From Flavobacterium aquariorum (GTDB lineage: Bacteria; Bacteroidota; Bacteroidia; Flavobacteriales; Flavobacteriaceae): a DNA stretch of 64,000 nt. Position numbers and translations under genes: made by a program. Under the pieces are notes generated by a model. The model saw only the letters and a program-made list of their open reading frames with translations, was not told the origin of the DNA and did no database searches. Shown piece after piece: positions 1 through 64,000 of the stretch. How positions within the stretch are numbered: position 1 is the first letter of the stretch; the number at the start of each line of letters is the position of its first letter. The stretch covers positions 1 through 64,000 of the forward strand of contig NZ_QKXH01000006.1 in assembly GCF_003254745.1 (NCBI RefSeq), in the 5' to 3' direction.

Positions 1-772
1 CCAAAACGAAAATAGCATTTTTGTGTTCCTGCAAAAAGGAAGCTGGTATTTGATTGGTGACCGTGCCTTCAACAGAGGCTTTTATGATGTTCGATTTTCC
101 TTCTCCCCAAGCCATCAGAATAACCTGTTTGGCTTCCATTATTTTTTTAACACCTAATGTGATTGCTGTTCTTGGAGTATTGCTTAACCCTTTGAAATCG
201 CCGCTTGCCGCCACTCTCGTGATATGGTCCAATGCCACCAATCTTGTTTTGGAATTCTGCAAAGAACCCGATTCATTGAATCCGATATGACCGTTACCGC
301 CAATTCCCAGAATCTGCAAATCAATACCACCCAAAGCTTCGATTTTGGCCTCATAATCGGCACAATAATCCGCGATTTCTTCTTTTGACAAAGTGCCGTC
401 AGGAATATGGACGTTTTGAGGTAAAATATCTACCTGGTTAAACAACAATTCTTTCATAAATCGCACATAGCTGTTTATCGAATCCGGTTCCATCGGGTAA
501 TACTCATCCAAATTGAATGAAATTACGTTTTTAAAGCTCAGTCCTTCTTCTTTGTGCAAACGCACCAATTCTGCATATAATCCCTTTGGGGAAGAACCCG
601 TTGCCAATCCCAATACGCAGGATTCATTGTTTTCCTTTTTTAGTTGGATAAGGTTTGCTATTTCTTTTGCAACAGCCACCGAAGCCGAATTTGAGTTGTC
701 AAAAACCACGGTGTTAATATTCTCAAATCTTTTTTCAAATCCTGTCGACTTATCTATATTGCTCTTTAACAT
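1..772 (-). CDS. nagB: Glucosamine-6-phosphate deaminase, N-terminal part (cut by window edge)
   Basis: The first 257 residues match NagB, which converts glucosamine-6-phosphate to fructose-6-phosphate plus ammonia in the cytoplasm. Visible family motifs are GLATGSSPKGLY (substrate loop), FNLDEYYPM (catalytic Asp region), HIPDG and LGIGGNGHIGFNE. ATG at 772 is the start; the reading frame is still open at base 1, so the C-terminus is missing. The N-terminal extension and motif variants resemble the long Bacteroidota form (about 640 aa) that carries a C-terminal PIG-L/LmbE deacetylase-like domain; that part would lie outside the window and is inferred. It is the last visible gene of the leftward kinase-transferase-epimerase-permease operon (45 bp after the permease) and would feed amino sugars into glycolysis. 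Confidence 0.93.
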   Translation of the reverse strand, partial: MLKSNIDKSTGFEKRFENINTVVFDNSNSASVAVAKEIANLIQLKKENNESCVLGLATGSSPKGLYAELVRLHKEEGLSFKNVISFNLDEYYPMEPDSINSYVRFMKELLFNQVDILPQNVHIPDGTLSKEEIADYCADYEAKIEALGGIDLQILGIGGNGHIGFNESGSLQNSKTRLVALDHITRVAASGDFKGLSNTPRTAITLGVKKIMEAKQVILMAWGEGKSNIIKASVEGTVTNQIPASFLQEHKNAIFVL

Positions 773-816
773 TTTTTGATTTATTATGTTACTGTTTTTT
801 TTACTGTGCTATTATT

Positions 817-2199
817 TTAGGCTCTGGACCAACTTCTGTATTTATGCCCTTTTATTGCAAAAAACAGAATCATAAAGTAAGAAGGTAATAATATTAAATA
901 GGCGAGTTGATTTCCGCTTTTTACAGTTTCCTTAAGGATTTTGGTTTGGTTACTTATATCAATCGAATCGGCCAATGCACCATACATTAACGGAAAAATG
1001 GCACCACCTATAATTGCCATAATAAGCATAGCACCACCAATTTTGGTATAGCCTCCCAGGTCTTGAAGAACCATAGGCCAAATTGCAGGCCAGCATAATG
1101 CATTTGAAAGCCCCATTAATGCTACCAAAATAATTACGAGCGGTAATACTGGGATTCCTGGTATTGCAATCATTGTGTTCGGTGAAACGGTCACAATTGA
1201 CAGTACCAAAATAACCCCCAGTGCACCAGAAATTTTTAAAGCGGTAACTTGAGAAACATATTTTGGAATTAAAGTCATCCCTAAAATGTAACCTATAACC
1301 ATCGCTGTCATGGTAAAGGAAGTCAACTTTAGATAAAAATCCCCATTATCTCCATAAACACCCAATTTTTTTCCGAAACTGCCTATTGAATCTCCTGCCA
1401 AAACTTCTGCAGCTATATATAACATCAAAGTTATCACACCCAAAACTAATTGAGGACGCTGTAATACATCTCTAATCTGCTGAAAAATGCTTAGATGTGC
1501 TACATTTCCATCTTCGTCTAGACTTATTTCCGGAAGTGGAGAAAATTTAACCAGTATCGCTAAAACAAGTATAATCAATCCCATATAAAGATAAGGAGTT
1601 TGTAATTGCAGTGCAAGAGAGTCTAATGCAGCTGATTTAGCTGTAGCGTCTAGAGTAGCAATTTTATCGGATGTATAATCTGCCATATTAGACAATACTA
1701 ATGTTGTTAATACAAGCGGTGCTATAAATCCAGCCAACTTATTGGCTGTACCTAAAATACTTATACGCGCAGCTGCACTTTCGCGAGGGCCAATTACTAC
1801 AACATAAGGGTTGGCGGCAGTTTGTAAAACAGCCAAACCTGTTCCCATAATGAATAGTGCCCCCAAGAATAAACCAAAAGTTCTTGTTTCTGCAGCTGGA
1901 TAAAACATAAATGCTCCAAATGCAATAATTATCAGTCCTATTGACAAGCCATTTTTATACCCTACTTTTTCAATCAACCAAGAAGAGGGTATTGCCATAA
2001 CAAAGTAAGCGATATAAAAGGCGAAAGTTACAAAATATGCTTGTGATTCGGATAGTTCACATGCTAACTTAAAAAACGGAATTAAAGGGCCGTTTAACCA
2101 AGTTACGAATCCAAAAATAAAAAACATAAAGGTTAAAATAGCCATTGGTACCAATGTGTTATTTTGTTTATTTGCAAGGGAACTATTCATTTCGTTCAT
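817..2199 (-). CDS. Sugar MFS permease of the FucP/GluP/NagP family
   Basis: A 460-residue integral inner-membrane protein with about 12 hydrophobic segments. Family features include the N-terminal FIFGFVTWLNGPLIPFFK stretch, QTAANPYVVVIGP after TM4 and the GANA-like region, typical of the fucose/glucose-galactose/N-acetylglucosamine proton symporters. Length is usual for the family (about 410-460). It lies between the epimerase gene and nagB in the leftward operon, so N-acetylhexosamine (GalNAc or GlcNAc) or galactose is the most likely substrate. This is inferred from context, because sequence alone does not separate FucP, GluP and NagP. A second ATG three codons in (2190) is an alternative start. 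Confidence 0.88.
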   Translation of the reverse strand: MNEMNSSLANKQNNTLVPMAILTFMFFIFGFVTWLNGPLIPFFKLACELSESQAYFVTFAFYIAYFVMAIPSSWLIEKVGYKNGLSIGLIIIAFGAFMFYPAAETRTFGLFLGALFIMGTGLAVLQTAANPYVVVIGPRESAAARISILGTANKLAGFIAPLVLTTLVLSNMADYTSDKIATLDATAKSAALDSLALQLQTPYLYMGLIILVLAILVKFSPLPEISLDEDGNVAHLSIFQQIRDVLQRPQLVLGVITLMLYIAAEVLAGDSIGSFGKKLGVYGDNGDFYLKLTSFTMTAMVIGYILGMTLIPKYVSQVTALKISGALGVILVLSIVTVSPNTMIAIPGIPVLPLVIILVALMGLSNALCWPAIWPMVLQDLGGYTKIGGAMLIMAIIGGAIFPLMYGALADSIDISNQTKILKETVKSGNQLAYLILLPSYFMILFFAIKGHKYRSWSRA

Positions 2200-2281
2200 A
2201 CTATTTTCGTTACTATTTATAATTTTAAATCTAGGTTTTTTGGTAGTTTGATGTGGAAAAAGGACTTTCTTAATGAAGTAA

Positions 2282-3211
2282 CTATTTTATCTGCAGTAAT
2301 TCATTCTCATAGAAACAAATAGTTTCTTGCAAAGCCCGATCAATTGTATAATCTGGTTTGAAACCTAATTGATTAAATTTGGTTGGGTCTGCAATTGAAT
2401 GTTTAATATCTCCGGGTCTTTCTTCTAAAAATTGAATTTGAGATTTTGAGTTGGTAATTTCGATTATTTTTTTGGCCAGTTCCAAAATAGAGGTGCTATA
2501 TCCCAAAGCTACATTATAGGTTTCTCCACCCATTCTTGAAGCCAAAACATTGGCTTTAACAACATCTTTTACATAAATAAAATCTCTTGTTTGTGAACCA
2601 TCTCCATAAATAGTTATAGGTTGATTTTGAAGTGCTTTATTTATAAAAATAGGCACTGCTGCTGCATAAGCTGATTGCGGATTTTGGCGAGGTCCAAAAA
2701 CGTTGAAATAGCGTAATGAAGCAGTCGGGACATTCCATTGATCCTGATACATTTTCAAATAAAACTCCCCATCCAGTTTTGTTACTGCATAAGGTGTCAT
2801 CGGTTCGGGTGTCATTGTTTCAATTTTAGGCAAAATAGGATTATCTCCATAATTTGCAGCAGAAGACGACAGCACCACTTTACAGCTGTCGTTCTTCTTT
2901 GCAGCTTCCAAAATATTTATTGTTCCCAATGTATTTATTTCAATACACTCGTTTATGTTCAACAGGGATTCCGGTACACTAACCAAAGCAGCTAAGTGAA
3001 ATATTCCACTGGCCCCTTGTACTAGTTCTTCCACAAGATTTTTGTCCCGAATATCTCCTTTTATGAATTTAACATTCAAGCCACTAAGATTTTTTTCAAA
3101 TCCTGTTCTTAAACTATCCAATATGGTTACTTCGTGTCCTTTATTTGATAAATATTCGGCAATGTGACTTCCTATAAAGCCGGCTCCTCCTGTAATTACA
3201 TATTTATTCAT
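2282..3211 (-). CDS. NAD-dependent UDP-sugar epimerase (extended SDR, GalE/WbpP-like)
   Basis: A 309-residue cytoplasmic SDR. The Rossmann motif GGAGFIG is at residues 8-14, the catalytic Ser region SSSAANYG around 115-122, and the active-site pair is Tyr141/Lys145 (YAVTK). RYFNVFGPRQ and YGDGSQTRDFIYVKDV are typical of UDP-hexose/UDP-HexNAc 4-epimerases. It follows the nucleotidyltransferase gene by 24 bp and precedes the permease by 82 bp. In this setting UDP-GalNAc/UDP-GlcNAc or UDP-Gal/UDP-Glc interconversion is the expected reaction. The residue that decides whether N-acetylated sugars fit cannot be assigned confidently by eye. Alternative: another UDP-sugar epimerase of surface-polysaccharide type. 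Confidence 0.88.
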   Translation of the reverse strand: MNKYVITGGAGFIGSHIAEYLSNKGHEVTILDSLRTGFEKNLSGLNVKFIKGDIRDKNLVEELVQGASGIFHLAALVSVPESLLNINECIEINTLGTINILEAAKKNDSCKVVLSSSAANYGDNPILPKIETMTPEPMTPYAVTKLDGEFYLKMYQDQWNVPTASLRYFNVFGPRQNPQSAYAAAVPIFINKALQNQPITIYGDGSQTRDFIYVKDVVKANVLASRMGGETYNVALGYSTSILELAKKIIEITNSKSQIQFLEERPGDIKHSIADPTKFNQLGFKPDYTIDRALQETICFYENELLQIK

Positions 3212-3235
3212 AGTTTTCTTTTTTGAGTTTTTTGA

Positions 3236-4114
3236 CTAGTTTTCATACCAGTTTATCTCAGGATAATGCTTTTTTAAATATTCTTTTACCTCGAGTATAT
3301 CTTCTTTTGCAGTTAAGTCAGGAACGTGTTCAGAAAAAGGAATCCCAACTGTCATATTTGGATGATCTTTTATGGCGTTTAAAAGAGCTGTTGGAAGTTC
3401 TTTTTCGTCTCTTTCCGGATGAACAGGACAGTTTTTGAGGTATGGATATAAAAGTGCTCCGTTAAATTTGAAGGCGTTCATACTTACTCTTAATTTACCT
3501 TCGGAATCCTTATAATCCTCAATATTATCAGCTGATGGTTTTTCAAGAATATCCAAGAGTTGATTATCTGTACCTAATTTAGCAATGGCAAAGCGCGAAA
3601 TTCGTTCTGAAGGAAATTCCATTGCGTCCCGATCATAGCTTATGAAAGCATTTGGGCTATTCGTTTCCCTAAGTGCCAAAAGGGCTTTGGTCGAATATAA
3701 ATTATCACTATTACACACTGAATATAATTGAGTGTTTAGTTCCGGATACTGTTCTACTGCCTGAAATAAAGCATCTGCTGTACCAAATGGTTTTATTCTG
3801 TTTTTAGGAACATGTTGAACTGCAAATGAAATGTTTAACCCGTAAAAATCATTGTTTTCCTTTTTACTTCCGTAAAATTCTTTAAACAATTCTCCCTGTT
3901 CACCAATGATAATATATATGTTTTTGTATCCGGCTTTTTTAGCATTTAGCAAAAGGTAATCTAATAAAGGTCTTCCGTTTGGACCTACTCCAATAAGTCC
4001 TTTACTTCTTTCATTGGCTTGTTGGATTTCTTCCTCATTTAAATTTTCCAAAGAAGCTTGTTTTTTCATTCTTGAAGAAGCTCCTCCCGCTAAAATAATT
4101 AAACTATTATGCAT
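3236..4114 (-). CDS. Sugar-1-phosphate nucleotidyltransferase
   Basis: A 292-residue cytoplasmic protein of the NTP-transferase fold. The N-terminal signature LAGGASSRMKK (residues 8-18) is the nucleotide-binding loop, followed by a Lys-Gly-Leu segment and GPNGRPLLDYLL. SVCNSDNLYS around residues 132-141 resembles the metal-binding Asp of the family. The gene starts 20 bp after the GHMP kinase gene, so together they could make a UDP- (or other NDP-) sugar from the free sugar by way of sugar-1-phosphate. The nucleotide and sugar are not readable from the sequence. UTP plus GalNAc-1-phosphate or galactose-1-phosphate is inferred from the epimerase and nagB in the same operon. Confidence 0.83.
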   Translation of the reverse strand: MHNSLIILAGGASSRMKKQASLENLNEEEIQQANERSKGLIGVGPNGRPLLDYLLLNAKKAGYKNIYIIIGEQGELFKEFYGSKKENNDFYGLNISFAVQHVPKNRIKPFGTADALFQAVEQYPELNTQLYSVCNSDNLYSTKALLALRETNSPNAFISYDRDAMEFPSERISRFAIAKLGTDNQLLDILEKPSADNIEDYKDSEGKLRVSMNAFKFNGALLYPYLKNCPVHPERDEKELPTALLNAIKDHPNMTVGIPFSEHVPDLTAKEDILEVKEYLKKHYPEINWYEN

Positions 4115-4134
4115 GTTTTTTATTTTTAATTACA

Positions 4135-5211
4135 TTATAAAATTCTTGCTCCAGGATCTACACCCACAGCATAGGCCTCTTTTGCACCTGCTTCCAAAAT
4201 GGACTGGACAACTCGTTCTTGATTTTTTGGATCAACAATTGCCACTATGCACCCGCCGCCGCCAGATCCCACAATTTTTGCCCCGTATGCGCCTGAGTTT
4301 AAAGCAGCATTTATCATAGCATCAATTTTTGGTACCGTAATTTTTAGTAAATCTCTCAAAACGGCATGATGGCCATTCATTAATTCCCCAATCTTTTTCA
4401 AATCAAGAGAAGGTTTCTGAAATTCTTTCAAAGCAAGTTTAGTGTATTGATGATTTTTTATTGCTGCTTCAAAATAAGGAATTAACCGATCCGGTAAAAA
4501 GTTGCAATATTTCTTTAAATCTTCATTTTCGGCAGTATTTAAATCAAAATCTTTATGATTTTGTTTTACAATATCGATTGCCAATAATGCATTGTTTTTT
4601 AATTCACCGATTAGTCCAATGGTTTCTTTTGGAACACCGGAAACACCTATAATGAGGCCTTTTAAATCAGTGCCTATAATAGAACAGCGAAACGGTTCAC
4701 TTGTGTTGATGTGTACAATATTACCCATGCTGATACTATAATGATCCATCATACCTCCTGGTTCACCATGTTCTAATACTTCAGAAACATATCCCATTTG
4801 CGCAATAAATTCAGGGGTTACTTCATCATCAACGCCAAACGCGGTTATCAAAAAATTGATCCATGCAATTAGTAAGGCAGATGAACTCGATGTACCGGAA
4901 TTGATGGGAATATTTCCGGTTACGGTAATGTCATATCCAACAGTTGGAATGCAGCCATGTCTTCTAAGAACCCTTAATGAAGAGGCAAAATAGTCTCGTG
5001 GTTTTAATTCGGGGAAAGTTTCATTGATGTTAATTATTCTTATTTCATCAATATCTACCATATCTAGTTTAAAAACGTTGGTTGTATTTTGTATTGCAGT
5101 TAATTTTATTTCTCTGTCAATTGCGCATGCTATAACTGGCAATCCGAGATAATCTTGATGGTCTCCAAAGAGACAAGTACGACCCGGAGCTAATGATGTA
5201 ATTTTCTTCAC
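4135..5211 (-). CDS. GHMP-family sugar-1-kinase, galactokinase-like
   Basis: A 358-residue cytoplasmic kinase with the three GHMP motifs: GRTCLFGDHQDY at residues 10-21 (galactokinase-type sugar-binding motif), PINSGTSSSSALL at 102-114 (ATP loop) and GSGGGGC at 315-321. It should phosphorylate C1 of a hexose or N-acetylhexosamine. Start is GTG at 5211; no in-frame ATG lies nearby upstream. It is the first gene of the leftward operon, about 80 nt downstream of a predicted start site that is preceded by three operators. In this gene neighbourhood, galactose or GalNAc is the expected substrate, analogous to NahK in galacto-N-biose pathways. L-fucose or an uronic acid cannot be excluded. Confidence 0.88.
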   Translation of the reverse strand: MKKITSLAPGRTCLFGDHQDYLGLPVIACAIDREIKLTAIQNTTNVFKLDMVDIDEIRIININETFPELKPRDYFASSLRVLRRHGCIPTVGYDITVTGNIPINSGTSSSSALLIAWINFLITAFGVDDEVTPEFIAQMGYVSEVLEHGEPGGMMDHYSISMGNIVHINTSEPFRCSIIGTDLKGLIIGVSGVPKETIGLIGELKNNALLAIDIVKQNHKDFDLNTAENEDLKKYCNFLPDRLIPYFEAAIKNHQYTKLALKEFQKPSLDLKKIGELMNGHHAVLRDLLKITVPKIDAMINAALNSGAYGAKIVGSGGGGCIVAIVDPKNQERVVQSILEAGAKEAYAVGVDPGARIL

Positions 5212-5291
5212 TTATTAAATATGTTAAGTTGCTGAATATTAGTAATTTGTATTTAAAATAATTATTGATAATTATTCATTGTTTTTTTCAA

Positions 5292-5330
5292 CGCAACGAA
5301 ATTATAGATTAACTTTTAATTAAACAAGTA
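5292..5330 (-). promoter_or_regulatory. Promoter of the kinase-nagB operon
   Basis: On the minus strand a TTG (-33 type; complement of 5325-5327) is followed by TATAATTTCG (complement of 5297-5306), matching the Bacteroidota TTG / TAnnTTTG pattern. From the last G of TTG to the last G of the -7 box is 28 bp, the same as in the tdh and susC promoters. The predicted start site near 5292 gives a leader of about 80 nt. Confidence 0.7.
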
Positions 5331-5343
5331 AAATCAAATAAAA

Positions 5344-5403
5344 TGTGCTCGAACACACTAAATTTATGTTTTCGAGCACACAATATTTATGTTTTCGAGC
5401 ACA
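5344..5403. promoter_or_regulatory. Triple operator, 23-bp spacing, upstream of the kinase operon
   Basis: Three 14-bp palindrome-like sites lie at 5344-5357 (TGTGCTCGAACACA), 5367-5380 and 5390-5403 (both TGTTTTCGAGCACA). Their central CG steps are at 5350/5351, 5373/5374 and 5396/5397, that is exactly 23 bp apart. A central CG in an even palindrome is the classic LacI-family operator form. The same motif occurs at 6880-6916 and 10534-10570. The nearest regulator gene, the LacI-type protein at 5674, is the natural candidate. The array also lies about 270 bp upstream of that gene and may act on it. Confidence 0.85.
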
Positions 5404-5660
5404 ATATTTATAAAGTATCCTTAAATTAGCAAAATTAGTTAGTGGATTTACTGGTGTTAATTTTAAAAACACAGTAGGGTTTTATTATGTTTTAAGTAGT
5501 TCCTTTGAGCAGTTTGTTTACAAGCGAAAAAGAATGATTGTTGTAAAAGGAGCGTAATTGGAGGATGATAATTCAATTTGAATTGAACCTATTTATTTCA
5601 TTAGATTAGGAAAAATAATTACCATTAAATCTTAGGTCTAAAAACTTAACGAAAAACTTA

Positions 5661-5676
5661 TATATTTGTGATTATG
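5661..5676 (+). promoter_or_regulatory. Possible -7 box at the start of the regulator gene (leaderless?)
   Basis: TATATTTG at 5661-5668 matches the Bacteroidota -7 consensus TAnnTTTG, yet it ends only 5 bp before ATG 5674. If used, transcription would start at or next to the A of ATG, giving a leaderless mRNA. No clear TTG is seen at the expected distance upstream, so this is tentative. Confidence 0.35.
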
Positions 5677-6714
5677 AATAAGAAATATACAATAAAAGAT
5701 ATTGCCCAATTGGCTGGAGTTTCGAAAGGAACTGTGGATAGAGTTCTACATAAAAGAGGAAAAGTTTCTGATGACGCTCTAAAAAAAATCAACGAAGTTT
5801 TAGACGTTATAAACTACGAGCCAAATCTTATTGCCAGAAATTTAAAGAACAATAAAGTGTATCGCATTTGTATATTGCTTCCAGATCCAAAAATAGATCC
5901 TTATTGGCTACCTTGCATAAAAGGGATTGAAGATGCAGTGCAAGAATTTAGAGCTTACAATTTTGCAATCGAGACTTTTTTCTTTAATCCGGAAGGAAAA
6001 AAATCATTTTTAAAAATTAATGAAACAGTTTTGGAAAAATCGCCAGATGCCGTTTTGTTGCCACCTTTATTTCATAAAGAAACATTGGAAGTTATCAAGA
6101 AATATGATGAGTTAAATATTATTGTAAATACCTTTAATAACCAAGTTCAATCGGATTCAATAAAGAGTTTTGTTGGTCAGGACTTATTTCATAGTGGAAG
6201 AGTAGCTGCAAAATTATTGGACTTACTTTTAAAAAAAGGACAGATTGCCATTATCCATATTGACGAATCCATTAAGAACGCCATTCACATGCAGGAGAAG
6301 GAGAGGGGCTTCCGCAATTATTTTAGTGAAAAACAAAATCAGGACTATAATATCACTACCTTAAAATTAAAAAATCCCAATGTTGAAATCAATTTTAACA
6401 ACTTCCTAAATGAAAACCCCGATTTGTCAGGAATCTTTATTTCTACTTCAAAAGCCTATCAAATTGCTAAAGTAATTAGTGAAACAAAGCATAAAAAAAT
6501 AGCAGTCATCGGTTATGATTTAATTGAGAATAATGTAAATTATTTGAATCAAGGTGTAATCGATTTTTTAATACATCAAAATCAAAAAAGACAAACCTAT
6601 CTTGGGGTTACGTCAATAATAGAATTTTTTCTTTTTGATAAACAGATTCCAAACACTATCCTTCTGCCCATTGACATAGTGAATTCTGAAAACGCTTCGT
6701 TTTATATAGAATAA
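5674..6714 (+). CDS. LacI-family transcriptional regulator with periplasmic-binding-protein-like sensor
   Basis: A 346-residue regulator. An N-terminal LacI-type helix-turn-helix (residues about 6-25, TIKDIAQLAGVSKGTVDRVL) and hinge are followed by a two-lobed type-I periplasmic-binding-like domain (about 60-346), which would sense a small sugar or sugar phosphate. ATG at 5674 is preferred over GTG at 5668 because family members begin just before the TIKDIA segment. It lies between the leftward kinase operon and the rightward tdh-kbl unit, and palindromes with a central CG flank it on both sides. I infer that it controls all three operator-bearing promoters here. The operators lie upstream of the -33 elements, which suits activation or looping better than simple occlusion. 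Confidence 0.92.
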   Translation: MNKKYTIKDIAQLAGVSKGTVDRVLHKRGKVSDDALKKINEVLDVINYEPNLIARNLKNNKVYRICILLPDPKIDPYWLPCIKGIEDAVQEFRAYNFAIETFFFNPEGKKSFLKINETVLEKSPDAVLLPPLFHKETLEVIKKYDELNIIVNTFNNQVQSDSIKSFVGQDLFHSGRVAAKLLDLLLKKGQIAIIHIDESIKNAIHMQEKERGFRNYFSEKQNQDYNITTLKLKNPNVEINFNNFLNENPDLSGIFISTSKAYQIAKVISETKHKKIAVIGYDLIENNVNYLNQGVIDFLIHQNQKRQTYLGVTSIIEFFLFDKQIPNTILLPIDIVNSENASFYIE

Positions 6715-6741
6715 CTTATCCTTTATATTTAATTACCAAAA

Positions 6742-6784
6742 AGTAGCTATACAGAAATTACTAAGTTCTGTATAGCTGCTTTTA
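6742..6784 (+). terminator. Rho-independent terminator after the LacI-type regulator
   Basis: A 15-bp stem (6742-6756 pairing with 6766-6780, one G-T pair) with a 9-nt loop is followed by TTTT. It starts 27 bp after the regulator stop codon and separates it from the operator-controlled tdh promoter. Confidence 0.8.
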
Positions 6785-6879
6785 TGTTAACTATTTAGTT
6801 TCAAAATAGCGCTAATCATTTTTATTGCTATCACTTAATTTAATTAGTGCACACAATTCTATTTGCTTTTATAGTTTTA

Positions 6880-6916
6880 TGTGCTCGAGAACATTATTTT
6901 AATGTGTTCGAGCACA
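6880..6916. promoter_or_regulatory. Double operator upstream of tdh-kbl
   Basis: Sites TGTGCTCGAGAACA (6880-6893) and TGTGTTCGAGCACA (6903-6916) have centres at 6886.5 and 6909.5, again 23 bp apart. Orientation and order (the site with AGAACA distal, the one with AGCACA next to the promoter) are the same as at susC. Confidence 0.85.
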
Positions 6917-6932
6917 TTTTATTTGTTTTTGC

Positions 6933-6963
6933 TTGTTTTATTAAAACGTAATCTATAATTTCG
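6933..6963 (+). promoter_or_regulatory. Promoter of tdh-kbl
   Basis: TTG at 6933-6935 and TATAATTTCG at 6954-6963, with 28 bp from the G of TTG to the G of the -7 box. The proximal operator centre is 53.5 bp from the last G of the -7 box, exactly as in the two sister promoters. The predicted start near 6969 leaves a leader of about 270 nt before the ATG at 7239. I see no riboswitch-like structure in that leader. Confidence 0.7.
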
Positions 6964-7238
6964 TCACGTAATAAAAAAAGCAATCTTTAATTCTTATGAA
7001 GAATATCCTTTTAAAATTTATTTAGATTTAAATAAGTTTTTGAAAACAAGCTATTTATTCTTGTTTAGGTTGTTTTTTTTCTTAATGGATCTTAGATGAA
7101 TTGGACTTTGAATCATAAGTTTTTTGAATATCAAAAAAAACAGCAAATGTAATCTTTAGCCGCAAATAAATCCGACTGCTTTTTAAGCCCAATTATTACA
7201 TTTCGATGAACTGCTAACACATAAATTTATTTCATAAA

Positions 7239-8195
7239 ATGATAAAAATATTAATCATTGGAGCCAGTGGACAATTAGGTTCCGTTTTGACCCAAAAACT
7301 GCAGGAAAAGTATGGTGTTGAAAATATAATTGCTTCCGATTTGCGCATGAACCCATCGTTTAATGGTTGTTTTGAAGTTCTTGATGCTACAGATTTTGAT
7401 GCCTTAAAAGAAATAGTCATAAAATTTGGAATTACCCAAATATACCATCTTGCGGCAATTTTATCTGCGAATGGCGAAAAGGCGCCGCTAAGTACTTGGG
7501 ATATAAATATGAAATCTCTATTTAATGTTTTGGAGGTTTCAAGATTGACCAATATGGAAAAAGTGTTTTTCCCTAGCTCTATAGCCGTTTATGGGAATGA
7601 TGCACCAAAAATACAAACGCCACAAGATTATGTTTTGGCACCTTCAACGGTGTATGGCATCAGTAAAGTTGCTGGTGAAAATTGGGCCAAATATTATTAT
7701 GAAAAATATGGTCTTGACATACGTTCCATAAGATATCCGGGTGTAATAGGACATCAGTCATTGCCAGGAGGCGGCACAACAGACTATGCAATTGATATTT
7801 TTCATAAAGCTGTTAAGAACGAGGTTTTTGAATGTTTCTTGGAGTCTACATCAGTACTGCCAATGATTTATATGGATGATACCATCAGGGCTACCATTGA
7901 ATTAATGGAAGCGCCCAAAGAAAATATTACCGTAAGAACGTCTTATAACTTGTCGGGGATGAGTTTTTCGCCTGAAGAGTTAACCAAATCCATTCAAAAG
8001 ATTTATCCGGAATTTAAAATAGTCTACAAACCAGATTTTAGACAAAAAATCGCCGAAAGTTGGCCATCCAGTATTGATGATTCTGCGGCTAGGGCTGATT
8101 GGAATTGGAAACCACAATTTGATATTGATGCGATGACCAGTATTATGATTGAAGAATTGAAACTAAAATATACTGCTGAACTTAATATTAATTAG
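7239..8195 (+). CDS. tdh: L-threonine 3-dehydrogenase, SDR type
   Basis: A 318-residue NAD-dependent extended-SDR enzyme that oxidises L-threonine to 2-amino-3-ketobutyrate. GASGQLG (residues 8-14) binds NAD; SS at 113-114 and Tyr139/Lys143 (YGISK) form the catalytic set. RYPGVIGHQSLPGGGTTDYA and the late YNLSGMSFSPEEL are characteristic of SDR-type threonine dehydrogenases, as known from Flavobacterium, rather than of sugar epimerases. The glycine acetyltransferase gene begins 6 bp downstream, which completes the two-step pathway to glycine plus acetyl-CoA. Unusually, this unit carries the same double operator as the sugar-import genes. Confidence 0.93.
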   Translation: MIKILIIGASGQLGSVLTQKLQEKYGVENIIASDLRMNPSFNGCFEVLDATDFDALKEIVIKFGITQIYHLAAILSANGEKAPLSTWDINMKSLFNVLEVSRLTNMEKVFFPSSIAVYGNDAPKIQTPQDYVLAPSTVYGISKVAGENWAKYYYEKYGLDIRSIRYPGVIGHQSLPGGGTTDYAIDIFHKAVKNEVFECFLESTSVLPMIYMDDTIRATIELMEAPKENITVRTSYNLSGMSFSPEELTKSIQKIYPEFKIVYKPDFRQKIAESWPSSIDDSAARADWNWKPQFDIDAMTSIMIEELKLKYTAELNIN

Positions 8196-8201
8196 ACCAT
8201 C

Positions 8202-9407
8202 ATGTACGGGACAACAAAAAATGAATTGATAAACGAGTTGGAAAACATAAAATCTAACGGACTTTATAAAAATGAACGAATAATTACTTCAAAACAAGGA
8301 GCCGAAATTAATACAACATCCCAAAATAACGTATTAAATTTTTGTGCAAATAACTATCTGGGGCTCGCATCCAATTCGGACGTAATTGAGGCTGGAATTG
8401 AAGCTTTAAAAAGATATGGTTTTGGACTTTCGTCCGTTCGCTTTATATGTGGGACACAAGATATTCACAAAGAACTGGAACAAAAAACAGCTGCATTTTT
8501 AGGAATGGAAGACTGTATTTTATATGCTTCTGCATTTGATGCCAATGGGGGGATTTTCGAGCCGTTACTATCTTCTGAAGATGCAGTAATATCAGATGAG
8601 TTTAATCATGCCTCTATAATTGACGGTATTCGCCTTTGTAAAGCAAATCGATTCAGATACAAGCATAATGATATGGGAGATTTAGAAGAACAGTTAAAAG
8701 CGGCTAGTTCCTCAAGGCGAAAATTAATTGTTACGGATGGTTCATTTTCTATGGATGGAACAATAGCCCAATTGGATAAAATATGTGACTTGGCAGACAA
8801 GTATGGAGCTTTGGTTATGATCGACGAATGTCATTCTACCGGTTTCATTGGGACCAAAGGGAGGGGCGTTCATGAATACCACAATGTTATGGATAGAGTA
8901 GATATTATCACGGGAACTTTTGGAAAAGCTTTGGGAGGCGCTTCGGGTGGATTTACGTCTGCAAGAAAGGAAATAGTTGAATTGTTGCGACAAGTTTCCA
9001 GACCTTATTTATTTTCAAATACAATAGCTCCGTCCATTGTTGGCGCTACTTTAAAAGTGCTTGAAATTTTAACCGATTCTACCCATCTAAGAGATAAATT
9101 GGAAGAAAATACAAAATATTTTCGTCAGGAAATGACAGCTGCCGGATTTGATATTGTTCCTGGTTTGCATCCCATAGTGCCTATAATGTTATATGATGCA
9201 CAGCTAGCCCAAGATTTTGCACGAAAACTATTGGAAGAGGGAATTTATGTAATTGGTTTTTTCTACCCGGTTGTGCCAAAAGGAAAAGCCAGAATACGAG
9301 TTCAGCTTTCTGCGGGACATGAACTGGATCAAATAAAGAAGGCTATCAATGCTTTTGTTAAAGTTGGAAAAGATTTGAAAGTAATTGAAGGCAATAATAC
9401 TTTTTAA
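8202..9407 (+). CDS. kbl: Glycine C-acetyltransferase (2-amino-3-ketobutyrate CoA ligase)
   Basis: A 401-residue PLP-dependent alpha-oxoamine synthase. It cleaves 2-amino-3-ketobutyrate with CoA to glycine and acetyl-CoA. The PLP lysine is Lys245 in [13 protein letters not shown], with DECHSTGF (Asp and His contacting PLP) about 25 residues earlier. [11 protein letters not shown] and SVRFICGTQ are near-diagnostic of Kbl. Length equals that of the E. coli enzyme. It is cotranscribed with tdh (6-bp gap) and followed by a strong terminator. Confidence 0.95.
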
Positions 9408-9461
9408 GTTATAGTTAAAATTCAATTAAATCAATCAAAAACAGAAATAGTCGGTATAAAA

Positions 9462-9501
9462 AAAACGGATAGTATTTAGATTCTAATACTATCCGTTTTT
9501 T
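9462..9501. terminator. Bidirectional terminator between kbl and the CBM9-like gene
   Basis: A perfect 12-bp stem (9465-9476 with 9485-9496) and an 8-nt loop, with an A-tract before and a T-tract after, so it can end both the rightward kbl transcript and the leftward transcript. Confidence 0.85.
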
Positions 9502-9525
9502 ATTTGATTCATAGAATGCTATATT

Positions 9526-10176
9526 TTATTCTTTTAAAATTAATGTTCCGAAAGAAGAAGCTATATGGAAATTGGGTGTTTCCGTATTTGGATTTACCCA
9601 GGTTATCCAGATTGGTTCAAAATTTCCTTTTTCGTTCTGGGAATATTTTGCCCGAAAAATACCTGTTTCGATTTTGTTATTTTTGATTAAATTGAAATAT
9701 TTTAAGGATTGAATCGAAATTGAACCTTCTACGGTGAAAGAATCCTTTTTTACGGATGATTTTACTACCATGTCATCTTTCGGCCAACTCCAGCTAAAAT
9801 CCAAATTCTTATTTGGATAAGCAATGAAATCCATTAATCGTGCTTCAGAATCCATTTCCAAGCAGTAATAAGGATTCATGGAATCGTCGGACCTAAAAAA
9901 AAGTTCGACTCTATCCGAATTATTGATTCTGTCAAAACTATCATCCTGTTTTTCAATGTGAATTGATGAATCCACAACGGTGAAGTTGAAAAATAATTTT
10001 TCAGAATCCCAAAGTGCCTTGAATATAATCTTTGATGGCTTTTCACTATCCCATGGAGAGCAAAAATCGGTCAACGGCATGGCATTATTCCATAGAATGT
10101 CATCTCCTTTTCCGGTGAGAATCAATTGTTCTTTTTCGATTAAATTTACTGTGTATTCTTTTATTTTGTGATTCAT
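9526..10176 (-). CDS. CBM9-like carbohydrate-binding protein without export signal
   Basis: A 216-residue protein resembling the carbohydrate-binding family 9-like domain found in Bacteroidota. Supporting pieces are the FKALWDSEKLFFNFTVVD strand-rich core, the NSDRVELFF motif, FSWSWPKDD, and the late WITWVNP with FHIASSFGTLIL. There is no signal peptide or lipobox at the N-terminus, so it is predicted to be cytoplasmic, which is odd for a glycan-binding module. It is the only leftward gene between kbl and susC and shares the bidirectional terminator with kbl. It could bind an imported saccharide or nucleotide sugar; no enzymatic motif is seen. Function unknown. Confidence 0.7.
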   Translation of the reverse strand: MNHKIKEYTVNLIEKEQLILTGKGDDILWNNAMPLTDFCSPWDSEKPSKIIFKALWDSEKLFFNFTVVDSSIHIEKQDDSFDRINNSDRVELFFRSDDSMNPYYCLEMDSEARLMDFIAYPNKNLDFSWSWPKDDMVVKSSVKKDSFTVEGSISIQSLKYFNLIKNNKIETGIFRAKYSQNEKGNFEPIWITWVNPNTETPNFHIASSFGTLILKE

Positions 10177-10533
10177 TTTATACTGAATTGGTTTTTTGGA
10201 TAAAACTTAGTTCAAACATTTTTCGCAAAAAAATAATTAAAAGAAATGTCAATTTTTCCCCTTGTAAAATCACTATTTCTGTGATGTTATTAACAGTACT
10301 TTTTTGAGCTCTAATTTTTAACTGCAAATAAGCAAATAAAATTAGAAAAAAGGGTTATTCTAGTCTTAACTGATAATTATTTAATTTTCAATGATATTAT
10401 TTATTTTCTACAAATTAATATCATTTAATCAGTATTTCAATCATTTGTCAGGAAATATAATTCTAAATCTGATAAAACTATTTTTTTAATTATTGGAATT
10501 GTATTACAAAAAATGTGTGATTATTCAATTTTT

Positions 10534-10570
10534 TGTGCTCGAGAACACAAATTTAATGTGTTCGAGCACA
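10534..10570. promoter_or_regulatory. Double operator upstream of susCD
   Basis: Sites TGTGCTCGAGAACA (10534-10547) and TGTGTTCGAGCACA (10557-10570), centres 10540.5 and 10563.5, are 23 bp apart. The two 14-mers are identical to those upstream of tdh. They lie about 320 bp before the susC start and directly upstream of the promoter. Confidence 0.85.
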
Positions 10571-10586
10571 TTTTTTATGTTTTTCC

Positions 10587-10617
10587 TTGTTTAATAAAAA
10601 TATAATATATAGTTTCG
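10587..10617 (+). promoter_or_regulatory. Promoter of the susCD operon
   Basis: TTG at 10587-10589 and TATAGTTTCG at 10608-10617, with the same 28-bp internal distance and 53.5-bp operator-to-box distance as the other two regulon promoters. The predicted start near 10622 leaves a leader of about 270 nt that contains a 40-codon open frame. Confidence 0.7.
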
Positions 10618-10766
10618 TAATTGAATTGTAGATTTTATTGTTTGAATTTTAATTTTTAACGATCAAAAAAATGACTTTATCATCATTTTAACTTTAAAAA
10701 TGAATATGTATTTAGTTAAACATTTTCTTTTCTAAAAACACTTTAAAAATTTAAAAATCAGAATAA

Positions 10767-10889
10767 ATGAAACAAAATAAATTCTTCTTTTTTTATGAAA
10801 TTAAAATAGACGTGTTTGATTTCATAACACAAAAAGAGGAACGAATTGAAAAAATATTGATTAAGTATACCAACCAAAAAAAACAATAA
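10767..10889 (+). CDS. Possible 40-residue leader peptide ahead of susC
   Basis: An ATG-initiated frame of 40 codons, ending in TAA two bases before the susC ATG, inside the long 5' leader. The peptide is Lys- and aromatic-rich at its start (MKQNKFFFFYE) and charged at its end, with no family recognised. It could be translationally coupled to susC or be a chance frame in AT-rich DNA. The position, directly abutting susC, is the only positive evidence. Confidence 0.35.
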   Translation: MKQNKFFFFYEIKIDVFDFITQKEERIEKILIKYTNQKKQ

Positions 10890-10891
10890 GT

Positions 10892-13800
10892 ATGAATGAA
10901 ATAACCAAAAACAAGCAGGAGCACTATCGGCTTAACATTTTCTCAGGGAGAATGGTCAAAATTACTACCGTTTTACTGTTAAATTGGACTTTGCAGGCTT
11001 CAGCATCAGAAAGTTTTAAGACAAATCTTCCTATTGAAGTTAATGTTCAAAATGTACAAAAGCAAATTAAAGGGAAGGTTACCGATGAAAGTGGTTTACC
11101 TATATCTGGAGTAAATATCCAGGTAAAGGGGAGTAAAGAATCTGTCCAATCAGAATTTGACGGATCTTTTACAATTAATGCAGATGAAGCTTCGGTTACT
11201 TTGGTTTTTTCCTTTATAGGCAAAGAAACTAAAGAAGTAAAAGCTGGTGCTGGTTTCGTGAATGTCGTTTTGAAAGAAGAGGGACTAAAAATGAACGAAG
11301 TAATTGTTGTTGGGTATGGTAAACAAAAGAAAGGTGACGTTACTGGCTCTGTGAGTTCTATTGGTAAAGATAACTTAAATTTAGGTGGTACTGTTGCCAA
11401 TGTCGGCCAAGCCTTGCAAGGTCGTGCATCTGGAATTCAGGTACAACAAAATAATTTTGCTCCGGGGAGTACACCTTCTGTTGTTATTAGAGGTGGTAAC
11501 TCAATCAATACTTCTAATTCACCATTGTATGTTGTTGATGGATTTATTACAAGCACCGGTGCATCTATTAGCCCAAATGACATTGAAAATATTCAGGTTT
11601 TAAAAGATGCTTCTTCTACGGCCATTTATGGTGCCAGAGGAGGAAATGGGGTAATATTGATTACTACCAAGAAAGGAAAACTTGGGAAAATGCAAGTTGA
11701 GGCCGAAATCTCGGATGGTTTTCAAAATATAATTAAGGAGCCTTCTTTGTTGAATGGACAACAATACGCCAGCTATCAAAATGCACTTGCTGCCGAAAAT
11801 GGTAAGCCGCCGGTTTTTCCTTCCAGTTTTCCAATTGCGAATACCAATTGGTTTGATGAAGCAACGCGTCAGGGAAGCGTAATCAACAGAAGCCTTACTT
11901 TTAGCGGAAGCGACAAAGTGTCTAAATTTTTTCTTTCAGGAAACTATATAAAACAAAAAGGAGCTTTAGAAAATACTGATTTTGAAAGATACACTGTTAG
12001 AATGGGTGCCGAGAAAAAATTTAATGATAAATTAAATATGGGTACCAATGTTTATGGTGCTGTAAGTGAAGGAAACAACAGTGATTTTGGGGACAACATT
12101 TTATCTCCGATGTATTCTCTTCAAACTGCACCTCCTAGTATTCCTGTTTACAACCCTGATGGATCTTATTATAAATTTCAAGGAAAGGATAACGCATTGG
12201 CTCTTTTGTTAGAACCTACAAATCATATAATCAATAGATTGGTAAACGGAAGTATGTTTTTGGACTATGAAGTTATCAAAAACTTAACTTACCATTTTGG
12301 CGCAGGGGCTGAGTGGCAAGAGAACATACAAGGAAATTATACCCCTAGTACGCTTGTTGCTGGAGCCGCCTTAAAAGGGATTGGATCTGAAGAAAATAAA
12401 ACATATTTTAGGTGGAGTACAGAGCAATATTTAACATATAAATTTACAACTGGTGAGCATGCTGTAACCGCGATGTTGGGAACTTCAAATCAAAAAGATA
12501 CCTACGAGCGATTAAAAGCAGTAGGTACTGGTTTTAGCAACGATTTGTTGACATATTACAACCTTCAAGGAGCCGAAGTTTATCAGAAACCGGAAACTGA
12601 GAAAACAGAGACGAAGCTTACTTCGTATTTCGGTAGGTTGAATTATTCATTTGCTGATAAATATCTAGCTTCTTTCACTATAAGAAAAGATGGTTCATCC
12701 CGTTTTGGTCCAAACAATAAATATGGGATCTTCCCATCTGGGGCCGTTGCTTGGAAACTCTCAAATGAATCGTTTATACAAGACCTAAATACTTTTTCGG
12801 ATTTAAAATTAAGAGTCAGTTACGGTATTACAGGGAATGATGGTATTGGAGATTATTCATACATGAGTAGACTTGTTTCTTATGGGGTAACAATTGCTCC
12901 TGATGGTTTTGTTGGCGGTACGGAGCCTGCTAATTTAGCTAACCCTAATTTGAAATGGGAAGAAACGGCTCAAACCAATTTAGGTTTGGATATGGGATTC
13001 TTTAATGGAAGACTTAGCGGGACTATTGATTTCTATAAAAAAACAACAAGTGATGCACTTTTAAATGTTCCTGTTGGAGGATGGTGGGGTTTTGGTACTC
13101 AAAGAATTAATTCGGGAATTATTGAAAATAAAGGGTTTGAGCTTGGCATAAGCAGCGAAAACTTTAGAACAGATAATTTTTCATGGAGAACATCTTTAAA
13201 TTTCGCGTACAATAAGCAGGAGATTGTTGAACTTGCTGACAATGTTAAAATAATTAGTACCAATACATCCAACCCAAGCGGTGTAGTTTCAGGTCAAGAG
13301 TTTACAAGATTAGAGCCAGGAAAAGAAATGGGAGTATTATTTGGTTATGAATATGCGGGAGTTGTAAAAACAGGAGAAGTGTATGCGCCGCAACCATTGT
13401 CTAAGCCAGGAGACCCGAAATATGTGGATGTAAATGGAGACGGAAAAATTACGGCCGATGACAGAACTTATTTAGGAAATTCTACACCTCATTATCTTGC
13501 AGGGTTTAATAATGATTTTAGATATAAAAATTTCGACTTGAATATCTTTTTTCAAGGGGCTTTTGACTATTCCGTGTACAATATGACCGCAATGGTAGGA
13601 GAATCATCTACAAGTACAGACGTCTTAAATCGTTGGGTTGCCGGTACAAATGAAAATACAGATATTCCAAGAAACGGCTATTACGCAAGTAAATATGGTA
13701 GTTATGTTAATTCAAAATTTGTTGAAGAAGCATCTTATATTCGTTTGAAAAATGTTTCTCTTGGATACTCTATTCCCGAGAGTGCATTGAAACAAGTTAA

Positions 13801-13993
13801 ATTTATAGATAGTATCAGATTGTATGCTATTGGTCAGAATTTGGTAACTTTTACAAACTATTCTGGAAATGACCCTGAAGTAAACGCACATACAGCTTCA
13901 GTTACATCACAAAACATTGGTGGAGGAATCGATTTCAACTCATTCCCAGCTTCCAGGACTTTTATTTTGGGTTTAAAAGTTACAATTCATTAG
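10892..13993 (+). CDS. SusC/RagA-like TonB-dependent outer-membrane receptor
   Basis: A 1033-residue outer-membrane transporter that imports oligosaccharides or glycopeptides with energy from TonB. A hydrophobic signal region (about residues 22-39) precedes a carboxypeptidase-D-regulatory-like beta domain (about 57-115), the NEVIVVGYGKQ segment that starts the plug (about 133), the plug domain and a 22-strand-type barrel ending in an aromatic-rich RTFILGLKVTIH. ATG 10892 gives a long polar stretch before the signal; Met21 (10952) is an alternative start with a more usual signal peptide. The SusD partner follows 37 bp later. Expression is expected from the double-operator promoter. The usual partners of SusC/D loci, an ECF sigma/anti-sigma pair or hybrid two-component regulator, are absent. 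Confidence 0.96.
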   Translation: MNEITKNKQEHYRLNIFSGRMVKITTVLLLNWTLQASASESFKTNLPIEVNVQNVQKQIKGKVTDESGLPISGVNIQVKGSKESVQSEFDGSFTINADEASVTLVFSFIGKETKEVKAGAGFVNVVLKEEGLKMNEVIVVGYGKQKKGDVTGSVSSIGKDNLNLGGTVANVGQALQGRASGIQVQQNNFAPGSTPSVVIRGGNSINTSNSPLYVVDGFITSTGASISPNDIENIQVLKDASSTAIYGARGGNGVILITTKKGKLGKMQVEAEISDGFQNIIKEPSLLNGQQYASYQNALAAENGKPPVFPSSFPIANTNWFDEATRQGSVINRSLTFSGSDKVSKFFLSGNYIKQKGALENTDFERYTVRMGAEKKFNDKLNMGTNVYGAVSEGNNSDFGDNILSPMYSLQTAPPSIPVYNPDGSYYKFQGKDNALALLLEPTNHIINRLVNGSMFLDYEVIKNLTYHFGAGAEWQENIQGNYTPSTLVAGAALKGIGSEENKTYFRWSTEQYLTYKFTTGEHAVTAMLGTSNQKDTYERLKAVGTGFSNDLLTYYNLQGAEVYQKPETEKTETKLTSYFGRLNYSFADKYLASFTIRKDGSSRFGPNNKYGIFPSGAVAWKLSNESFIQDLNTFSDLKLRVSYGITGNDGIGDYSYMSRLVSYGVTIAPDGFVGGTEPANLANPNLKWEETAQTNLGLDMGFFNGRLSGTIDFYKKTTSDALLNVPVGGWWGFGTQRINSGIIENKGFELGISSENFRTDNFSWRTSLNFAYNKQEIVELADNVKIISTNTSNPSGVVSGQEFTRLEPGKEMGVLFGYEYAGVVKTGEVYAPQPLSKPGDPKYVDVNGDGKITADDRTYLGNSTPHYLAGFNNDFRYKNFDLNIFFQGAFDYSVYNMTAMVGESSTSTDVLNRWVAGTNENTDIPRNGYYASKYGSYVNSKFVEEASYIRLKNVSLGYSIPESALKQVKFIDSIRLYAIGQNLVTFTNYSGNDPEVNAHTASVTSQNIGGGIDFNSFPASRTFILGLKVTIH

Positions 13994-14030
13994 TCTAAAA
14001 AGCTTTTTTACTAACACTAAATTTATTAAA

Positions 14031-15542
14031 ATGAAAAAATATACAATACTATTACTTTTACTTACCGCAGGAGTACAATTTTCGTGCAACAACGATCTTG
14101 ATCCCACGGTATACAGTAATTTGACCAATACAAACGGGTATCAAACAAAGTCGGATGCCATTGCAGCCGTCAATTCAATTTATGGCAGGCTAAAAGGACC
14201 TGTTGTTGGAGATAACTTTTCGTATTGGGCAACGAGACATTTTGCTTTGACAGATCTTGCAACAGATTTAGGACATTGCCAATACGGTGGTGATCCAGGA
14301 CAACTCTCTTTAGGAACTTGGAATGCTGCCAATGGATTGCTTAAGGAAGATTGGAATGCAATGTATAAGTTGATTGCCAATGCCAATAGTGCGATTTATA
14401 ACATCGCGCCTATGACTGGAATTTCGGATGCTGAAAAAGCGCAATTTATAGCCGAAGCCAAATTTTTAAGAGCTTCTGCCTATATGGACTTAACGGATTC
14501 TTGGGGTCCGGTAATTTTAATTACGGAAGCCAATTTGGGAAACCCTGCTTATTTAGATCAAACACCTCCAACATCAGTTGAGGATATTGATGCTTTCTTG
14601 ATTAAAGAACTTAATGACGCAGCAGCTGTATTGCCCGTGAATTATAAAAGCAATGCAATTTATGATAGTAATGATGTGGGGCGTGCCACCAAAGGTGCTG
14701 CATTAACATTGTTGGCAAAATTGTATTTACGCAGCCACAGCTGGCAACAAGTAGTGAGTGTTACCAAACAGGTAATGGACCTTAATGAATACAGCCTTTT
14801 CCCCTCTTATAATGGATTGTTCAAAGAAAGCAACAAATGGTGTAGCGAAAATATTTTCTCTTCCCTTAGTGATGCCAATACAAATGGAACGGAATTGTTG
14901 AATCATTTTGGACCAGTAGATCATCCTGTTGTTCAAAACAGATGGCAGTATTATACTGTAAACTGGGATTTCTATAATACTTTTGGTGATGAAGATGACA
15001 GAAAACAATGTTTCTTCCCAGAATTTATGGGTGTTGACGGTTTGTTGCACAAGCAAGCTCCTACATTGGGTGCTGAACCACCTGCAGGTGAGTTCTACAT
15101 GCCGGATGTATCTACCAGAAAATACGCAGATGATGAAACTACTACTTATTATGATGGTCACAGTGTAGATATTTTACGTTATGCCGATGTATTGTTAAGT
15201 AGAGCAGAAGCAATAAATGAACTTAGTGGGCCTACTGCCGAAGCAATAGATCTTATCAATCAAGTTAAAGCAAGATCACACGCTAAACTTTTGGTTTTGG
15301 CAGATTACAATCAAACAACTTTAAGAGATGCTATTTTGCAAGAAAGAGGTTGGGAGTTCTTCTTTGAAGGAAAACGTCGTTCCGATTTAATTAGAATGAA
15401 CAAATATGATGTTCTTGTAAATGCATATCACCTTAGAGTAGGTGAAGCAGCTCAAATCAAGATGCCTCAAAATAAATTTTATACTTACCCTCAAAGTCAA
15501 GTGGATCTTAACCCTAAGTTAAGCAATGCCGACAGACAGTAA
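14031..15542 (+). CDS. SusD/RagB-like glycan-binding lipoprotein
   Basis: A 503-residue surface lipoprotein that caps the SusC channel. The lipobox ends at Cys19 (GVQFSC). The N-terminal SusD-like region and TPR-type helices (for example GAALTLLAKLYLR) are followed by the C-terminal RagB/SusD signature ERGWEFFFEGKRRSDLIRM. The length is at the lower end for the family. It lies directly after susC and is followed by a strong terminator, so the downstream enzymes may be transcribed at a lower level by read-through. Confidence 0.96.
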   Translation: MKKYTILLLLLTAGVQFSCNNDLDPTVYSNLTNTNGYQTKSDAIAAVNSIYGRLKGPVVGDNFSYWATRHFALTDLATDLGHCQYGGDPGQLSLGTWNAANGLLKEDWNAMYKLIANANSAIYNIAPMTGISDAEKAQFIAEAKFLRASAYMDLTDSWGPVILITEANLGNPAYLDQTPPTSVEDIDAFLIKELNDAAAVLPVNYKSNAIYDSNDVGRATKGAALTLLAKLYLRSHSWQQVVSVTKQVMDLNEYSLFPSYNGLFKESNKWCSENIFSSLSDANTNGTELLNHFGPVDHPVVQNRWQYYTVNWDFYNTFGDEDDRKQCFFPEFMGVDGLLHKQAPTLGAEPPAGEFYMPDVSTRKYADDETTTYYDGHSVDILRYADVLLSRAEAINELSGPTAEAIDLINQVKARSHAKLLVLADYNQTTLRDAILQERGWEFFFEGKRRSDLIRMNKYDVLVNAYHLRVGEAAQIKMPQNKFYTYPQSQVDLNPKLSNADRQ

Positions 15543-15570
15543 GTAGTAATTTGGTTGTTTAAATTTAAGA

Positions 15571-15620
15571 CCAAGGATATAAAACATAGTAAATAGGGAA
15601 ACTATTATATCCTTGGTTTT
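15571..15620 (+). terminator. Terminator or attenuator after susD
   Basis: CCAAGGATAT (15571-15580) pairs perfectly with ATATCCTTGG (15607-15616), enclosing a smaller ATAGT/ACTAT stem, and is followed by TTTT. Such structures after susCD commonly reduce expression of the distal genes relative to susCD. Confidence 0.8.
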
Positions 15621-15660
15621 TATAAAAAAGGACTAGCATTTTTTTTAAAACACACATAAA

Positions 15661-17070
15661 ATGATCAAGAGATTTTTATCAATAGGACTTTTTGTTTTCT
15701 CGCTATCAATACTGATGAGCTGCTCTAATAAAGGCAATTGTATCCAAAATATCATCGTAGGAACTCATGGTAACAACGAATTGAAAATTCAAATCGATGT
15801 TACTACAAGTACTGATGCAAAGGTCTATGTAGAATATTGGCGTGAGGCAACTGGAACTAAAGGTAAAATGACTTCCTTGACAACAACTAGTGGAACAAAA
15901 CATTCTTTGGTACTTTGTTCTATTAGGCCAGACACTAAATACAACTATCAGGTTGTGACCATTCAGGATGATGTGAAAAACACTAGTAAAGTTTATGCTT
16001 TCAAATCCAGGCAATTGCCGGAATGGTTTCAAAAACAATTCAAAGCCAATTGTCCAAAGCCTAATTTATTACCTGAAAATTTCAAAAAAGGCTTTATGCT
16101 TTTAAGCAAAAGAGAAACCCCAGGAGTGGCTTATATAGTGGATTATAAAGGAAACTTGAGATGGTATCATACTGTAGAAGGGACGGGATTCAAAGTTTCC
16201 TGTTTTACCGATGACCAAACGATTATTTCCATACTAGGAAAAAATGATGAGCCAACGAGTTATGGCAGTGAGATTTTAGAAATTAATTTGCAAGGTGATA
16301 CGCTAACGCACATCAAAAAAGGTCAAGGCGATTTTAAACAAGTTATTCATCATGAAATTTTTAAAAAATCGACCAACGAAATCGTGACTTTGTTTGTTGA
16401 TGAAAGAATAACCGACTTATCCTCGATAGGCGGTAAAAAGAAAGATACCATCAATGGTGACGGAATTATTATCATGGATAAAAAAGGAAAACAACTTTGG
16501 AAATGGAGTGTTTTTGACGATTTAGATCCAATGAAAGATAAAGCATTGTTGAAAACAAAAAAGGATTGGATGCATGCCAACAGCTTGAATTACGACAAAG
16601 ACGGCAATTTTATTATTTCGTTTTATAACAACGGCCAAATTTGGAAAGTAGATGCTAAAACCGGAAAAGTAATCTGGAAAATAGGAAAAGGCGGGACAAT
16701 GACAATGCCAGCCAACTGTAATTTCTCGCAAGCCCACGCTGCACATATTAACAAGGAAGGAAGCTTAATGTTTTTTGATAATGGTGTCGATAAAAAACAA
16801 TCTTCTGTTTTTGCTTTTAAAGTAGATGAAAAAGGCAATGCCATAAAACTGGATTACCAAGTGAAATTACCGAAGGAAATCTATAATGACAGAATGGGAA
16901 GTGCCTATATGATTGATAAAGAAACCATATTGTGCTGTTGTTCTAAAAGACACATAACTGTTTTGACCAATAAACAAGGGGTTTTGCTATGGGCCTTAGA
17001 GTCCGAAATTCCTCCTTATCGAGTTAAGTTTATTCCAGAAGATAAACTCAAACCGTTTCTTTTTAACTAA
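15661..17070 (+). CDS. Arylsulfotransferase (ASST)-family lipoprotein
   Basis: A 469-residue lipoprotein (lipobox ILMSC, Cys21). A fibronectin-like N-terminal part (about 35-125) is followed by a beta-propeller whose repeats read like WYHTVEGTG, WKWSVFDDL, and WKVDAKTGKVIWKIG. The stretch DWMHANSLNYDKDGNF (about residue 300) and SQAHAAHI (about 360) hold the conserved His residues of the arylsulfate/arylsulfotransferase family, which moves sulfuryl groups between phenolic donors and acceptors in the periplasm. Whether this protein is a sulfotransferase or only shares the fold is not clear. The next gene is a TsdA-like cytochrome c 72 bp downstream. No sulfatase gene is present in the visible locus. 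Confidence 0.78.
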   Translation: MIKRFLSIGLFVFSLSILMSCSNKGNCIQNIIVGTHGNNELKIQIDVTTSTDAKVYVEYWREATGTKGKMTSLTTTSGTKHSLVLCSIRPDTKYNYQVVTIQDDVKNTSKVYAFKSRQLPEWFQKQFKANCPKPNLLPENFKKGFMLLSKRETPGVAYIVDYKGNLRWYHTVEGTGFKVSCFTDDQTIISILGKNDEPTSYGSEILEINLQGDTLTHIKKGQGDFKQVIHHEIFKKSTNEIVTLFVDERITDLSSIGGKKKDTINGDGIIIMDKKGKQLWKWSVFDDLDPMKDKALLKTKKDWMHANSLNYDKDGNFIISFYNNGQIWKVDAKTGKVIWKIGKGGTMTMPANCNFSQAHAAHINKEGSLMFFDNGVDKKQSSVFAFKVDEKGNAIKLDYQVKLPKEIYNDRMGSAYMIDKETILCCCSKRHITVLTNKQGVLLWALESEIPPYRVKFIPEDKLKPFLFN

Positions 17071-17142
17071 AAAAATAACCAAAAGGTGAGAGATGTTTCA
17101 ATTGGAATAACTTCAAGTACCTGGATTTAATAACTTATCAGT

Positions 17143-18132
17143 ATGAAAAAAATAGTTGTTATCGGAATCCTTTTTGCTTTGCCAATAATGATTTTTAATT
17201 CTTGTAATTCGTCTTCGGCCAATACTGTTGCAAAAGAAGAAACAAAAGACGAATCTTATATTACCATCGATACTTCAAAAATTCCAAATGATAAGTTTGG
17301 CGAATCGGTGCGTTATGGAAGAGAATTAATGCTAAGAACGGCATATTATATTGGTCCAAATGGAATTAAAGGAAAATATTTGGGCAATAAAATGAATTGT
17401 ACCAATTGCCATCAAGATGCAGGGACGAAGCCTTACGCTTTCAATTTGATGTCATCGCATGACAATTATCCACAATACCGTGGGCGAGAAGACAAAGTGC
17501 TCACGCTTGCAGAACGCGTAAACAATTGTGTGATGCGTCCACATTCCGGTAAACCTTTGCCATTGGACAGTGACGAAATGGTTGCTTTTTTATCTTATTT
17601 TAAATGGATTAGCAAGTTTGTACCAAAGGACAGTTTGTTTAAAGGAGCTAAAAACCTAAAAATTGAATTCCCTGCAGTGGCAGCAAGCCCTGAAAGAGGA
17701 AAAGTACTTTTTACCGAAAACTGCGCTCGTTGCCACGGAAATGAGGGGGAAGGGAAATTCAACGAAGACAAATCAGGATACGTTTACCCACCTTTATGGG
17801 GAAAATATGCGTACCAACCTGGTTCGAGCATGCATAGAGTTATCAAACAAGCACAATGGTTAAAAGGGAATATGCCTTTTGATAAAGTAACTGTTGGTAA
17901 ACCCTATTTAACCGATGCACAAGCACTTGATATTGCGGCCTATGTGAATGATGATTCCGTTCATACCAGACCAAATCCTAAAACATTGGATTATCCAGAT
18001 CCAAAGGCTAAAGCAATAGATTATGCTCATGCTCCTTTTATTGATCCTTTTAGCGAAAAACAACATAGACTAGGACCTTTTAAACCCATTATTGAATATT
18101 GGAAAAAACAAGGTTGGGAAGCTATTTATTAA
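17143..18132 (+). CDS. Dihaem c-type cytochrome lipoprotein, TsdA-like
   Basis: A 329-residue exported protein with a lipobox-like FNSC (Cys21). It has two haem-attachment motifs, CTNCH (86-90) and CARCH (194-198). Between them, RVNNCVMRPHSGKPL (Cys129) and MVAFLSYFKWIS closely resemble the segment of thiosulfate dehydrogenase TsdA that supplies the unusual axial cysteine ligand of haem 1. A thiosulfate dehydrogenase/tetrathionate reductase or related periplasmic oxidoreductase is therefore plausible; a generic electron carrier is the alternative. Its position within a glycan locus, between an ASST-family gene and a putative glycosidase gene, is unusual. Confidence 0.78.
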   Translation: MKKIVVIGILFALPIMIFNSCNSSSANTVAKEETKDESYITIDTSKIPNDKFGESVRYGRELMLRTAYYIGPNGIKGKYLGNKMNCTNCHQDAGTKPYAFNLMSSHDNYPQYRGREDKVLTLAERVNNCVMRPHSGKPLPLDSDEMVAFLSYFKWISKFVPKDSLFKGAKNLKIEFPAVAASPERGKVLFTENCARCHGNEGEGKFNEDKSGYVYPPLWGKYAYQPGSSMHRVIKQAQWLKGNMPFDKVTVGKPYLTDAQALDIAAYVNDDSVHTRPNPKTLDYPDPKAKAIDYAHAPFIDPFSEKQHRLGPFKPIIEYWKKQGWEAIY

Positions 18133-18190
18133 AGGTTTGATAAAACAATCTATTACTATTCTAGAACATTTTTTGAAAAAAAATACAATT

Positions 18191-21100
18191 ATGAAATACA
18201 ACTCAAAACAGAGATCTTTTATAAGTAGCTTAGTTGCACTTTGTCTTTTTATAACGACTGGAGCTTTACGTGCGCAAGAGTTAAAGTACACTGATGGCAA
18301 TAACAGTTGGAATCCAAGTTTACTAGGAAATCACCGTGCTGTAGTACAGTTTACAGGTAGCGGAACAGTTGCCAAAACAACAATCGACTGGAGAAGAAGA
18401 GACGAAAATCCAGAATTAAAACAGATTATAGTTCAGGATGCCAAAACAGGTAAAGACATTCTTAATGTGAAGCCTGAAAATATAAATAGAGAATCAGGAA
18501 CTATTTTTTTTGAAGCTGTTTCCGGTAAAGGGACCTATTATGTGTATTATTTGCCATACATAGATGAAGGCCCTAATGTATATTATCCAAAAGGAGTTTA
18601 CGTTAAAGCAAAAAATACGGCTGATGAAGCATGGTTGTCGAAAGTAAAAACCGATCTAAAAACTAATTGTAGTGTTTCGGAAATTCAAAGTATCAATGCT
18701 TTCAATAGTTTTTATCCTATGGAAGTAATTGCTACAGCTAAAGAAACGAAAAATTTAATTGCACAAAATCAAGGAAAAGCATTCTTGGTTTTCCCAGAAG
18801 ATCGAATGAATTCTATCAGAATGCAAAAAGATTTACCAAAGCGTTGGATTGACAAAGGAGTTCAAAAAACTTTTACAGATACTGCGTTAAGAGGAGAATA
18901 TTTGGCTTTTCAGTTGGGCGTTTATGCTTTGCAAGATTTAAGCAATGTAAAAGTTACGTTTTCAGATTTAAAAAATGCAGCAGGAAAAACAATTGCAGCA
19001 AAAAATATAAGCTGTATCAACACAGATGGAATAAAATATGACGGTTCCGTTTTTTCAAACACAGTAAATGTGTCAAAAGGGAGAGTACAAGCCCTATGGT
19101 GCGGAATTGACATTCCTGAAAGCACTGTGGCTGGAGATTATTTAGGTGAGATTTTGGTTAGTTCGGGTGGTGCCACCCAAGCAGTTTCTCTTCATTTGGT
19201 GGTTAATGGAGATGTTACTAACAATGGTGGCATTGACCACCCCGAGAAAATGACCCGATTAAAATGGTTGAATTCCACAATGGCACAGGAAAACACTGTA
19301 ATTGCACCATATATACCATTAGAAGTAAAGGAATCGGAGATTTCATTATTAGGAAGAAAAGTGCTTTTGAGTAAAAATGGATTGCCAGCTCAAATTCAAA
19401 CTTTTTTCACTCCTGAAATGACTTCAATTGGTGCCAAAGCCAATGATATATTAGCAGCTCCTGCACAATTTCATTTACTGGATAATACCGGAAAAGAAAT
19501 TAATAATTGGAAAAATACTAGTTTCAAGTTCACTAAGAAAGAGGCTGGAACTGTAGCTTGGGAAAGCACCAACACAGATACAGCTGTTGAAATGCAGGTA
19601 AACGGAACCCTTGAATTTGATGGTTTTTTATCATACACCGTTAAAATTACGGCTCTTGAAGATGTTACTTTCAATGATATCAATTTTCAAATGCCTTTGC
19701 AGCCTACATCGGCTAAATATTTGATGGGATTAGGTCAAAAAGGTGGAGAACGCCCTGAATCGCTTAAATGGAAATGGGATGTGGCGAATAAAAATCAGGA
19801 TGGTGCATGGGTTGGAAATGTGAATTCAGGATTGCAATTTTCCTTAAGAGATGAAAAATACAGCCGCCCTTTGAACACTAATTTCTATTTACAAAAACCA
19901 TTAATCTTGCCGACTTCTTGGGGTAATGAAAACAGAGGGGGAATTGATATTGTTCCTAGCGGAAAAGCGGTTTTGGTTAACGCTTACAGCGGAAATCGAA
20001 GCATGAAAAAAGGCGATGTTTTGTATTATAATTTCAATTTGTTGATTACACCTTTTCATGCTATCAATACAGATTTTCAGTGGGATAGTAGATTTTATCA
20101 CAGATATAATAATTTGGATACCATTGCAAAAACGGGAGCTACAATTGTGAATATACATCATGCAACCCCAATAAATCCATACATCAATTATCCTTTTATC
20201 GAGCATGAAAAAATGAAAAACTATATTGATGAGGCGCATAGTAAGGGATTAAAAGTTAAAATTTACAATACCATCAGAGAGCTTAGTAACAAAAGTTATG
20301 AAATACACGCGTTGCGCAGTTTGGGACATGAAATTTTTACTCCAGGTAAAGGAGGAGGGTTTAATTGGTTGCAAGAGCATATTGGCGAAGATTATATTGC
20401 AGCATGGTTTGTTCCCGAAATTAAGGATGCAGCGATTGTAAACAGCGGTATGAACCGTTGGCACAATTATTACGTTGAAGGAATGAATTGGCTGGTTCAA
20501 AATGTTGGTATAGATGGTGTTTATCTTGATGATGTTGCTTTTGACAGGGTTACGATGAAGCGTGTTAAAAGAGTATTGACTAAAGACGGACATCCTGGAA
20601 TAATTGATTTGCACAGTGCCAACCAATTCAACAAAAGTGATGGATTTAATAACAGTGCCAATTTATACATGGAGCATTTTCCATATCTTAATAAACTGTG
20701 GTTTGGAGAATATTTCGATTATGAGAAAAATCAACCTGACTTTTTCTTGACCGAAGTAAGTGGAATCCCTTTTGGACTTATGGGTGAAATGTTGCAAGAT
20801 GGAGGAAACGCTTGGCGTGGTATGATTTACGGTATGACGAACAGAATGCCTTGGAGCGAAAATGCAGATCCAAGACCAATCTGGAAAGTATGGAATGATT
20901 TTGGTATCAAAGGTTCAGAAATGATTGGATATTGGAGCGAAAATTGTCCAGTAAAAACTTCTAATACCAAGGTATTAGCAACAGTTTATAAAAAGAAAGG
21001 TTCAGCATTAATATCTATTGCAAGTTGGGCTGATGAGGATGTAAAAGTAAAACTGAATATTGACTGGAAAAAGTTAGGAATCGATCCTGCTAAGGCTACA

Positions 21101-21208
21101 ATAACAATTCCTGAAGTAAAGAATTTTCAATCAGCACAGCAATTTTCTGCTAATTCGGAACTACTGGTTGCAAAAGGGAAAGGATTGTTATTGATTGTTA
21201 AACAATAA
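18191..21208 (+). CDS. Putative secreted glycoside hydrolase (TIM-barrel type, GH123-N/DUF6067-like)
   Basis: A 1005-residue protein with a clear Sec signal (SSLVALCLFITTGALRAQ). ATG 18191 is chosen because it opens directly on the signal; a frame upstream overlaps the cytochrome gene. The N-terminal 650 residues are beta-sandwich-like. The region about 670-930 looks like a TIM barrel, with VNIHHATPINPYINYP, GLKVKIYNTIRE, then VGIDGVYLDDVAFDR (Asp780/Asp781) and FFLTEVSGIPFG (Glu855) as candidate acidic catalytic residues at strand ends. It resembles large uncharacterised Bacteroidota proteins that I recall as DUF6067/GH123-related, but this assignment is from memory. Locus context suggests action on HexNAc-containing glycans. 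Substrate unknown. Confidence 0.65.
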   Translation: MKYNSKQRSFISSLVALCLFITTGALRAQELKYTDGNNSWNPSLLGNHRAVVQFTGSGTVAKTTIDWRRRDENPELKQIIVQDAKTGKDILNVKPENINRESGTIFFEAVSGKGTYYVYYLPYIDEGPNVYYPKGVYVKAKNTADEAWLSKVKTDLKTNCSVSEIQSINAFNSFYPMEVIATAKETKNLIAQNQGKAFLVFPEDRMNSIRMQKDLPKRWIDKGVQKTFTDTALRGEYLAFQLGVYALQDLSNVKVTFSDLKNAAGKTIAAKNISCINTDGIKYDGSVFSNTVNVSKGRVQALWCGIDIPESTVAGDYLGEILVSSGGATQAVSLHLVVNGDVTNNGGIDHPEKMTRLKWLNSTMAQENTVIAPYIPLEVKESEISLLGRKVLLSKNGLPAQIQTFFTPEMTSIGAKANDILAAPAQFHLLDNTGKEINNWKNTSFKFTKKEAGTVAWESTNTDTAVEMQVNGTLEFDGFLSYTVKITALEDVTFNDINFQMPLQPTSAKYLMGLGQKGGERPESLKWKWDVANKNQDGAWVGNVNSGLQFSLRDEKYSRPLNTNFYLQKPLILPTSWGNENRGGIDIVPSGKAVLVNAYSGNRSMKKGDVLYYNFNLLITPFHAINTDFQWDSRFYHRYNNLDTIAKTGATIVNIHHATPINPYINYPFIEHEKMKNYIDEAHSKGLKVKIYNTIRELSNKSYEIHALRSLGHEIFTPGKGGGFNWLQEHIGEDYIAAWFVPEIKDAAIVNSGMNRWHNYYVEGMNWLVQNVGIDGVYLDDVAFDRVTMKRVKRVLTKDGHPGIIDLHSANQFNKSDGFNNSANLYMEHFPYLNKLWFGEYFDYEKNQPDFFLTEVSGIPFGLMGEMLQDGGNAWRGMIYGMTNRMPWSENADPRPIWKVWNDFGIKGSEMIGYWSENCPVKTSNTKVLATVYKKKGSALISIASWADEDVKVKLNIDWKKLGIDPAKATITIPEVKNFQSAQQFSANSELLVAKGKGLLLIVKQ

Positions 21209-21421
21209 TTTTTTTAAAGTCTTTTTAATTTGAATTCAATTGTTCTTTGTGGTTTGGTTACCTTATGTTTTAAAGCATAAAAATGAAAAGCAATGGGAAG
21301 GAATAAAAGACAAAATGTATGAAATCGCCATGATTCTAAAAACAAAGGAAGAGTGGCGATAACATATTGTTTAACCAGTAAGTTATGGCTCGAATTCGTT
21401 GAAAAATAATAAACATTTACC

Positions 21422-24400
21422 ATGAAATTTAAATCAGTATTCATCCTTTTATCTTTTGTAAGTCAGTTTACTGTTGCTCAAAATAGCGCACCAACAATCA
21501 AAGTGTATAAAAAGGTTTTTACAACCTATCCTTTTTCGGATCCGGATCCTATCCCAAAACCAGACTCAAAAATCTATCCATATTATCGATTTGACGGCTT
21601 TACTGATAAGCCTGTGCAAAAAGAATGGAAAGTGATAGAGTTGGAGAACGATTATATTAAGCTAACGATATTGCCAGAAGTGGGAGGCAAGGTTTGGTCC
21701 GCCATCGAGAAGTCAACCGGAAAAGATTTTATTTACAACAATCACGTAATTAAATTTAGGGATATTGCTATGCGTGGACCTTGGACCAGCGGTGGTGTTG
21801 AAGGAAATTATGGTATTATTGGGCATACGCCAAATTGTGCCACACCGGTAGATTATATAACCATTACCAGAGAAGATGGTAGTGTAAGTTGTGTTATTGG
21901 AGTATTTGATTTGCTTACTCGAACTTCTTGGAAATTAGACATTAATTTGCCAAAAGATAAGGCATATTTTACCACCAATTCTTTTTGGTTTAACGATACT
22001 GCTTTTGAGCAACCCTATTATACTTGGATGAATACAGGTATTAAGGCAGCTGGGAATTTGCAATTCATTTATCCAGGCAAAAATTATCTTGGTCACGATG
22101 GTGAGTATAATTCATGGCCTATCAACAAGGAAAACGGAAAAGATCTTTCTTTTTACAATAATAACAATTTTGGAGGTTACAAATCATACCATGTGTTTGG
22201 GAAGTACAGTGATTTTTTTGGAGGATACTGGCATGATGAAGATTTTGGAATGGCCAGATATAGCAATCATGATGATAAACCCGGAAAAAAAATATGGATT
22301 TGGGGTTTGTCTCAACAAGGAATGATTTGGGAAAAATTATTGACAGACACAGACGGACAATATGTAGAAGTGCAAAGCGGCAGATTGTTCAATCAATCTA
22401 GTGAAAACAGCATGTACACACCTTTTAAACACCGCTCTTTTTCACCGTATCAGACGGATTCCTGGACAGAGTTTTGGTTTCCTGTCAAGCAAACCAAAGG
22501 TTTCGTAAAAGCAAATAATTATGGTTCTGTAAATGTAAAAAACGAGAGCGGATGGTTGAAAATTTATTTTTCGCCATTGCAAAAGTTAAACGAAAAACTG
22601 GTTGTGTTTGATAATGGCAAAGTGGTGTATTCGAAGGATATTTCGGTTAAACCAATGGAACTATTCAAAGACTCTATTCGCGTTTCTGTTAATGAAAATA
22701 AGTTAAAACTAACAATAGGGGAGAATAAACTGGTTTGGAATTCGGCACCAGAAGATGGAAACCTAAGTCGACCATTAGAAATTCCTAAAGATTTCGACAA
22801 TAACTCGATATATGGCTTATACCTGCAGGGCAAAAATTGGATTAGTTTTAGGGATTATATAAAAGCAGAGGAGAAGTTAACGGAATGCTTGAAAAAAGAC
22901 ACCAATTATGCTCCGGCTTTGTCGGATATGGCGTCTTTGCAAATTAGAAAAGGGCAATATGCAGAGGCAGTTTTAACGGCCAGTACAGCTTTGGCAATTA
23001 ATACCTATGATCCTGCAGCCAATTATTATTATGCGATGGCCAACTTATATTTAGGAAAAACAACTGATGCAAAAGATGGTTTTGATCTTGCCGCTTCGAG
23101 TGTTGAATTCCGCTCAGCTGCTTATACGGAATTAGCTAAACTTTACTTTTGTGAAAATGAACTAAACAAAGCCATTGAATACGCTGAGAAAAGTTTATTG
23201 AACAATCAGTACAATCTGGAAAGTTTGCAATTGTTGGCTGTTATATACCGCTTGCAAAATGATAGTTCAAAATCAAATGAAATACTTAATAGAATTAGCG
23301 CAGTTGATCCTTTGAATCATTTTGTTCGTTTTGAAAAATTTATCTCGGAAGGTTCTGAAGCCTCAAAGAAAAATTTCACTTCGATGATACAAAATGAAAT
23401 GCCTGAACAAACCTATTTGGAATTGGGTATGTGGTATTATCGATTAAATCGAAAAGAAGAAGCATTAAAAGCTTTCTCGGTTGCTGTACCAAATGCAGAG
23501 TTAGCGTATTGGAAAGCATTTTTGGAGAATAAGCCTGTAGATTTGAGTCAAATCCAACCGGGAATCAGTTTTCCATTTCGTGCTGAAACTGCCAATATTT
23601 TAGAAAAATTGATTCCAACAAATGGTCAATGGCAATTAAAATATCATTTGGCACTAATTGAATGGAATAGAAATAATCTTGCTAAAGCAAAAGAACTGTT
23701 TCAGCAATGCGGCTATAAACCAATGGACCCTGCTTTTTATGCAGCAAGGGCAGCATTGATGAAAGAGAATCCAGAATTAGCTTTGATTGATCTTCAACAA
23801 GCCATTAAACTGAATAAACAAGGATGGAGATACTCTAAATTATTGGCGGAACATTTTATCGTGCAAAAGCAATATGACAAAGCATTGGCTGTTGTAGAAC
23901 CTTTTTACAAAGGACATAAGGAGAATTACATCATTGGAATGTTATATGCAAAAACACTGTTGCTTACTAAAAAATATGCAGTTGCAGATGTATTCTTAAC
24001 CCAACTGAAAATTCTGCCTTTTGAAGGAGCCACTATTGGTAGACAATTGTATCATGAAGCCAAACTAATGCAGGCGGTAACGGAAATGAAAAATAAGCAA
24101 TACAAAAAAGCATTACAGTTTATCGCAGAGGCTAAGTTATGGCCTGAAAATTTGGGCGCGGGTAAACCGTATGACGAAAACATTGACGAAAGATTGGAAA
24201 ACTGGTTGAATTATTTGTGTTACACAAGTCTTGGAGATAAGGCAACCGCTAACGAATGTTTGCAAAAAATCATTGCTTTCAGTCCAAAAGTGGATAATAC
24301 CGTTATGAACTTTTTACCGGCCAATCAATTGGTTTCTGCATGGGCTATTGAAAAAACTTCTAATGCAAAAAAAGCGGAAGAATGGTTGCAGGCGCAAGCG

Positions 24401-24520
24401 AATATATATCCTTCCAATAAAATTATTCAGTGGTGTCTGCACACTTACATCAAAAAGCAATCTGCTGGTTTAACTGAGGATGAAAAAGATGGTGAAGTCA
24501 GAATTTTGGAAAAACTTTAA
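21422..24520 (+). CDS. Secreted DUF5107 protein with C-terminal TPR array
   Basis: A 1032-residue protein with a signal peptide (SVFILLSFVSQFTVAQ). Residues about 30-370 match the DUF5107 family: a beta-sandwich with aldose-epimerase-like features, such as LPEVGGKVWSAIEKSTG, AMRGPWTSGGVEGNYGIIGH, and HDEDFGMARYSNHDDKPG. From about 455 onward there are multiple TPR-like repeats (APALSDMASLQIRKGQYAEA; AANYYYAMANLYLGKT). The DUF5107 fold is carbohydrate-related but without an established reaction. It follows the putative hydrolase gene after a 213-bp gap, which I could not assign to a promoter. Probably a periplasmic glycan-binding or processing scaffold; this is inference. Confidence 0.75.
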   Translation: MKFKSVFILLSFVSQFTVAQNSAPTIKVYKKVFTTYPFSDPDPIPKPDSKIYPYYRFDGFTDKPVQKEWKVIELENDYIKLTILPEVGGKVWSAIEKSTGKDFIYNNHVIKFRDIAMRGPWTSGGVEGNYGIIGHTPNCATPVDYITITREDGSVSCVIGVFDLLTRTSWKLDINLPKDKAYFTTNSFWFNDTAFEQPYYTWMNTGIKAAGNLQFIYPGKNYLGHDGEYNSWPINKENGKDLSFYNNNNFGGYKSYHVFGKYSDFFGGYWHDEDFGMARYSNHDDKPGKKIWIWGLSQQGMIWEKLLTDTDGQYVEVQSGRLFNQSSENSMYTPFKHRSFSPYQTDSWTEFWFPVKQTKGFVKANNYGSVNVKNESGWLKIYFSPLQKLNEKLVVFDNGKVVYSKDISVKPMELFKDSIRVSVNENKLKLTIGENKLVWNSAPEDGNLSRPLEIPKDFDNNSIYGLYLQGKNWISFRDYIKAEEKLTECLKKDTNYAPALSDMASLQIRKGQYAEAVLTASTALAINTYDPAANYYYAMANLYLGKTTDAKDGFDLAASSVEFRSAAYTELAKLYFCENELNKAIEYAEKSLLNNQYNLESLQLLAVIYRLQNDSSKSNEILNRISAVDPLNHFVRFEKFISEGSEASKKNFTSMIQNEMPEQTYLELGMWYYRLNRKEEALKAFSVAVPNAELAYWKAFLENKPVDLSQIQPGISFPFRAETANILEKLIPTNGQWQLKYHLALIEWNRNNLAKAKELFQQCGYKPMDPAFYAARAALMKENPELALIDLQQAIKLNKQGWRYSKLLAEHFIVQKQYDKALAVVEPFYKGHKENYIIGMLYAKTLLLTKKYAVADVFLTQLKILPFEGATIGRQLYHEAKLMQAVTEMKNKQYKKALQFIAEAKLWPENLGAGKPYDENIDERLENWLNYLCYTSLGDKATANECLQKIIAFSPKVDNTVMNFLPANQLVSAWAIEKTSNAKKAEEWLQAQANIYPSNKIIQWCLHTYIKKQSAGLTEDEKDGEVRILEKL

Positions 24521-24639
24521 AAATAAGCTAGCGTAAAAAGTCTCATCATGACTAATGTAAAATAAGGATGATTGAATTAGATCAATGAATGATTTGGTGT
24601 AATTTTATCATGAAAATAACCATCATAAACAAAATAAAA

Positions 24640-26820
24640 ATGAATAAGCTTTTTTTAAAATGTACAGTTTTTAGCTTCATCTCACTGGTATCATTAGAAA
24701 TGAGTGCACAGAACGCAAATAAAAACAAAGACGAGCTCGCAGTTTATAGAGTTACTGCACAAAAGGTTAACGATCTCGTAAACACAAAACTTGAAGTGTC
24801 GTTTGATTATGGCAAGCGATATTTATACGGAAAAGAATGGCTTACTCTAACGCCTCATTTTTACGAAACGGATACCCTTACCTTGGATGCCAAGGGAATG
24901 GATTTTAAGGAAATTGCAATCATGGAAGGGACAAAAAAAGTTCCTTTAAAGTATACTTACGATACAGAGCAACTTTTTATCACTCTAAACAGAAAATATA
25001 AAAATACAGAGAAATACACGATTTACATTGATTATACAGCAAAACCAGATGAGTTAAAAGCAAAAGGAAGTGCTGCAATTACTAATGCAAAAGGACTGTA
25101 TTTTATCAATCCAGACGGTAAAGAAGATAAGCCTATAGAAATATGGACACAAGGTGAAACAGAGGCATCATCTGCTTGGTTTCCTACTATTGATAAGCCA
25201 AATCAAAAAACAACATCGGAGATTTCGATGACTGTGGATGCTAAATACACAACCTTATCAAATGGAAAATTAGTTGCCCAAAAAGCCAACAAAAATGGAA
25301 CTCGTACGGATACTTGGAAGATGGATGTCCCTAATGCTCCTTACTTGTTTATGATGGCTGTGGGAGATTTTAAAATATTTAAAGATTCCTATAATGGAAA
25401 AGAAGTTAGCTATTATTTGGAGCCAAAGTATGCGCCTTACGCCAAACAAATTTTTGGTAAAACACCGGATATGATGAATTTTTACAGTAAAATGTTGGGA
25501 GTTGAATATCCATGGGTTAAATACGCTCAGATTGTAGCCAGGGATTACGTTTCCGGCGCAATGGAAAATACATCGGCTACTTTGCATGGTGCTTATGTTC
25601 AAAAAACAGAAAGAGAATTGCTGGATGAAAATGAAGAAAGTACTATTGCACATGAACTTTTTCATCAGTGGTTTGGAGACTATGTGACTGCCGAATCTTG
25701 GTCTAATTTAACGATGAACGAATCTTTTGCAACTTTTGGAGAAGTCCTTTGGCATGGACATGATGCCGGACAAGATGCAGAAGACAGATCACGTTATGAA
25801 AAACTGCAAAATTATTTGGGTTCCAGCAAAAATGGAATGAGCCCTGTTTTGGCCCGTTTTCATTACAATGATAAAGAAGATATGTTCGACAATATTAGCT
25901 ATTCAAAAGGTTCTATAATATTGTATGCTATAAAAAATCAAATGGGCGATGAAGCTTTCTTTAAATCATTAAATCGTTATTTGACAACTAATGCTTTTAA
26001 GAGTGGAGAAACACATCAGTTGCGTTTGGCAATGGAAGATGTGACCGGAATAGATTGGAGTCCGTATTTTAACCAATGGTATTATCAAGGTGGTAATCCG
26101 ATTTTAGAAATTAAGTATGGTTATGCAAATGGGAAAGCGACTATTTCTGTAAAGCAAACGCAGGATAGTTCAGTACAATTGTTTAGCCTGCCTCTGAAAG
26201 TTGATTTTTATGTAAACGGAAGTAAAATAAGAAAGAATATTCTAATTGAAAATAGAGAGCAAATTTTCAGTTTTGATGTACCTGCCAAACCTGATTTTGT
26301 AGATATGGACGCCGATAAAATTTTGGTTGGCCAAATTATAGAAAACAAGAAGGCGGAAGATTATTTATACCAATATAAAAATGTTCCATCGTATTTCAAC
26401 AGAATTGAAGCAATAAAATTTGCTGTAAAAGATAAAAGTCATACTGCTCAACTTATAGTATTGGCAGGTTTAGGTGATAAACAAGATGATTTAAGAACAC
26501 TTAGTATTAAAGGATTGGATTTAAACGATAATCAAACTAAAGATGCTGCATTGAAAAGCTTACTGGATATAGCCAAAAATGATAAGAATACAGGAGTTAG
26601 AGCCGCAGCAATTTTGAAATTGGCATCTACAGGTGATATTGCTTATAAAGGTTTAATGAGTGAAAGTGTCAAAGAACAATCTTATAAAGTGATTGCTGCA
26701 GGGGTAGTAGGACTTAATAAATTTTCACCCGAAGAAGGAAATAAAGTTTTATCATCATTGGACGATGACACCCAAAAACACATTTCTCCATTGATGAAAA
26801 AAATTGAAAATCAAAAATAG
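24640..26820 (+). CDS. Secreted M1-family zinc aminopeptidase
   Basis: A 726-residue metallopeptidase with a signal peptide (CTVFSFISLVSLEMSAQ); ATG 24640 is chosen because it opens on that signal. The M1 exopeptidase motif GAMEN is at 306-310, and the zinc motif HELFH at 338-342 with the third ligand Glu361 (NESFATFGE) gives the classic HEXXH-X18-E. A C-terminal helical/HEAT-like region spans about 590-726. It would remove N-terminal residues from peptides in the periplasm. Inside a locus that also has a GalNAcase-like enzyme and shares its operator with threonine degradation genes, trimming of deglycosylated peptides is a natural role (inference). The DUF3472 gene follows by 20 bp. Confidence 0.9.
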   Translation: MNKLFLKCTVFSFISLVSLEMSAQNANKNKDELAVYRVTAQKVNDLVNTKLEVSFDYGKRYLYGKEWLTLTPHFYETDTLTLDAKGMDFKEIAIMEGTKKVPLKYTYDTEQLFITLNRKYKNTEKYTIYIDYTAKPDELKAKGSAAITNAKGLYFINPDGKEDKPIEIWTQGETEASSAWFPTIDKPNQKTTSEISMTVDAKYTTLSNGKLVAQKANKNGTRTDTWKMDVPNAPYLFMMAVGDFKIFKDSYNGKEVSYYLEPKYAPYAKQIFGKTPDMMNFYSKMLGVEYPWVKYAQIVARDYVSGAMENTSATLHGAYVQKTERELLDENEESTIAHELFHQWFGDYVTAESWSNLTMNESFATFGEVLWHGHDAGQDAEDRSRYEKLQNYLGSSKNGMSPVLARFHYNDKEDMFDNISYSKGSIILYAIKNQMGDEAFFKSLNRYLTTNAFKSGETHQLRLAMEDVTGIDWSPYFNQWYYQGGNPILEIKYGYANGKATISVKQTQDSSVQLFSLPLKVDFYVNGSKIRKNILIENREQIFSFDVPAKPDFVDMDADKILVGQIIENKKAEDYLYQYKNVPSYFNRIEAIKFAVKDKSHTAQLIVLAGLGDKQDDLRTLSIKGLDLNDNQTKDAALKSLLDIAKNDKNTGVRAAAILKLASTGDIAYKGLMSESVKEQSYKVIAAGVVGLNKFSPEEGNKVLSSLDDDTQKHISPLMKKIENQK

Positions 26821-26840
26821 TTTTCAAAATCCTAATCAAA

Positions 26841-28139
26841 ATGAAATATTCAAAAGTTGTTTTTTCTTTCTTTTCTGCGATTCTTGTTAGTCTTGTATCG
26901 TCGGCCCAAAATTCAAAAATTGAATTATCATTACCTCTTGGAGGAAATGCATTCAGTTCTTTGCATCTTGAAGAAAATCCAACAATTACTAATAACGGAA
27001 TAGAAAACTGGACTAATCCCAAAGAGTATTTTACAGCCTACTTCCGAATTTCAAAACCTGGAACATTTACAATTGCTACAGATGAATTGGTTGCTGTTTC
27101 TGGAAAATCAGTAGTTGAATTTATTATCAATAATGTGTCCAAAAGAGTTACATATGACGAAACAAAAAAACAGTCTCTAATTGTTGGAAATTGGAAAATC
27201 TCGGATACAGGTTATGTTGCCATAAAAATAAAAGGAATAAGAAAGACTGCAAATGCTTTTCCTTCTATTCCGACATTAACAATTAGGAGTACTGATTTCA
27301 ATGGGAAAATTGCACTAGTTCCTAATAATGAAGGCAATTTTTATCATTGGGGCAGGCGCGGACCTTCGGTTCATTTAAATTACCAAGTGCCTGAAAATGT
27401 AAATGCCGAATGGTATTATAATGAAATTACTGTGCCAGTAGGTCAGGATATTGTTGGGTCTTATTATATGGCAAACGGTTTTGGAGAAGGCTATTTTGGA
27501 ATTCAGGTTAATTCTGATAATGAACGTAGAATTCTGTTTTCTGTTTGGAGTCCTTTTGAAACTGATAATCCGGAAAGTATTCCAGACTCTCAAAAAATAA
27601 AGTTGTTAAAAAAAGGAAAAGAGGTAACGGCGGGAGAGTTTGGCAATGAAGGTTCTGGAGGACAAAGTTATTTGAGGTACAATTGGACTGCTGGTAATAC
27701 TTATAAATTTTTATTACATGGTGCGCCGCAAAAAGATAATACGACTATTTATACGGCCTATTTCTTTGCTCCAGAATTGAATGAATGGCAGTTAATTGCG
27801 AGTTTTAATCGCCCGCAAACAAATACATATTTGAAACGATTTCATTCATTTTTAGAAAATTTTATTCCAGAGCAGGGGGATATATCACGCAAAGTATTGT
27901 TTGGTAATCAGTGGGTTTGTAATAATTTAGGAGATTGGATTGAAATAAACGCCGCAAAATTCACTTGCGATAACACAGGAAATAAAGGGTATCGTATGGA
28001 TTATTCAGGAGGTTTGGATATGAAATCATTCTATTTGAAAAACGGAGGTTTCTTTAACAATTACACTAAGAAGCAAATTATTTTCACAAGACCTTTAACT
28101 AACAATAAACCAAACATTGATTTTAAAAATTTGCCTTAA
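26841..28139 (+). CDS. Secreted DUF3472 protein
   Basis: A 432-residue exported protein (signal peptide ending SLVSSAQ). The N-terminal part (about 20-145) is a beta-sandwich resembling DUF5077; the rest matches DUF3472 (HWGRRGPSVHLNYQVP, YYMANGFGEGYFGIQVNS, ILFSVWSPFETDNP, and the late YRMDYSGGLD). These domains occur in Bacteroidota polysaccharide loci and are thought to bind or act on carbohydrates, without a proven reaction. The gene is probably cotranscribed with the upstream aminopeptidase (20-bp gap). Confidence 0.78.
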   Translation: MKYSKVVFSFFSAILVSLVSSAQNSKIELSLPLGGNAFSSLHLEENPTITNNGIENWTNPKEYFTAYFRISKPGTFTIATDELVAVSGKSVVEFIINNVSKRVTYDETKKQSLIVGNWKISDTGYVAIKIKGIRKTANAFPSIPTLTIRSTDFNGKIALVPNNEGNFYHWGRRGPSVHLNYQVPENVNAEWYYNEITVPVGQDIVGSYYMANGFGEGYFGIQVNSDNERRILFSVWSPFETDNPESIPDSQKIKLLKKGKEVTAGEFGNEGSGGQSYLRYNWTAGNTYKFLLHGAPQKDNTTIYTAYFFAPELNEWQLIASFNRPQTNTYLKRFHSFLENFIPEQGDISRKVLFGNQWVCNNLGDWIEINAAKFTCDNTGNKGYRMDYSGGLDMKSFYLKNGGFFNNYTKKQIIFTRPLTNNKPNIDFKNLP

Positions 28140-28152
28140 AAGTTAAGTCATT

Positions 28153-28169
28153 GTCAAAATGATTTTGAC
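28153..28169. promoter_or_regulatory. 17-bp perfect dyad upstream of the GH109 gene
   Basis: GTCAAAAT-G-ATTTTGAC, two 8-bp arms around one base, 49 bp before the GH109 ATG. The one-base centre and lack of a following T-run argue against a terminator. It may be an operator, but one such AT-rich dyad is also expected by chance in 64 kb. Confidence 0.3.
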
Positions 28170-28217
28170 CAAAAATATACAGATTTTGTATCTATTTTTT
28201 AAACTAATTAACATATA

Positions 28218-29594
28218 ATGAAAACTACTTTTTTTAAAAACATTCTGATTACTTGTTGTCTATTGGGATGGATGGGGGCATCTGCCCAAATGATAAAGAC
28301 TGACACACCAAAACGTGCCAAAGGACAAACGGATGTTTTGAGAATGGCTTGTACCCCAATACCAACTGTTCGTGTAGCATTCATAGGACTGGGTATGAGA
28401 GGTCCAGGAGCTGTTGAACGTATGACACATATTCCGGGAGTTGAAATTGTTGCGCTTTGTGATATGTTGGAAGACCGAACAAAATCGGCGAATAAGATCC
28501 TTGTGAAAGCAGGGTTTCCAAAAGCTAAAGAATTTTTTGGAGAAAACGCTTGGAGACAGGTAACGGCACTTCCAAATGTGGATCTTGTATATGTAGCTAC
28601 CGACTGGAAGCATCATGCCCAAATTGGAGTACAAGCGATGAAAGATGGAAAACACGTGGCCATAGAAGTACCTTCTGCAATGACAATGGATGAAATATGG
28701 GAACTAATCAATACTTCTGAAAAAACAAGAAAACACTGTATGCAATTGGAAAACTGTGTTTATGATTTCTTTGAATTGACCACTTTGAATATGGCTCAGA
28801 AAGGATTGTTTGGGGAAATTCTTCATGCCGAAGGTGCTTATATTCATAATCTTGAACCGTATTGGATGGATTACTGGAATAATTGGCGTTTAGACTATAA
28901 CATAAAACATCGTGGAGATATTTATGCAACTCATGGAATGGGGCCTGCTTGTCTGGCATTGAACATTCACCGTGGGGATAAGATGAATTATTTGGTTTCT
29001 ATGGATACTAAAACTGTGGGAATTCCAACTTTTATCAAAGAGAAAAAAGGTGAGGATTTGAAAGATTTTAGAAATGGGGATCACACTATGACGATGATTC
29101 GTACGGAGAACGGAAAAACAATTCAGATTCAGCATGATGTGGCTAATCCTCGTCCATATACTCGTATGTATCAATTAACAGGGACAAAAGGATTTGCCAA
29201 TAAATATCCAGTTGAAGGATATGCTTTGGGATCTAAAGCTGTTGGTGCTGACATCACTCCAGATTATCAAAAATTGGATGCGGAGGAGTATGTGTCTGAA
29301 GAGGTGAAAAAAGCATTAATGATTAAATATAAACATCCTATTGTAAAAGGAATTGAAGAAAAAGCCAAACAAATTGGAGGTCACGGAGGTATGGATTTCA
29401 TAATGGATTATCGTTTGATTCATTGCCTTCAAAACGGACTGCCATTGGATATGGATGTCTATGATTTGGCCGAATGGTCTTGTCTTGGTCCATTGACCGA
29501 AATCTCCCTTGACAATGGTTCGGCTCCTGTCCAAATCCCTGATTTTACTCGTGGCGGATGGAACAAATTGAAAACAGTGGAGTTTTCGGAGTAA
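28218..29594 (+). CDS. GH109-type alpha-N-acetylgalactosaminidase (NAD-dependent, Gfo/Idh/MocA fold)
   Basis: A 458-residue exported protein (signal CCLLGWMGASAQ). The NAD-binding motif IGLGMRG is at 56-62. Segments KGLFGE, YATHGMGP (His239), INKHRG-like NIHRGDK, GGHGGMDFIMDY, MDVYDLAEW and IPDFTRGGW align by eye with the Elizabethkingia alpha-N-acetylgalactosaminidase that converts blood group A to H. GH109 enzymes use bound NAD in an oxidation-elimination-reduction cycle. The signal is Sec-like without a twin arginine, which is notable for a Rossmann enzyme that must hold NAD. It is the last rightward gene of the locus and the best evidence that the glycan contains alpha-GalNAc. A different alpha- or beta-HexNAc specificity is possible. 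Confidence 0.85.
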   Translation: MKTTFFKNILITCCLLGWMGASAQMIKTDTPKRAKGQTDVLRMACTPIPTVRVAFIGLGMRGPGAVERMTHIPGVEIVALCDMLEDRTKSANKILVKAGFPKAKEFFGENAWRQVTALPNVDLVYVATDWKHHAQIGVQAMKDGKHVAIEVPSAMTMDEIWELINTSEKTRKHCMQLENCVYDFFELTTLNMAQKGLFGEILHAEGAYIHNLEPYWMDYWNNWRLDYNIKHRGDIYATHGMGPACLALNIHRGDKMNYLVSMDTKTVGIPTFIKEKKGEDLKDFRNGDHTMTMIRTENGKTIQIQHDVANPRPYTRMYQLTGTKGFANKYPVEGYALGSKAVGADITPDYQKLDAEEYVSEEVKKALMIKYKHPIVKGIEEKAKQIGGHGGMDFIMDYRLIHCLQNGLPLDMDVYDLAEWSCLGPLTEISLDNGSAPVQIPDFTRGGWNKLKTVEFSE

Positions 29595-29648
29595 AAAATT
29601 GAATTATTACCGTTTGTGTATCCTGAATTTGATTCATGAAAAATTATA

Positions 29649-30767
29649 TCAAAACCGTATAGGTTGATACTCTATAAGACGGCCTGACTTTCTGGCTACA
29701 ATTTGCCAAAGGTTGAGTCGTCTGGAACGGAAGGACGCGGCCGAAGACATAAGGTAATATATCCACTTCAGATAAAAAGTATTGTTATAATTATCTTTGA
29801 GTTCATCCCACGAATTTATAAAATTGTTATGCCAAGCCTTAAGAGTATGATCATAGTGGATGCCAATATTGTGAAGATCCTCGATAACTAGCTGGTTTTC
29901 CATTGCTTTCCCTATTTGTGCCATTGAAGGTATTAGGCCATTTGGGAAAATATATTTATTGATCCATCTATCTAAAGTCAGATTGGTTTCATTTCCCCCG
30001 ATAAAATGAAGCAGGCATATTCCGTTATCTGTCAAGCTTCTATTAAGGGTTTGCATGAACTTATTGTAGTTTTTATAACCTACATGTTCAAGCATTCCTA
30101 TAGAAACTATGCGATCAAACTGTTCATCAATATCTCTGTAATCCTGAAAGCGGATCTCAACATTCAATCCGCTGCAACGTTTTTTTGCAATCTCCTGCTG
30201 TGCTTTTGATAAGGTAATTCCAACGACATTGACTTTGTAATTTTTAGCGGCATAATATGCAAATCCTCCCCATCCACAGCCAATATCAAGTACTTTCTGG
30301 CCTGGGCTAAGATGTAGTTTTTCGCAAATCAGTTTTAATTTCTGCTCTTGTGCTTCAGCCAATGTTGTGGCATTTTTCCAATAGCCACAGGAATACATCA
30401 TTAACGGATCAAGCATTTTACTATATAATTCATTACCAATGTCGTAGTGGCTCATAATTGCGTTTTGGCTTTTTGATTTGGTTTGAAGATTAAATAGTTT
30501 TGCCTTTAAGAGATGTAATTTAGTTCTGAAATTTCCTAAAAATCCCTTTTCGATCTGTTTCAAAAAAAGTTTGCAAAAAAATTCATCAAGGGCATCACAT
30601 TCCTACCAGCCTTCCATATAGCTTTCGCCTAATCCAATTGATCCATCACGCAATACTCGTGTATAAAATTTTTGGTTTTTTATGCGAATGTCACATGGTT
30701 CTTTTCCATCTATGGTAATCCCTGCTTCTGATAATAATCGTTCTATTGATATTTTATCCATACTCAT
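29649..30767 (-). pseudogene. cfa: Cyclopropane-fatty-acyl-phospholipid synthase interrupted by an amber codon
   Basis: Read from ATG 30767, 54 codons end in GESYMEGW, followed by TAG at 30603-30605, then the same frame continues as ECDALDEFF and on to a normal end at 29649. In E. coli Cfa the matching place reads GESYMDGWWECD, so a Trp codon TGG has become TAG. The downstream part keeps all methyltransferase features: SHYDIGNELYSKMLDPLMMYSCGYW, the SAM loop VLDIGCGWGGFA and SIGMLEHVGYKNY. Apart from the stop it is 372 codons, the family's usual length. A TTG at 30561-30563 could restart translation, but without the N-terminal domain. Either a recent pseudogene, a sequencing error or a read-through gene. 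Confidence 0.88.
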
Positions 30768-31249
30768 ATCTTCAAAATTTACGTAATTACAAAGTTCCTT
30801 TTTCTAACAGGACAATATTACAAACCAATTAAAAAATCAATCGAATAATTGGGCATAATTATAAATGCTAGATTCTATAGTAGGCTCTAGTAGGCTCTGT
30901 TTTTATGTTTGGGTATGGCTATTATATTTTATAGTGTAATTCAAAAAAGTATAATTTTATTACAAATGTTTCTTCGGAAATCTCCGCATCAAATTTTTTG
31001 TAATTAAAATTCATAATGGAATGAATTAAAAAAAATGCCTAATAAAAGTACAAAAAAATAGGCAATTATTTACTTCAATAGACTAGACAAATAAGTGGAT
31101 TAGTGGATAGCCTGAAAAAAAATAAAGTAAAGTCCATCATTAGTATTCAAATCATCTTTTAAAGAATCTTCAAATCTTTTATAATTAATTTAACCCTTGA
31201 TTGGAATATTTATTATTATTTTTATTGCTATGTAATGTGAAGATTTTAA
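30768..31249. other. Intergenic region, nothing recognised
   Basis: An AT-rich stretch of about 480 bp upstream of the broken cfa gene. It contains one short tandem duplication of TAGTAGGCTC (30878-30887 and 30888-30897). No gene, RNA or clear promoter was recognised. Confidence 0.5.
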
Positions 31250-31417
31250 ATGTATTACATAAATATAAAATTAAAAAAGGAAGATGTAAAAGTGATAAAA
31301 ACAACAAGTGTGGAGAACTTTAGTGCAGCACTTTTAGATATGAAACTGTCCCCAAAAAGATGGAGAAAAAAGGCATATCGAGCTTGGGGGTTGAAGATAA
31401 ATTTGGATAAAAAATAG
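31250..31417 (+). CDS. Small hypothetical protein, 55 aa
   Basis: An ATG-to-TAG frame of 55 codons ending 8 bp before the PEBP-like gene. The composition is lysine-rich and basic, with a C-terminal KRWRKKAYRAWGLKI segment. No family recognised. The tight spacing to the next gene and normal residue mix, compared with flanking AT-rich noncoding DNA, support a real small gene. Confidence 0.4.
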   Translation: MYYINIKLKKEDVKVIKTTSVENFSAALLDMKLSPKRWRKKAYRAWGLKINLDKK

Positions 31418-31425
31418 AACCTAAC

Positions 31426-31902
31426 ATGAAAATCTTACTCTTATTAGTTATGACAACTGTACTTAATAAACCGCTCATTATTAAAAGCCCCGCTTTTTCA
31501 AACAACGAGTGGATTCCTGTAAAATACACCTGCGTTGGCTCCAATATCAATCCGGCTCTTGCCATAACAGATATTCCAAATGACACAAAATCTTTAGCGA
31601 TTATAGTTGATGATCCTGATGCTCCTAATGGCACATTTGTACATTGGGTTATGTGGAATGTCCCTGTAATTTCCATGATTGATGAAAATAGCGCTCCCGG
31701 AATACAAGGAAAAAACGGAAAAGGTGAAAACAAATATTTTGGACCTTGCCCGCCTACTGGCACACACCATTACAATTTCAAGGTATATGCACTTGATGCC
31801 AAATTGATTTTGCCGTTAGGAGCCAATAAAAATGTTCTGCTTAAAGCAATGGACGGGCATATTCTTGCCTCGGGTAGTCTAATTGGCCTCTTTAAAAAAT
31901 AA
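31426..31902 (+). CDS. YbhB/YbcL-type phosphatidylethanolamine-binding-like protein
   Basis: A 158-residue PEBP-superfamily protein (bacterial Raf-kinase-inhibitor-like). Family motifs are YTCVGSNINPAL, IIVDDPDAPNGTFVHWVMWNVP (ligand pocket Asp-Pro-Asp-Ala-Pro and His-Trp) and YFGPCPPTGTHHYNFKVYALD. The N-terminal dozen residues are hydrophobic, too short for a sure signal peptide. Bacterial members have no settled function. It is followed 16 bp later by a small YdaT-like gene. Confidence 0.9.
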   Translation: MKILLLLVMTTVLNKPLIIKSPAFSNNEWIPVKYTCVGSNINPALAITDIPNDTKSLAIIVDDPDAPNGTFVHWVMWNVPVISMIDENSAPGIQGKNGKGENKYFGPCPPTGTHHYNFKVYALDAKLILPLGANKNVLLKAMDGHILASGSLIGLFKK

Positions 31903-31918
31903 TTTAAATCTAAATAGT

Positions 31919-32116
31919 ATGCCGTGGACAAAAACGGATTATCCTAATTCGATGAAGAACCTTCCTGCAGCGGTGCGAAATAAAGCCATCGAAATTGCAA
32001 ATGCTTTACTTGAAGAAAGGAATATGGATGAAGGAATTTTAATAGCGACAGCTATCAGCAAAGCCAAAAAGTGGGCGGTAAAGCATGGTCTAAATGTGGA
32101 TAGTCTTGAAAAATAA
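31919..32116 (+). CDS. Small YdaT-like conserved protein, 65 aa
   Basis: Begins MPWTKTDYPNSMKNLP and ends with ISKAKKWAVKHGL, the pattern of a short conserved bacterial family that I recall from Bacillus YdaT, a general-stress protein. ATG 31919 is chosen because family members start at this MPW. An upstream in-frame start would overlap the previous gene. Biochemical role unknown. Confidence 0.75.
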   Translation: MPWTKTDYPNSMKNLPAAVRNKAIEIANALLEERNMDEGILIATAISKAKKWAVKHGLNVDSLEK

Positions 32117-32254
32117 AGGATTACCAATGTAAAAAGGCATGGTCTGGTTCGTATTATAATTCCTTTTTATAAAGATGGGAATAAAAACAGAAGGAAAAGA
32201 AAACATTGAAATGTTGATTCCATATTAATTCAGTAATATCCAAAAAAAAAGAGA

Positions 32255-33565
32255 ATGAGTCAAGTAAAATCAAAAGATATTCCCAGAAATGTTGATCAAT
32301 TACAACAGGCTTCACATAAGTTAGATACAGATGCTGATCTTGATGTGCTTTTAGATGAAATTGGCGATTCGCGTTTTGTTTTATTGGGAGAAGCAAGCCA
32401 TGGGACACATGAATATTACACTTGGCGTACTCGCATCAGTAAGCGGCTTATTAAAGAAAAGAATTTTTCGATGATAGCAGTGGAAGGAGATTGGCCAGAT
32501 TGCTATCGACTAAATCGTTATGTTAAGGGCTATGAGAACTCGGGCGAGAATGCAAAAGAAGTTTTAAAAGAGTTTAATCGTTGGCCCACGTGGATGTGGG
32601 CGAACTGGGAAACAGTTGCATTGACTGAATGGATGCATAAATACAATAAGAAACTGCCCCCGAATAAGAAAGTAGGATTCTATGGACTAGATGTTTATAG
32701 CTTATGGGAATCTATGGAAGCGATACTCATCTATCTTCATAAAAAAGATCCTATTGCGTTTCGCTCAGTACAGAAAGCGATGGATTGCTTTGAACCTTTC
32801 AATATTAAAGAAGGGTTTTCTTATGCTGAACGAAGCTACGGCATCCCTTTTTCGTGCAAACGGGAAGTCCAAGATCTTTTGGTAAATATTAGGAACCGTA
32901 TGCCTTTTTTTGATACAGATCATGAAGCAGTATTTAATGCAGAACAGAATGCCTTTGTGGCATTAAATGCAGAACGGTATTATCATGCTATGCTGAGTGG
33001 AGGAGAATTCACATGGAATATTCGTGATCATCATATGTCCGATACGGTAAACCGACTAATGAACTTTCACGGCTCGGATTCCAAAATAATTATTTGGGAG
33101 CACAATACGCATATAGGTGATGCAAGGGCAACAAATATGAAACATTCCGGGTTGATTAATATTGGTCAATTGATACAGGAAGAACACAATAAGGAGGGCG
33201 TAATGCGAATCGGTTTCGGCTCTTATCAAGGAACTGTAATCGCAGGATACAATTGGGGGGCAGAAATGAAAAAAATGCAGGTACCAAAAGCGAAACAAGA
33301 CAGCTGGGAATACTTATTGCATGAAGCTGGTCCTTATGACAAATTGATTTTTTCGAAGGATATTGAAAATTTCAATTACCCTATTGGGCACCGTGCCATA
33401 GGAGTGGTTTATGACCCTGGTTATGAATATGGAAATTATGTCCCGAGTATTATTCCCGAGCGTTACGAAGCATTTATCTACCTTGATACAACAAAGGCTC
33501 TTAATTCCTTGCATATAAAGCCAGACGGTTTACAAATGCCGGAGACATATCCTTGGGGTGTCTGA
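32255..33565 (+). CDS. Erythromycin-esterase-like protein
   Basis: A 436-residue cytoplasmic protein of the EreA/B superfamily. Motifs include LLGEASHGTHEYYTWR (about residues 45-60, with the catalytic-type His), AVEGDWPDCYRLNRYV, and IIWEHNTHIGDARAT (second His). Chromosomal members such as this one are widespread and most are not known to hydrolyse macrolides, so antibiotic resistance should not be assumed. It stands alone, 138 bp after the YdaT-like gene. Confidence 0.88.
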   Translation: MSQVKSKDIPRNVDQLQQASHKLDTDADLDVLLDEIGDSRFVLLGEASHGTHEYYTWRTRISKRLIKEKNFSMIAVEGDWPDCYRLNRYVKGYENSGENAKEVLKEFNRWPTWMWANWETVALTEWMHKYNKKLPPNKKVGFYGLDVYSLWESMEAILIYLHKKDPIAFRSVQKAMDCFEPFNIKEGFSYAERSYGIPFSCKREVQDLLVNIRNRMPFFDTDHEAVFNAEQNAFVALNAERYYHAMLSGGEFTWNIRDHHMSDTVNRLMNFHGSDSKIIIWEHNTHIGDARATNMKHSGLINIGQLIQEEHNKEGVMRIGFGSYQGTVIAGYNWGAEMKKMQVPKAKQDSWEYLLHEAGPYDKLIFSKDIENFNYPIGHRAIGVVYDPGYEYGNYVPSIIPERYEAFIYLDTTKALNSLHIKPDGLQMPETYPWGV

Positions 33566-33841
33566 AATTATTACAGTTCAGAAATTTTATCAGGTTTATT
33601 ATATTCATTCAGAATCAACAATGCAGCAACAGAAAACTCGATGTCACGGAATTGTATTCCATGACTGTCAATGAGAAATGACCTATCTATTAAAATGAGA
33701 ATATTTTTTTTATTGCAATTACTTGAATACTGTGTTTTCGATTTATTACGGCAAAATGTAGTAAAACGACTTACGGAATAGATGCAAAGTTTTCTACTTC
33801 AATAGTAATTCAAAAAGAAAGTCAGTATCAAATTATTTAAT

Positions 33842-34225
33842 TCACATCCATTTCGACAGAAAATCAATCAATTCTTCTCTCAAATCTTTAAATAGTTTTT
33901 CAAAAATTGCTATACTTTCCCTGTGTTTTTTATGGTCTAAAAAAATTTCATTATAGATACCTTTATCATTATCAATCACTGCTGCATTAAGATACGATTC
34001 GTGACTTTTAATATCATGGCTTAGGATGTCAATCTGTTCTTTTTGAATAATCAGCTGATTATTAAAATGATCAGTCAAGGATTGTACCTCTTTTGAAGTG
34101 TTCTTTCTTGCCACTTCCAAAATTCGGTTATCCATAATTTTAAGTTCATCTTTGTAGAACAAAAGTTTGTTTAACCAAGTTTTATGCTCTTCGTGTAATT
34201 CAGAAATTGTTTTTTTGGCTTCCAT
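33842..34225 (-). CDS. Hypothetical coiled-coil protein, 127 aa
   Basis: A highly charged, Lys/Glu-rich, almost wholly helical protein with heptad-like spacing of Leu and Ile over most of its length (ELHEEHKTWLNKLLFYKDEL; HDIKSHESYLN). No signal peptide or membrane segment. I do not recognise a named family. It lies convergent with the esterase-like gene and 105 bp downstream of an HMA-fold gene. Confidence 0.7.
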   Translation of the reverse strand: MEAKKTISELHEEHKTWLNKLLFYKDELKIMDNRILEVARKNTSKEVQSLTDHFNNQLIIQKEQIDILSHDIKSHESYLNAAVIDNDKGIYNEIFLDHKKHRESIAIFEKLFKDLREELIDFLSKWM

Positions 34226-34330
34226 TTTAGTCTTTTTTTGAATAGTTTGAGATTGACTGAATCGGTATTATTTATTATTTTAGGAGAAATTGCGAAAGAC
34301 AAAATATTAAGCGAAATTTATTTCAAAATA

Positions 34331-34591
34331 TTAAAGCTCGAATAAATCCTTCGGAATGGCATGAAAACCAACTGATTTGACCGTGTTTTCAATATCGGCT
34401 ACGGAAACCATTTTATTTGTGTGTACCGTCAATTCTCTGGGGAAAATTTCTGTATTCAATAACACATCTGCTATCCCGTCTAATTCCAATAGACTGGCTT
34501 TGATTTTCATTAAATCAGCATCTTTCACGGCATTTGTTCCAAAAATTTTACCATAATTTCCTGGAATTACATTATTTGTTAGAACGCTCAT
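34331..34591 (-). CDS. HMA-fold protein lacking the metal-binding cysteines
   Basis: An 86-residue protein whose C-terminal two thirds (MKIKASLLELDGIADVLLN; VADIENTVKSVGFHAI) follow the beta-alpha-beta-beta-alpha-beta pattern of heavy-metal-associated domains, but the usual CxxC is absent. Metal binding is therefore doubtful. Confidence 0.65.
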   Translation of the reverse strand: MSVLTNNVIPGNYGKIFGTNAVKDADLMKIKASLLELDGIADVLLNTEIFPRELTVHTNKMVSVADIENTVKSVGFHAIPKDLFEL

Positions 34592-34916
34592 TTTTTTTAT
34601 TTTTAAAGATTAGCAATATAGTTTGGATGTAATTTATATAAATGGCTTAAGTTGTTTAAAGTTAGTGATTTATGTTTTATAAATAAAAAAAATAGAGCAG
34701 AAATATCACTTGTTGAATTTTAGAATGAATACTTATTTGTACAAAATTTTAATAAATAGAAAAAGTGGATAGCACATGGATAATGTCTACTACGTTCTGA
34801 TTTTTTTAAATTGAAATATCACCAAAAGTGGGTATTGCGATGGTCAATTAAAAAGATTAATTTACATCAAATCCTAATGCTATAAGTAAGACTCTTTTTA
34901 CGAAGACCTTTCAAAA
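34592..34916. other. Divergent intergenic region, no element recognised
   Basis: About 325 bp between the leftward HMA-fold gene and the rightward Nudix gene. It must hold both promoters, but no convincing -33/-7 pair or repeat stood out. Confidence 0.4.
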
Positions 34917-35387
34917 ATGAAGCTAAAGAAAAGCGCCGGAATACTTTTGTATAAAAAGGTTAGTAATCAATTGTTTGTCTTGCTAGTACATCCCGGTGGT
35001 CCTTTCTGGAAAAATAAAGACAGGGGACATTGGTCAATACCAAAAGGGGAATTTAATGATGAAGAAGATGCATTTGATGCGGCAATCAGAGAATTTGAGG
35101 AAGAAACTGGAATGCGATTAGAAGGAAGCTTCATTGAACTTTCTCCTATAAAATTAAAATCCGGTCAAATAGTTTATGCATGGGCTCTGGAAAAGGATAT
35201 CGATACAAATTCAATATCGACTAATACTTTTGAAATGAAATGGCCCCCAAAGTCTGGGATATTACAAATTTTTCCCGAAACTGACAAAGGGCAATGGTTT
35301 GCAGTGGATGAAGCATTAGAGAAAATCAACAAGGAAATGGGAGATTTTATTTTACAACTACTTGGAAAGATAGAATTTGATAATTAA
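34917..35387 (+). CDS. Nudix hydrolase
   Basis: A 156-residue protein with a full Nudix box, GEFNDEEDAFDAAIREFEEETGM (about residues 44-66, seen as G-x5-E-x7-REFEEETG). HWSIPKGE precedes it. Such enzymes hydrolyse nucleoside diphosphates linked to another moiety; KLKKSAGILLY at the start and the WPPKSG segment recall diadenosine-polyphosphate or uncharacterised (DUF-type) Nudix proteins. Substrate not determinable. Confidence 0.9.
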   Translation: MKLKKSAGILLYKKVSNQLFVLLVHPGGPFWKNKDRGHWSIPKGEFNDEEDAFDAAIREFEEETGMRLEGSFIELSPIKLKSGQIVYAWALEKDIDTNSISTNTFEMKWPPKSGILQIFPETDKGQWFAVDEALEKINKEMGDFILQLLGKIEFDN

Positions 35388-35447
35388 TTAGACTAAAAGA
35401 CCCAATTGAAAAGCAAATTTGTAAGTGAATTTATAAGCTCTTTTAAA

Positions 35448-35834
35448 ATGAATAAAAAATTTATTATTGTTGATGATGATTCCGTTAACAACCTTATATG
35501 CCGAAAAGTTATCAACCTCGTTTTTCCTGAAGCGGAGGTGTTAGCATTTACCAATCCGGAAAAAGCGCTTTTATATATCAAGTCCAATTATGCCGATTCC
35601 TTTGGAAAGAAAACGATACTACTTCTGGATATTAACATGCCTATTCTTTCAGGCTGGGATTTCCTAAAAGAATTTGAGGGTTTTGATGCTCGTATAAAAG
35701 AGGAACTAAAAATTTATATGCTTTCGTCTTCCACTGATCAGCTTGATAAAGATCGTGCAAATGAAAACAAAAATGTCTGCGGCTACATTGAAAAGCCATT
35801 AAACAAGGATATTATTACGAAGATGTTACTTTAG
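35448..35834 (+). CDS. Single-domain response regulator (CheY-like receiver)
   Basis: 128 residues forming one receiver domain: acidic pair in FIIVDDDSVNN, phospho-acceptor Asp in LLLDINMPILSGWDF, Ser/Thr in MLSSSTD and the conserved Lys in GYIEKPL. No output domain. ATG 35448 is preferred over an upstream TTG at 35406 because receiver domains begin at this point. The cognate kinase is not nearby. Confidence 0.88.
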   Translation: MNKKFIIVDDDSVNNLICRKVINLVFPEAEVLAFTNPEKALLYIKSNYADSFGKKTILLLDINMPILSGWDFLKEFEGFDARIKEELKIYMLSSSTDQLDKDRANENKNVCGYIEKPLNKDIITKMLL

Positions 35835-36269
35835 ATTTCTAATGTATAGCTGCAAAATTCAAACGGAGTATCATGAATACGAATAAAAGTTAAATTGTGA
35901 GCAGAGTAGATAGGAGAGTTTATAATGGGAAACGAAACATTTTACTAGTATGAGAGTTGTATTTCATTATCATGTAAATGGAGGTTTGGTATGATGCATA
36001 AACCTTAATTATGCGTTTTGGTTCCAAAAAGTATAGAGCTTTTAACGTTTTGATTTGTTAGGAAATTGTATCGCTTTTTTTTCCTTATACCTAATCAAAT
36101 AATCTTGATGACACGCCACATTTGCAGAATTCAATAATTCAGACAAATATCATAGTGGGGTATCTAGACCTTTATACGTAGTTTTTATATTTTGGCATTA
36201 GTGGCGGTCAAAAGACTCACATTGGTAGAACAAAAAATAGTATTATTTGCGGAATGTTTTGAAAAAAAA
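35835..36269. other. Intergenic region between convergent genes, nothing recognised
   Basis: About 435 bp between the receiver protein gene and the LytTR regulator gene, which converge. No open frame with family resemblance and no strong hairpin followed by a T-run were seen. Confidence 0.4.
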
Positions 36270-37001
36270 TTAATACTTCAACTGAATCGACTGCAATAAA
36301 TCATTCGTTTTTGAAGCGTATAATCGTCCAATAGGTAAAACTTTATTTTTGATGGTAACAGTGCGACTACTGAATTGATTAACTTTTTTTAAAGTAATCA
36401 AAAAAGAGCGGTGAATTCTGTAAAATATACCTTCGGGTAATTTTTCGATCATCTCCGTAATGGATTGATGTGTTTTAAAGCAATCTTTTTCAGTATGAAT
36501 TAAGAGATAATTGCCTTGGGACTCAAAATAGTCAATTTCATCGAGATACAATTTTAGTGTTTTTCTTTCGCACTTGACAAAAATAAAAGGGCGCTCTGTT
36601 TCTGCTTTAGAAAGTTGTTCAAATTCCTGATTTGTTTTCTGAGTTTTGCAATATTTCTGTATTGCTTTCGAGAAACGATCGAATGAAATGGGTTTCAATA
36701 AATAATCAATCGCTTCCAATTCGAATCCCTCCACTGCGTAATGTGGGTTGGCGGTTGTGAAAATGATTCCGATATCCTTTGGTAATGATTTTGCAAATTC
36801 TATACCCGATTTTCCTGGTAAATTTATATCCAAAAAAAGCAAATCTATTTTTTGGATCTTCAAAAGATTCAAAGCATTGTTTGTACTCATGAATTTTCCT
36901 TTCAAATCCAAAAAATCAAATTTGGCAATATGCATTTCAAGTAATATGGATGCAGGAAGTTCATCTTCTATGATGATACAATTGATTCTAGTGGGTGTCA
37001 T
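36270..37001 (-). CDS. LytTR-family response regulator
   Basis: A 243-residue DNA-binding regulator. The receiver domain (about 5-120) has the phospho-acceptor Asp in LLFLDINLPGKSG and YLLKPI near its end. The C-terminal LytTR domain (about 140-240) carries YFESQGNYLLIHTEKD and FYRIHRSFLITLKKV. It overlaps the end of the sensor kinase gene by 14 bp, so the two are one operon and one two-component system. Confidence 0.94.
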   Translation of the reverse strand: MTPTRINCIIIEDELPASILLEMHIAKFDFLDLKGKFMSTNNALNLLKIQKIDLLFLDINLPGKSGIEFAKSLPKDIGIIFTTANPHYAVEGFELEAIDYLLKPISFDRFSKAIQKYCKTQKTNQEFEQLSKAETERPFIFVKCERKTLKLYLDEIDYFESQGNYLLIHTEKDCFKTHQSITEMIEKLPEGIFYRIHRSFLITLKKVNQFSSRTVTIKNKVLPIGRLYASKTNDLLQSIQLKY

Positions 37002-38058
37002 TTATTTTTATTTTTAAAGAAACAAAAAACGAATCTTCTTCATTTTTGATGATCAAATTATGCTGATTTGGATAGAGCAATTCCAATCTTCTTTTCACAT
37101 TAGCGATTCCGACTCCGCTGTATGGGTTTTCCATATTTTTGTTTTTTGAAAAGTCTGGCGGTAAGCTATTCTCAATTTTAATAGTCAACCAATCTTCTGA
37201 AGCTGAAATAGAAATGGTAATCCATGCTTGGGAATAGGCATCGTCTAAGCAATATTTGAAACTATTTTCAATAAATGGAAGGATTAAAAATGGTTCGATA
37301 AATTGATTTTTACAAATTCCATTGGTACTAAAACTCAGTTCAAGTCGGTTATCAAATCGCAATTGCTGCAACGAAATGTAGTTTTTTAGATATTCAATTT
37401 CTTTTTCCAAAGGAATGTGTCTGGAATTCACATCATAAACGGAATACCTAAGAAAATCTGAAATTTGAAGTACAATTTCAGCAGAATCATCCGATTTGCT
37501 CAGGATTTTCGAGTACAAACTATTGAGAACATTAAATAAAAAATGAGGATGAAACTGATTTCGCAATGAAAATAATTCAGCTTCTAACTTCTCAGACAGG
37601 ATTGCTTGAACTCTGTTTTTCTCTTCAGCAAGATAATATACTAATTTTATTGCCAAAGGGATAGTAATAACAAACTGTAGTTTAATCACATTATACAAAT
37701 ATGCGGGAGCTGAAAATAATGGTTCGATTTTCCATTCGGTTAAATTGAAAGCTATAATAATGTAATTATCAATTAACCGCTGAATGAAAGCAAAGAAAAG
37801 GATTGAAAGCACATAAATTATAATGAAAAGAGCTCTCTTTTTTTTGAAGAATAAAAGCGGCATGGCAACTTCAACAATCAACAAAACAAAGAGTATTTTG
37901 GGAGGTACACTATAGCATTCATTGGATAAGGCTCTCCAAAAATCGGCTGTCGGCAAACCTTGAATTAAACTGAACAACAAGATGTATCCCAACCAATAGA
38001 TGGTATACATTTTTATTTTTTGGGATGTACTTCCGGAATACATAACTGAATCATTCAT
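36988..38058 (-). CDS. LytS-type membrane sensor histidine kinase
   Basis: A 356-residue inner-membrane kinase. About four hydrophobic segments occupy residues 15-150. The His_kinase domain has the phospho-acceptor His in QFHPHFLFNVLNSLYS. The ATP-binding domain has an N-box-like FIENSFKYC and GVGIANVKRRLELLY. It is divergent from the GH13 gene across 208 bp, which suggests, but does not prove, control of that gene. Confidence 0.93.
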   Translation of the reverse strand: MNDSVMYSGSTSQKIKMYTIYWLGYILLFSLIQGLPTADFWRALSNECYSVPPKILFVLLIVEVAMPLLFFKKKRALFIIIYVLSILFFAFIQRLIDNYIIIAFNLTEWKIEPLFSAPAYLYNVIKLQFVITIPLAIKLVYYLAEEKNRVQAILSEKLEAELFSLRNQFHPHFLFNVLNSLYSKILSKSDDSAEIVLQISDFLRYSVYDVNSRHIPLEKEIEYLKNYISLQQLRFDNRLELSFSTNGICKNQFIEPFLILPFIENSFKYCLDDAYSQAWITISISASEDWLTIKIENSLPPDFSKNKNMENPYSGVGIANVKRRLELLYPNQHNLIIKNEEDSFFVSLKIKINDTH

Positions 38059-38266
38059 TGCCGAATTTGTTTTCTGAAATGTAAAGCTAAGTGTTTTGTT
38101 TTAGAATCAAAATTGATCTGTTGCAGAAAACACTTTTTTGTATTTAAATGACATGAGACTTTAAAATGTTGTTTGCAACACAAATCAGGTTGTTTAAATA
38201 AGAGGCTTTAAGATAAATGAAAAGTAAAATATCTTTCGCAAACTATTTAAACCTTAAACAATAATT

Positions 38267-40120
38267 ATGAAGAAATCAGCTTTAATTTTAATGCTATTAT
38301 TTGGTTTTTCTTTGGTAGCAAATGCCAAAAATATTGAGGTCTATCCCACAAATTGGTGGACAGGGATGAAGACTAATTCTATCCAATTACTGATTCGAAG
38401 TACCGATGGTTTGTTTGCTTCGGATAAAATAAGTATAAACTATCCAGGAATAACTGTAGTCAAAACGCATTCATTTTCAAACCAAAAATATATTGCCGTA
38501 GATATCGTTATTGCACCCGAGACAGTTGCAGGAGATGTGACTATCGAATTGAATCAAAAAGAAGGAAAGCAAAAAATAAAATGGCCACTTTATAATCGAA
38601 GATCAGGCAATGGAACAGAATATGCTCAAGGAGTAACGTCAAGTGATTTTATTGATTTGATCATGGTAGATCGTTTCAGTAATGGCGATGTAACAAATGA
38701 CAAGGTAAAAGGCTTGAGAGATCAATCCCTAAACCGAAACGAAATGTTTGATCGTCATGGAGGTGATTTACAGGGAGTAATGAATAATCTGGATTATATT
38801 CAAGGGCTTGGCGTTACCACATTATGGTTTACTCCAATTATGGAAAATGATATGGAAAAAAGGACAGAACATGGATACGCCATTACTAATCATTATAAAA
38901 TAGATAAGCGATATGGTGATGATGCTTTGTACGGGAAGTTGAGTGATCAATTGCATAAAAGAGGCATGAAGCTTATTTTTGATGCGGTTTATAATCATAT
39001 TGGATCTTTTCACTTTTTAGAACTGGATCCTCCAGCCAATGATTGGGTTCATCGTTGGCCTACCTACACACAAACCAATTTTAGAGAGATTCCTTTGTTT
39101 GATCCATATGGTACCAAATCGGATAAAAAACGAATGAGTGATGGTTGGTTTGACAAGATCATGCCCGATATCAATCAAGGTAATCCATTTATGGCCAATT
39201 TTATTATTCAAAATTGTATTTGGCATATTGAAAAGTTTGGTATTGACGGAATTCGTTTGGACACTTACACTTATAATGATTTGGATTTTGCCAATCGCTG
39301 CAACAAAGCGATTATGGATGAGTTCCCGAAAATGACTTTTTTTGGAGAAATAATGGTTCATGGTGTAGCCAATCAGGCATATTTTGAGCAAAATAATATG
39401 GATGTTAGTTTCAAAAGCAACTTGCAGTCAGTTGTGGATTTTCAGGCTTTGTATTACGGAATTATTCCAGCCTTGACAGAACCTTTTGGTTGGAAAGAAG
39501 GAGTGAGCAGATTGTACTATACATTGAGTAGTGATTTTTTGAGTAAAAATCCAATGCAGAAAGTGCTCTTATTGGACAATCACGATGAACCACGTTTTTT
39601 CTCCGTAGTAGGAGAGAATGTCGAAAAGCAAAAAATGGGTTTTCAATGGTTGTTAACTTGTAGAGGAATTCCGCAATTGTACTATGGATCTGAAGTATTG
39701 ATGAAAGGATTTAAAAATCCCGATGGACTGGTGCGTGCCGATTTTCCTGGTGGATGGAAAGAAGATTCCAAAAATGCCTTTACTGGAAAAGGAATGACAG
39801 ACGATGAAAAATCTACACAGGACTTAGTTCGTAAACTCGGCAATTTCAGAAAAAATTCTTCGGCGCTTAAAACGGGAAAAATGATGCATTATGTTCCTGT
39901 AGATGGTTTGTATGTTTATTTTAGATACGATGAAAATCAAACCATAATGTGTGTTATGAATACAAGCAATTCTGAAAAAGAAATTGATTTTCAAAAGTAT
40001 GATGAAAGAACGACTGGCTTTACATCAGCAAAAAATGTTATTTCTGAGGAAAGCTTGAATACTTCGAATAAAACAACTATTCCTGCGATGAAAATGTGGG
40101 TGTTGGAGTTGAAAAAATAG
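38267..40120 (+). CDS. Secreted GH13 cyclomaltodextrinase/neopullulanase-like enzyme
   Basis: A 617-residue enzyme with a signal peptide (LILMLLFGFSLVANA). An N-terminal beta domain (about 22-110) like that of flavobacterial cyclomaltodextrinases precedes the GH13 barrel. The catalytic set is Asp332 (GIDGIRLDTYTY), Glu361 (FFGEIMV) and Asp440 (LLDNHDEPR), with the His of DAVYNHIG in conserved region I. It should hydrolyse alpha-1,4 glucans or cyclodextrins in the periplasm, like SusA. No SusC/D pair lies next to it; a two-component system is divergent. Confidence 0.93.
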   Translation: MKKSALILMLLFGFSLVANAKNIEVYPTNWWTGMKTNSIQLLIRSTDGLFASDKISINYPGITVVKTHSFSNQKYIAVDIVIAPETVAGDVTIELNQKEGKQKIKWPLYNRRSGNGTEYAQGVTSSDFIDLIMVDRFSNGDVTNDKVKGLRDQSLNRNEMFDRHGGDLQGVMNNLDYIQGLGVTTLWFTPIMENDMEKRTEHGYAITNHYKIDKRYGDDALYGKLSDQLHKRGMKLIFDAVYNHIGSFHFLELDPPANDWVHRWPTYTQTNFREIPLFDPYGTKSDKKRMSDGWFDKIMPDINQGNPFMANFIIQNCIWHIEKFGIDGIRLDTYTYNDLDFANRCNKAIMDEFPKMTFFGEIMVHGVANQAYFEQNNMDVSFKSNLQSVVDFQALYYGIIPALTEPFGWKEGVSRLYYTLSSDFLSKNPMQKVLLLDNHDEPRFFSVVGENVEKQKMGFQWLLTCRGIPQLYYGSEVLMKGFKNPDGLVRADFPGGWKEDSKNAFTGKGMTDDEKSTQDLVRKLGNFRKNSSALKTGKMMHYVPVDGLYVYFRYDENQTIMCVMNTSNSEKEIDFQKYDERTTGFTSAKNVISEESLNTSNKTTIPAMKMWVLELKK

Positions 40121-40226
40121 GGAAACAAACAGTTGTTTTTTATTTTGTAATAAAATATTTATCTTGGCTAAATAAGATTTTAAAATATTTATTATTAACA
40201 GATTGGTATTTATAAAAAGGCATGAT

Positions 40227-41570
40227 ATGAAAAGAAAGTATTTGGTATTAGTATTAGTAATTCTTTTAAATGTAAATAATTCTAATGTTTTTGGACAACA
40301 AGAAAAAAGCGGAACTATAAGTGCATTTCGAAATCGCGTATTTAAAGGTGAGAAATATATGCCTTTGGGTGATCTGAAATGGTCTTTTAAAACAGATGGT
40401 AAAATCTTTTCATCGCCAATTGTTCATGACGGAATAGTATATATCGGCAGTGAGGATGGCAATCTTTATGCTATCAATGAAAAAACAGGTAAAATACATT
40501 GGAAATTTAAAACCGGAGGTGCTGTACATAGCTCTCCGGCTGTTTTCAAAAACATGGTTTACATAGGTAGTTTTGATGGCTATTATTATGCGATTGATTC
40601 TAAAACCGGTCATTTGAAATGGAAATTTAAAACGGGTGGAGAACAATGGTCTGGCGAAATAGGCTTTTTGGGATTGAAACCTGTTGATAAGTACATGGAT
40701 GATTTGTGGGATTTCTTTTTATCATCCCCAGTCATAAATCCTGATAAACAAAATCCAAGTGTTTTCTTTGGGAGCAGTGACGGTAACGTGTATGCACTCA
40801 ACGCCAATACCGGTGAACTGAAATGGAAGTTTGAAGCAAAAGGATCAATTCACTGCAGTCCGGTTCTGTATAAAAAAACATTGTACATTGGGAGCTGGGA
40901 TGCTAATTTGTATGCGATAGATATGGAAACCGGTAAAGAGCGCTGGAAATTTCAAACAGGAACGCAAATTGGTTTCAAAGGAATTGAATCGACTGTGGCA
41001 GTTGCCAATGACATGGTTTATTTTGGAGCTCGTGATCCTTTCTTATTTGCGCTCAATGCCGAAACAGGAAAATTGGTTTGGAAGTATGATGCCGCTTATT
41101 CCTGGATAATCAGTTCGCCGGTTGTGGATAATGATGTTGTGTATGTAGGTACTTCAGATACATACGCCTTACTGGGTTTGGATGCAAAAACGGGTAAAGA
41201 AATATTTAAGTTTAAAGCAAATGGTTATGTATATTCTTCTCCTGCGATAGCTGGGGAAACTGCTTATTTTGGGGACTTTACGGGTAATTTTTTCGCTGTA
41301 AACACGAAATCTTCAGGCAAAGAATGGAATAGTTTTAGCACTGAAAACAGAAAGTTATTTTCTCCTGAAATATTAAATAATAATCTTCTTGACTTTTCTT
41401 ATGTTGTCAAAGAGGGAGATATTTCGATGTATGACACTAACAAAGCGGTGATGGATCAGTTTTATAAATTGGGGTCCATTGTTTCTTCTCCTTTTGTGAC
41501 CAATAATACTGTTTATTTTGGAAGTGCCGATGGTAATTGTTATGCGATTGAATTACAGAATAAGAAATAA
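40227..41570 (+). CDS. Secreted PQQ-repeat beta-propeller protein (BamB/quinoprotein-like)
   Basis: A 447-residue exported protein (signal VLVLVILLNVNNSNVFGQ; ATG 40227 is chosen over an upstream TTG). At least six propeller repeats have the PQQ-type signature, for example GKIHWKFKTGGAVHSSPAV, GELKWKFEAKGSIHCSPVL, GKERWKFQTG and GKLVWKYD, each followed by a VYIGSxDGxLYAIN-type strand. Such folds serve as BamB-like scaffolds or PQQ dehydrogenases; no catalytic calcium/PQQ residues can be assigned. It lies 106 bp after the GH13 gene and 45 bp before a DUF5916 gene. Confidence 0.85.
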   Translation: MKRKYLVLVLVILLNVNNSNVFGQQEKSGTISAFRNRVFKGEKYMPLGDLKWSFKTDGKIFSSPIVHDGIVYIGSEDGNLYAINEKTGKIHWKFKTGGAVHSSPAVFKNMVYIGSFDGYYYAIDSKTGHLKWKFKTGGEQWSGEIGFLGLKPVDKYMDDLWDFFLSSPVINPDKQNPSVFFGSSDGNVYALNANTGELKWKFEAKGSIHCSPVLYKKTLYIGSWDANLYAIDMETGKERWKFQTGTQIGFKGIESTVAVANDMVYFGARDPFLFALNAETGKLVWKYDAAYSWIISSPVVDNDVVYVGTSDTYALLGLDAKTGKEIFKFKANGYVYSSPAIAGETAYFGDFTGNFFAVNTKSSGKEWNSFSTENRKLFSPEILNNNLLDFSYVVKEGDISMYDTNKAVMDQFYKLGSIVSSPFVTNNTVYFGSADGNCYAIELQNKK

Positions 41571-41615
41571 TTAAACGCATCAGATTACAAATAAATTAGA
41601 CATAAATAAAATTAT

Positions 41616-44249
41616 ATGATTATTCAGCAAATACGATTTTTGCTGGTATTCTTATTCTCTTTTTATTTTTGTTCAGGGCAAGATATGCCTAAAAATGAAA
41701 AGAGAATTTATACCACAAAATCTTTAGAAAATTTAGATACTCCCATAATTGATGGTGTTTTAACCGATACAAGTTGGGATATTGTGGAGTGGCAAACGGA
41801 TTTTATTGAGAATCTTCCCGATGAAAATACGTCTCCAACAGAGCAGACCAAGTTTAAAATACTATACGATTCCAAGTTTTTGTATGTTGCTTTTAAATGT
41901 TATGATAAAGAACCGGATAAAATTGTAAAACGCCTTTCGAGACGTGACGGTTTTGATGGTGATTTTGTGGAAGTAAACATCGATAGCTATCATGATAAAC
42001 GAACTGGATTTTCATTTACAATATCAGCATCAGGAGTAAAAAGTGACGAATTTATTGCCGATAACGGCAATAATTGGGATGCAAGCTGGAATCCAATCTG
42101 GTATGTAAAAACCAATGTGGATTCCGAAGGTTGGACTGCCGAAATGAAAATTCCGTTGAGCCAGCTAAAATTTAGTGCTAGTGAGAATCAAGTGTGGGGA
42201 TTTCAGGCAACACGCCGATATTTCAGAAAGCAGGAACGCTCCATTTGGCAACGCATACCTGCTGATGCTCCTGGCTGGGTAAGCGAGTTTGGAGAATTAC
42301 GTGGTTTAGTTCATTTGAAACCACAAAAACAACTCGAAATTCAGCCTTATTTCTTAACGCAATTAGATACTTATGAGCAAGAAACAGGAAACCCTTTCCG
42401 TGAGGGGCAGGATCTCAGTTTGAAAGCGGGGCTTGACGCCAAAATAGGGATCACAAACGATTTGACTTTGGACTTAACTATTAACCCAGATTTTGGACAG
42501 GTTGAAGCCGATCCAGCTGTGATTGCTCTGGATGGATTTCAAGTATTTCTTCAGGAGAAGCGTCCTTTTTTTATTGAAAACAAAAACATTTTTGACTATA
42601 ATTTTGCAAATAACGAAGACAATCTCTTTTATTCCAGACGCATTGGCAGAAGTCCGCAAGGAATCATTTCAACTCAAAAAGGAGAATTTGTCAAACGACC
42701 ACAAAACTCTACCATTTTGGGTGCTGCAAAATTCAGTGGTAAAACCAAAAATGGATGGTCTTTAGGTATTTTGGAGAGTGTTACTGGGAATGAATATGTC
42801 AAAATTGATAATGGTTTGGAACGTAAGGATGTGTTGGTAGAACCGCTTACAAATTATTTTGTTGGACGTGCTCAAAAAGATTTTAACGATAGAAACAGTT
42901 TTTTGGGCGCTATAGTAACTGCAACCAATAGAAATACAGACGAGCCACAATTTACTTTTTTGAGAGCAGCGGCATATTCTGGTGGATTGGATTTTAAGCA
43001 CAATTGGAAAGACAGGAAGTATTTTGTCGCTGGAAATATTGTGGGCAGCCACGTTTTTGGATCTAAAGAATCCATTACCAATACACAAAAGGAAATAACT
43101 CATTTGTTTCAACGGGTTGATGCTAATTATGTCTCGGTCGATAATGATCGTACTTCTTTGACTGGAACAGGAGGGAAGATCGAAGCAGGCAAGGTGTCTG
43201 ATGGGCATTGGCGATATAATGCGAGTGTGACTTGGCGTTCACCGGAATTAGAGCTCAATGATATTGGTTTTCTTCGTCAAGCCGATGAAATCAAACAAAC
43301 ATTATACGTTAGTTATCAGGCTTTAAAACCTTTTGGTGCTTTCAGAAGCGGAATGGTGCGTTTTGAACCATTTACGACCTATGATTTTGGAGGTTTTCAT
43401 AACAGAACATATTATGATATCTTAGGAAAAGCGGAATTCAAAAATTATTGGTGGGCCAATATTGGTTTTTCATACAAACCCAGAACGTTCAATAATGCCT
43501 ATTTGCAAGGCGGACCAAAATTCAGATTCTCAGAAGAGTTTGTGAGTTATAATGTCTTTGGTTCTGATCCCCGAAAAAAACTTCGTTTTCAGGCGGGGGT
43601 GTTTTTTGCACAAGGAAAAAACAATTCGTTTTCGTACAAGGAATTGGATCCGAGTGTCACGTATCAACCTACAAATTCGGTGTCAATTACGATTAATCCT
43701 AATTTTAATATCAACCAGAGTAAAACACAATATGTAACCCAATCTTCTTTTGAGAATGGCACACGTTATATCACCTCGCATTTAGATCAACAAACTGTTA
43801 GCGCTTCCTTGAGGTTGAATTATAATATTAACCCAAATTTCACCATTCAGTATTATGGACAGCCATTTGCTTCAACAGGAAAATATTCAAACTTTAATTA
43901 TGTTACTAACCCTAGAGCCTATTATTTTGGGGATCGGACGGTTTCGTATGCTAACAATCAAATCTCCTACGACAGTAATACAAATATTTATAATGTGGAT
44001 GAAAATCAAAATGGCACCACTGATTATTCTTTTTTGAATCCTAATTTTTCATTTGTTCAATTTCGTTCCAATTTGGTTTTGCGTTGGGAATACATACCAG
44101 GTTCCGAAATTTATTTGGTATGGTCTCAAGGTACTAATGGTTCAGGAAATCCTATTGATGATTTGTTTGTAAATTTAAATACTCAAATATTAGGAAAGCA
44201 GCCTCAAAATACATTTATATTAAAAGCAACGTATCGCTTTTTGTTATGA
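41616..44249 (+). CDS. DUF5916 protein: CBM9-like domain plus outer-membrane barrel
   Basis: An 877-residue exported protein (signal FLLVFLFSFYFCSGQ). The N-terminal 240 residues form a CBM9-like module (PIIDGVLTDTSWDIVEWQ, DSKFLYVAFKCYD, DGDFVEVNIDSYHDKRTGF). The rest is the DUF5916 region, rich in alternating aromatic strands and ending in TFILKATYRFLL, typical of an outer-membrane beta-barrel. Its function is unknown; it is frequent in Bacteroidota. Its stop overlaps the upstream frame of the next gene, so the PQQ, DUF5916 and ChaN-like genes probably form one transcript. Confidence 0.82.
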   Translation: MIIQQIRFLLVFLFSFYFCSGQDMPKNEKRIYTTKSLENLDTPIIDGVLTDTSWDIVEWQTDFIENLPDENTSPTEQTKFKILYDSKFLYVAFKCYDKEPDKIVKRLSRRDGFDGDFVEVNIDSYHDKRTGFSFTISASGVKSDEFIADNGNNWDASWNPIWYVKTNVDSEGWTAEMKIPLSQLKFSASENQVWGFQATRRYFRKQERSIWQRIPADAPGWVSEFGELRGLVHLKPQKQLEIQPYFLTQLDTYEQETGNPFREGQDLSLKAGLDAKIGITNDLTLDLTINPDFGQVEADPAVIALDGFQVFLQEKRPFFIENKNIFDYNFANNEDNLFYSRRIGRSPQGIISTQKGEFVKRPQNSTILGAAKFSGKTKNGWSLGILESVTGNEYVKIDNGLERKDVLVEPLTNYFVGRAQKDFNDRNSFLGAIVTATNRNTDEPQFTFLRAAAYSGGLDFKHNWKDRKYFVAGNIVGSHVFGSKESITNTQKEITHLFQRVDANYVSVDNDRTSLTGTGGKIEAGKVSDGHWRYNASVTWRSPELELNDIGFLRQADEIKQTLYVSYQALKPFGAFRSGMVRFEPFTTYDFGGFHNRTYYDILGKAEFKNYWWANIGFSYKPRTFNNAYLQGGPKFRFSEEFVSYNVFGSDPRKKLRFQAGVFFAQGKNNSFSYKELDPSVTYQPTNSVSITINPNFNINQSKTQYVTQSSFENGTRYITSHLDQQTVSASLRLNYNINPNFTIQYYGQPFASTGKYSNFNYVTNPRAYYFGDRTVSYANNQISYDSNTNIYNVDENQNGTTDYSFLNPNFSFVQFRSNLVLRWEYIPGSEIYLVWSQGTNGSGNPIDDLFVNLNTQILGKQPQNTFILKATYRFLL

Positions 44250-44290
44250 TTGCAAACTATCGATTATTTATAAATTTTAAAGATACTATT

Positions 44291-45433
44291 ATGTTCAAAA
44301 AAATCTCTTCATTCTTTGTAATACTCCTTCCAGTATGCTTGTTTTCACAAACAGAGGCTATAGATAGACCACTTCAATATTTGTCTGCAAACAAAATGTC
44401 ACCTCAGGAATACATTGTGTCTAAGTTTGCAACCAGAGATATAGTGCTCTTGTCTGAAGAACATAGGATTAAGGAAAATCTTGAGTTGGTCAAAAGTTTG
44501 ATTCCTTTTTTGTATAAAAATGGGGTTTACACGATTGGAATGGAATTTGGCGCAAGCGAAAATCAAAAGACGCTGGATTCTTTAATTCTGGCACCAGAAT
44601 ATAATGAAAATATAGCCCGAAAATTGATGTTTAATTACAATTCGGGATGGGTTTTTAAAGGATATACGGATATATATAAAGCAGCTTGGCTATTTAATAA
44701 GTCACTTCCCGAATCAGCGAAGAAATTCCGTATTCTAAATTTAAGTTACCGATACAATTGGTCTTCTTTCTCAGGTTATCGAACTCCAGAAAAAATGATG
44801 AAAGTATTTTATAAAGGAAATACAGAGATATACAGGTTTGGAATAGTTGAGAAAGAGATTATGACAAAAGATGATAAAATTTTAATTCTTACAGGAGATA
44901 TTCATGCCTTCACCAGATATAAATTTCCGGTGTATGATTTCTTGGGAGAAGATTTTGTTAGATTGGAAAATGGCTATTTTGGAAACCTTTTATATGCTAA
45001 ATATCCGCAGAAAGTGTATACTGTTTTATTGCACAAACCTTTCATGAATCGTCCCGATACCAAGCCCGAATTGGTTTCGCCAGCAAATGGTGCTATAGAA
45101 ACTATAATGCAAAAAATGGAGTATGAACCTGTGGGATTTGATCTGGTCAATACACCTTTAGGTAAGTTGAGAGATGATAGTTATTATTCTTTAGGACATA
45201 AAAACTGTGCTTTGGAAGATATTGCAGATGGCTATGTATTTTTAAAACCGTTGAAAAAGCTTTCGGGCTGCGATATTGATACTGCTTTTCTAACAGAAAA
45301 AAATTGGGAACAGGCCAAAGAAAATGTAGCAGATCCAGATTGGAGACCAAGGCCAAATAGTTTGGAAGAGTATTGGAAACAAATTTTGGAATATGCAGAT
45401 GTTCCAAAAAAATACGCTGAGGTAGATAAATAG
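44291..45433 (+). CDS. ChaN/erythromycin-esterase-fold secreted protein
   Basis: A 380-residue exported protein (signal ISSFFVILLPVCLFSQ); ATG 44291 opens on that signal. IVLLSEEHRIKENLELVKSLIP, TIGMEFGASENQK and ILTGDIHAFTRYKFP resemble the haem-binding-uptake (ChaN/Tiki/EreA) superfamily, where the Glu-His pair and the late His-containing strand form the putative active or metal site. No verified function in this branch. It is 42 bp after the DUF5916 gene, so probably cotranscribed. Confidence 0.7.
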   Translation: MFKKISSFFVILLPVCLFSQTEAIDRPLQYLSANKMSPQEYIVSKFATRDIVLLSEEHRIKENLELVKSLIPFLYKNGVYTIGMEFGASENQKTLDSLILAPEYNENIARKLMFNYNSGWVFKGYTDIYKAAWLFNKSLPESAKKFRILNLSYRYNWSSFSGYRTPEKMMKVFYKGNTEIYRFGIVEKEIMTKDDKILILTGDIHAFTRYKFPVYDFLGEDFVRLENGYFGNLLYAKYPQKVYTVLLHKPFMNRPDTKPELVSPANGAIETIMQKMEYEPVGFDLVNTPLGKLRDDSYYSLGHKNCALEDIADGYVFLKPLKKLSGCDIDTAFLTEKNWEQAKENVADPDWRPRPNSLEEYWKQILEYADVPKKYAEVDK

Positions 45434-45597
45434 TAAATAATTTGTATTGAGTTTTAGCTTAAATTCCGCCAGGAGTTTATAAACTTTTGGTGGATTTTTT
45501 ATAGTGGTATATCGAGATTTTTCGAAATAAAGTTAACAATTGTTATAACGTATTAGAGGCTTTAAATCTGAATTTAAAATTGTTAAAACGATTCAGA

Positions 45598-46818
45598 TTA
45601 TTCAAATCTCAATGCAGTAATTGGATCAAGTTTAGAGGCTTTTAGAGCAGGATAATAACCAAAAAATACCCCAGTAATAAAGCAAACTAAAAATGAAATA
45701 AAAATGGATGACTGGCTAATTAACGTTGGCCAATGCATAAAGTAAGTAACCAATTTTGTAGCAGATATTCCAATGATAACGCCAATGATTCCACCTGTCA
45801 TACTGATTAGAATGGCTTCTATTAGAAATTGGATTAAAATATCAATGCCACGAGCTCCAATAGCCATGCGTAAGCCAATTTCTTTGGTCCGTTCCGTAAC
45901 CGAAACATACATGATATTCATGATGCCTATACCGCCAACAACCAGAGAAATTCCAGCTATTACGGTAAGTAAAATGGTCAATATACTACTTGTTGAGGTC
46001 AGTATATTGGCGAGTTCCGTTTGTGTTCGAACAGTAAAATCATTTTCGTCAGTTTCTTTTAATCTATGGGTTTTTCGAAGTACTCTTTCAACTTCTGCCG
46101 AAGCACTATCGGAGGAATTTTTATCAATTGCAGAAGCGTAGATGTATTGGTAATAAGTGGTAGCGAGAATTCTTTTTTGAACGGTTGTTATTGGTGTTAA
46201 AATCATATCGTCCTGATCTTGTCCGAAGGAATTGTTTCCTTTTTTGCTGAGGATTCCAATTATTTTGAAAGGAATTTTTTTGAACCGAATAGTTTTTCCA
46301 ATAACATCTCCACCATCAGGAAAAAGATTAGCCATTACAGTTACTCCTATTAAACATACTTTGGATGCGGCTTTCACATTTTGATTGGTAAATGGTACTC
46401 CATCTTTTAATGGCCAACTTCGGATGAATAAAAACTCTGGAGTGACTCCCTGAATCGTGGTGCTCCAGTTGTAAGTGCCATTAACCACTTGTCCTTTCAT
46501 GGAAACTACAGGAGAGATTGCATTGATGTATTGTGGTTTTTTTTTCAAAGCAATAATATCTTCTTCGTCAAGTGATTGTATTGTGCTATTGTCCATTCTA
46601 ACACCTCCTTCTACATTACTGGTAGGGCGTACCATAATCATATTGCTTCCCATACTGGTGATTTGTCTTTCTATACTTTGTTTTGAACCTTCACCAATAG
46701 CAAGCATAGCAATTACGGCCGCTACACCAATGATAATGCCTAACATTGTAAGAAAGGTTCTCATTTTGTTGCGACTTATAGCTCGCCACGCAATATTTAA
46801 AAGATTGGCGATTTTCAT
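45598..46818 (-). CDS. MacB-type ABC transporter permease
   Basis: A 406-residue inner-membrane protein with the MacB architecture: TM1 at about 18-40 (MRTFLTMLGIIIGVAAVIAM), a periplasmic MacB_PCD core domain (about 41-270) and three TM segments of the FtsX domain (GGIGIMNIMYVSVTERTKEIGLRMAIGA near TM2). It lacks an ATPase domain because that is encoded by the gene overlapping it by 4 bp. Third gene of a macA-ATPase-permease operon. Such systems act as mechanotransmission exporters of drugs, peptides or lipoproteins, and need a TolC-like partner that is not in the window. Confidence 0.93.
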   Translation of the reverse strand: MKIANLLNIAWRAISRNKMRTFLTMLGIIIGVAAVIAMLAIGEGSKQSIERQITSMGSNMIMVRPTSNVEGGVRMDNSTIQSLDEEDIIALKKKPQYINAISPVVSMKGQVVNGTYNWSTTIQGVTPEFLFIRSWPLKDGVPFTNQNVKAASKVCLIGVTVMANLFPDGGDVIGKTIRFKKIPFKIIGILSKKGNNSFGQDQDDMILTPITTVQKRILATTYYQYIYASAIDKNSSDSASAEVERVLRKTHRLKETDENDFTVRTQTELANILTSTSSILTILLTVIAGISLVVGGIGIMNIMYVSVTERTKEIGLRMAIGARGIDILIQFLIEAILISMTGGIIGVIIGISATKLVTYFMHWPTLISQSSIFISFLVCFITGVFFGYYPALKASKLDPITALRFE

Positions 46819-47567
46819 TTAATCGGCTCTTCTATGATTGGAGGTAAATTTTCTAGAACATCTTTGGCACTACTCACTTTTTTATTGATTGTATCGCTTA
46901 AAATTCTGCCGTCCTTTAATGTAATAGTTCGCTTGCTAAAAGCTGCAATGTCGCGCTCGTGAGTTACAAATACGATGGTTTTGCCATGAGCATTCAAATC
47001 TTGAATGAGCATCATAATTTCGTAGGAGGTTCTGGAATCCAGATTTCCTGTGGCTTCATCGGCTAGGATCATAACCGGATCGTTGACCAAAGCCCTTGCA
47101 ATGGCAACCCGTTGTTGTTGCCCGCCAGACAATTGATTGGATAAATAATATATTCGATCTGATAATTTTACGGATTCTAAAGCTTTTATACATTTTTCTT
47201 TTCGCTCTCTTGATGAAATTTTATTGTTGTATAGGAGCGGTAATTCTACATTTTCAAGCGCAGATGTTCTGGGTAGAAGATTGTAGGATTGAAATACAAA
47301 GCCCAATTTAGAATTGCGTAAAGCGGCCAATTCATTTTTGGAAAGATTACTTACATCAGTGCCATCGAGTAGGTAAGTACCTTGAGTTGGTTTTTCGAGG
47401 CAACCTAAAATATTCAGCAATGTAGTTTTTCCAGAACCACTGCTTCCCATAATGGTAATGAATTCACCTGAATTAATTGTAAAACTTACATCATCAAGTG
47501 CTTTTACCGTTTGGTCACCAATGATAAATTCTCGTTTGAGGTTTTTTATATCAACAATTACGCTCAT
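46815..47567 (-). CDS. MacB/LolD-type ABC transporter ATPase
   Basis: A 250-residue ATPase: Walker [14 protein letters not shown]-loop [20 protein letters not shown], signature [15 protein letters not shown] and Walker [15 protein letters not shown], ending in a short C-terminal tail. It overlaps both neighbours by 4 bp (ATGA), showing translational coupling in a macA-ATPase-permease operon. It energises export by the split MacB-like permease. Confidence 0.95.
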
Positions 47568-48775
47568 TTTTTTTTAGGTGTTGTAGAACCTCGACGGTTC
47601 ATTTTTGGCATAAATGGACTGGTTTGAGTGGTTGATTCTTCTATTTTTTTAATACTTTTTTGGCTATTGGTTATTACTATATCGCCTTCTTTTAGCCCTT
47701 GCGTAACTTTTACATTACTATCGTCATTGATATCGATACCAATATTTTTTTCAAAAAGAGTATCGCCTGATTTGATCCAAATACTTCCTTTTTGATTGGC
47801 GTTAGTATTAGTTTGATTAGTATTTTCTTTTTTGGAGTGCAGAATCACAAATTGTTTTTCGGCAATACTATCTGGTTTAAATGCCAAAGCTTTTGATGGT
47901 ATTAATAATGCTTTGGCATCTTCTTTTATATAAATATTGATGTTTGCAGTCATTCCCGGTTTTAGTTTCAAATTGGTATTGTCAACATTTATCAGGGTTG
48001 TATATGTAACTACATTTGATGATACTTTTGCATGGAGTAAAACCTCTTTGACAGTTCCTTTAAAAACTTCATCGGGAAACGCATCTACGGTAAAATTTAC
48101 ATTTTGACCCGATGTCACATTGCCGATGTCGGCCTCATCTACAGCTGCCCGAACCTGCATTTTAGTCAAATCTTTGGCAATGACAAAAAGAGTTGGAGCA
48201 TTAAAACTAGACGCAATAGTTTGGCCTTCGCTAACGTTTCGATTGAGTATGATTCCGTCAATTGGAGAATAAATATTGGTGTAAAATAGATTTTTTGTTG
48301 TGATCTTTAATTGTGCTTTGGCATTATCAACGGCGGCTTTGGCACTATTAAAACTATTTTGGGCAATTTGGTAATCCGCTTTGCTAATGACACCCAACTG
48401 GAACAATTTATTTTGACGTTCGTAAGTGCTTCGTTGGTATTCCAAATTGCTTTCTGCATTAGCAAGATTGGCTTTGGATTGTTCTTTTTGTGCTAATAGT
48501 ATGGAAGGATCAATAGTTGCGATTAATTGTCCTTTTTTTACAACATAATTAAAATCGACATAGATATTTTTTATAACACCTGAAATTTGTGAACCGACTG
48601 AAACTGTATCGACAGGTTCTACTGTTCCCGTGGCTGTGATGCTTTTGGCAATATAACCATAATGTGCTTTGCTGGTTTCAAAAGTTTCAATAGCTATTTT
48701 TTTGTGATTAATAAAATAAAATAGAGCTACTATAACGGCTAGAATTACTGCTGATATGATAACCCATTTTTTCAT
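47564..48775 (-). CDS. MacA-like periplasmic adaptor (membrane fusion protein)
   Basis: A 403-residue HlyD-family adaptor. The N-terminal anchor is at residues 4-25. The biotinyl-lipoyl halves include GTVEPVDTVSVGSQISGVIKN and YSPIDGIILNRNVSEGQTI, around a helical hairpin (about 95-165). Beta-barrel and membrane-proximal domains follow, with a Ser/Thr/Lys-rich tail. First gene of the leftward operon; links the MacB-type permease to an outer-membrane channel. Confidence 0.93.
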   Translation of the reverse strand: MKKWVIISAVILAVIVALFYFINHKKIAIETFETSKAHYGYIAKSITATGTVEPVDTVSVGSQISGVIKNIYVDFNYVVKKGQLIATIDPSILLAQKEQSKANLANAESNLEYQRSTYERQNKLFQLGVISKADYQIAQNSFNSAKAAVDNAKAQLKITTKNLFYTNIYSPIDGIILNRNVSEGQTIASSFNAPTLFVIAKDLTKMQVRAAVDEADIGNVTSGQNVNFTVDAFPDEVFKGTVKEVLLHAKVSSNVVTYTTLINVDNTNLKLKPGMTANINIYIKEDAKALLIPSKALAFKPDSIAEKQFVILHSKKENTNQTNTNANQKGSIWIKSGDTLFEKNIGIDINDDSNVKVTQGLKEGDIVITNSQKSIKKIEESTTQTSPFMPKMNRRGSTTPKKK

Positions 48776-48959
48776 TTTTATAATTTTATTTTATTTCAGT
48801 TGTAAAAAAGGATATGTTTTTGATACCAAATGGGAGTGTTTTAAATTGCTGATTTTTTTATTTTTATGAAATTTTACAATGCTGTAGTTTCGGTTTAGCA
48901 AAGTTACTATATATTGATTATTAATGAGTTATGTCCTTGTTTTAAAATTTGTAAAATAT

Positions 48960-49237
48960 TACTAATGATTTTGGCACTGACATGATAAGAGTTGGATATA
49001 TCTATCGAGATGGGTTTGATGATATTTGTATGTTTGGCTAATAAATATGATTTAGCTGAACGATTTGGTCAAGATATCACTTTTAGCTACAACTATTCAA
49101 TTATCTGTTTAGTAAACTATAAGTCAGGGGATTTTAAACCAAAAACTTTATACCCAGTTTCAGATTTAAGCAACATTGGACTGCAAGATATTGATAAAGA
49201 AGGTAATCTTGATATTATCACTTCTGGAAACCGGTGA
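48960..49237 (+). pseudogene. Decayed FG-GAP/VCBS-repeat gene remnant
   Basis: Two segments look like FG-GAP repeats but lie in different frames. One reads RVGYIYRDGFDDICMFG and stops at a TAA near 49030. The other, in an overlapping frame, reads LSNIGLQDIDKEGNLDIITSGNR and stops at 49237. Both have the DxxxDGxxDI-type calcium-binding pattern of integrin-like repeats. Frame breaks and the small size indicate a fragment of a once larger secreted protein. The rest of the 48776-49369 gap shows nothing else except a hairpin at 49272-49314. Confidence 0.5.
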
Positions 49238-49271
49238 CCTACAGCTGGTATCACTGTATGTAAAAATTTGA

Positions 49272-49314
49272 TAGTGTCCCACTAACTTTTCAACTTATGT
49301 AGTTAGTGAGATAC
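49272..49314. repeat. 15-bp inverted repeat 3' of the serine hydrolase gene
   Basis: Bases 49272-49286 pair with 49300-49314 (two G-T pairs). In the leftward direction the stem is followed by ATCAAATTTTT, so it may end transcription of the serine hydrolase gene. It may equally be a relic of a mobile-element end next to the FG-GAP fragment. Confidence 0.45.
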
Positions 49315-49369
49315 TGCCTTTGTGCTTCCTGTTTTCAGAGTATTATTTGCCCCTCGGGTATGGTTTTAT

Positions 49370-50425
49370 TTATTTCAGAACGGCATCATAAATTTCATTC
49401 AGCAGGTTTTGTCTCATTTTTGAGTTTCTTTGGTTTAGAAGGATTATAATACCCCAATTTTCGGCTCTATTATAACATATAATAGAAGATTGGCCCATAG
49501 AATCACCTGACTTTTGGTAAATTGTATTTTTATCATCTGTCATAATATTTGTACCTAATCCCATTTCTCTTTTATCATCTTTATAGAAGATTTTTTCAGT
49601 TATCATGGCCGCTTTACCTACCGCAGTTTCCTTATTTAACGCCGCTTTTAAAAACGCAATCATATCAGAAGCATTAGATTTTACTAAACCTGCAGGTGCT
49701 GTAATATTCCATTTTAAAAATTCCTGAATACCGCCCTCGGAATTATGACCAATAGTTCTGTTTATTACATTAAAGTCCATAGTTAATGTATTTGCCATGT
49801 GTAAAGGATCTATTATTTTACTCCTAATTATTTCATCGTAACTCTTGTTATATACTTTTTCTAATATTTGTCCCAGTAACGTATATCCAATCGTAGAATA
49901 TCGGTATTTACCATAATCTTTTAGTTGACTGCAATCATTGATTATTGTAACCAGTGTTTTTTCAGTTACACTACTGATAGGCTGTTGCTGATTCATCTCT
50001 ATTAGCTTTCCAAAATCTATATCTGGCAAACCTGACTGATGAGAAGCCAGATCCGAAATTTTTATTTTATTTCTAAGATTTTCATGCAGGATATATTCCT
50101 TGGGAAGGAAGCCGTCTATATAATCGGTCGTTTTTATTTTATGATCAATAACGGCTTGTGCAATTAAATTTGAAGTTAAAATTTTAGTAATCGATGCAAT
50201 TTCGAATATGGAATTTTTATCAATTTTAATTTGACTTTCTGTATCCAGATTACCATATGCCGTATAGTATTCTTTATTATTGTTGATAAAACCAACGCTA
50301 ATCCCTACGCCAGGATTTTTTTTATAATTATCCTTTATTATTGAATCAATCTTTCTGGTGATGTCTTGTCCAAAAGATAAGGTACTTAATAATAATAGTG
50401 CTGCTAAAAAATGTAATGATTTCAT
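49370..50425 (-). CDS. Secreted serine hydrolase (beta-lactamase/class C PBP-like)
   Basis: A 351-residue exported protein (signal LHFLAALLLLSTLSFGQ) of the beta-lactamase superfamily. The active-site motif SITK is at residues 78-81, the second motif is Tyr-Ser-Thr in YRYSTIGYTLLG instead of the usual YxN, and KSGDSMGQSS may serve as the third motif. These enzymes are esterases, D-aminopeptidases or PBPs; beta-lactam hydrolysis should not be assumed. It is downstream of, and in the same direction as, a membrane AraC regulator, with a 22-bp direct repeat between them. Confidence 0.88.
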   Translation of the reverse strand: MKSLHFLAALLLLSTLSFGQDITRKIDSIIKDNYKKNPGVGISVGFINNNKEYYTAYGNLDTESQIKIDKNSIFEIASITKILTSNLIAQAVIDHKIKTTDYIDGFLPKEYILHENLRNKIKISDLASHQSGLPDIDFGKLIEMNQQQPISSVTEKTLVTIINDCSQLKDYGKYRYSTIGYTLLGQILEKVYNKSYDEIIRSKIIDPLHMANTLTMDFNVINRTIGHNSEGGIQEFLKWNITAPAGLVKSNASDMIAFLKAALNKETAVGKAAMITEKIFYKDDKREMGLGTNIMTDDKNTIYQKSGDSMGQSSIICYNRAENWGIIILLNQRNSKMRQNLLNEIYDAVLK

Positions 50426-50526
50426 TGTATCGTTTTTTTGATTAAATAATTATTTCGATACAAATATGTGACAGGAATTAGTGCTGGGCGACCGAATAAA
50501 AACAGTCGAACGCATTTGTTTTAAAA

Positions 50527-50570
50527 AATAAGTACGAGTAATTTTAAAAATAAGTACGAATAATTACAAA
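50527..50570. promoter_or_regulatory. 22-bp tandem direct repeat, probable AraC-family binding sites
   Basis: Two adjacent 22-bp copies (50527-50548 and 50549-50570) share AATAAGTACGA and the following TAATT, with three differences in total. AraC-family proteins bind direct repeats about two helical turns apart. The repeat starts 9 bp past the stop of the AraC-type gene and about 100 bp before the serine hydrolase start, so it is placed to control the latter. Confidence 0.6.
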
Positions 50571-50578
50571 ACGCTGTT

Positions 50579-51718
50579 TTATAGGATTTTGCGGTAATCG
50601 GTCGGGGTGTAACCTGTGTGTTTTTTAAAAGCCGTATTGAAAGAAGATTTTGAATTAAAACCTACATCGTACAGGATTTCTAAAACAGTCACTTTACTTT
50701 TTGCTGTATCTTTTAAAATATTCATTGCACTTTCTATGCGGTAGGTATTAATAAAATCATAAAAATGCTGTTCTAGTTTGTGATTAATTAAAATCGATAA
50801 GTCTCGAACAGGAATTTCAATAGCAGCAGAAATGTCTTGAATTGTCAGTGAAGGGTTATGAAATGGCTTCTCATCAATCATATACTGCTTCAGTTTCAAT
50901 AGTGCTGAATTGTATTCTTTTTCATTTATAGCTAATTGCGAGCTGTTTTTTTCTTCGAAAATTATATCCTCCACCAGTTTTAATTTTGAGTCGATATTTC
51001 TAAACAGACTTGGATTGTTCAGGGCTTTGTATAAGTACCAAAAAATGATAATCAGCTGAAAAAAGAAAAGTCCAATTTTTAACGATTCGGAAACATTAGG
51101 CTGTTCCGTAAACTTGAATATGTTTTTGAACAGCGCAATTATAAAAAAAAAGGATAATGCCACAGTAAATTGAAACAGCCACTTAAGTGATTCTATAGAT
51201 GCTCCTGAGTAATTTTCGAGATATATTTTCTTTGCTTTTCTCAAAATCATAAAAGCAGCAATGATGTATAACAAAATTTGAACATGTACAAGAATATGGT
51301 TAAATTGTACTTCTGGCATGCTGCTGCTTTTTTCAAGAAACTTAATCTTTGAAGTTAGGTTAACCGCATAGAAGCAGGGCAGTAAAATTAAATTTGCTGT
51401 CAAAAAAGGAATACTGTGCGCTAAATGTTTTGGCTTTAGCTTAAAATCAGAATAGCAGACAGAAAGGACATATAAATAAAAAGCGGGAAGCTGTAAGAAA
51501 AAAAATGTGCTTATAAAAATTCTTATATTCAAAGAGAATTTAAACAAATCGACTAGATTTATGCTAATATCAATTGCCGTCAAAATTAGAAAAAAAGCGA
51601 AAAGACGATTACTTAATTTATGTTCTGTTTTAACCGTAACCAAAAAAAATGATAGAAATAATGAAATGAAAATTGTTATTACAGAAATTGTAGCCAATAA
51701 ATTAATTTTTTCCATCAA
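50579..51718 (-). CDS. Membrane-anchored AraC-family regulator
   Basis: A 379-residue protein with about seven hydrophobic segments in residues 5-235 and a C-terminal AraC-type domain (about 275-379). SLTIQDISAAIEIPVRDLSILIN is the first helix-turn-helix and VLEILYDVGFNSKSSFNTAFKKHTGYTPTDYRK the second, with the family signature. This 7TM-AraC arrangement is a common flavobacterial design in which a membrane domain senses a signal. The serine hydrolase gene downstream is its likely target. Confidence 0.92.
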   Translation of the reverse strand: MMEKINLLATISVITIFISLFLSFFLVTVKTEHKLSNRLFAFFLILTAIDISINLVDLFKFSLNIRIFISTFFFLQLPAFYLYVLSVCYSDFKLKPKHLAHSIPFLTANLILLPCFYAVNLTSKIKFLEKSSSMPEVQFNHILVHVQILLYIIAAFMILRKAKKIYLENYSGASIESLKWLFQFTVALSFFFIIALFKNIFKFTEQPNVSESLKIGLFFFQLIIIFWYLYKALNNPSLFRNIDSKLKLVEDIIFEEKNSSQLAINEKEYNSALLKLKQYMIDEKPFHNPSLTIQDISAAIEIPVRDLSILINHKLEQHFYDFINTYRIESAMNILKDTAKSKVTVLEILYDVGFNSKSSFNTAFKKHTGYTPTDYRKIL

Positions 51719-52069
51719 TTACTTTTTTGTTTTTTATTCTTTTTTTTCGAAAAAGCATTTTTTTTAAGCTTATAGTTAACTCTTTTATAACTTCCAAAAA
51801 AGGCTTCAATACAACTTTCTACGCTAGTTATGTGCTAAAAGTGGGTACTTCTTCAAGCGAATATAAGAAATATTTTACTGCATTTTAACTTTTTTGAAAT
51901 TGGAATAAAAATGATTTCTCAGCTTCATTTCACTGAAATTTTCTTGAAATATTGTATAAATTGGTTTGCAATCAGTTTTGTAAGAATTATATAACTTCTC
52001 AGTGAATTGGAAAGTTTTTTTTCGTAAACTGAAAATATGGTAAAGCTAGAGATGAATTTGAAATTAAAA
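51719..52069. other. Intergenic region upstream of the AraC-type gene
   Basis: About 350 AT-rich bases separating two leftward genes. It should hold the promoter of the AraC-type gene. Only weak imperfect repeats around TTCACTGAAA and TCAGTGAATT were noticed, too weak to call. Confidence 0.35.
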
Positions 52070-53404
52070 CTAAGTATCTAGCAGACAAATTACAAACGTG
52101 GTTTTTTCGTCATCATTCCGGTGGGCCAGATAACCGCCGTGTGCTTCGACAATGTTTTTAGACAAGGTCAGTCCAATTCCAGCTCCTTCTTTTCGGGTGG
52201 TAAAAAAGGGAAGGAATATTTTGCTTTCAATTTCCTTTTCTATGCCTTTTCCGGTGTCGGTAATCATTATGAAAGTTCTTTTTTCTTTGACTTCAGCCGA
52301 AACAATAATCTGTTTATTCATCGTTTCTTTCAAAGTATAAATACAGTTTGTCAAAAGATTAATCAATACCTGCTCCATTTGTTGCGGATCAATATATAAC
52401 CTACGGTCGAAAGCAATCATGTTCACTACTTCGATTTTCTCTTTTTTAAACAATGGAGCCATAATTTGAAAACTGTTTTCAATCCATTTTGAAAGCTCAA
52501 TTTTTTCTTTTTTGGGAGAGGGCAACATGGCCAGTTTACGGTAACTTTCTACAAACTGCTGTAAATGATCACTTCGTCTCAACATCGTGGCAACACTACT
52601 TTTCATATCGTCCAGATCTTCTGCCGAAATGGTATCCTGCTGCACCAAGTCCTGCAGATTCTGAGAAAGTGACCGAATTGGAGTTATAGAATTCAACAGT
52701 TCATGGGAAATGACTTTCATTAGATTAATCCAAGCTTCTTTCTCTTTTTTCTCGATTACATTTTGAATCGAATCCAGTAAAACAATAAAGTAATCGTGAT
52801 TGAAAATCTGACTTCTGGAAGTTTGCATCACAAACGTCTGTGTGTCCTGGTGATTAACACGAATCTCCAATGATTGTTTAATTTCTTGAAAATCCTGACC
52901 TTCAATAATTTCACATAGCGAAGGCAAATGATTTTTCAGATACTTCCATTTGGAAACTTTTGGCACATCAAAATGTTTGGAGAAAAAATCATTCATTAAA
53001 AAAATACTCCAATCCGTTTCTTCCTTTTGCAGAATAATAATTCCTGTTTCGATGTTGTTTAAAATAGAACGGTACACAATATCTTTTGAAACCTGCTCAT
53101 TTCCTTTTCTTTTTAAAGTTTCATACAATTTGAATAAAGCGGAATAGTTCTGATAGGATTTATACTTTGCAAAATTGGATGTAAAATCATTTTGCAAAAT
53201 CGAAGTAATTGTTCTATCGTACACTGAAAATGCATTTTTTAGATAAAAATACAGTTCAAGAAGGAGTAGAAAAATGATAAAAAATCCGAATATAGCCGAA
53301 AAAACAAGTCCTTTTTGAAGAAGAAATATGGAAATTCCCGTACCAAAAAGAATAAATATTAATCGGAGAAAAAGGAAATGATGTATTTTCAGGGATTTAT
53401 GCAT
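52070..53404 (-). CDS. Sensor histidine kinase (NtrB/NtrY-like)
   Basis: A 444-residue inner-membrane kinase. Two adjacent hydrophobic segments (about 12-55) are followed by a PAS-like region (about 105-215), the phospho-acceptor His in ISHELLNSITPIRSL, the N-box NLLTNCIYTL and G-boxes ITDTGKGIE and GAGIGLTLSKNIVEAHGG. ATG 53404 lies one base after the stop of the sigma-54 regulator gene and is preferred over a TTG at 53413. It should phosphorylate that regulator. Confidence 0.93.
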   Translation of the reverse strand: MHKSLKIHHFLFLRLIFILFGTGISIFLLQKGLVFSAIFGFFIIFLLLLELYFYLKNAFSVYDRTITSILQNDFTSNFAKYKSYQNYSALFKLYETLKRKGNEQVSKDIVYRSILNNIETGIIILQKEETDWSIFLMNDFFSKHFDVPKVSKWKYLKNHLPSLCEIIEGQDFQEIKQSLEIRVNHQDTQTFVMQTSRSQIFNHDYFIVLLDSIQNVIEKKEKEAWINLMKVISHELLNSITPIRSLSQNLQDLVQQDTISAEDLDDMKSSVATMLRRSDHLQQFVESYRKLAMLPSPKKEKIELSKWIENSFQIMAPLFKKEKIEVVNMIAFDRRLYIDPQQMEQVLINLLTNCIYTLKETMNKQIIVSAEVKEKRTFIMITDTGKGIEKEIESKIFLPFFTTRKEGAGIGLTLSKNIVEAHGGYLAHRNDDEKTTFVICLLDT

Positions 53405-53405
53405 A

Positions 53406-54755
53406 TTAGCCAATGGTAATGTTATATTTTTCTATGCGTCGGTATAAAGATGCTCTTGTCAAACCTAATTCTTTAGCAGTTTTACTGATATTGTTATTGT
53501 TCTTGGTCAGTATCTTTTCAATAGCTGATTTTTCAACCGCAGACAGCTGAATATCTTCTTGATTTTCTTCATAAGCTGTTATGTGTTCCAAATCCAAATC
53601 TGAAACAGTAATGTGATTGTTTTCGCAAAGAATTACGGCACGTTCAATTCGGTTCTCCATTTCCCGGATGTTACCATTCCAAGCGTGTTTTTCTATTTGG
53701 TCTAATGCTTTTTCGTCAAAAGTGATTTCGTCTCGTTCGTATTTAGTCATCATTTTTTGCAAAAGATAGTGCGATAATGGAATTTTGTCTTCATTTCGCT
53801 CCCGCAATGGTGGCAAAACAATTTCCATAGTGTTGATACGATAATACAAATCTTCTCTGAAATTTTTGTCAGCGACTTCTTCCTTCAAATTTAGGTTGGT
53901 AGCCGTTATGATGCGGACATTCAAAGGCCTCGCTTTTGATTCTCCCAATCTGGTTACCGTTTTTGTTTGGATAACCTGCAAAAGTTTAGATTGCAGATGC
54001 AAAGGAACGTTTCCTATTTCATCCAAAAAAACAGTTCCATTTTGAGCCATTTCAAAGCGTCCGGCGGTATCCGTTTTAGCATCAGTAAAAGCGCCTTGTG
54101 CATAACCGAATAATTCACTTTCAAAAATATTGGTATTCAATGAACCCAAATCAATGTGAATAAATGGATTGCTTTTTCGCTCCGATTGTCGATGGATATG
54201 ATGTGACAAAACATATTTACCTGTTCCGTTTTCGCCAAGGATTAAAACATTGGCATCGGTTTTGGCTACTTTATCCGCTAGTGAATAAGCTTTTTTGATA
54301 ACATCTGAGTTACCAACGAAGAATTCTTCTATACTCTCAACATTATTTTGCTTTTTTTGTTCTTTTCTGCTTTTATCAACACCTTGTTTTACAACGCTGA
54401 GTAATTTTTCATTTTCCCAAGGTTTTAAAATATAGTCAAAAGCGCCCGATTTTAAGCCTTCTACAGCCGTTTCGACTTTGCCAAAAGCAGTCATCAAGAT
54501 AACGACGGTTCTGGGCGAAAGTGTTTTTATTTCTTTTAATAAATACAAACCCTCTCTACCGTCCTCAAAACCTATTCTGTAATTCATGTCCAACAAAACG
54601 ACATCGATGACATTTTTTGCCAATAATTCAACCACATTTTTTGGGTTATTGAGCGTGAAAATGTTTTCAAAATGCTTTTTAAGTAGCATTTTGGAAGCAA
54701 AAAGAATATCTTCTTGGTCGTCTATGATTAATATAGATGAGTTGGTCTTTTTCAT
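53406..54755 (-). CDS. Sigma-54-dependent NtrC-family response regulator
   Basis: A 449-residue activator. The receiver domain (about 5-125) has the phospho-acceptor Asp in DVVLLDMNYRIG. The AAA+ domain (about 145-375) has Walker A GENGTGKYVL and Walker B NGTVFLDEIG, with the sigma-54-contact loop reading GAFTDA instead of the canonical GAFTGA. A Fis-type helix-turn-helix closes the protein (NISKTAKELGLTRASLYRRIEKY). It forms an operon with the kinase gene. The divergent export genes, with a sigma-54-like element upstream, are the probable target. Confidence 0.95.
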   Translation of the reverse strand: MKKTNSSILIIDDQEDILFASKMLLKKHFENIFTLNNPKNVVELLAKNVIDVVLLDMNYRIGFEDGREGLYLLKEIKTLSPRTVVILMTAFGKVETAVEGLKSGAFDYILKPWENEKLLSVVKQGVDKSRKEQKKQNNVESIEEFFVGNSDVIKKAYSLADKVAKTDANVLILGENGTGKYVLSHHIHRQSERKSNPFIHIDLGSLNTNIFESELFGYAQGAFTDAKTDTAGRFEMAQNGTVFLDEIGNVPLHLQSKLLQVIQTKTVTRLGESKARPLNVRIITATNLNLKEEVADKNFREDLYYRINTMEIVLPPLRERNEDKIPLSHYLLQKMMTKYERDEITFDEKALDQIEKHAWNGNIREMENRIERAVILCENNHITVSDLDLEHITAYEENQEDIQLSAVEKSAIEKILTKNNNNISKTAKELGLTRASLYRRIEKYNITIG

Positions 54756-54758
54756 TAT

Positions 54759-54795
54759 TGTTCGGTTTCGGACAAAAGGTGTTCATTATCGAACA
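54759..54795. promoter_or_regulatory. Paired 16-bp dyads, probable NtrC-type enhancer sites
   Basis: Two sites share TGTTC-N6-GRACA: 54759-54774 (TGTTCGGTTTCGGACA) and 54780-54795 (TGTTCATTATCGAACA). Their centres are 21 bp apart, two helical turns. The second is a perfect dyad extended by one more base pair on each side. They overlap the very start of the regulator gene and lie about 65-100 bp upstream of the sigma-54-like element, as expected for enhancer sites. Confidence 0.65.
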
Positions 54796-54857
54796 CTTTA
54801 AAAAAATTAGTTAAAAATAAAAGCTTAAAAATAAGCGAATTATGGCGTTTAAATTTC

Positions 54858-54873
54858 TGGCACGATAATCCCT
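54858..54873 (+). promoter_or_regulatory. Sigma-54-like promoter of the adaptor-ABC-permease operon
   Basis: TGGCACG (54858-54864) is a perfect -24 half. Four bases later TCCCT stands where TTGCW is expected, so the -12 half keeps the C and the flanking T's but lacks the G. The start would fall near 54884, upstream of ATG 54897 but after an earlier in-frame ATG at 54876, which supports 54897 as the real start. Confidence 0.5.
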
Positions 54874-54896
54874 TTATGTTTATCAAATTATCAACA

Positions 54897-56135
54897 ATGG
54901 ACACCATAATTACACGTAAAACTAACAAAAATAAGTATCTTTTAATCGGTTTACCAATTATCTTAATCTTTGGGTATATCATCTTTACTTCGGCAACCAA
55001 GAAAAGAAGTCTTACAATAAAGAAAGATGAAATTACGATTAAGACAGTTGAAAATGATTTTTTCGAAGATTTTATGTCTTTTCAGGCAAAAGCTGTTCCC
55101 TTACATTCGATGTTAGTTAATATCATTGAAGGCGGAGCGGTTCAGGAAATATTTGTTGCAAATGGTGATATGGTTATCAAAGGACAACCGTTGGCGCGAT
55201 TGTACAATCCCAATGCAGAACTGGCCTACATGCAACAGGAAACAGCCATTATTGAACAAATCAATAATTTAAACAAAGCCAAGCTCGATTTGAGAAATCA
55301 AGAGTTGAATTTAGAAAAAGATTTGATAGCAATAGAACACGATTATCTCGATGCTAAAAATTTGTACGATTTGAACAAAAAACTTTTTGAACAGGAAATA
55401 TTGTCTAAAAATGAATGGGAGAAAACCAATGAGAATTATCGTTTTCAAAAAGAACGTATGAACATTATAAAACAAAGTGTCAAAAAGGAAAAATTGGCAA
55501 ATCAAATTCAGATTGGACAGCTCAACCAATCGATTGCCGTAATGAACAAAAGCCTTGACATTTTGAGAATCAACAAAAAGAATTTTTTAATCACGGCACC
55601 TATATCCGGAAGGCTCTCTTCATTTGAACCGATACTTGGGAAAACCTACACTCAAAATACAAGTATTGGGACTATTGATGATAGGAAAGGATATAAACTT
55701 GTTGCCGATGTGGATGAATTTTATTTGGACAAAATTGCAGAGAAACAAAAAGGGACGGTAGATTTTGAAAATAAAGCCATTAACGTTCAGATAACTAAAG
55801 TAATTCCGGAAATCAAGAGTGGCAGATTTCAAGTGGAATTGGATTTCGTTTCATCCGATAAACTGGATTTAAAACAGGGATTAAGTTTTGGTGTAAAATT
55901 AAATCTGTCGGAGAAAACAAAAACTCTAGTTCTTTCGAAAGGAAGTTTTAACGAAGAGACCAGTGGGAAATGGATTTTTGTTGTCAACGGAAAAAAAGCA
56001 GAAAGAAGAGAAATCAAGCTGGGGAGAGAAAATCCACTGTATTATGAAGTACTTGGTGGATTGAAGGCCGATGAACAAGTAATTACTTCATCCTATAAAG
56101 ATTATAAGGAAGTAGAAGTTTTGAATTTCGAATAA
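54897..56135 (+). CDS. HlyD-family periplasmic adaptor
   Basis: A 412-residue adaptor with one N-terminal membrane anchor (about residues 15-35, YLLIGLPIILIFGYIIFTS). A lipoyl-like half (EGGAVQEIFVANGDMVIKGQPLARL), a long helical hairpin with coiled-coil character (about 95-225), a second lipoyl half (ITAPISGRLSSF) and a beta-barrel region follow. It opens the rightward operon with the ABC ATPase 88 bp downstream and three permeases, and links them across the periplasm. Confidence 0.92.
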   Translation: MDTIITRKTNKNKYLLIGLPIILIFGYIIFTSATKKRSLTIKKDEITIKTVENDFFEDFMSFQAKAVPLHSMLVNIIEGGAVQEIFVANGDMVIKGQPLARLYNPNAELAYMQQETAIIEQINNLNKAKLDLRNQELNLEKDLIAIEHDYLDAKNLYDLNKKLFEQEILSKNEWEKTNENYRFQKERMNIIKQSVKKEKLANQIQIGQLNQSIAVMNKSLDILRINKKNFLITAPISGRLSSFEPILGKTYTQNTSIGTIDDRKGYKLVADVDEFYLDKIAEKQKGTVDFENKAINVQITKVIPEIKSGRFQVELDFVSSDKLDLKQGLSFGVKLNLSEKTKTLVLSKGSFNEETSGKWIFVVNGKKAERREIKLGRENPLYYEVLGGLKADEQVITSSYKDYKEVEVLNFE

Positions 56136-56223
56136 AGAAAAAGAGCATAGATTAAAGAAACAAGAATAAAGAGTAAAACAAATAATTATATAAAATATCA
56201 TCAATCAAAAAACGAATAATATT

Positions 56224-56925
56224 ATGATTCAAATTAAAAACCTTTCAAAAGTATTTAGAACAGAAGAACTAGAAACAATGGCACTTAGTGAAGTTTCGCT
56301 AACCATTATTCAAGGTGATTTCGTGTCCATTATGGGACCTTCGGGAAGTGGAAAATCAACTTTATTGAATATTGTTGGATTATTGGACAGCGCCTCCGGC
56401 GGAAGCTATCAATTGCTTAGTCAAGAAATGATTGGGCTGAAAGAAAAAGAAAAATCGAAAGCCCGAAAAGAAAATATTGGCTTTATTTTTCAGAATTTCA
56501 ACCTGATAGACGAATTATCAGTTTATGATAATATCGAATTGCCGTTGATTTACAATAAAGTTCCCTCTTCGGACAGAAAGAAAAAAGTAGAAGCAATTGC
56601 TGATAAATTAGGCATTTCACACCGATTGAAACATTATCCACAACAACTTTCTGGAGGACAACAACAACGTGTTGCCGTTGCCAGAGCATTGATCAACGAC
56701 CCTAAAATTATTCTTGCCGATGAGCCTACGGGAAATTTGGACAGTAAAAGCGGGAACGAAGTGATGGAATTACTAACCGATTTACACGCTAATGGGGCGA
56801 CAATTTTGATGGTCACGCACTCTGATTATGATGCTTCTTTTTCTCAAAAAACAGTTCATATGAAGGATGGAGTAATACTTTCAGAAAAAAAGAATAGTCG
56901 TAATGTTGATGTTTTTAAAGTATAA
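56224..56925 (+). CDS. ABC transporter ATPase (LolD/MacB type)
   Basis: A 233-residue ATPase: Walker [14 protein letters not shown]-loop [20 protein letters not shown], signature [15 protein letters not shown] and Walker [17 protein letters not shown]. It is the single ATPase for three downstream permease paralogues, so it presumably serves all of them or one composite complex. Confidence 0.95.
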
Positions 56926-56927
56926 AA

Positions 56928-56993
56928 ATGATAAATATCCTTATATCAATCATTACAATCGTTTTTGAGTTGCTTTACAAAATGCTTTTGTAA
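56928..56993 (+). CDS. Possible 21-residue hydrophobic micro-ORF
   Basis: An ATG-TAA frame two bases after the ATPase stop codon that encodes a single hydrophobic helix-like peptide (ILISIITIVFELLYKMLL). It could be a small membrane subunit of the exporter or chance; nothing but position and hydrophobicity supports it. Confidence 0.2.
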   Translation: MINILISIITIVFELLYKMLL

Positions 56994-57044
56994 ACATCTT
57001 GAACTTCTCATCAATCAAATCAAAATTAAATCAATCAAAAAGTT

Positions 57045-59468
57045 ATGATTCTCAACTGGATAAAAATATTTATTTATCACTTAAAGCAAAACAAACTGTT
57101 TTCTTTTCTCAATGTTTTGGGATTAAGCATTGGTATTGCAGGAGTGATATTCGCCATTTTATATTGGAATGACGAACAAAGTTATGATGCTTGGAATCCC
57201 AATAAAGACAGCATTTATTTAGTAGCCAATCAAATGGATTCAGAAACTTTTTGGGCTTCAAGTTCCGCTCCGATTGGACAAGCCATTAAAGATAAAAGTC
57301 CAGAAATAGAATCGTTTTGTTATTTAAGCGGGGACTACGATAATGAAATCATTCGTTTTAAAAACAAGAAAATTCAATCTGATAAAATTGTAATTGCTCA
57401 AAAGAATTTCTTTGAATTTTTTCCTTATGAATTTGTAGAAGGCAATCCAAAAACAGCATTGCCAGATGAAAACAGTATTAGTTTATCAGAAGATTTAGCC
57501 TTTCAGCTTTTTGGAAATGAAAGTGCTTTAGGAGAAGAGATTGTTTTTCAGTCTAAAAAATTAGTAGTAAGAGGTGTTTATAAATTAGATCACAAATCAT
57601 CTTATAATCCTTCGTGTGTGATTAATTTCATGGATGCAAGAATTAGAAAATATATTGAACAATGGGGTAATTTTCATTTTGTATTATTTGTTAAAGTAAA
57701 AAATAATGGCAATACAACAAGTATTATCAATAATTTACAAAAACTATATTTTGACAACATGACATCGCGTTATGCGAGAGATAAAGGGATAACTCCTAAA
57801 CAATTTATTGAAAAATTTGGAGAGGTTAAACCTCATTTAGAACGCTTATCGGATATACGCTTACATACCATAACGAGTGGTTTGATAGAAGAAAAAGGTA
57901 ATTTTCAGTTTTTGCTGATTATGGTAGGACTATCTATTTTAATCTTAGTTCTTTCGATAGTAAATTATGTAAATTCCGCAACTGCAAATGCTATTAAAAG
58001 AGCAAAAGAAGTTGGTGTTCGTAAGATAGTTGGTGCTTTAAAAGTAAATATTATTCAGCAATTTATTTTTGAAACAACAATTTTAGCTCTCGTTTCGATT
58101 TTGCTTTCTCTTGTTATCATTGAGCTTTCATTGCCTTATTATAATGAATTTTTAGGAAAAACAATCACTATACAAGGAAGTCTATTTTACCTGCAATTAA
58201 TTGCAATATTCCTTATTACCGTTTGTATGGCAGGGATTCTTCCGGCAGTGTACGTTTCTAATTTTGAAACCTTAAAAGTTCTGAAAGGCAATTTTGGACG
58301 AAGCAAAAATGGTGTATGGCTTCGCAACGGAATGCTAATCTTTCAATTTGCTGTAGCAACCTTTTTTATCATTGGTTCTTATATTGTTTATGAGCAGATT
58401 GAATATATGAATACGAAAGACTTAGGTTTTAAAGCCAATCAAATTTTAAATATATCTTATCGAAATGTATATGGAGAACAAATAACCGATAAATATAGAT
58501 TCGATAGATATTCAACAATTAAAAATGAATTGTTGCACATAAAAGGAGTAAAAAAAGTAACTGCTGGTGGTTTTGTTTTTGGAAAAAATGCACCTATAAC
58601 CACAACCTATTATTATAACGATTTAAGTGTTGACGGAAACAATGTTCCTGTCGATTTTGGAATGCTGGAAATGATGCAGATAAAAATGGTAAAAGGAAGA
58701 TACTTTAATCCAAAATTTGCTCAGGATACCATCAATACGATGTTGATAAATGAGACGGCAATGAAATTATTAAAAGAGAAAAATCCAATTGGTAAAAAAG
58801 TCAAGTGGGATGACAAAGAAATTACAATTGTTGGCGTTGTCAAAGATTTTAACATGGGTAATCCGAGTGAAGTTATTCCGCCTATGTCCTTTTTTCACTT
58901 CAAAACATTTCCTTGGTTAATTGGTACGCTAAATAATATTTACATAGATACCGATTCAAAAACTATGGACCAAACTTTGGCTGATCTGGAAAATTTTTGG
59001 TTAAAAAAAGTGGATTCTGATTATCCGTTTGCATACGATTTTGTAGATAAAGAATATAAAAGATCGTATAGCAGTTATGTAAAGCAAAAAAATATGTTCT
59101 CGATATTAAATATTGTGGTGATACTGATTGCACTTTTTGGTTTATTCTGCCTAGCCTCATTTTCTATAGAAAGACGCATGAAAGAAATTGCCATAAGAAA
59201 AACTCTGGGAGCTGAAACCAATGTTTTACTGAAAGATTTGTCTTTACAATACATCGTTTTCTGCATAATTGGATTTTTAATTACCGTATTTCCAACTTAT
59301 TATTTACTCAACAAATGGCTAGAGAATTTTGCCTATAGAATTGATATTTCGATCTATCCATTTCTTATTGGATTTATTGCTTTACTAGCCTTAACCTTAA
59401 TAGTTGTGCTTTCTAGAGCATATCAAGCCACAAGAGTTGATGTTTTAAAATACTTAAAATACGAATAG
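57045..59468 (+). CDS. Large FtsX-type ABC permease, copy 1
   Basis: An 807-residue inner-membrane protein with a duplicated MacB_PCD-FtsX layout: TM at about 20-42 (GLSIGIAGVIFAILYWND), a periplasmic domain to about 280, three TM segments to about 400, another TM after RNGMLIFQFAVATFF, a second periplasmic domain and three C-terminal TM segments (ERRMKEIAIRKTLGAE precedes the last pair). The permease is paired with the single ATPase upstream. Likely exports peptides, lipids or lipoproteins, or transmits force to an envelope process; substrate unknown. Copy 2 starts 2 bp after its stop. Confidence 0.92.
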   Translation: MILNWIKIFIYHLKQNKLFSFLNVLGLSIGIAGVIFAILYWNDEQSYDAWNPNKDSIYLVANQMDSETFWASSSAPIGQAIKDKSPEIESFCYLSGDYDNEIIRFKNKKIQSDKIVIAQKNFFEFFPYEFVEGNPKTALPDENSISLSEDLAFQLFGNESALGEEIVFQSKKLVVRGVYKLDHKSSYNPSCVINFMDARIRKYIEQWGNFHFVLFVKVKNNGNTTSIINNLQKLYFDNMTSRYARDKGITPKQFIEKFGEVKPHLERLSDIRLHTITSGLIEEKGNFQFLLIMVGLSILILVLSIVNYVNSATANAIKRAKEVGVRKIVGALKVNIIQQFIFETTILALVSILLSLVIIELSLPYYNEFLGKTITIQGSLFYLQLIAIFLITVCMAGILPAVYVSNFETLKVLKGNFGRSKNGVWLRNGMLIFQFAVATFFIIGSYIVYEQIEYMNTKDLGFKANQILNISYRNVYGEQITDKYRFDRYSTIKNELLHIKGVKKVTAGGFVFGKNAPITTTYYYNDLSVDGNNVPVDFGMLEMMQIKMVKGRYFNPKFAQDTINTMLINETAMKLLKEKNPIGKKVKWDDKEITIVGVVKDFNMGNPSEVIPPMSFFHFKTFPWLIGTLNNIYIDTDSKTMDQTLADLENFWLKKVDSDYPFAYDFVDKEYKRSYSSYVKQKNMFSILNIVVILIALFGLFCLASFSIERRMKEIAIRKTLGAETNVLLKDLSLQYIVFCIIGFLITVFPTYYLLNKWLENFAYRIDISIYPFLIGFIALLALTLIVVLSRAYQATRVDVLKYLKYE

Positions 59469-59470
59469 AG

Positions 59471-61906
59471 ATGCTAAAAAATTGGATAAATATATTTACA
59501 TACCATATCAGAAACAATAAGCTTTTTACGGCTTTGAATATTTTGGGTTTGAGTATTGGAATAGCAGGATTGATTTTTGCTACTTTATATTGGAATGACG
59601 AACACAATTACAACGATTGGAATCCTGAAAAAGAAAATGTTTATCAGGCATTGAGCGTGGTTGGCAAGGATATGATTTGGCCGAATAACTTGTCTAGTTA
59701 TGAGCCTTATTTCAAAAAGGAAATCAAGGAACTTGATTCGTACTGTTATTTTGAAAATTGGTATTCAAATAGAATCATTAAGTACAAAGACAAAAAAGGC
59801 ATTTTTACGATAACCAATACCCAAAAAACCTTTTTTGATTTTTTTCCTTTCGAATTTATAAAAGGAAACAGTAAAACTGCTTTAAATGATGAAAACAGCA
59901 TTGCGCTTTCCGAAGAGGCTGCAACCAAGCTTTTTGGTACAGAAAACCCACTGGGAAAGGAAGTTTTATATTCCGATAAGAAACTGATCGTTCGAGGTGT
60001 TTATACTATTCCAGGCAAATCATCCCTTGCTCCTCAAGCTTTAACTTGTTTATTAGATGCACGATTAAAAGACGACTACGACAAGTGGGGAAATTTCAAT
60101 TATGGTTTAGTGCTCAAAATTAAAAATCCAAATAATAAAGCTGTTGTTATCCGAAAAATGGAACAGTTACTTTATCTGAACAGAACTGTAAAATGGGCCA
60201 AAGAAGAAGGTATTACTCCCAAAGAATGGAATGAGAAAAATGGTTCAGAAAACACAAAAATAATATTAGAACCATTAAAAGACGCAAGATTACATTCCAT
60301 AGTTGACGGATACGCAGAAGGCAGAGGCAATTATCAGTTTTTGATGATTATGATGGGGTTATCGGTTTTAATATTAATCCTGTCTGTTTTTAATTATGTC
60401 AATTTGGCTACTGCCAATGCAATAAAAAGAGCCAAAGAAGTAGGTGTCCGAAAAATTTCAGGTGCATCAAAAAGCAATATTGTACTGCAGTTTCTTTTTG
60501 AAATTGTGCTGATTACTTTCTTTTCCTTACTCCTATCACTGGCAATTGTGGAATTATCGCTGCCTTATTACAATGAATTTTTAGAAAAGAAATTAGTAAT
60601 CTACGGCAGTCAGTTTTATTATGAATTAGTGATTATTTTTATTGTGACAGTGATTATTGCGGGAATATTTCCGGCTATTTATGTTTCCAATTTTGAAGCT
60701 TTGAAAGTACTAAAAGGCAACTTTGGGCGAAGTAAAGGTGGCGTTTGGCTGCGCAACGGAATGCTGATTTTTCAATTTGCCATTGCTTCCTTTTTTATTA
60801 TTGGATCTTATATTGTATATGAGCAAGTACATTTTTTGAGTACCCGAGAATTAGGATTTAAAGGAGAGCAAGTACTTCAAATAAAGTACAAGAAACCCGA
60901 TTATGACTTTAACGATAAAAATTTCTCGAAAAAGTTATTCACCAGATACGAAACCCTCAAACAGGAAATTACCAAGATTAATGGCGTTACCCAAGTGGCC
61001 ACAGGAGCTTTCTCATTTGGAAACAGTGATAATTCATCTTCCAGTTTTACTTATCATGATATCAATATTCAAGGTCAAAATATGGCTGTTGATTTTGGAA
61101 TGCTCGAAATGTTAAAGATAAAAATGGCTCAAGGGCGTTATTTAGACAGCCGCATTTCATCAGATACTATTGATGCAGTAATGGTCAATGAAGCAGCTTT
61201 GAAATTGATGAAAGAAAAGAGTCCAATTGGAAAAATTGTCAATTGGAATGGCAACAAACTCAAGGTTATTGGGGTTGTGAAAGATTTCAATTTTTGGGGG
61301 CCAAAAGCTGAAATTCCCCCAATGGTTTTCTTCCATCTCAAAACAATAGATTGGATGAACTCGAATGTCAATAACATATTTGTGAAAGTGAATCCCAATG
61401 AAATGGAGAATACCATTCCGGCTCTCGAAAAATTCTGGGCTAAAAACATAGATTCTGATTATCCGTTCAATTATGACTTTGTTGATAAAGCTTATGCGCG
61501 GACATACAAGGAATTTGTAAATCAAAAAAACTTGTTTTCATTGCTGAATATTGTGGTTATTCTCATTGCCTTGTTCGGATTATTTGCCTTGGCCTCCTAT
61601 TCAATAGAAAGACGAATGAAAGAAATTGCCATTAGAAAAACACTCGGAGCAGAAACCACTGTTTTGCTAAAAGAATTATCCAAACAATATATTGTTTTTT
61701 GTGTAATTGGATTTCTGATTGCAGTATTCCCAGGGTATTATTTACTCAACAAATGGCTGGAAAATTTTGTTTTTAGAATAGACATGACGGTATTCCCATT
61801 CGTTTTTGGGTTCATAATACTGTTAGTTTTAACACTGATAATTGTGCTATCCAGAGCGTATCAGGCAACAAAAACAGACGTTTTGAAATATTTGAAATAC
61901 GAATAA
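59471..61906 (+). CDS. Large FtsX-type ABC permease, copy 2
   Basis: An 811-residue paralogue of the preceding permease with the same TM layout and near-identical blocks (GLSIGIAGLIFATLYWNDE; NAIKRAKEVGVRKISGAS; GRSKGGVWLRNGMLIFQFA; ERRMKEIAIRKTLGAET). The two periplasmic domains diverge much more than the membrane parts, which suggests different partners or substrates. The gap of only 2 bp to copy 1 indicates translational coupling. Confidence 0.92.
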   Translation: MLKNWINIFTYHIRNNKLFTALNILGLSIGIAGLIFATLYWNDEHNYNDWNPEKENVYQALSVVGKDMIWPNNLSSYEPYFKKEIKELDSYCYFENWYSNRIIKYKDKKGIFTITNTQKTFFDFFPFEFIKGNSKTALNDENSIALSEEAATKLFGTENPLGKEVLYSDKKLIVRGVYTIPGKSSLAPQALTCLLDARLKDDYDKWGNFNYGLVLKIKNPNNKAVVIRKMEQLLYLNRTVKWAKEEGITPKEWNEKNGSENTKIILEPLKDARLHSIVDGYAEGRGNYQFLMIMMGLSVLILILSVFNYVNLATANAIKRAKEVGVRKISGASKSNIVLQFLFEIVLITFFSLLLSLAIVELSLPYYNEFLEKKLVIYGSQFYYELVIIFIVTVIIAGIFPAIYVSNFEALKVLKGNFGRSKGGVWLRNGMLIFQFAIASFFIIGSYIVYEQVHFLSTRELGFKGEQVLQIKYKKPDYDFNDKNFSKKLFTRYETLKQEITKINGVTQVATGAFSFGNSDNSSSSFTYHDINIQGQNMAVDFGMLEMLKIKMAQGRYLDSRISSDTIDAVMVNEAALKLMKEKSPIGKIVNWNGNKLKVIGVVKDFNFWGPKAEIPPMVFFHLKTIDWMNSNVNNIFVKVNPNEMENTIPALEKFWAKNIDSDYPFNYDFVDKAYARTYKEFVNQKNLFSLLNIVVILIALFGLFALASYSIERRMKEIAIRKTLGAETTVLLKELSKQYIVFCVIGFLIAVFPGYYLLNKWLENFVFRIDMTVFPFVFGFIILLVLTLIIVLSRAYQATKTDVLKYLKYE

Positions 61907-61953
61907 ACACAAAGAATTCACAACTGTTTACAATTAACCTATTAACTCAAACT

Positions 61954-64000
61954 ATGTTATTAAACTATATAAAAATATTTATCTACCATTTAAAGCAAAA
62001 CAAACTGTTTTCATTTCTGAATGTTTCGGGATTGGCGATAGGAATTGCAGGATTGATTTTCGCGTTGCTGTATTGGAATGACGAACAAAGCTATAACGAT
62101 TGGAATCCTGAAAAAGAAAAAGTTTATCAAGTTTTAGTTCAATTGACTGATATGCCGGTTTTTTCAGATTGTTCTTTATTTCTAAAACCTGTTTTAGATA
62201 AAGACTCCAATGTCGAAACAGTATTGTATGCTGACAGTTGGTATCAAAAAGATAAAATTATTTACAATGGAAAGAAAGAATTAGTCGATAAAATCATCAA
62301 TGTACAGCATAATTTCTTTTCTTTTTTTCCTTTCAAAATCATAAATGGAGATGCTATTTCGGCCATAAAAGATGATTCCAGCATTGCCATTTCTGATGTA
62401 ATTGCCAAAAGAGTTTTTGGTAATGAAAACCCAATCGGAAAACAAATAAAATGTCTTGACCAAATGTTTATTGTGCGTGCGGTATATCACATACCAGGGA
62501 ATTCATCAATCGCTCCAAATGCCATAATGAATAAAATGGAGAAATTGGTGACTTCAGGTATGACAGCTCCATTTGTTTTCAAATTATTACTAAAAATAAA
62601 AGATCCATCAAAAATTGAACATACGCGAAAGAGCCTTGAAAATATATATAATGGTGATTTCATTAAAAGAATCGCGAAGCAAGAAGGATTTACCCCCGAG
62701 GAAATGGCTAAAAAAATAGGCCATTTTACCGTTGTCATGGAACCACTCTCAAAAGCAAGATTGCATTCCATAACAGATGGTTATCCAGAAGGTCGGGGCA
62801 ATTATCAATTTTTATTGATTATGGCTGGATTATCTGTTTTAATTCTCATTTTATCCATTGTTAATTATATAAATTTGGCTACAGCCAATGCCATAAAACG
62901 TGCTAAAGAAGTGGGAGTACGTAAAATCGTTGGCGCATCAAGAGGTAATATTATTACACAATTCATTTTTGAGACTATTCTCATAAGCTCACTTTCAATT
63001 TTATTGGCTTTAGTGATCGTAGAATTGACATTACCATATTATAATGACTTTTTAGGCAAAAATTTAATGATTATTGGTAGTCAATTTTATTTGCAATTAA
63101 TTCTGATTTTCGTAATTACAGTTTTGGTTGCCGGAGTTTTTCCATCGATTTATGTTTCAAATTTCGAAGTTCTTAAAGTGTTAAAAGGCGATTTTGGAAG
63201 AAGTAAAAGCGGTGTTTGGCTGCGTAACGGAATGTTGATTTTTCAATTTGCAATAGCTACTTTTTTTATTGTCGGATCCCATATTGTTTATCAGCAAGTC
63301 AGCTATTTAACCAATAAAGATCTGGGATATAAAGGAGATCAGGTAATAGATGTATCGTTACACTTTCCATCATCCGACTATAAGGCAGAAAATATTGGCA
63401 AGAATATTTACAATAAATATTCAACCATAAGGCAAGAACTAGCCAAAATAAACGGGGTGGAACAAATTTCAACAGGTCTTGTTTGTTTTGATGGTTCAGA
63501 TAATTCATTAGGAGGAGTATTGTATAAAGACGAGCTTTTTAAAGAACGAACAATGGCGGTAGATTATGGGATGCTCGAAATGATAAAAATAAAAGTCATA
63601 AATGGAAGAGGACTTGAACAAAAATATTCTTCTGACACTATTTCTTCGGTACTCATTAATGAAACAGCTCAAAAATTAATGAATATGGAAGAGCCAATTG
63701 GACAAGAAATCATTATTAAACAACGAAAGTTAAAAATAATAGGGGTAATTAAAGATTTTAATTTATTGAGTCCAGAAGCCGAAGTACCGCCAATGTGTTT
63801 CTATCATTTAAAAACTGTTGATATAGCTCAAAATATAGACAGAGTTTATATAAAGCTAAAATCTGGTGATGTAAAAAATACTATTACGGATATTGAAAAA
63901 TTATGGGCAACGATAGACACCGAATATCCATTTAAATATGATTTTGTAGATAAACAGTATGCCAGAACTTATGAAAGTTACGTAAAACAGAAGAACCTTT
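61954..64000 (+). CDS. Large FtsX-type ABC permease, copy 3 (cut by window edge)
   Basis: ATG 61954 opens a frame that runs to the end of the window (682 codons visible). It begins MLLNYIKIFIYHLKQNKLFS, nearly identical to copy 1, and carries the same internal blocks (NAIKRAKEVGVRKIVGAS; GRSKSGVWLRNGMLIFQFA). The C-terminal three TM segments are missing because of the edge. Forty-seven bases separate it from copy 2. Confidence 0.9.
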   Translation, partial: MLLNYIKIFIYHLKQNKLFSFLNVSGLAIGIAGLIFALLYWNDEQSYNDWNPEKEKVYQVLVQLTDMPVFSDCSLFLKPVLDKDSNVETVLYADSWYQKDKIIYNGKKELVDKIINVQHNFFSFFPFKIINGDAISAIKDDSSIAISDVIAKRVFGNENPIGKQIKCLDQMFIVRAVYHIPGNSSIAPNAIMNKMEKLVTSGMTAPFVFKLLLKIKDPSKIEHTRKSLENIYNGDFIKRIAKQEGFTPEEMAKKIGHFTVVMEPLSKARLHSITDGYPEGRGNYQFLLIMAGLSVLILILSIVNYINLATANAIKRAKEVGVRKIVGASRGNIITQFIFETILISSLSILLALVIVELTLPYYNDFLGKNLMIIGSQFYLQLILIFVITVLVAGVFPSIYVSNFEVLKVLKGDFGRSKSGVWLRNGMLIFQFAIATFFIVGSHIVYQQVSYLTNKDLGYKGDQVIDVSLHFPSSDYKAENIGKNIYNKYSTIRQELAKINGVEQISTGLVCFDGSDNSLGGVLYKDELFKERTMAVDYGMLEMIKIKVINGRGLEQKYSSDTISSVLINETAQKLMNMEEPIGQEIIIKQRKLKIIGVIKDFNLLSPEAEVPPMCFYHLKTVDIAQNIDRVYIKLKSGDVKNTITDIEKLWATIDTEYPFKYDFVDKQYARTYESYVKQKNL

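Follow-up and report, generated by a model that had tools for sequence, protein, structure and literature searches.

Threonine degradation genes behind the operators of a probable N-acetylgalactosamine locus in Flavobacterium aquariorum

Introduction

Why should a pair of genes for threonine catabolism lie at a glycan-import locus, behind what look like the operators of the glycan genes themselves? The question is raised by the first part of the window (the whole 64,000-nucleotide stretch of Flavobacterium aquariorum DNA that was analysed), where tdh and kbl stand between a LacI-family regulator gene and a susCD operon. To our knowledge, the fate of carrier amino acids is not treated as part of such a regulon, the known loci dealing with sugar use and sometimes with cutting of the protein carrier. 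The DNA described here suggests that use of the carrier amino acid belongs to the glycan regulon in at least one clade.

Results and Discussion

An intact tdh-kbl pair forms its own transcription unit

The tdh gene (7239-8195, + strand) is intact and encodes an SDR-type L-threonine 3-dehydrogenase of 318 amino acids; its top matches among solved structures are L-threonine 3-dehydrogenases of the same type, namely the artificial TDH 5z75 (2.2e-128) and 2yy7 (2.7e-115), and the motifs GxxGxxG (residue 8), YxxxK (139) and TTDY (180) are all found. The likewise intact kbl (8202-9407, + strand; 401 amino acids) encodes a glycine C-acetyltransferase (2-amino-3-ketobutyrate CoA ligase), which scores 674.9 bits against TIGR01822 (cut-off 493), has the Kbl structures 7bxp and 1fc4 as its closest solved relatives, and carries at residue 239 the sequence TxGKALGG, which we take to be the lysine motif of Kbl. 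These profile, structure-relative and motif matches uphold the gene identities of the original prediction, in which the two genes were read as the pair converting threonine to glycine and acetyl-CoA.

Given a promoter of its own and hairpins after lacI and after kbl, tdh-kbl is a separate transcription unit outside the susCD operon. One terminator-like hairpin lies 3' of lacI (6739-6783, + strand; -23.7 kcal/mol, z -6.9) and the other between kbl and the convergent gene for a CBM9-like protein (9460-9501; folding z -6.4); a scan for a terminator pattern gave 2 sites against 2.0 in shuffles, so that the terminator calls rest on the folding z-scores. Read-through from lacI as the sole route to tdh-kbl was rejected on account of this promoter and the hairpin after lacI.

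A second tdh and kbl, the housekeeping copies, are present elsewhere in the genome. Their identity to the locus copies is 53% (tdh) and 65% (kbl) and the Tdh clades are separate, and a recent duplication of the housekeeping genes was rejected on these grounds. Compared with the relatives G167 and F. fluvii, both locus genes have dN/dS values of 0.05-0.09, similar to those of adjacent genes, and purifying selection is, on these ratios, maintaining their function.

Identical operators at a nearly fixed distance from the promoter

Two 14-bp sites, 23 bp apart, precede tdh (6880-6893 and 6903-6916) and a further pair precedes susC (10534-10547 and 10557-10570), while three sites, again 23 bp apart, lie before the kinase operon (5344-5403, beginning at 5344, 5367 and 5390). 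The 14-mers at tdh and susC are letter-for-letter identical, two at each promoter, which bears out the original claim that the tdh promoter has the operators of susCD. Exact TGTKYTCGARMACA sites number 7 in the 4.38-Mb genome and 7/7 are inside the locus; one-mismatch sites number 18 genome-wide, no more than chance would give, as the reversed pattern yields 16. A common genome motif was rejected as an account of the operators, exact sites being confined to the locus. Within the window, TGTGCTCGAGAACA at up to 3 mismatches on both strands gave 16 matches against 3.07 expected.

The promoter motifs, which were picked after inspecting sequences, follow the operators at a regular distance. The tdh promoter (6933-6963, + strand) has TTG (-33) at 6933 and TTTCG (-7) at 6959, the susC promoter TTG at 10587 and TTTCG at 10613, and the kinase operon, on the - strand, TTG at 5325-5327 and TTTCG at 5297-5301. 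The spacing at tdh is that of most of 53 distinct operator-pair promoters, a set drawn from related and not independent genomes, in which the proximal operator fits the stated pattern and no additional operator lies within 25 nt. In this set the operators are spaced by 23 bp in 51 cases and by 22 in 2, the operator-to-TTG distance is 15-16 nt in 50/53, and TTG-to-TTTCG is 26 nt in 50/53, the exceptions being one promoter lacking a TTTCG-type motif and two lacking TTG at the expected place. An initial promoter pattern with an unsuited -7 motif had matched 1 of 59 operator pairs and, in other genera, 4/39 loci. F. fluvii contributes to the set only the direction away from tdh; its tdh direction, read by eye from the sequence, shows two operators, one of them with 1 mismatch, and matching promoter geometry before GH29-tdh-kbl, with a second GH29 gene after. 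In G167, the operator/promoter block corresponding to 6880-6963 is identical at 81/84 positions, versus 375/467 for the remainder of the aligned stretch.

At the sequence level, common control of tdh-kbl and the glycan genes is strongly supported, through the identical operators, the same promoter geometry, the operator pair that G167 and F. fluvii also have at their tdh unit, and the absence in those two of the Lrp/AsnC gene discussed below. It is the geometry, with its nearly fixed operator-promoter distance upstream of -33, that suggests that the LacI regulator activates from upstream operators. LacI-family proteins are mostly repressors, and classical induction, in which LacI would repress tdh-kbl until relieved by the sugar, is an alternative of some weight, with 24 of the 39 family loci examined (the set of 40 less L230, a Flavobacterium) lacking the fixed spacing of 38-40 nt. 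We nevertheless consider it unlikely, as operators ending so regularly before TTG have the layout of activator sites, and a repressor needs no fixed upstream place.

A probable GalNAc regulon in Flavobacteriaceae

The proposed locus regulator (5668-6714, + strand) is a LacI-family protein, with a LacI HTH (PF00356, 53.7 bits), a periplasmic-binding-protein-like domain (Peripla_BP_4, PF13407, 101 bits) and palindromic operators nearby, to which binding is predicted. Gene context was counted at 40 loci with LacI and 40 with Tdh in the family sets, plus named loci. The LacI gene and an exact operator occur within ~10 kb of each other in 39/40 family loci and together in 13/14 named LacI loci, and an operon with an N-acetylhexosamine 1-kinase of NahK type accompanies the LacI locus in 28/40 of the family set; this linkage makes GalNAc, or one of its derivatives, the probable signal. 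The analysis thereby outlines a probable GalNAc regulon, with its LacI regulator, operator and promoter geometry, over many genera of Flavobacteriaceae.

The kinase operon of the window, on the - strand, comprises genes for a GHMP kinase (4135-5211; PF08544/PF00288), probably an N-acetylhexosamine/GalNAc 1-kinase, a sugar-1-phosphate nucleotidyltransferase (3236-4114; PF00483, 45.5 bits), an NDP-sugar 4-epimerase-like protein (2282-3211; PF01370, 211 bits), a NagP/FucP-like MFS sugar transporter (817-2199; NF046060, 442 bits, below the cut-off of 625), and the NagB (glucosamine-6-P isomerase) part of a NagB/PIG-L fusion (1-772; 257 amino acids, cut by the window edge and with approximate bounds), of which the full-length F. 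fluvii orthologue matches both PF01182 and PF02585. Against the PDB, three mevalonate kinases rank first for the GHMP kinase, followed by the N-acetylgalactosamine kinase 2a2c and galactokinases. The NahK-type kinase of relatives (PDB 4ocu, 3.7e-68) takes the GHMP place in the operon in F. fluvii and in those 28 family loci, so the two kinases likely have the same role. Over 67 loci, with some genomes counted twice, the GHMP type was found in 18, the NahK type in 32, both in 0 and neither in 17.

GalNAc as the sugar of the locus is supported by the predicted GH109 enzyme described below together with this operon, in which an N-acetylhexosamine 1-kinase replaces the GHMP kinase in relatives. 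The bifidobacterial lacto-N-biose/galacto-N-biose pathway uses N-acetylhexosamine 1-kinase, and F. fluvii and some other relatives resemble it in that a single operon encodes HexNAc 1-kinase, nucleotidyltransferase and epimerase; the window differs from it in its GHMP kinase and in the added NagB/PIG-L fusion.

The susCD operon and its enzymes

Downstream of the susC operators, all on the + strand, are genes for a SusC-like TonB-dependent transporter (10892-13993), a SusD-like lipoprotein (14031-15542; PF07980, 97 bits), an arylsulfotransferase-like protein (15661-17070), a cytochrome c-like protein (17143-18132), a GH123_N-family protein and putative beta-GalNAcase (18125-21208; PF19543, 1544 bits; no solved relative at E <= 0.001), a DUF5107-TPR protein (21422-24520), an M1 aminopeptidase (24589-26820; PF01433, 138 bits; HExxH-18-E zinc motif and GAMEN), a DUF5077-DUF3472 protein (26841-28139) and a GH109 alpha-N-acetylgalactosaminidase-like protein (28218-29594; PF21252, 138.8 bits; PDB 6t2b, 6.4e-85) whose activity is predicted; those given without a score were assigned by profile match. 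With susC and susD adjacent and GH123_N and GH109 co-located, this is a polysaccharide utilisation locus of the SusCD type, with induction by a glycan predicted. On the - strand, the CBM9-like gene (9526-10176; PF06452, 54 bits) has counterparts within ~10 kb of LacI in 20/40 family loci.

The original prediction had placed GH109 and a secreted aminopeptidase at the locus; both enzymes are present, while "secreted" is a reading of the N-terminus only. Among the loci compared, orthologues of GH109 and M1 (>60% identity) are restricted to Flavobacterium, where the M1 peptidase recurs at the locus of other members of the genus; in the family set they were found in 0/40 loci, including the Aestuariivivens loci that have tdh-kbl. 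A search of the F. aquariorum genome for an M60 O-glycopeptidase gave no match at E <= 0.001.

A probable exchange of regulators

An Lrp/AsnC gene adjoins tdh in 34/40 related Tdh loci. Phylogenetic analysis separated the window's Tdh clade from 25 Flavobacterium housekeeping Tdh sequences (support 100/100), nested the window Tdh within the clade of Lrp/AsnC-tdh-kbl operons of Flavobacteriaceae, and grouped the window, G167 and F. fluvii as one clade (100/99); by this tree, the locus pair is not the housekeeping type of the genus. The window shares the Tdh and Kbl types of those operons but differs in having no AsnC gene and, instead, LacI operators in front. No AsnC match was found anywhere in the window, in 60 kb of G167 or in the F. 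fluvii stretches examined, and in all three genomes operator pairs precede the tdh unit; the best AsnC homologue in the F. aquariorum genome is 51% identical, versus 65-88% among the AsnC proteins of the tdh clade. An amino-acid-type regulator has probably been exchanged for one of the sugar type, and the locus illustrates a possible origin for such an arrangement, in which a sugar regulator takes over an operon that had an amino-acid-type regulator of its own. Since the AsnC gene is retained with tdh-kbl in G270, Aestuariivivens and G312, LacI control of the pair is supported only for the clade that unites G167 and F. fluvii with the window, and may go back to a single event.

Recurrence of the neighbourhood in related genomes, on which the original prediction depended, was found, though it is rare: of 398 sampled Flavobacterium genomes, 4 have tdh-kbl at the locus, as does Aestuariivivens, and one further genus has the pair close to it. 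The pair is absent within ~10 kb of LacI from 38/40 family loci and from 11/14 named loci (at least two of them ended by contig ends), and threonine use therefore does not belong to the regulon in general. The tdh-kbl pair of Aestuariivivens has a 4-hydroxyproline epimerase gene (573 bits, cut-off 376) in its vicinity and, in G674 of this genus, also genes for M24 and DPP4-like peptidases. The F. fluvii locus also has GH29 and GH35 genes, and a GH88-family gene nearby. In G017 a related tdh has decayed, with three in-frame stops, and no kbl match was found beside it.

What the shared control may serve

We lean, with modest confidence, towards a GalNAc-glycoconjugate locus under LacI that includes tdh-kbl and in which threonine and GalNAc from O-glycopeptides are both used. 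The regulator would sense GalNAc or a phosphorylated or nucleotide derivative and would bind operators just upstream of three promoters, those of the HexNAc-kinase/NagP/NagB operon, the SusCD...GH109 operon and tdh-kbl, probably as an activator and not a repressor. With tdh-kbl behind LacI operators and the usual AsnC gene gone, the sugar probably turns on threonine degradation in the lineage that the window shares with G167 and F. fluvii. Imported O-glycopeptides would be cleaved by GH109 and the M1 aminopeptidase, with release of GalNAc and threonine; the GalNAc would enter the kinase branch, and Tdh and Kbl would convert the threonine to glycine and acetyl-CoA; that O-glycopeptides are the source of threonine is still a guess. 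More tentatively, and with slightly more doubt than belief, we propose that a GalNAc-sensing LacI activator took tdh-kbl from Lrp/AsnC, such that the sugar signal of the glycopeptide triggers degradation of its carrier amino acid; an amino-acid arm would then exist a second time in Aestuariivivens, where tdh-kbl and genes of the 4-hydroxyproline pathway adjoin a GalNAc locus of this kind. Both readings are held slightly less likely given the lack of GH109 and M1 orthologues in the family set.

LacI might also control tdh-kbl for the supply of glycine, acetyl-CoA and NADH, or for use of threonine from bulk protein consumed in the same habitat, whenever amino sugar is plentiful, and not for threonine from the same substrate. 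Common operators indicate control and not the source of threonine, M1 aminopeptidases are a general family, the genome has no M60 match, and the Aestuariivivens loci bear tdh-kbl without GH109 or M1 orthologues. The Tdh-Kbl pathway is, however, catabolic and threonine-specific, and its position in a GalNAc locus with an aminopeptidase, together with its proximity to GalNAc-type loci in other genera, fits a common substrate better; we regard separate sources as rather unlikely. It is improbable that tdh-kbl is a passenger, inserted with a copied promoter and under a physiologically idle control: operator-bearing tdh-kbl was seen in 3 genomes of one clade, and the related tdh of G017 has decayed, but both genes are under purifying selection, the operator block is conserved, and the pair is retained in two gene orders, that of the window and that of F. 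fluvii, in which a fucosidase gene stands between the operators and tdh-kbl. A polysaccharide of bacterial or algal origin, rich in GalNAc and bearing amide-linked threonine, or another GalNAc polymer, would suit GH109 and GH123_N in a genome without an M60 match, and the GH88-family gene near the F. fluvii locus, but has little probability beside an M1 aminopeptidase in the main operon and F. fluvii GH29 and GH35 genes that suit mucin-type or blood-group glycans.

Comparison with described glycan loci

The original prediction held the arrangement to be new among described utilisation loci. Use of both the peptide and the sugar of O-glycoproteins is already described for one locus, PUL BT4240-50 of Bacteroides thetaiotaomicron, which serves glycopeptides and GalNAc and for which O-glycopeptide import has been proposed (Ndeh et al. 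2025, PMC11992087); the novelty that stands is the threonine arm, as a literature search found no described glycan locus with threonine catabolism. The favoured reading of O-glycoproteins as a single nutrient, sugar and amino acid together, is a question testable in a culturable genus.

In the sections of that paper drawn on here (PMC11992087), BT4240-50 has an M60 peptidase, where the window has an M1 peptidase, and no amino-acid-catabolic gene is mentioned, whereas the window has tdh-kbl behind shared operators. An ECF sigma/anti-sigma pair probably controls BT4240-50, in contrast to LacI and its operators in the window; no member of the ECF sigma or anti-sigma families was found among the 18 window proteins scanned. 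The GalNAc 1-kinase of the BT4240-50 type belongs to the NahK/APH family, which is not the type in the window, where the kinase is GHMP. The two loci are alike in their GH109 alpha-GalNAcase, the activity of the window's enzyme being predicted.

Gene content and operators of the locus

The genome measures 4.38 Mb, with the window on its contig C54, and the closest relatives found in the searches are other Flavobacterium (the LacI protein of F. fluvii, for example, is 90% identical). The leftmost gene, encoding a NagB-type deaminase and cut by the window edge, is followed on the minus strand by a NagP/FucP-like transporter and then, from left to right, by an epimerase, a sugar-1-phosphate nucleotidyltransferase and a GHMP kinase. 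To the right of the kinase the plus strand carries the LacI-family regulator, tdh (7239-8195) and kbl; the identities originally claimed for tdh and kbl are confirmed by profile and solved-relative matches, and the expected motifs are present. A CBM9-like gene (9526-10176, minus strand) stands between kbl and susC (10892-13993), after which SusC, SusD, an arylsulfotransferase-like protein, cytochrome c, a GH123_N protein, DUF5107-TPR, an M1 aminopeptidase, DUF3472 and GH109 follow in sequence on the plus strand. The small CBM9-like protein accompanies LacI, at a distance of up to about 10 kb, in 20 of 40 loci from across the family, and the arylsulfotransferase-like/cytochrome c pair (15661-18132) between SusCD and GH123_N recurs in several other Flavobacterium loci (for example L036, L041, L042 and L123).

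The 14-bp palindrome TGTKYTCGARMACA has seven exact copies genome-wide, all inside this locus: three ahead of the kinase operon, two ahead of tdh and two ahead of susC, with a spacing of 23 bp within each group. As the original prediction had it, the operators of tdh are identical to those of susC, both 14-mers of each pair matching. The tdh-kbl pair has its own operator-type promoter, and stable hairpins lie 3' of lacI and 3' of kbl; when the window is aligned with another Flavobacterium genome (G167), 81 of 84 positions agree in the block at 6880-6963 and 375 of 467 in the remainder of the aligned sequence.

Operator pairs with at most three mismatches are present in 63 of 299 Flavobacterium genomes, with zero for a reversed-pattern control among the matches listed. 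Fifty-three distinct operator-pair promoters, gathered from fetched loci of related genomes and hence not independent, were oriented by the proximal operator: the spacing is 23 bp in 51 and 22 bp in two, a TTG follows the proximal operator at 15 or 16 nt in 50, and TTG and TTTCG are 26 nt apart, likewise in 50 of the 53. In the family set without its Flavobacterium locus (L230), TAnnTTTG is found 38-40 nt downstream of the exact operator in 15 of 39 loci and is absent there in 24, the background being 0.66 per thousand positions. A near-fixed place of the operator upstream of the -33 element would be typical of an activator, and the regulator may act as one. On the opposite side of the operator, which mostly faces lacI (L232-L260), TAnnTTTG occurs at varied distances, such as 13-29 and 47 nt, so that regulation of lacI may differ from that of its targets.

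The LacI regulator and its partner genes

Matches to LacI (E <= 1e-85) were found in 59 of 397 genomes and 40 of 237 genera of the family search, and the best-scoring 40 of 60 matches outside the window's own genome form the family set. In 39 of these 40 loci the exact operator is no more than about 10 kb away from LacI, and it is also present in 13 of 14 named loci that were found by LacI alone, the single exception carrying a 38%-identical Saprospiraceae protein; it is because gene and operators co-occur that we assign the operators to LacI.

The family loci encode an APH-family (NahK-type) kinase and a nucleotidyltransferase in 28 of 40 cases each, and NagB in 31. Every solved relative of the F. 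fluvii APH-family kinase at E <= 0.001 is an N-acetylhexosamine 1-kinase. In the window and other Flavobacterium a GHMP kinase occupies the operon place held elsewhere by the NahK type (examples are L110:13392-14519, L044:7781-8872 and L122:14340-15440); among 67 loci, 18 have the GHMP kinase, 32 the NahK type, none both and 17 neither. Solved relatives of the GHMP kinase include N-acetylgalactosamine kinase 2a2c, ranked below three mevalonate kinases. These observations suggest that GalNAc or GlcNAc is phosphorylated at C1 by the operon's kinase, and that what the regulator senses is a product of this pathway. LacI loci of a second kind (L261, L264, L265, L267, L268 and L269) have LacI, the exact operator, SusC and DUF5107, with no kinase or NagB in view.

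Origin of the tdh-kbl pair

A second kbl (65% identical) and a second tdh (53%) lie elsewhere in the genome, unlinked, and the great majority of the tdh matches listed from 299 Flavobacterium genomes are 53-59% identical. The window-type tdh (E <= 1e-130) is present in six of 398 Flavobacterium genomes, with an open frame in five: the window, G167, F. fluvii (G292), G270 and G074. Four of these five stand in a LacI/GH109 locus; in G074 the gene is on a 9.3-kb contig adjoining an Lrp/AsnC-type regulator gene, with no LacI/GH109 locus in view. The sixth, in G017, has a broken frame, a remnant with in-frame stops (L112:2617-3567) that lies apart from the LacI locus of that genome and has no kbl match beside it.

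In a tree of 71 Tdh sequences, the window type (46) and the Flavobacterium housekeeping type (25) split at 100/100, and the window, G167 and F. fluvii group at 100/99. Across the family sample the window-type tdh (E <= 1e-125) occurs in 51 of 397 genomes, own genome counted; in 40 of the 51 non-own matches, whose loci were fetched, it is accompanied by an Lrp/AsnC gene in 34 (one locus being from the genome that supplied the AsnC query) and by kbl in 36. AsnC matches are absent from the window, from 60 kb of G167 and from the F. fluvii stretches examined, and the best homologue in the own genome, at 51%, is not a close one. With this usual neighbour absent, sugar operators now stand in front of a threonine operon of a type that is mostly accompanied by an amino-acid-type regulator of its own. 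In F. fluvii a GH29 fucosidase-tdh-kbl array lies behind two operators, of which one has a mismatch, and is followed by another GH29. Both tdh and kbl are under purifying selection (dN/dS 0.05-0.09).

Distribution and relation to known systems

The original prediction was that sugar and peptide parts of one glycopeptide are used together. Most LacI loci have no tdh-kbl in the surrounding 10 kb or so (38 of the 40 in the family set, 11 of the 14 named ones), and the amino-acid arm is thus an option rather than a rule; in the loci examined, operator sharing at tdh is confined to one clade. Orthologues of GH109 and M1 (over 60%) are present in Flavobacterium loci and in none of the 40 family-set loci, of which the one from Flavobacterium ends before these genes. 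A search of the own genome for an M60 O-glycopeptidase found none, and we infer every step that leads from operator to physiology.

In B. theta, the PUL BT4240-50 brings together GH109, a GalNAc 1-kinase, SusCD and an M60 peptidase, and those who described it propose that glycopeptides are imported; the available part of that report mentions no amino-acid-catabolic gene (PMC11992087). In the openly available literature, subscription papers being mostly outside the scope, we found no paper linking threonine catabolism genes to polysaccharide utilization, and none on threonine 3-dehydrogenase with mucin and a glycoside hydrolase.

Half-way states are seen in other genomes. In G270 and Aestuariivivens (L044, L045 and genome G674) AsnC is retained beside tdh-kbl, the module lying in or next to a locus of the same kind; in G312 the distances are about 3 kb from tdh-kbl to an operator, 4 kb to NagB and, measured from tdh, about 11 kb to the LacI gene. 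Near AsnC-tdh-kbl and the LacI/NahK locus, Aestuariivivens has hydroxyproline-degradation-type genes (L044:14654-19909; L045:14664-20174; L160:10977-19900). L044 encodes a 4-hydroxyproline epimerase (573 bits, cut-off 376), the only one of four pathway enzymes scanned to pass its curated cut-off, with an aldehyde dehydrogenase and a DHDPS-family enzyme close by; a DAO-family oxidoreductase is found in L045 and G674, and G674 (L160) also has proline-type peptidases, with M24 and DPP4-like enzymes. These genes would fit consumption of the peptide moiety of a Hyp/Pro/Thr-rich glycoprotein, but the neighbourhood may be due to chance.
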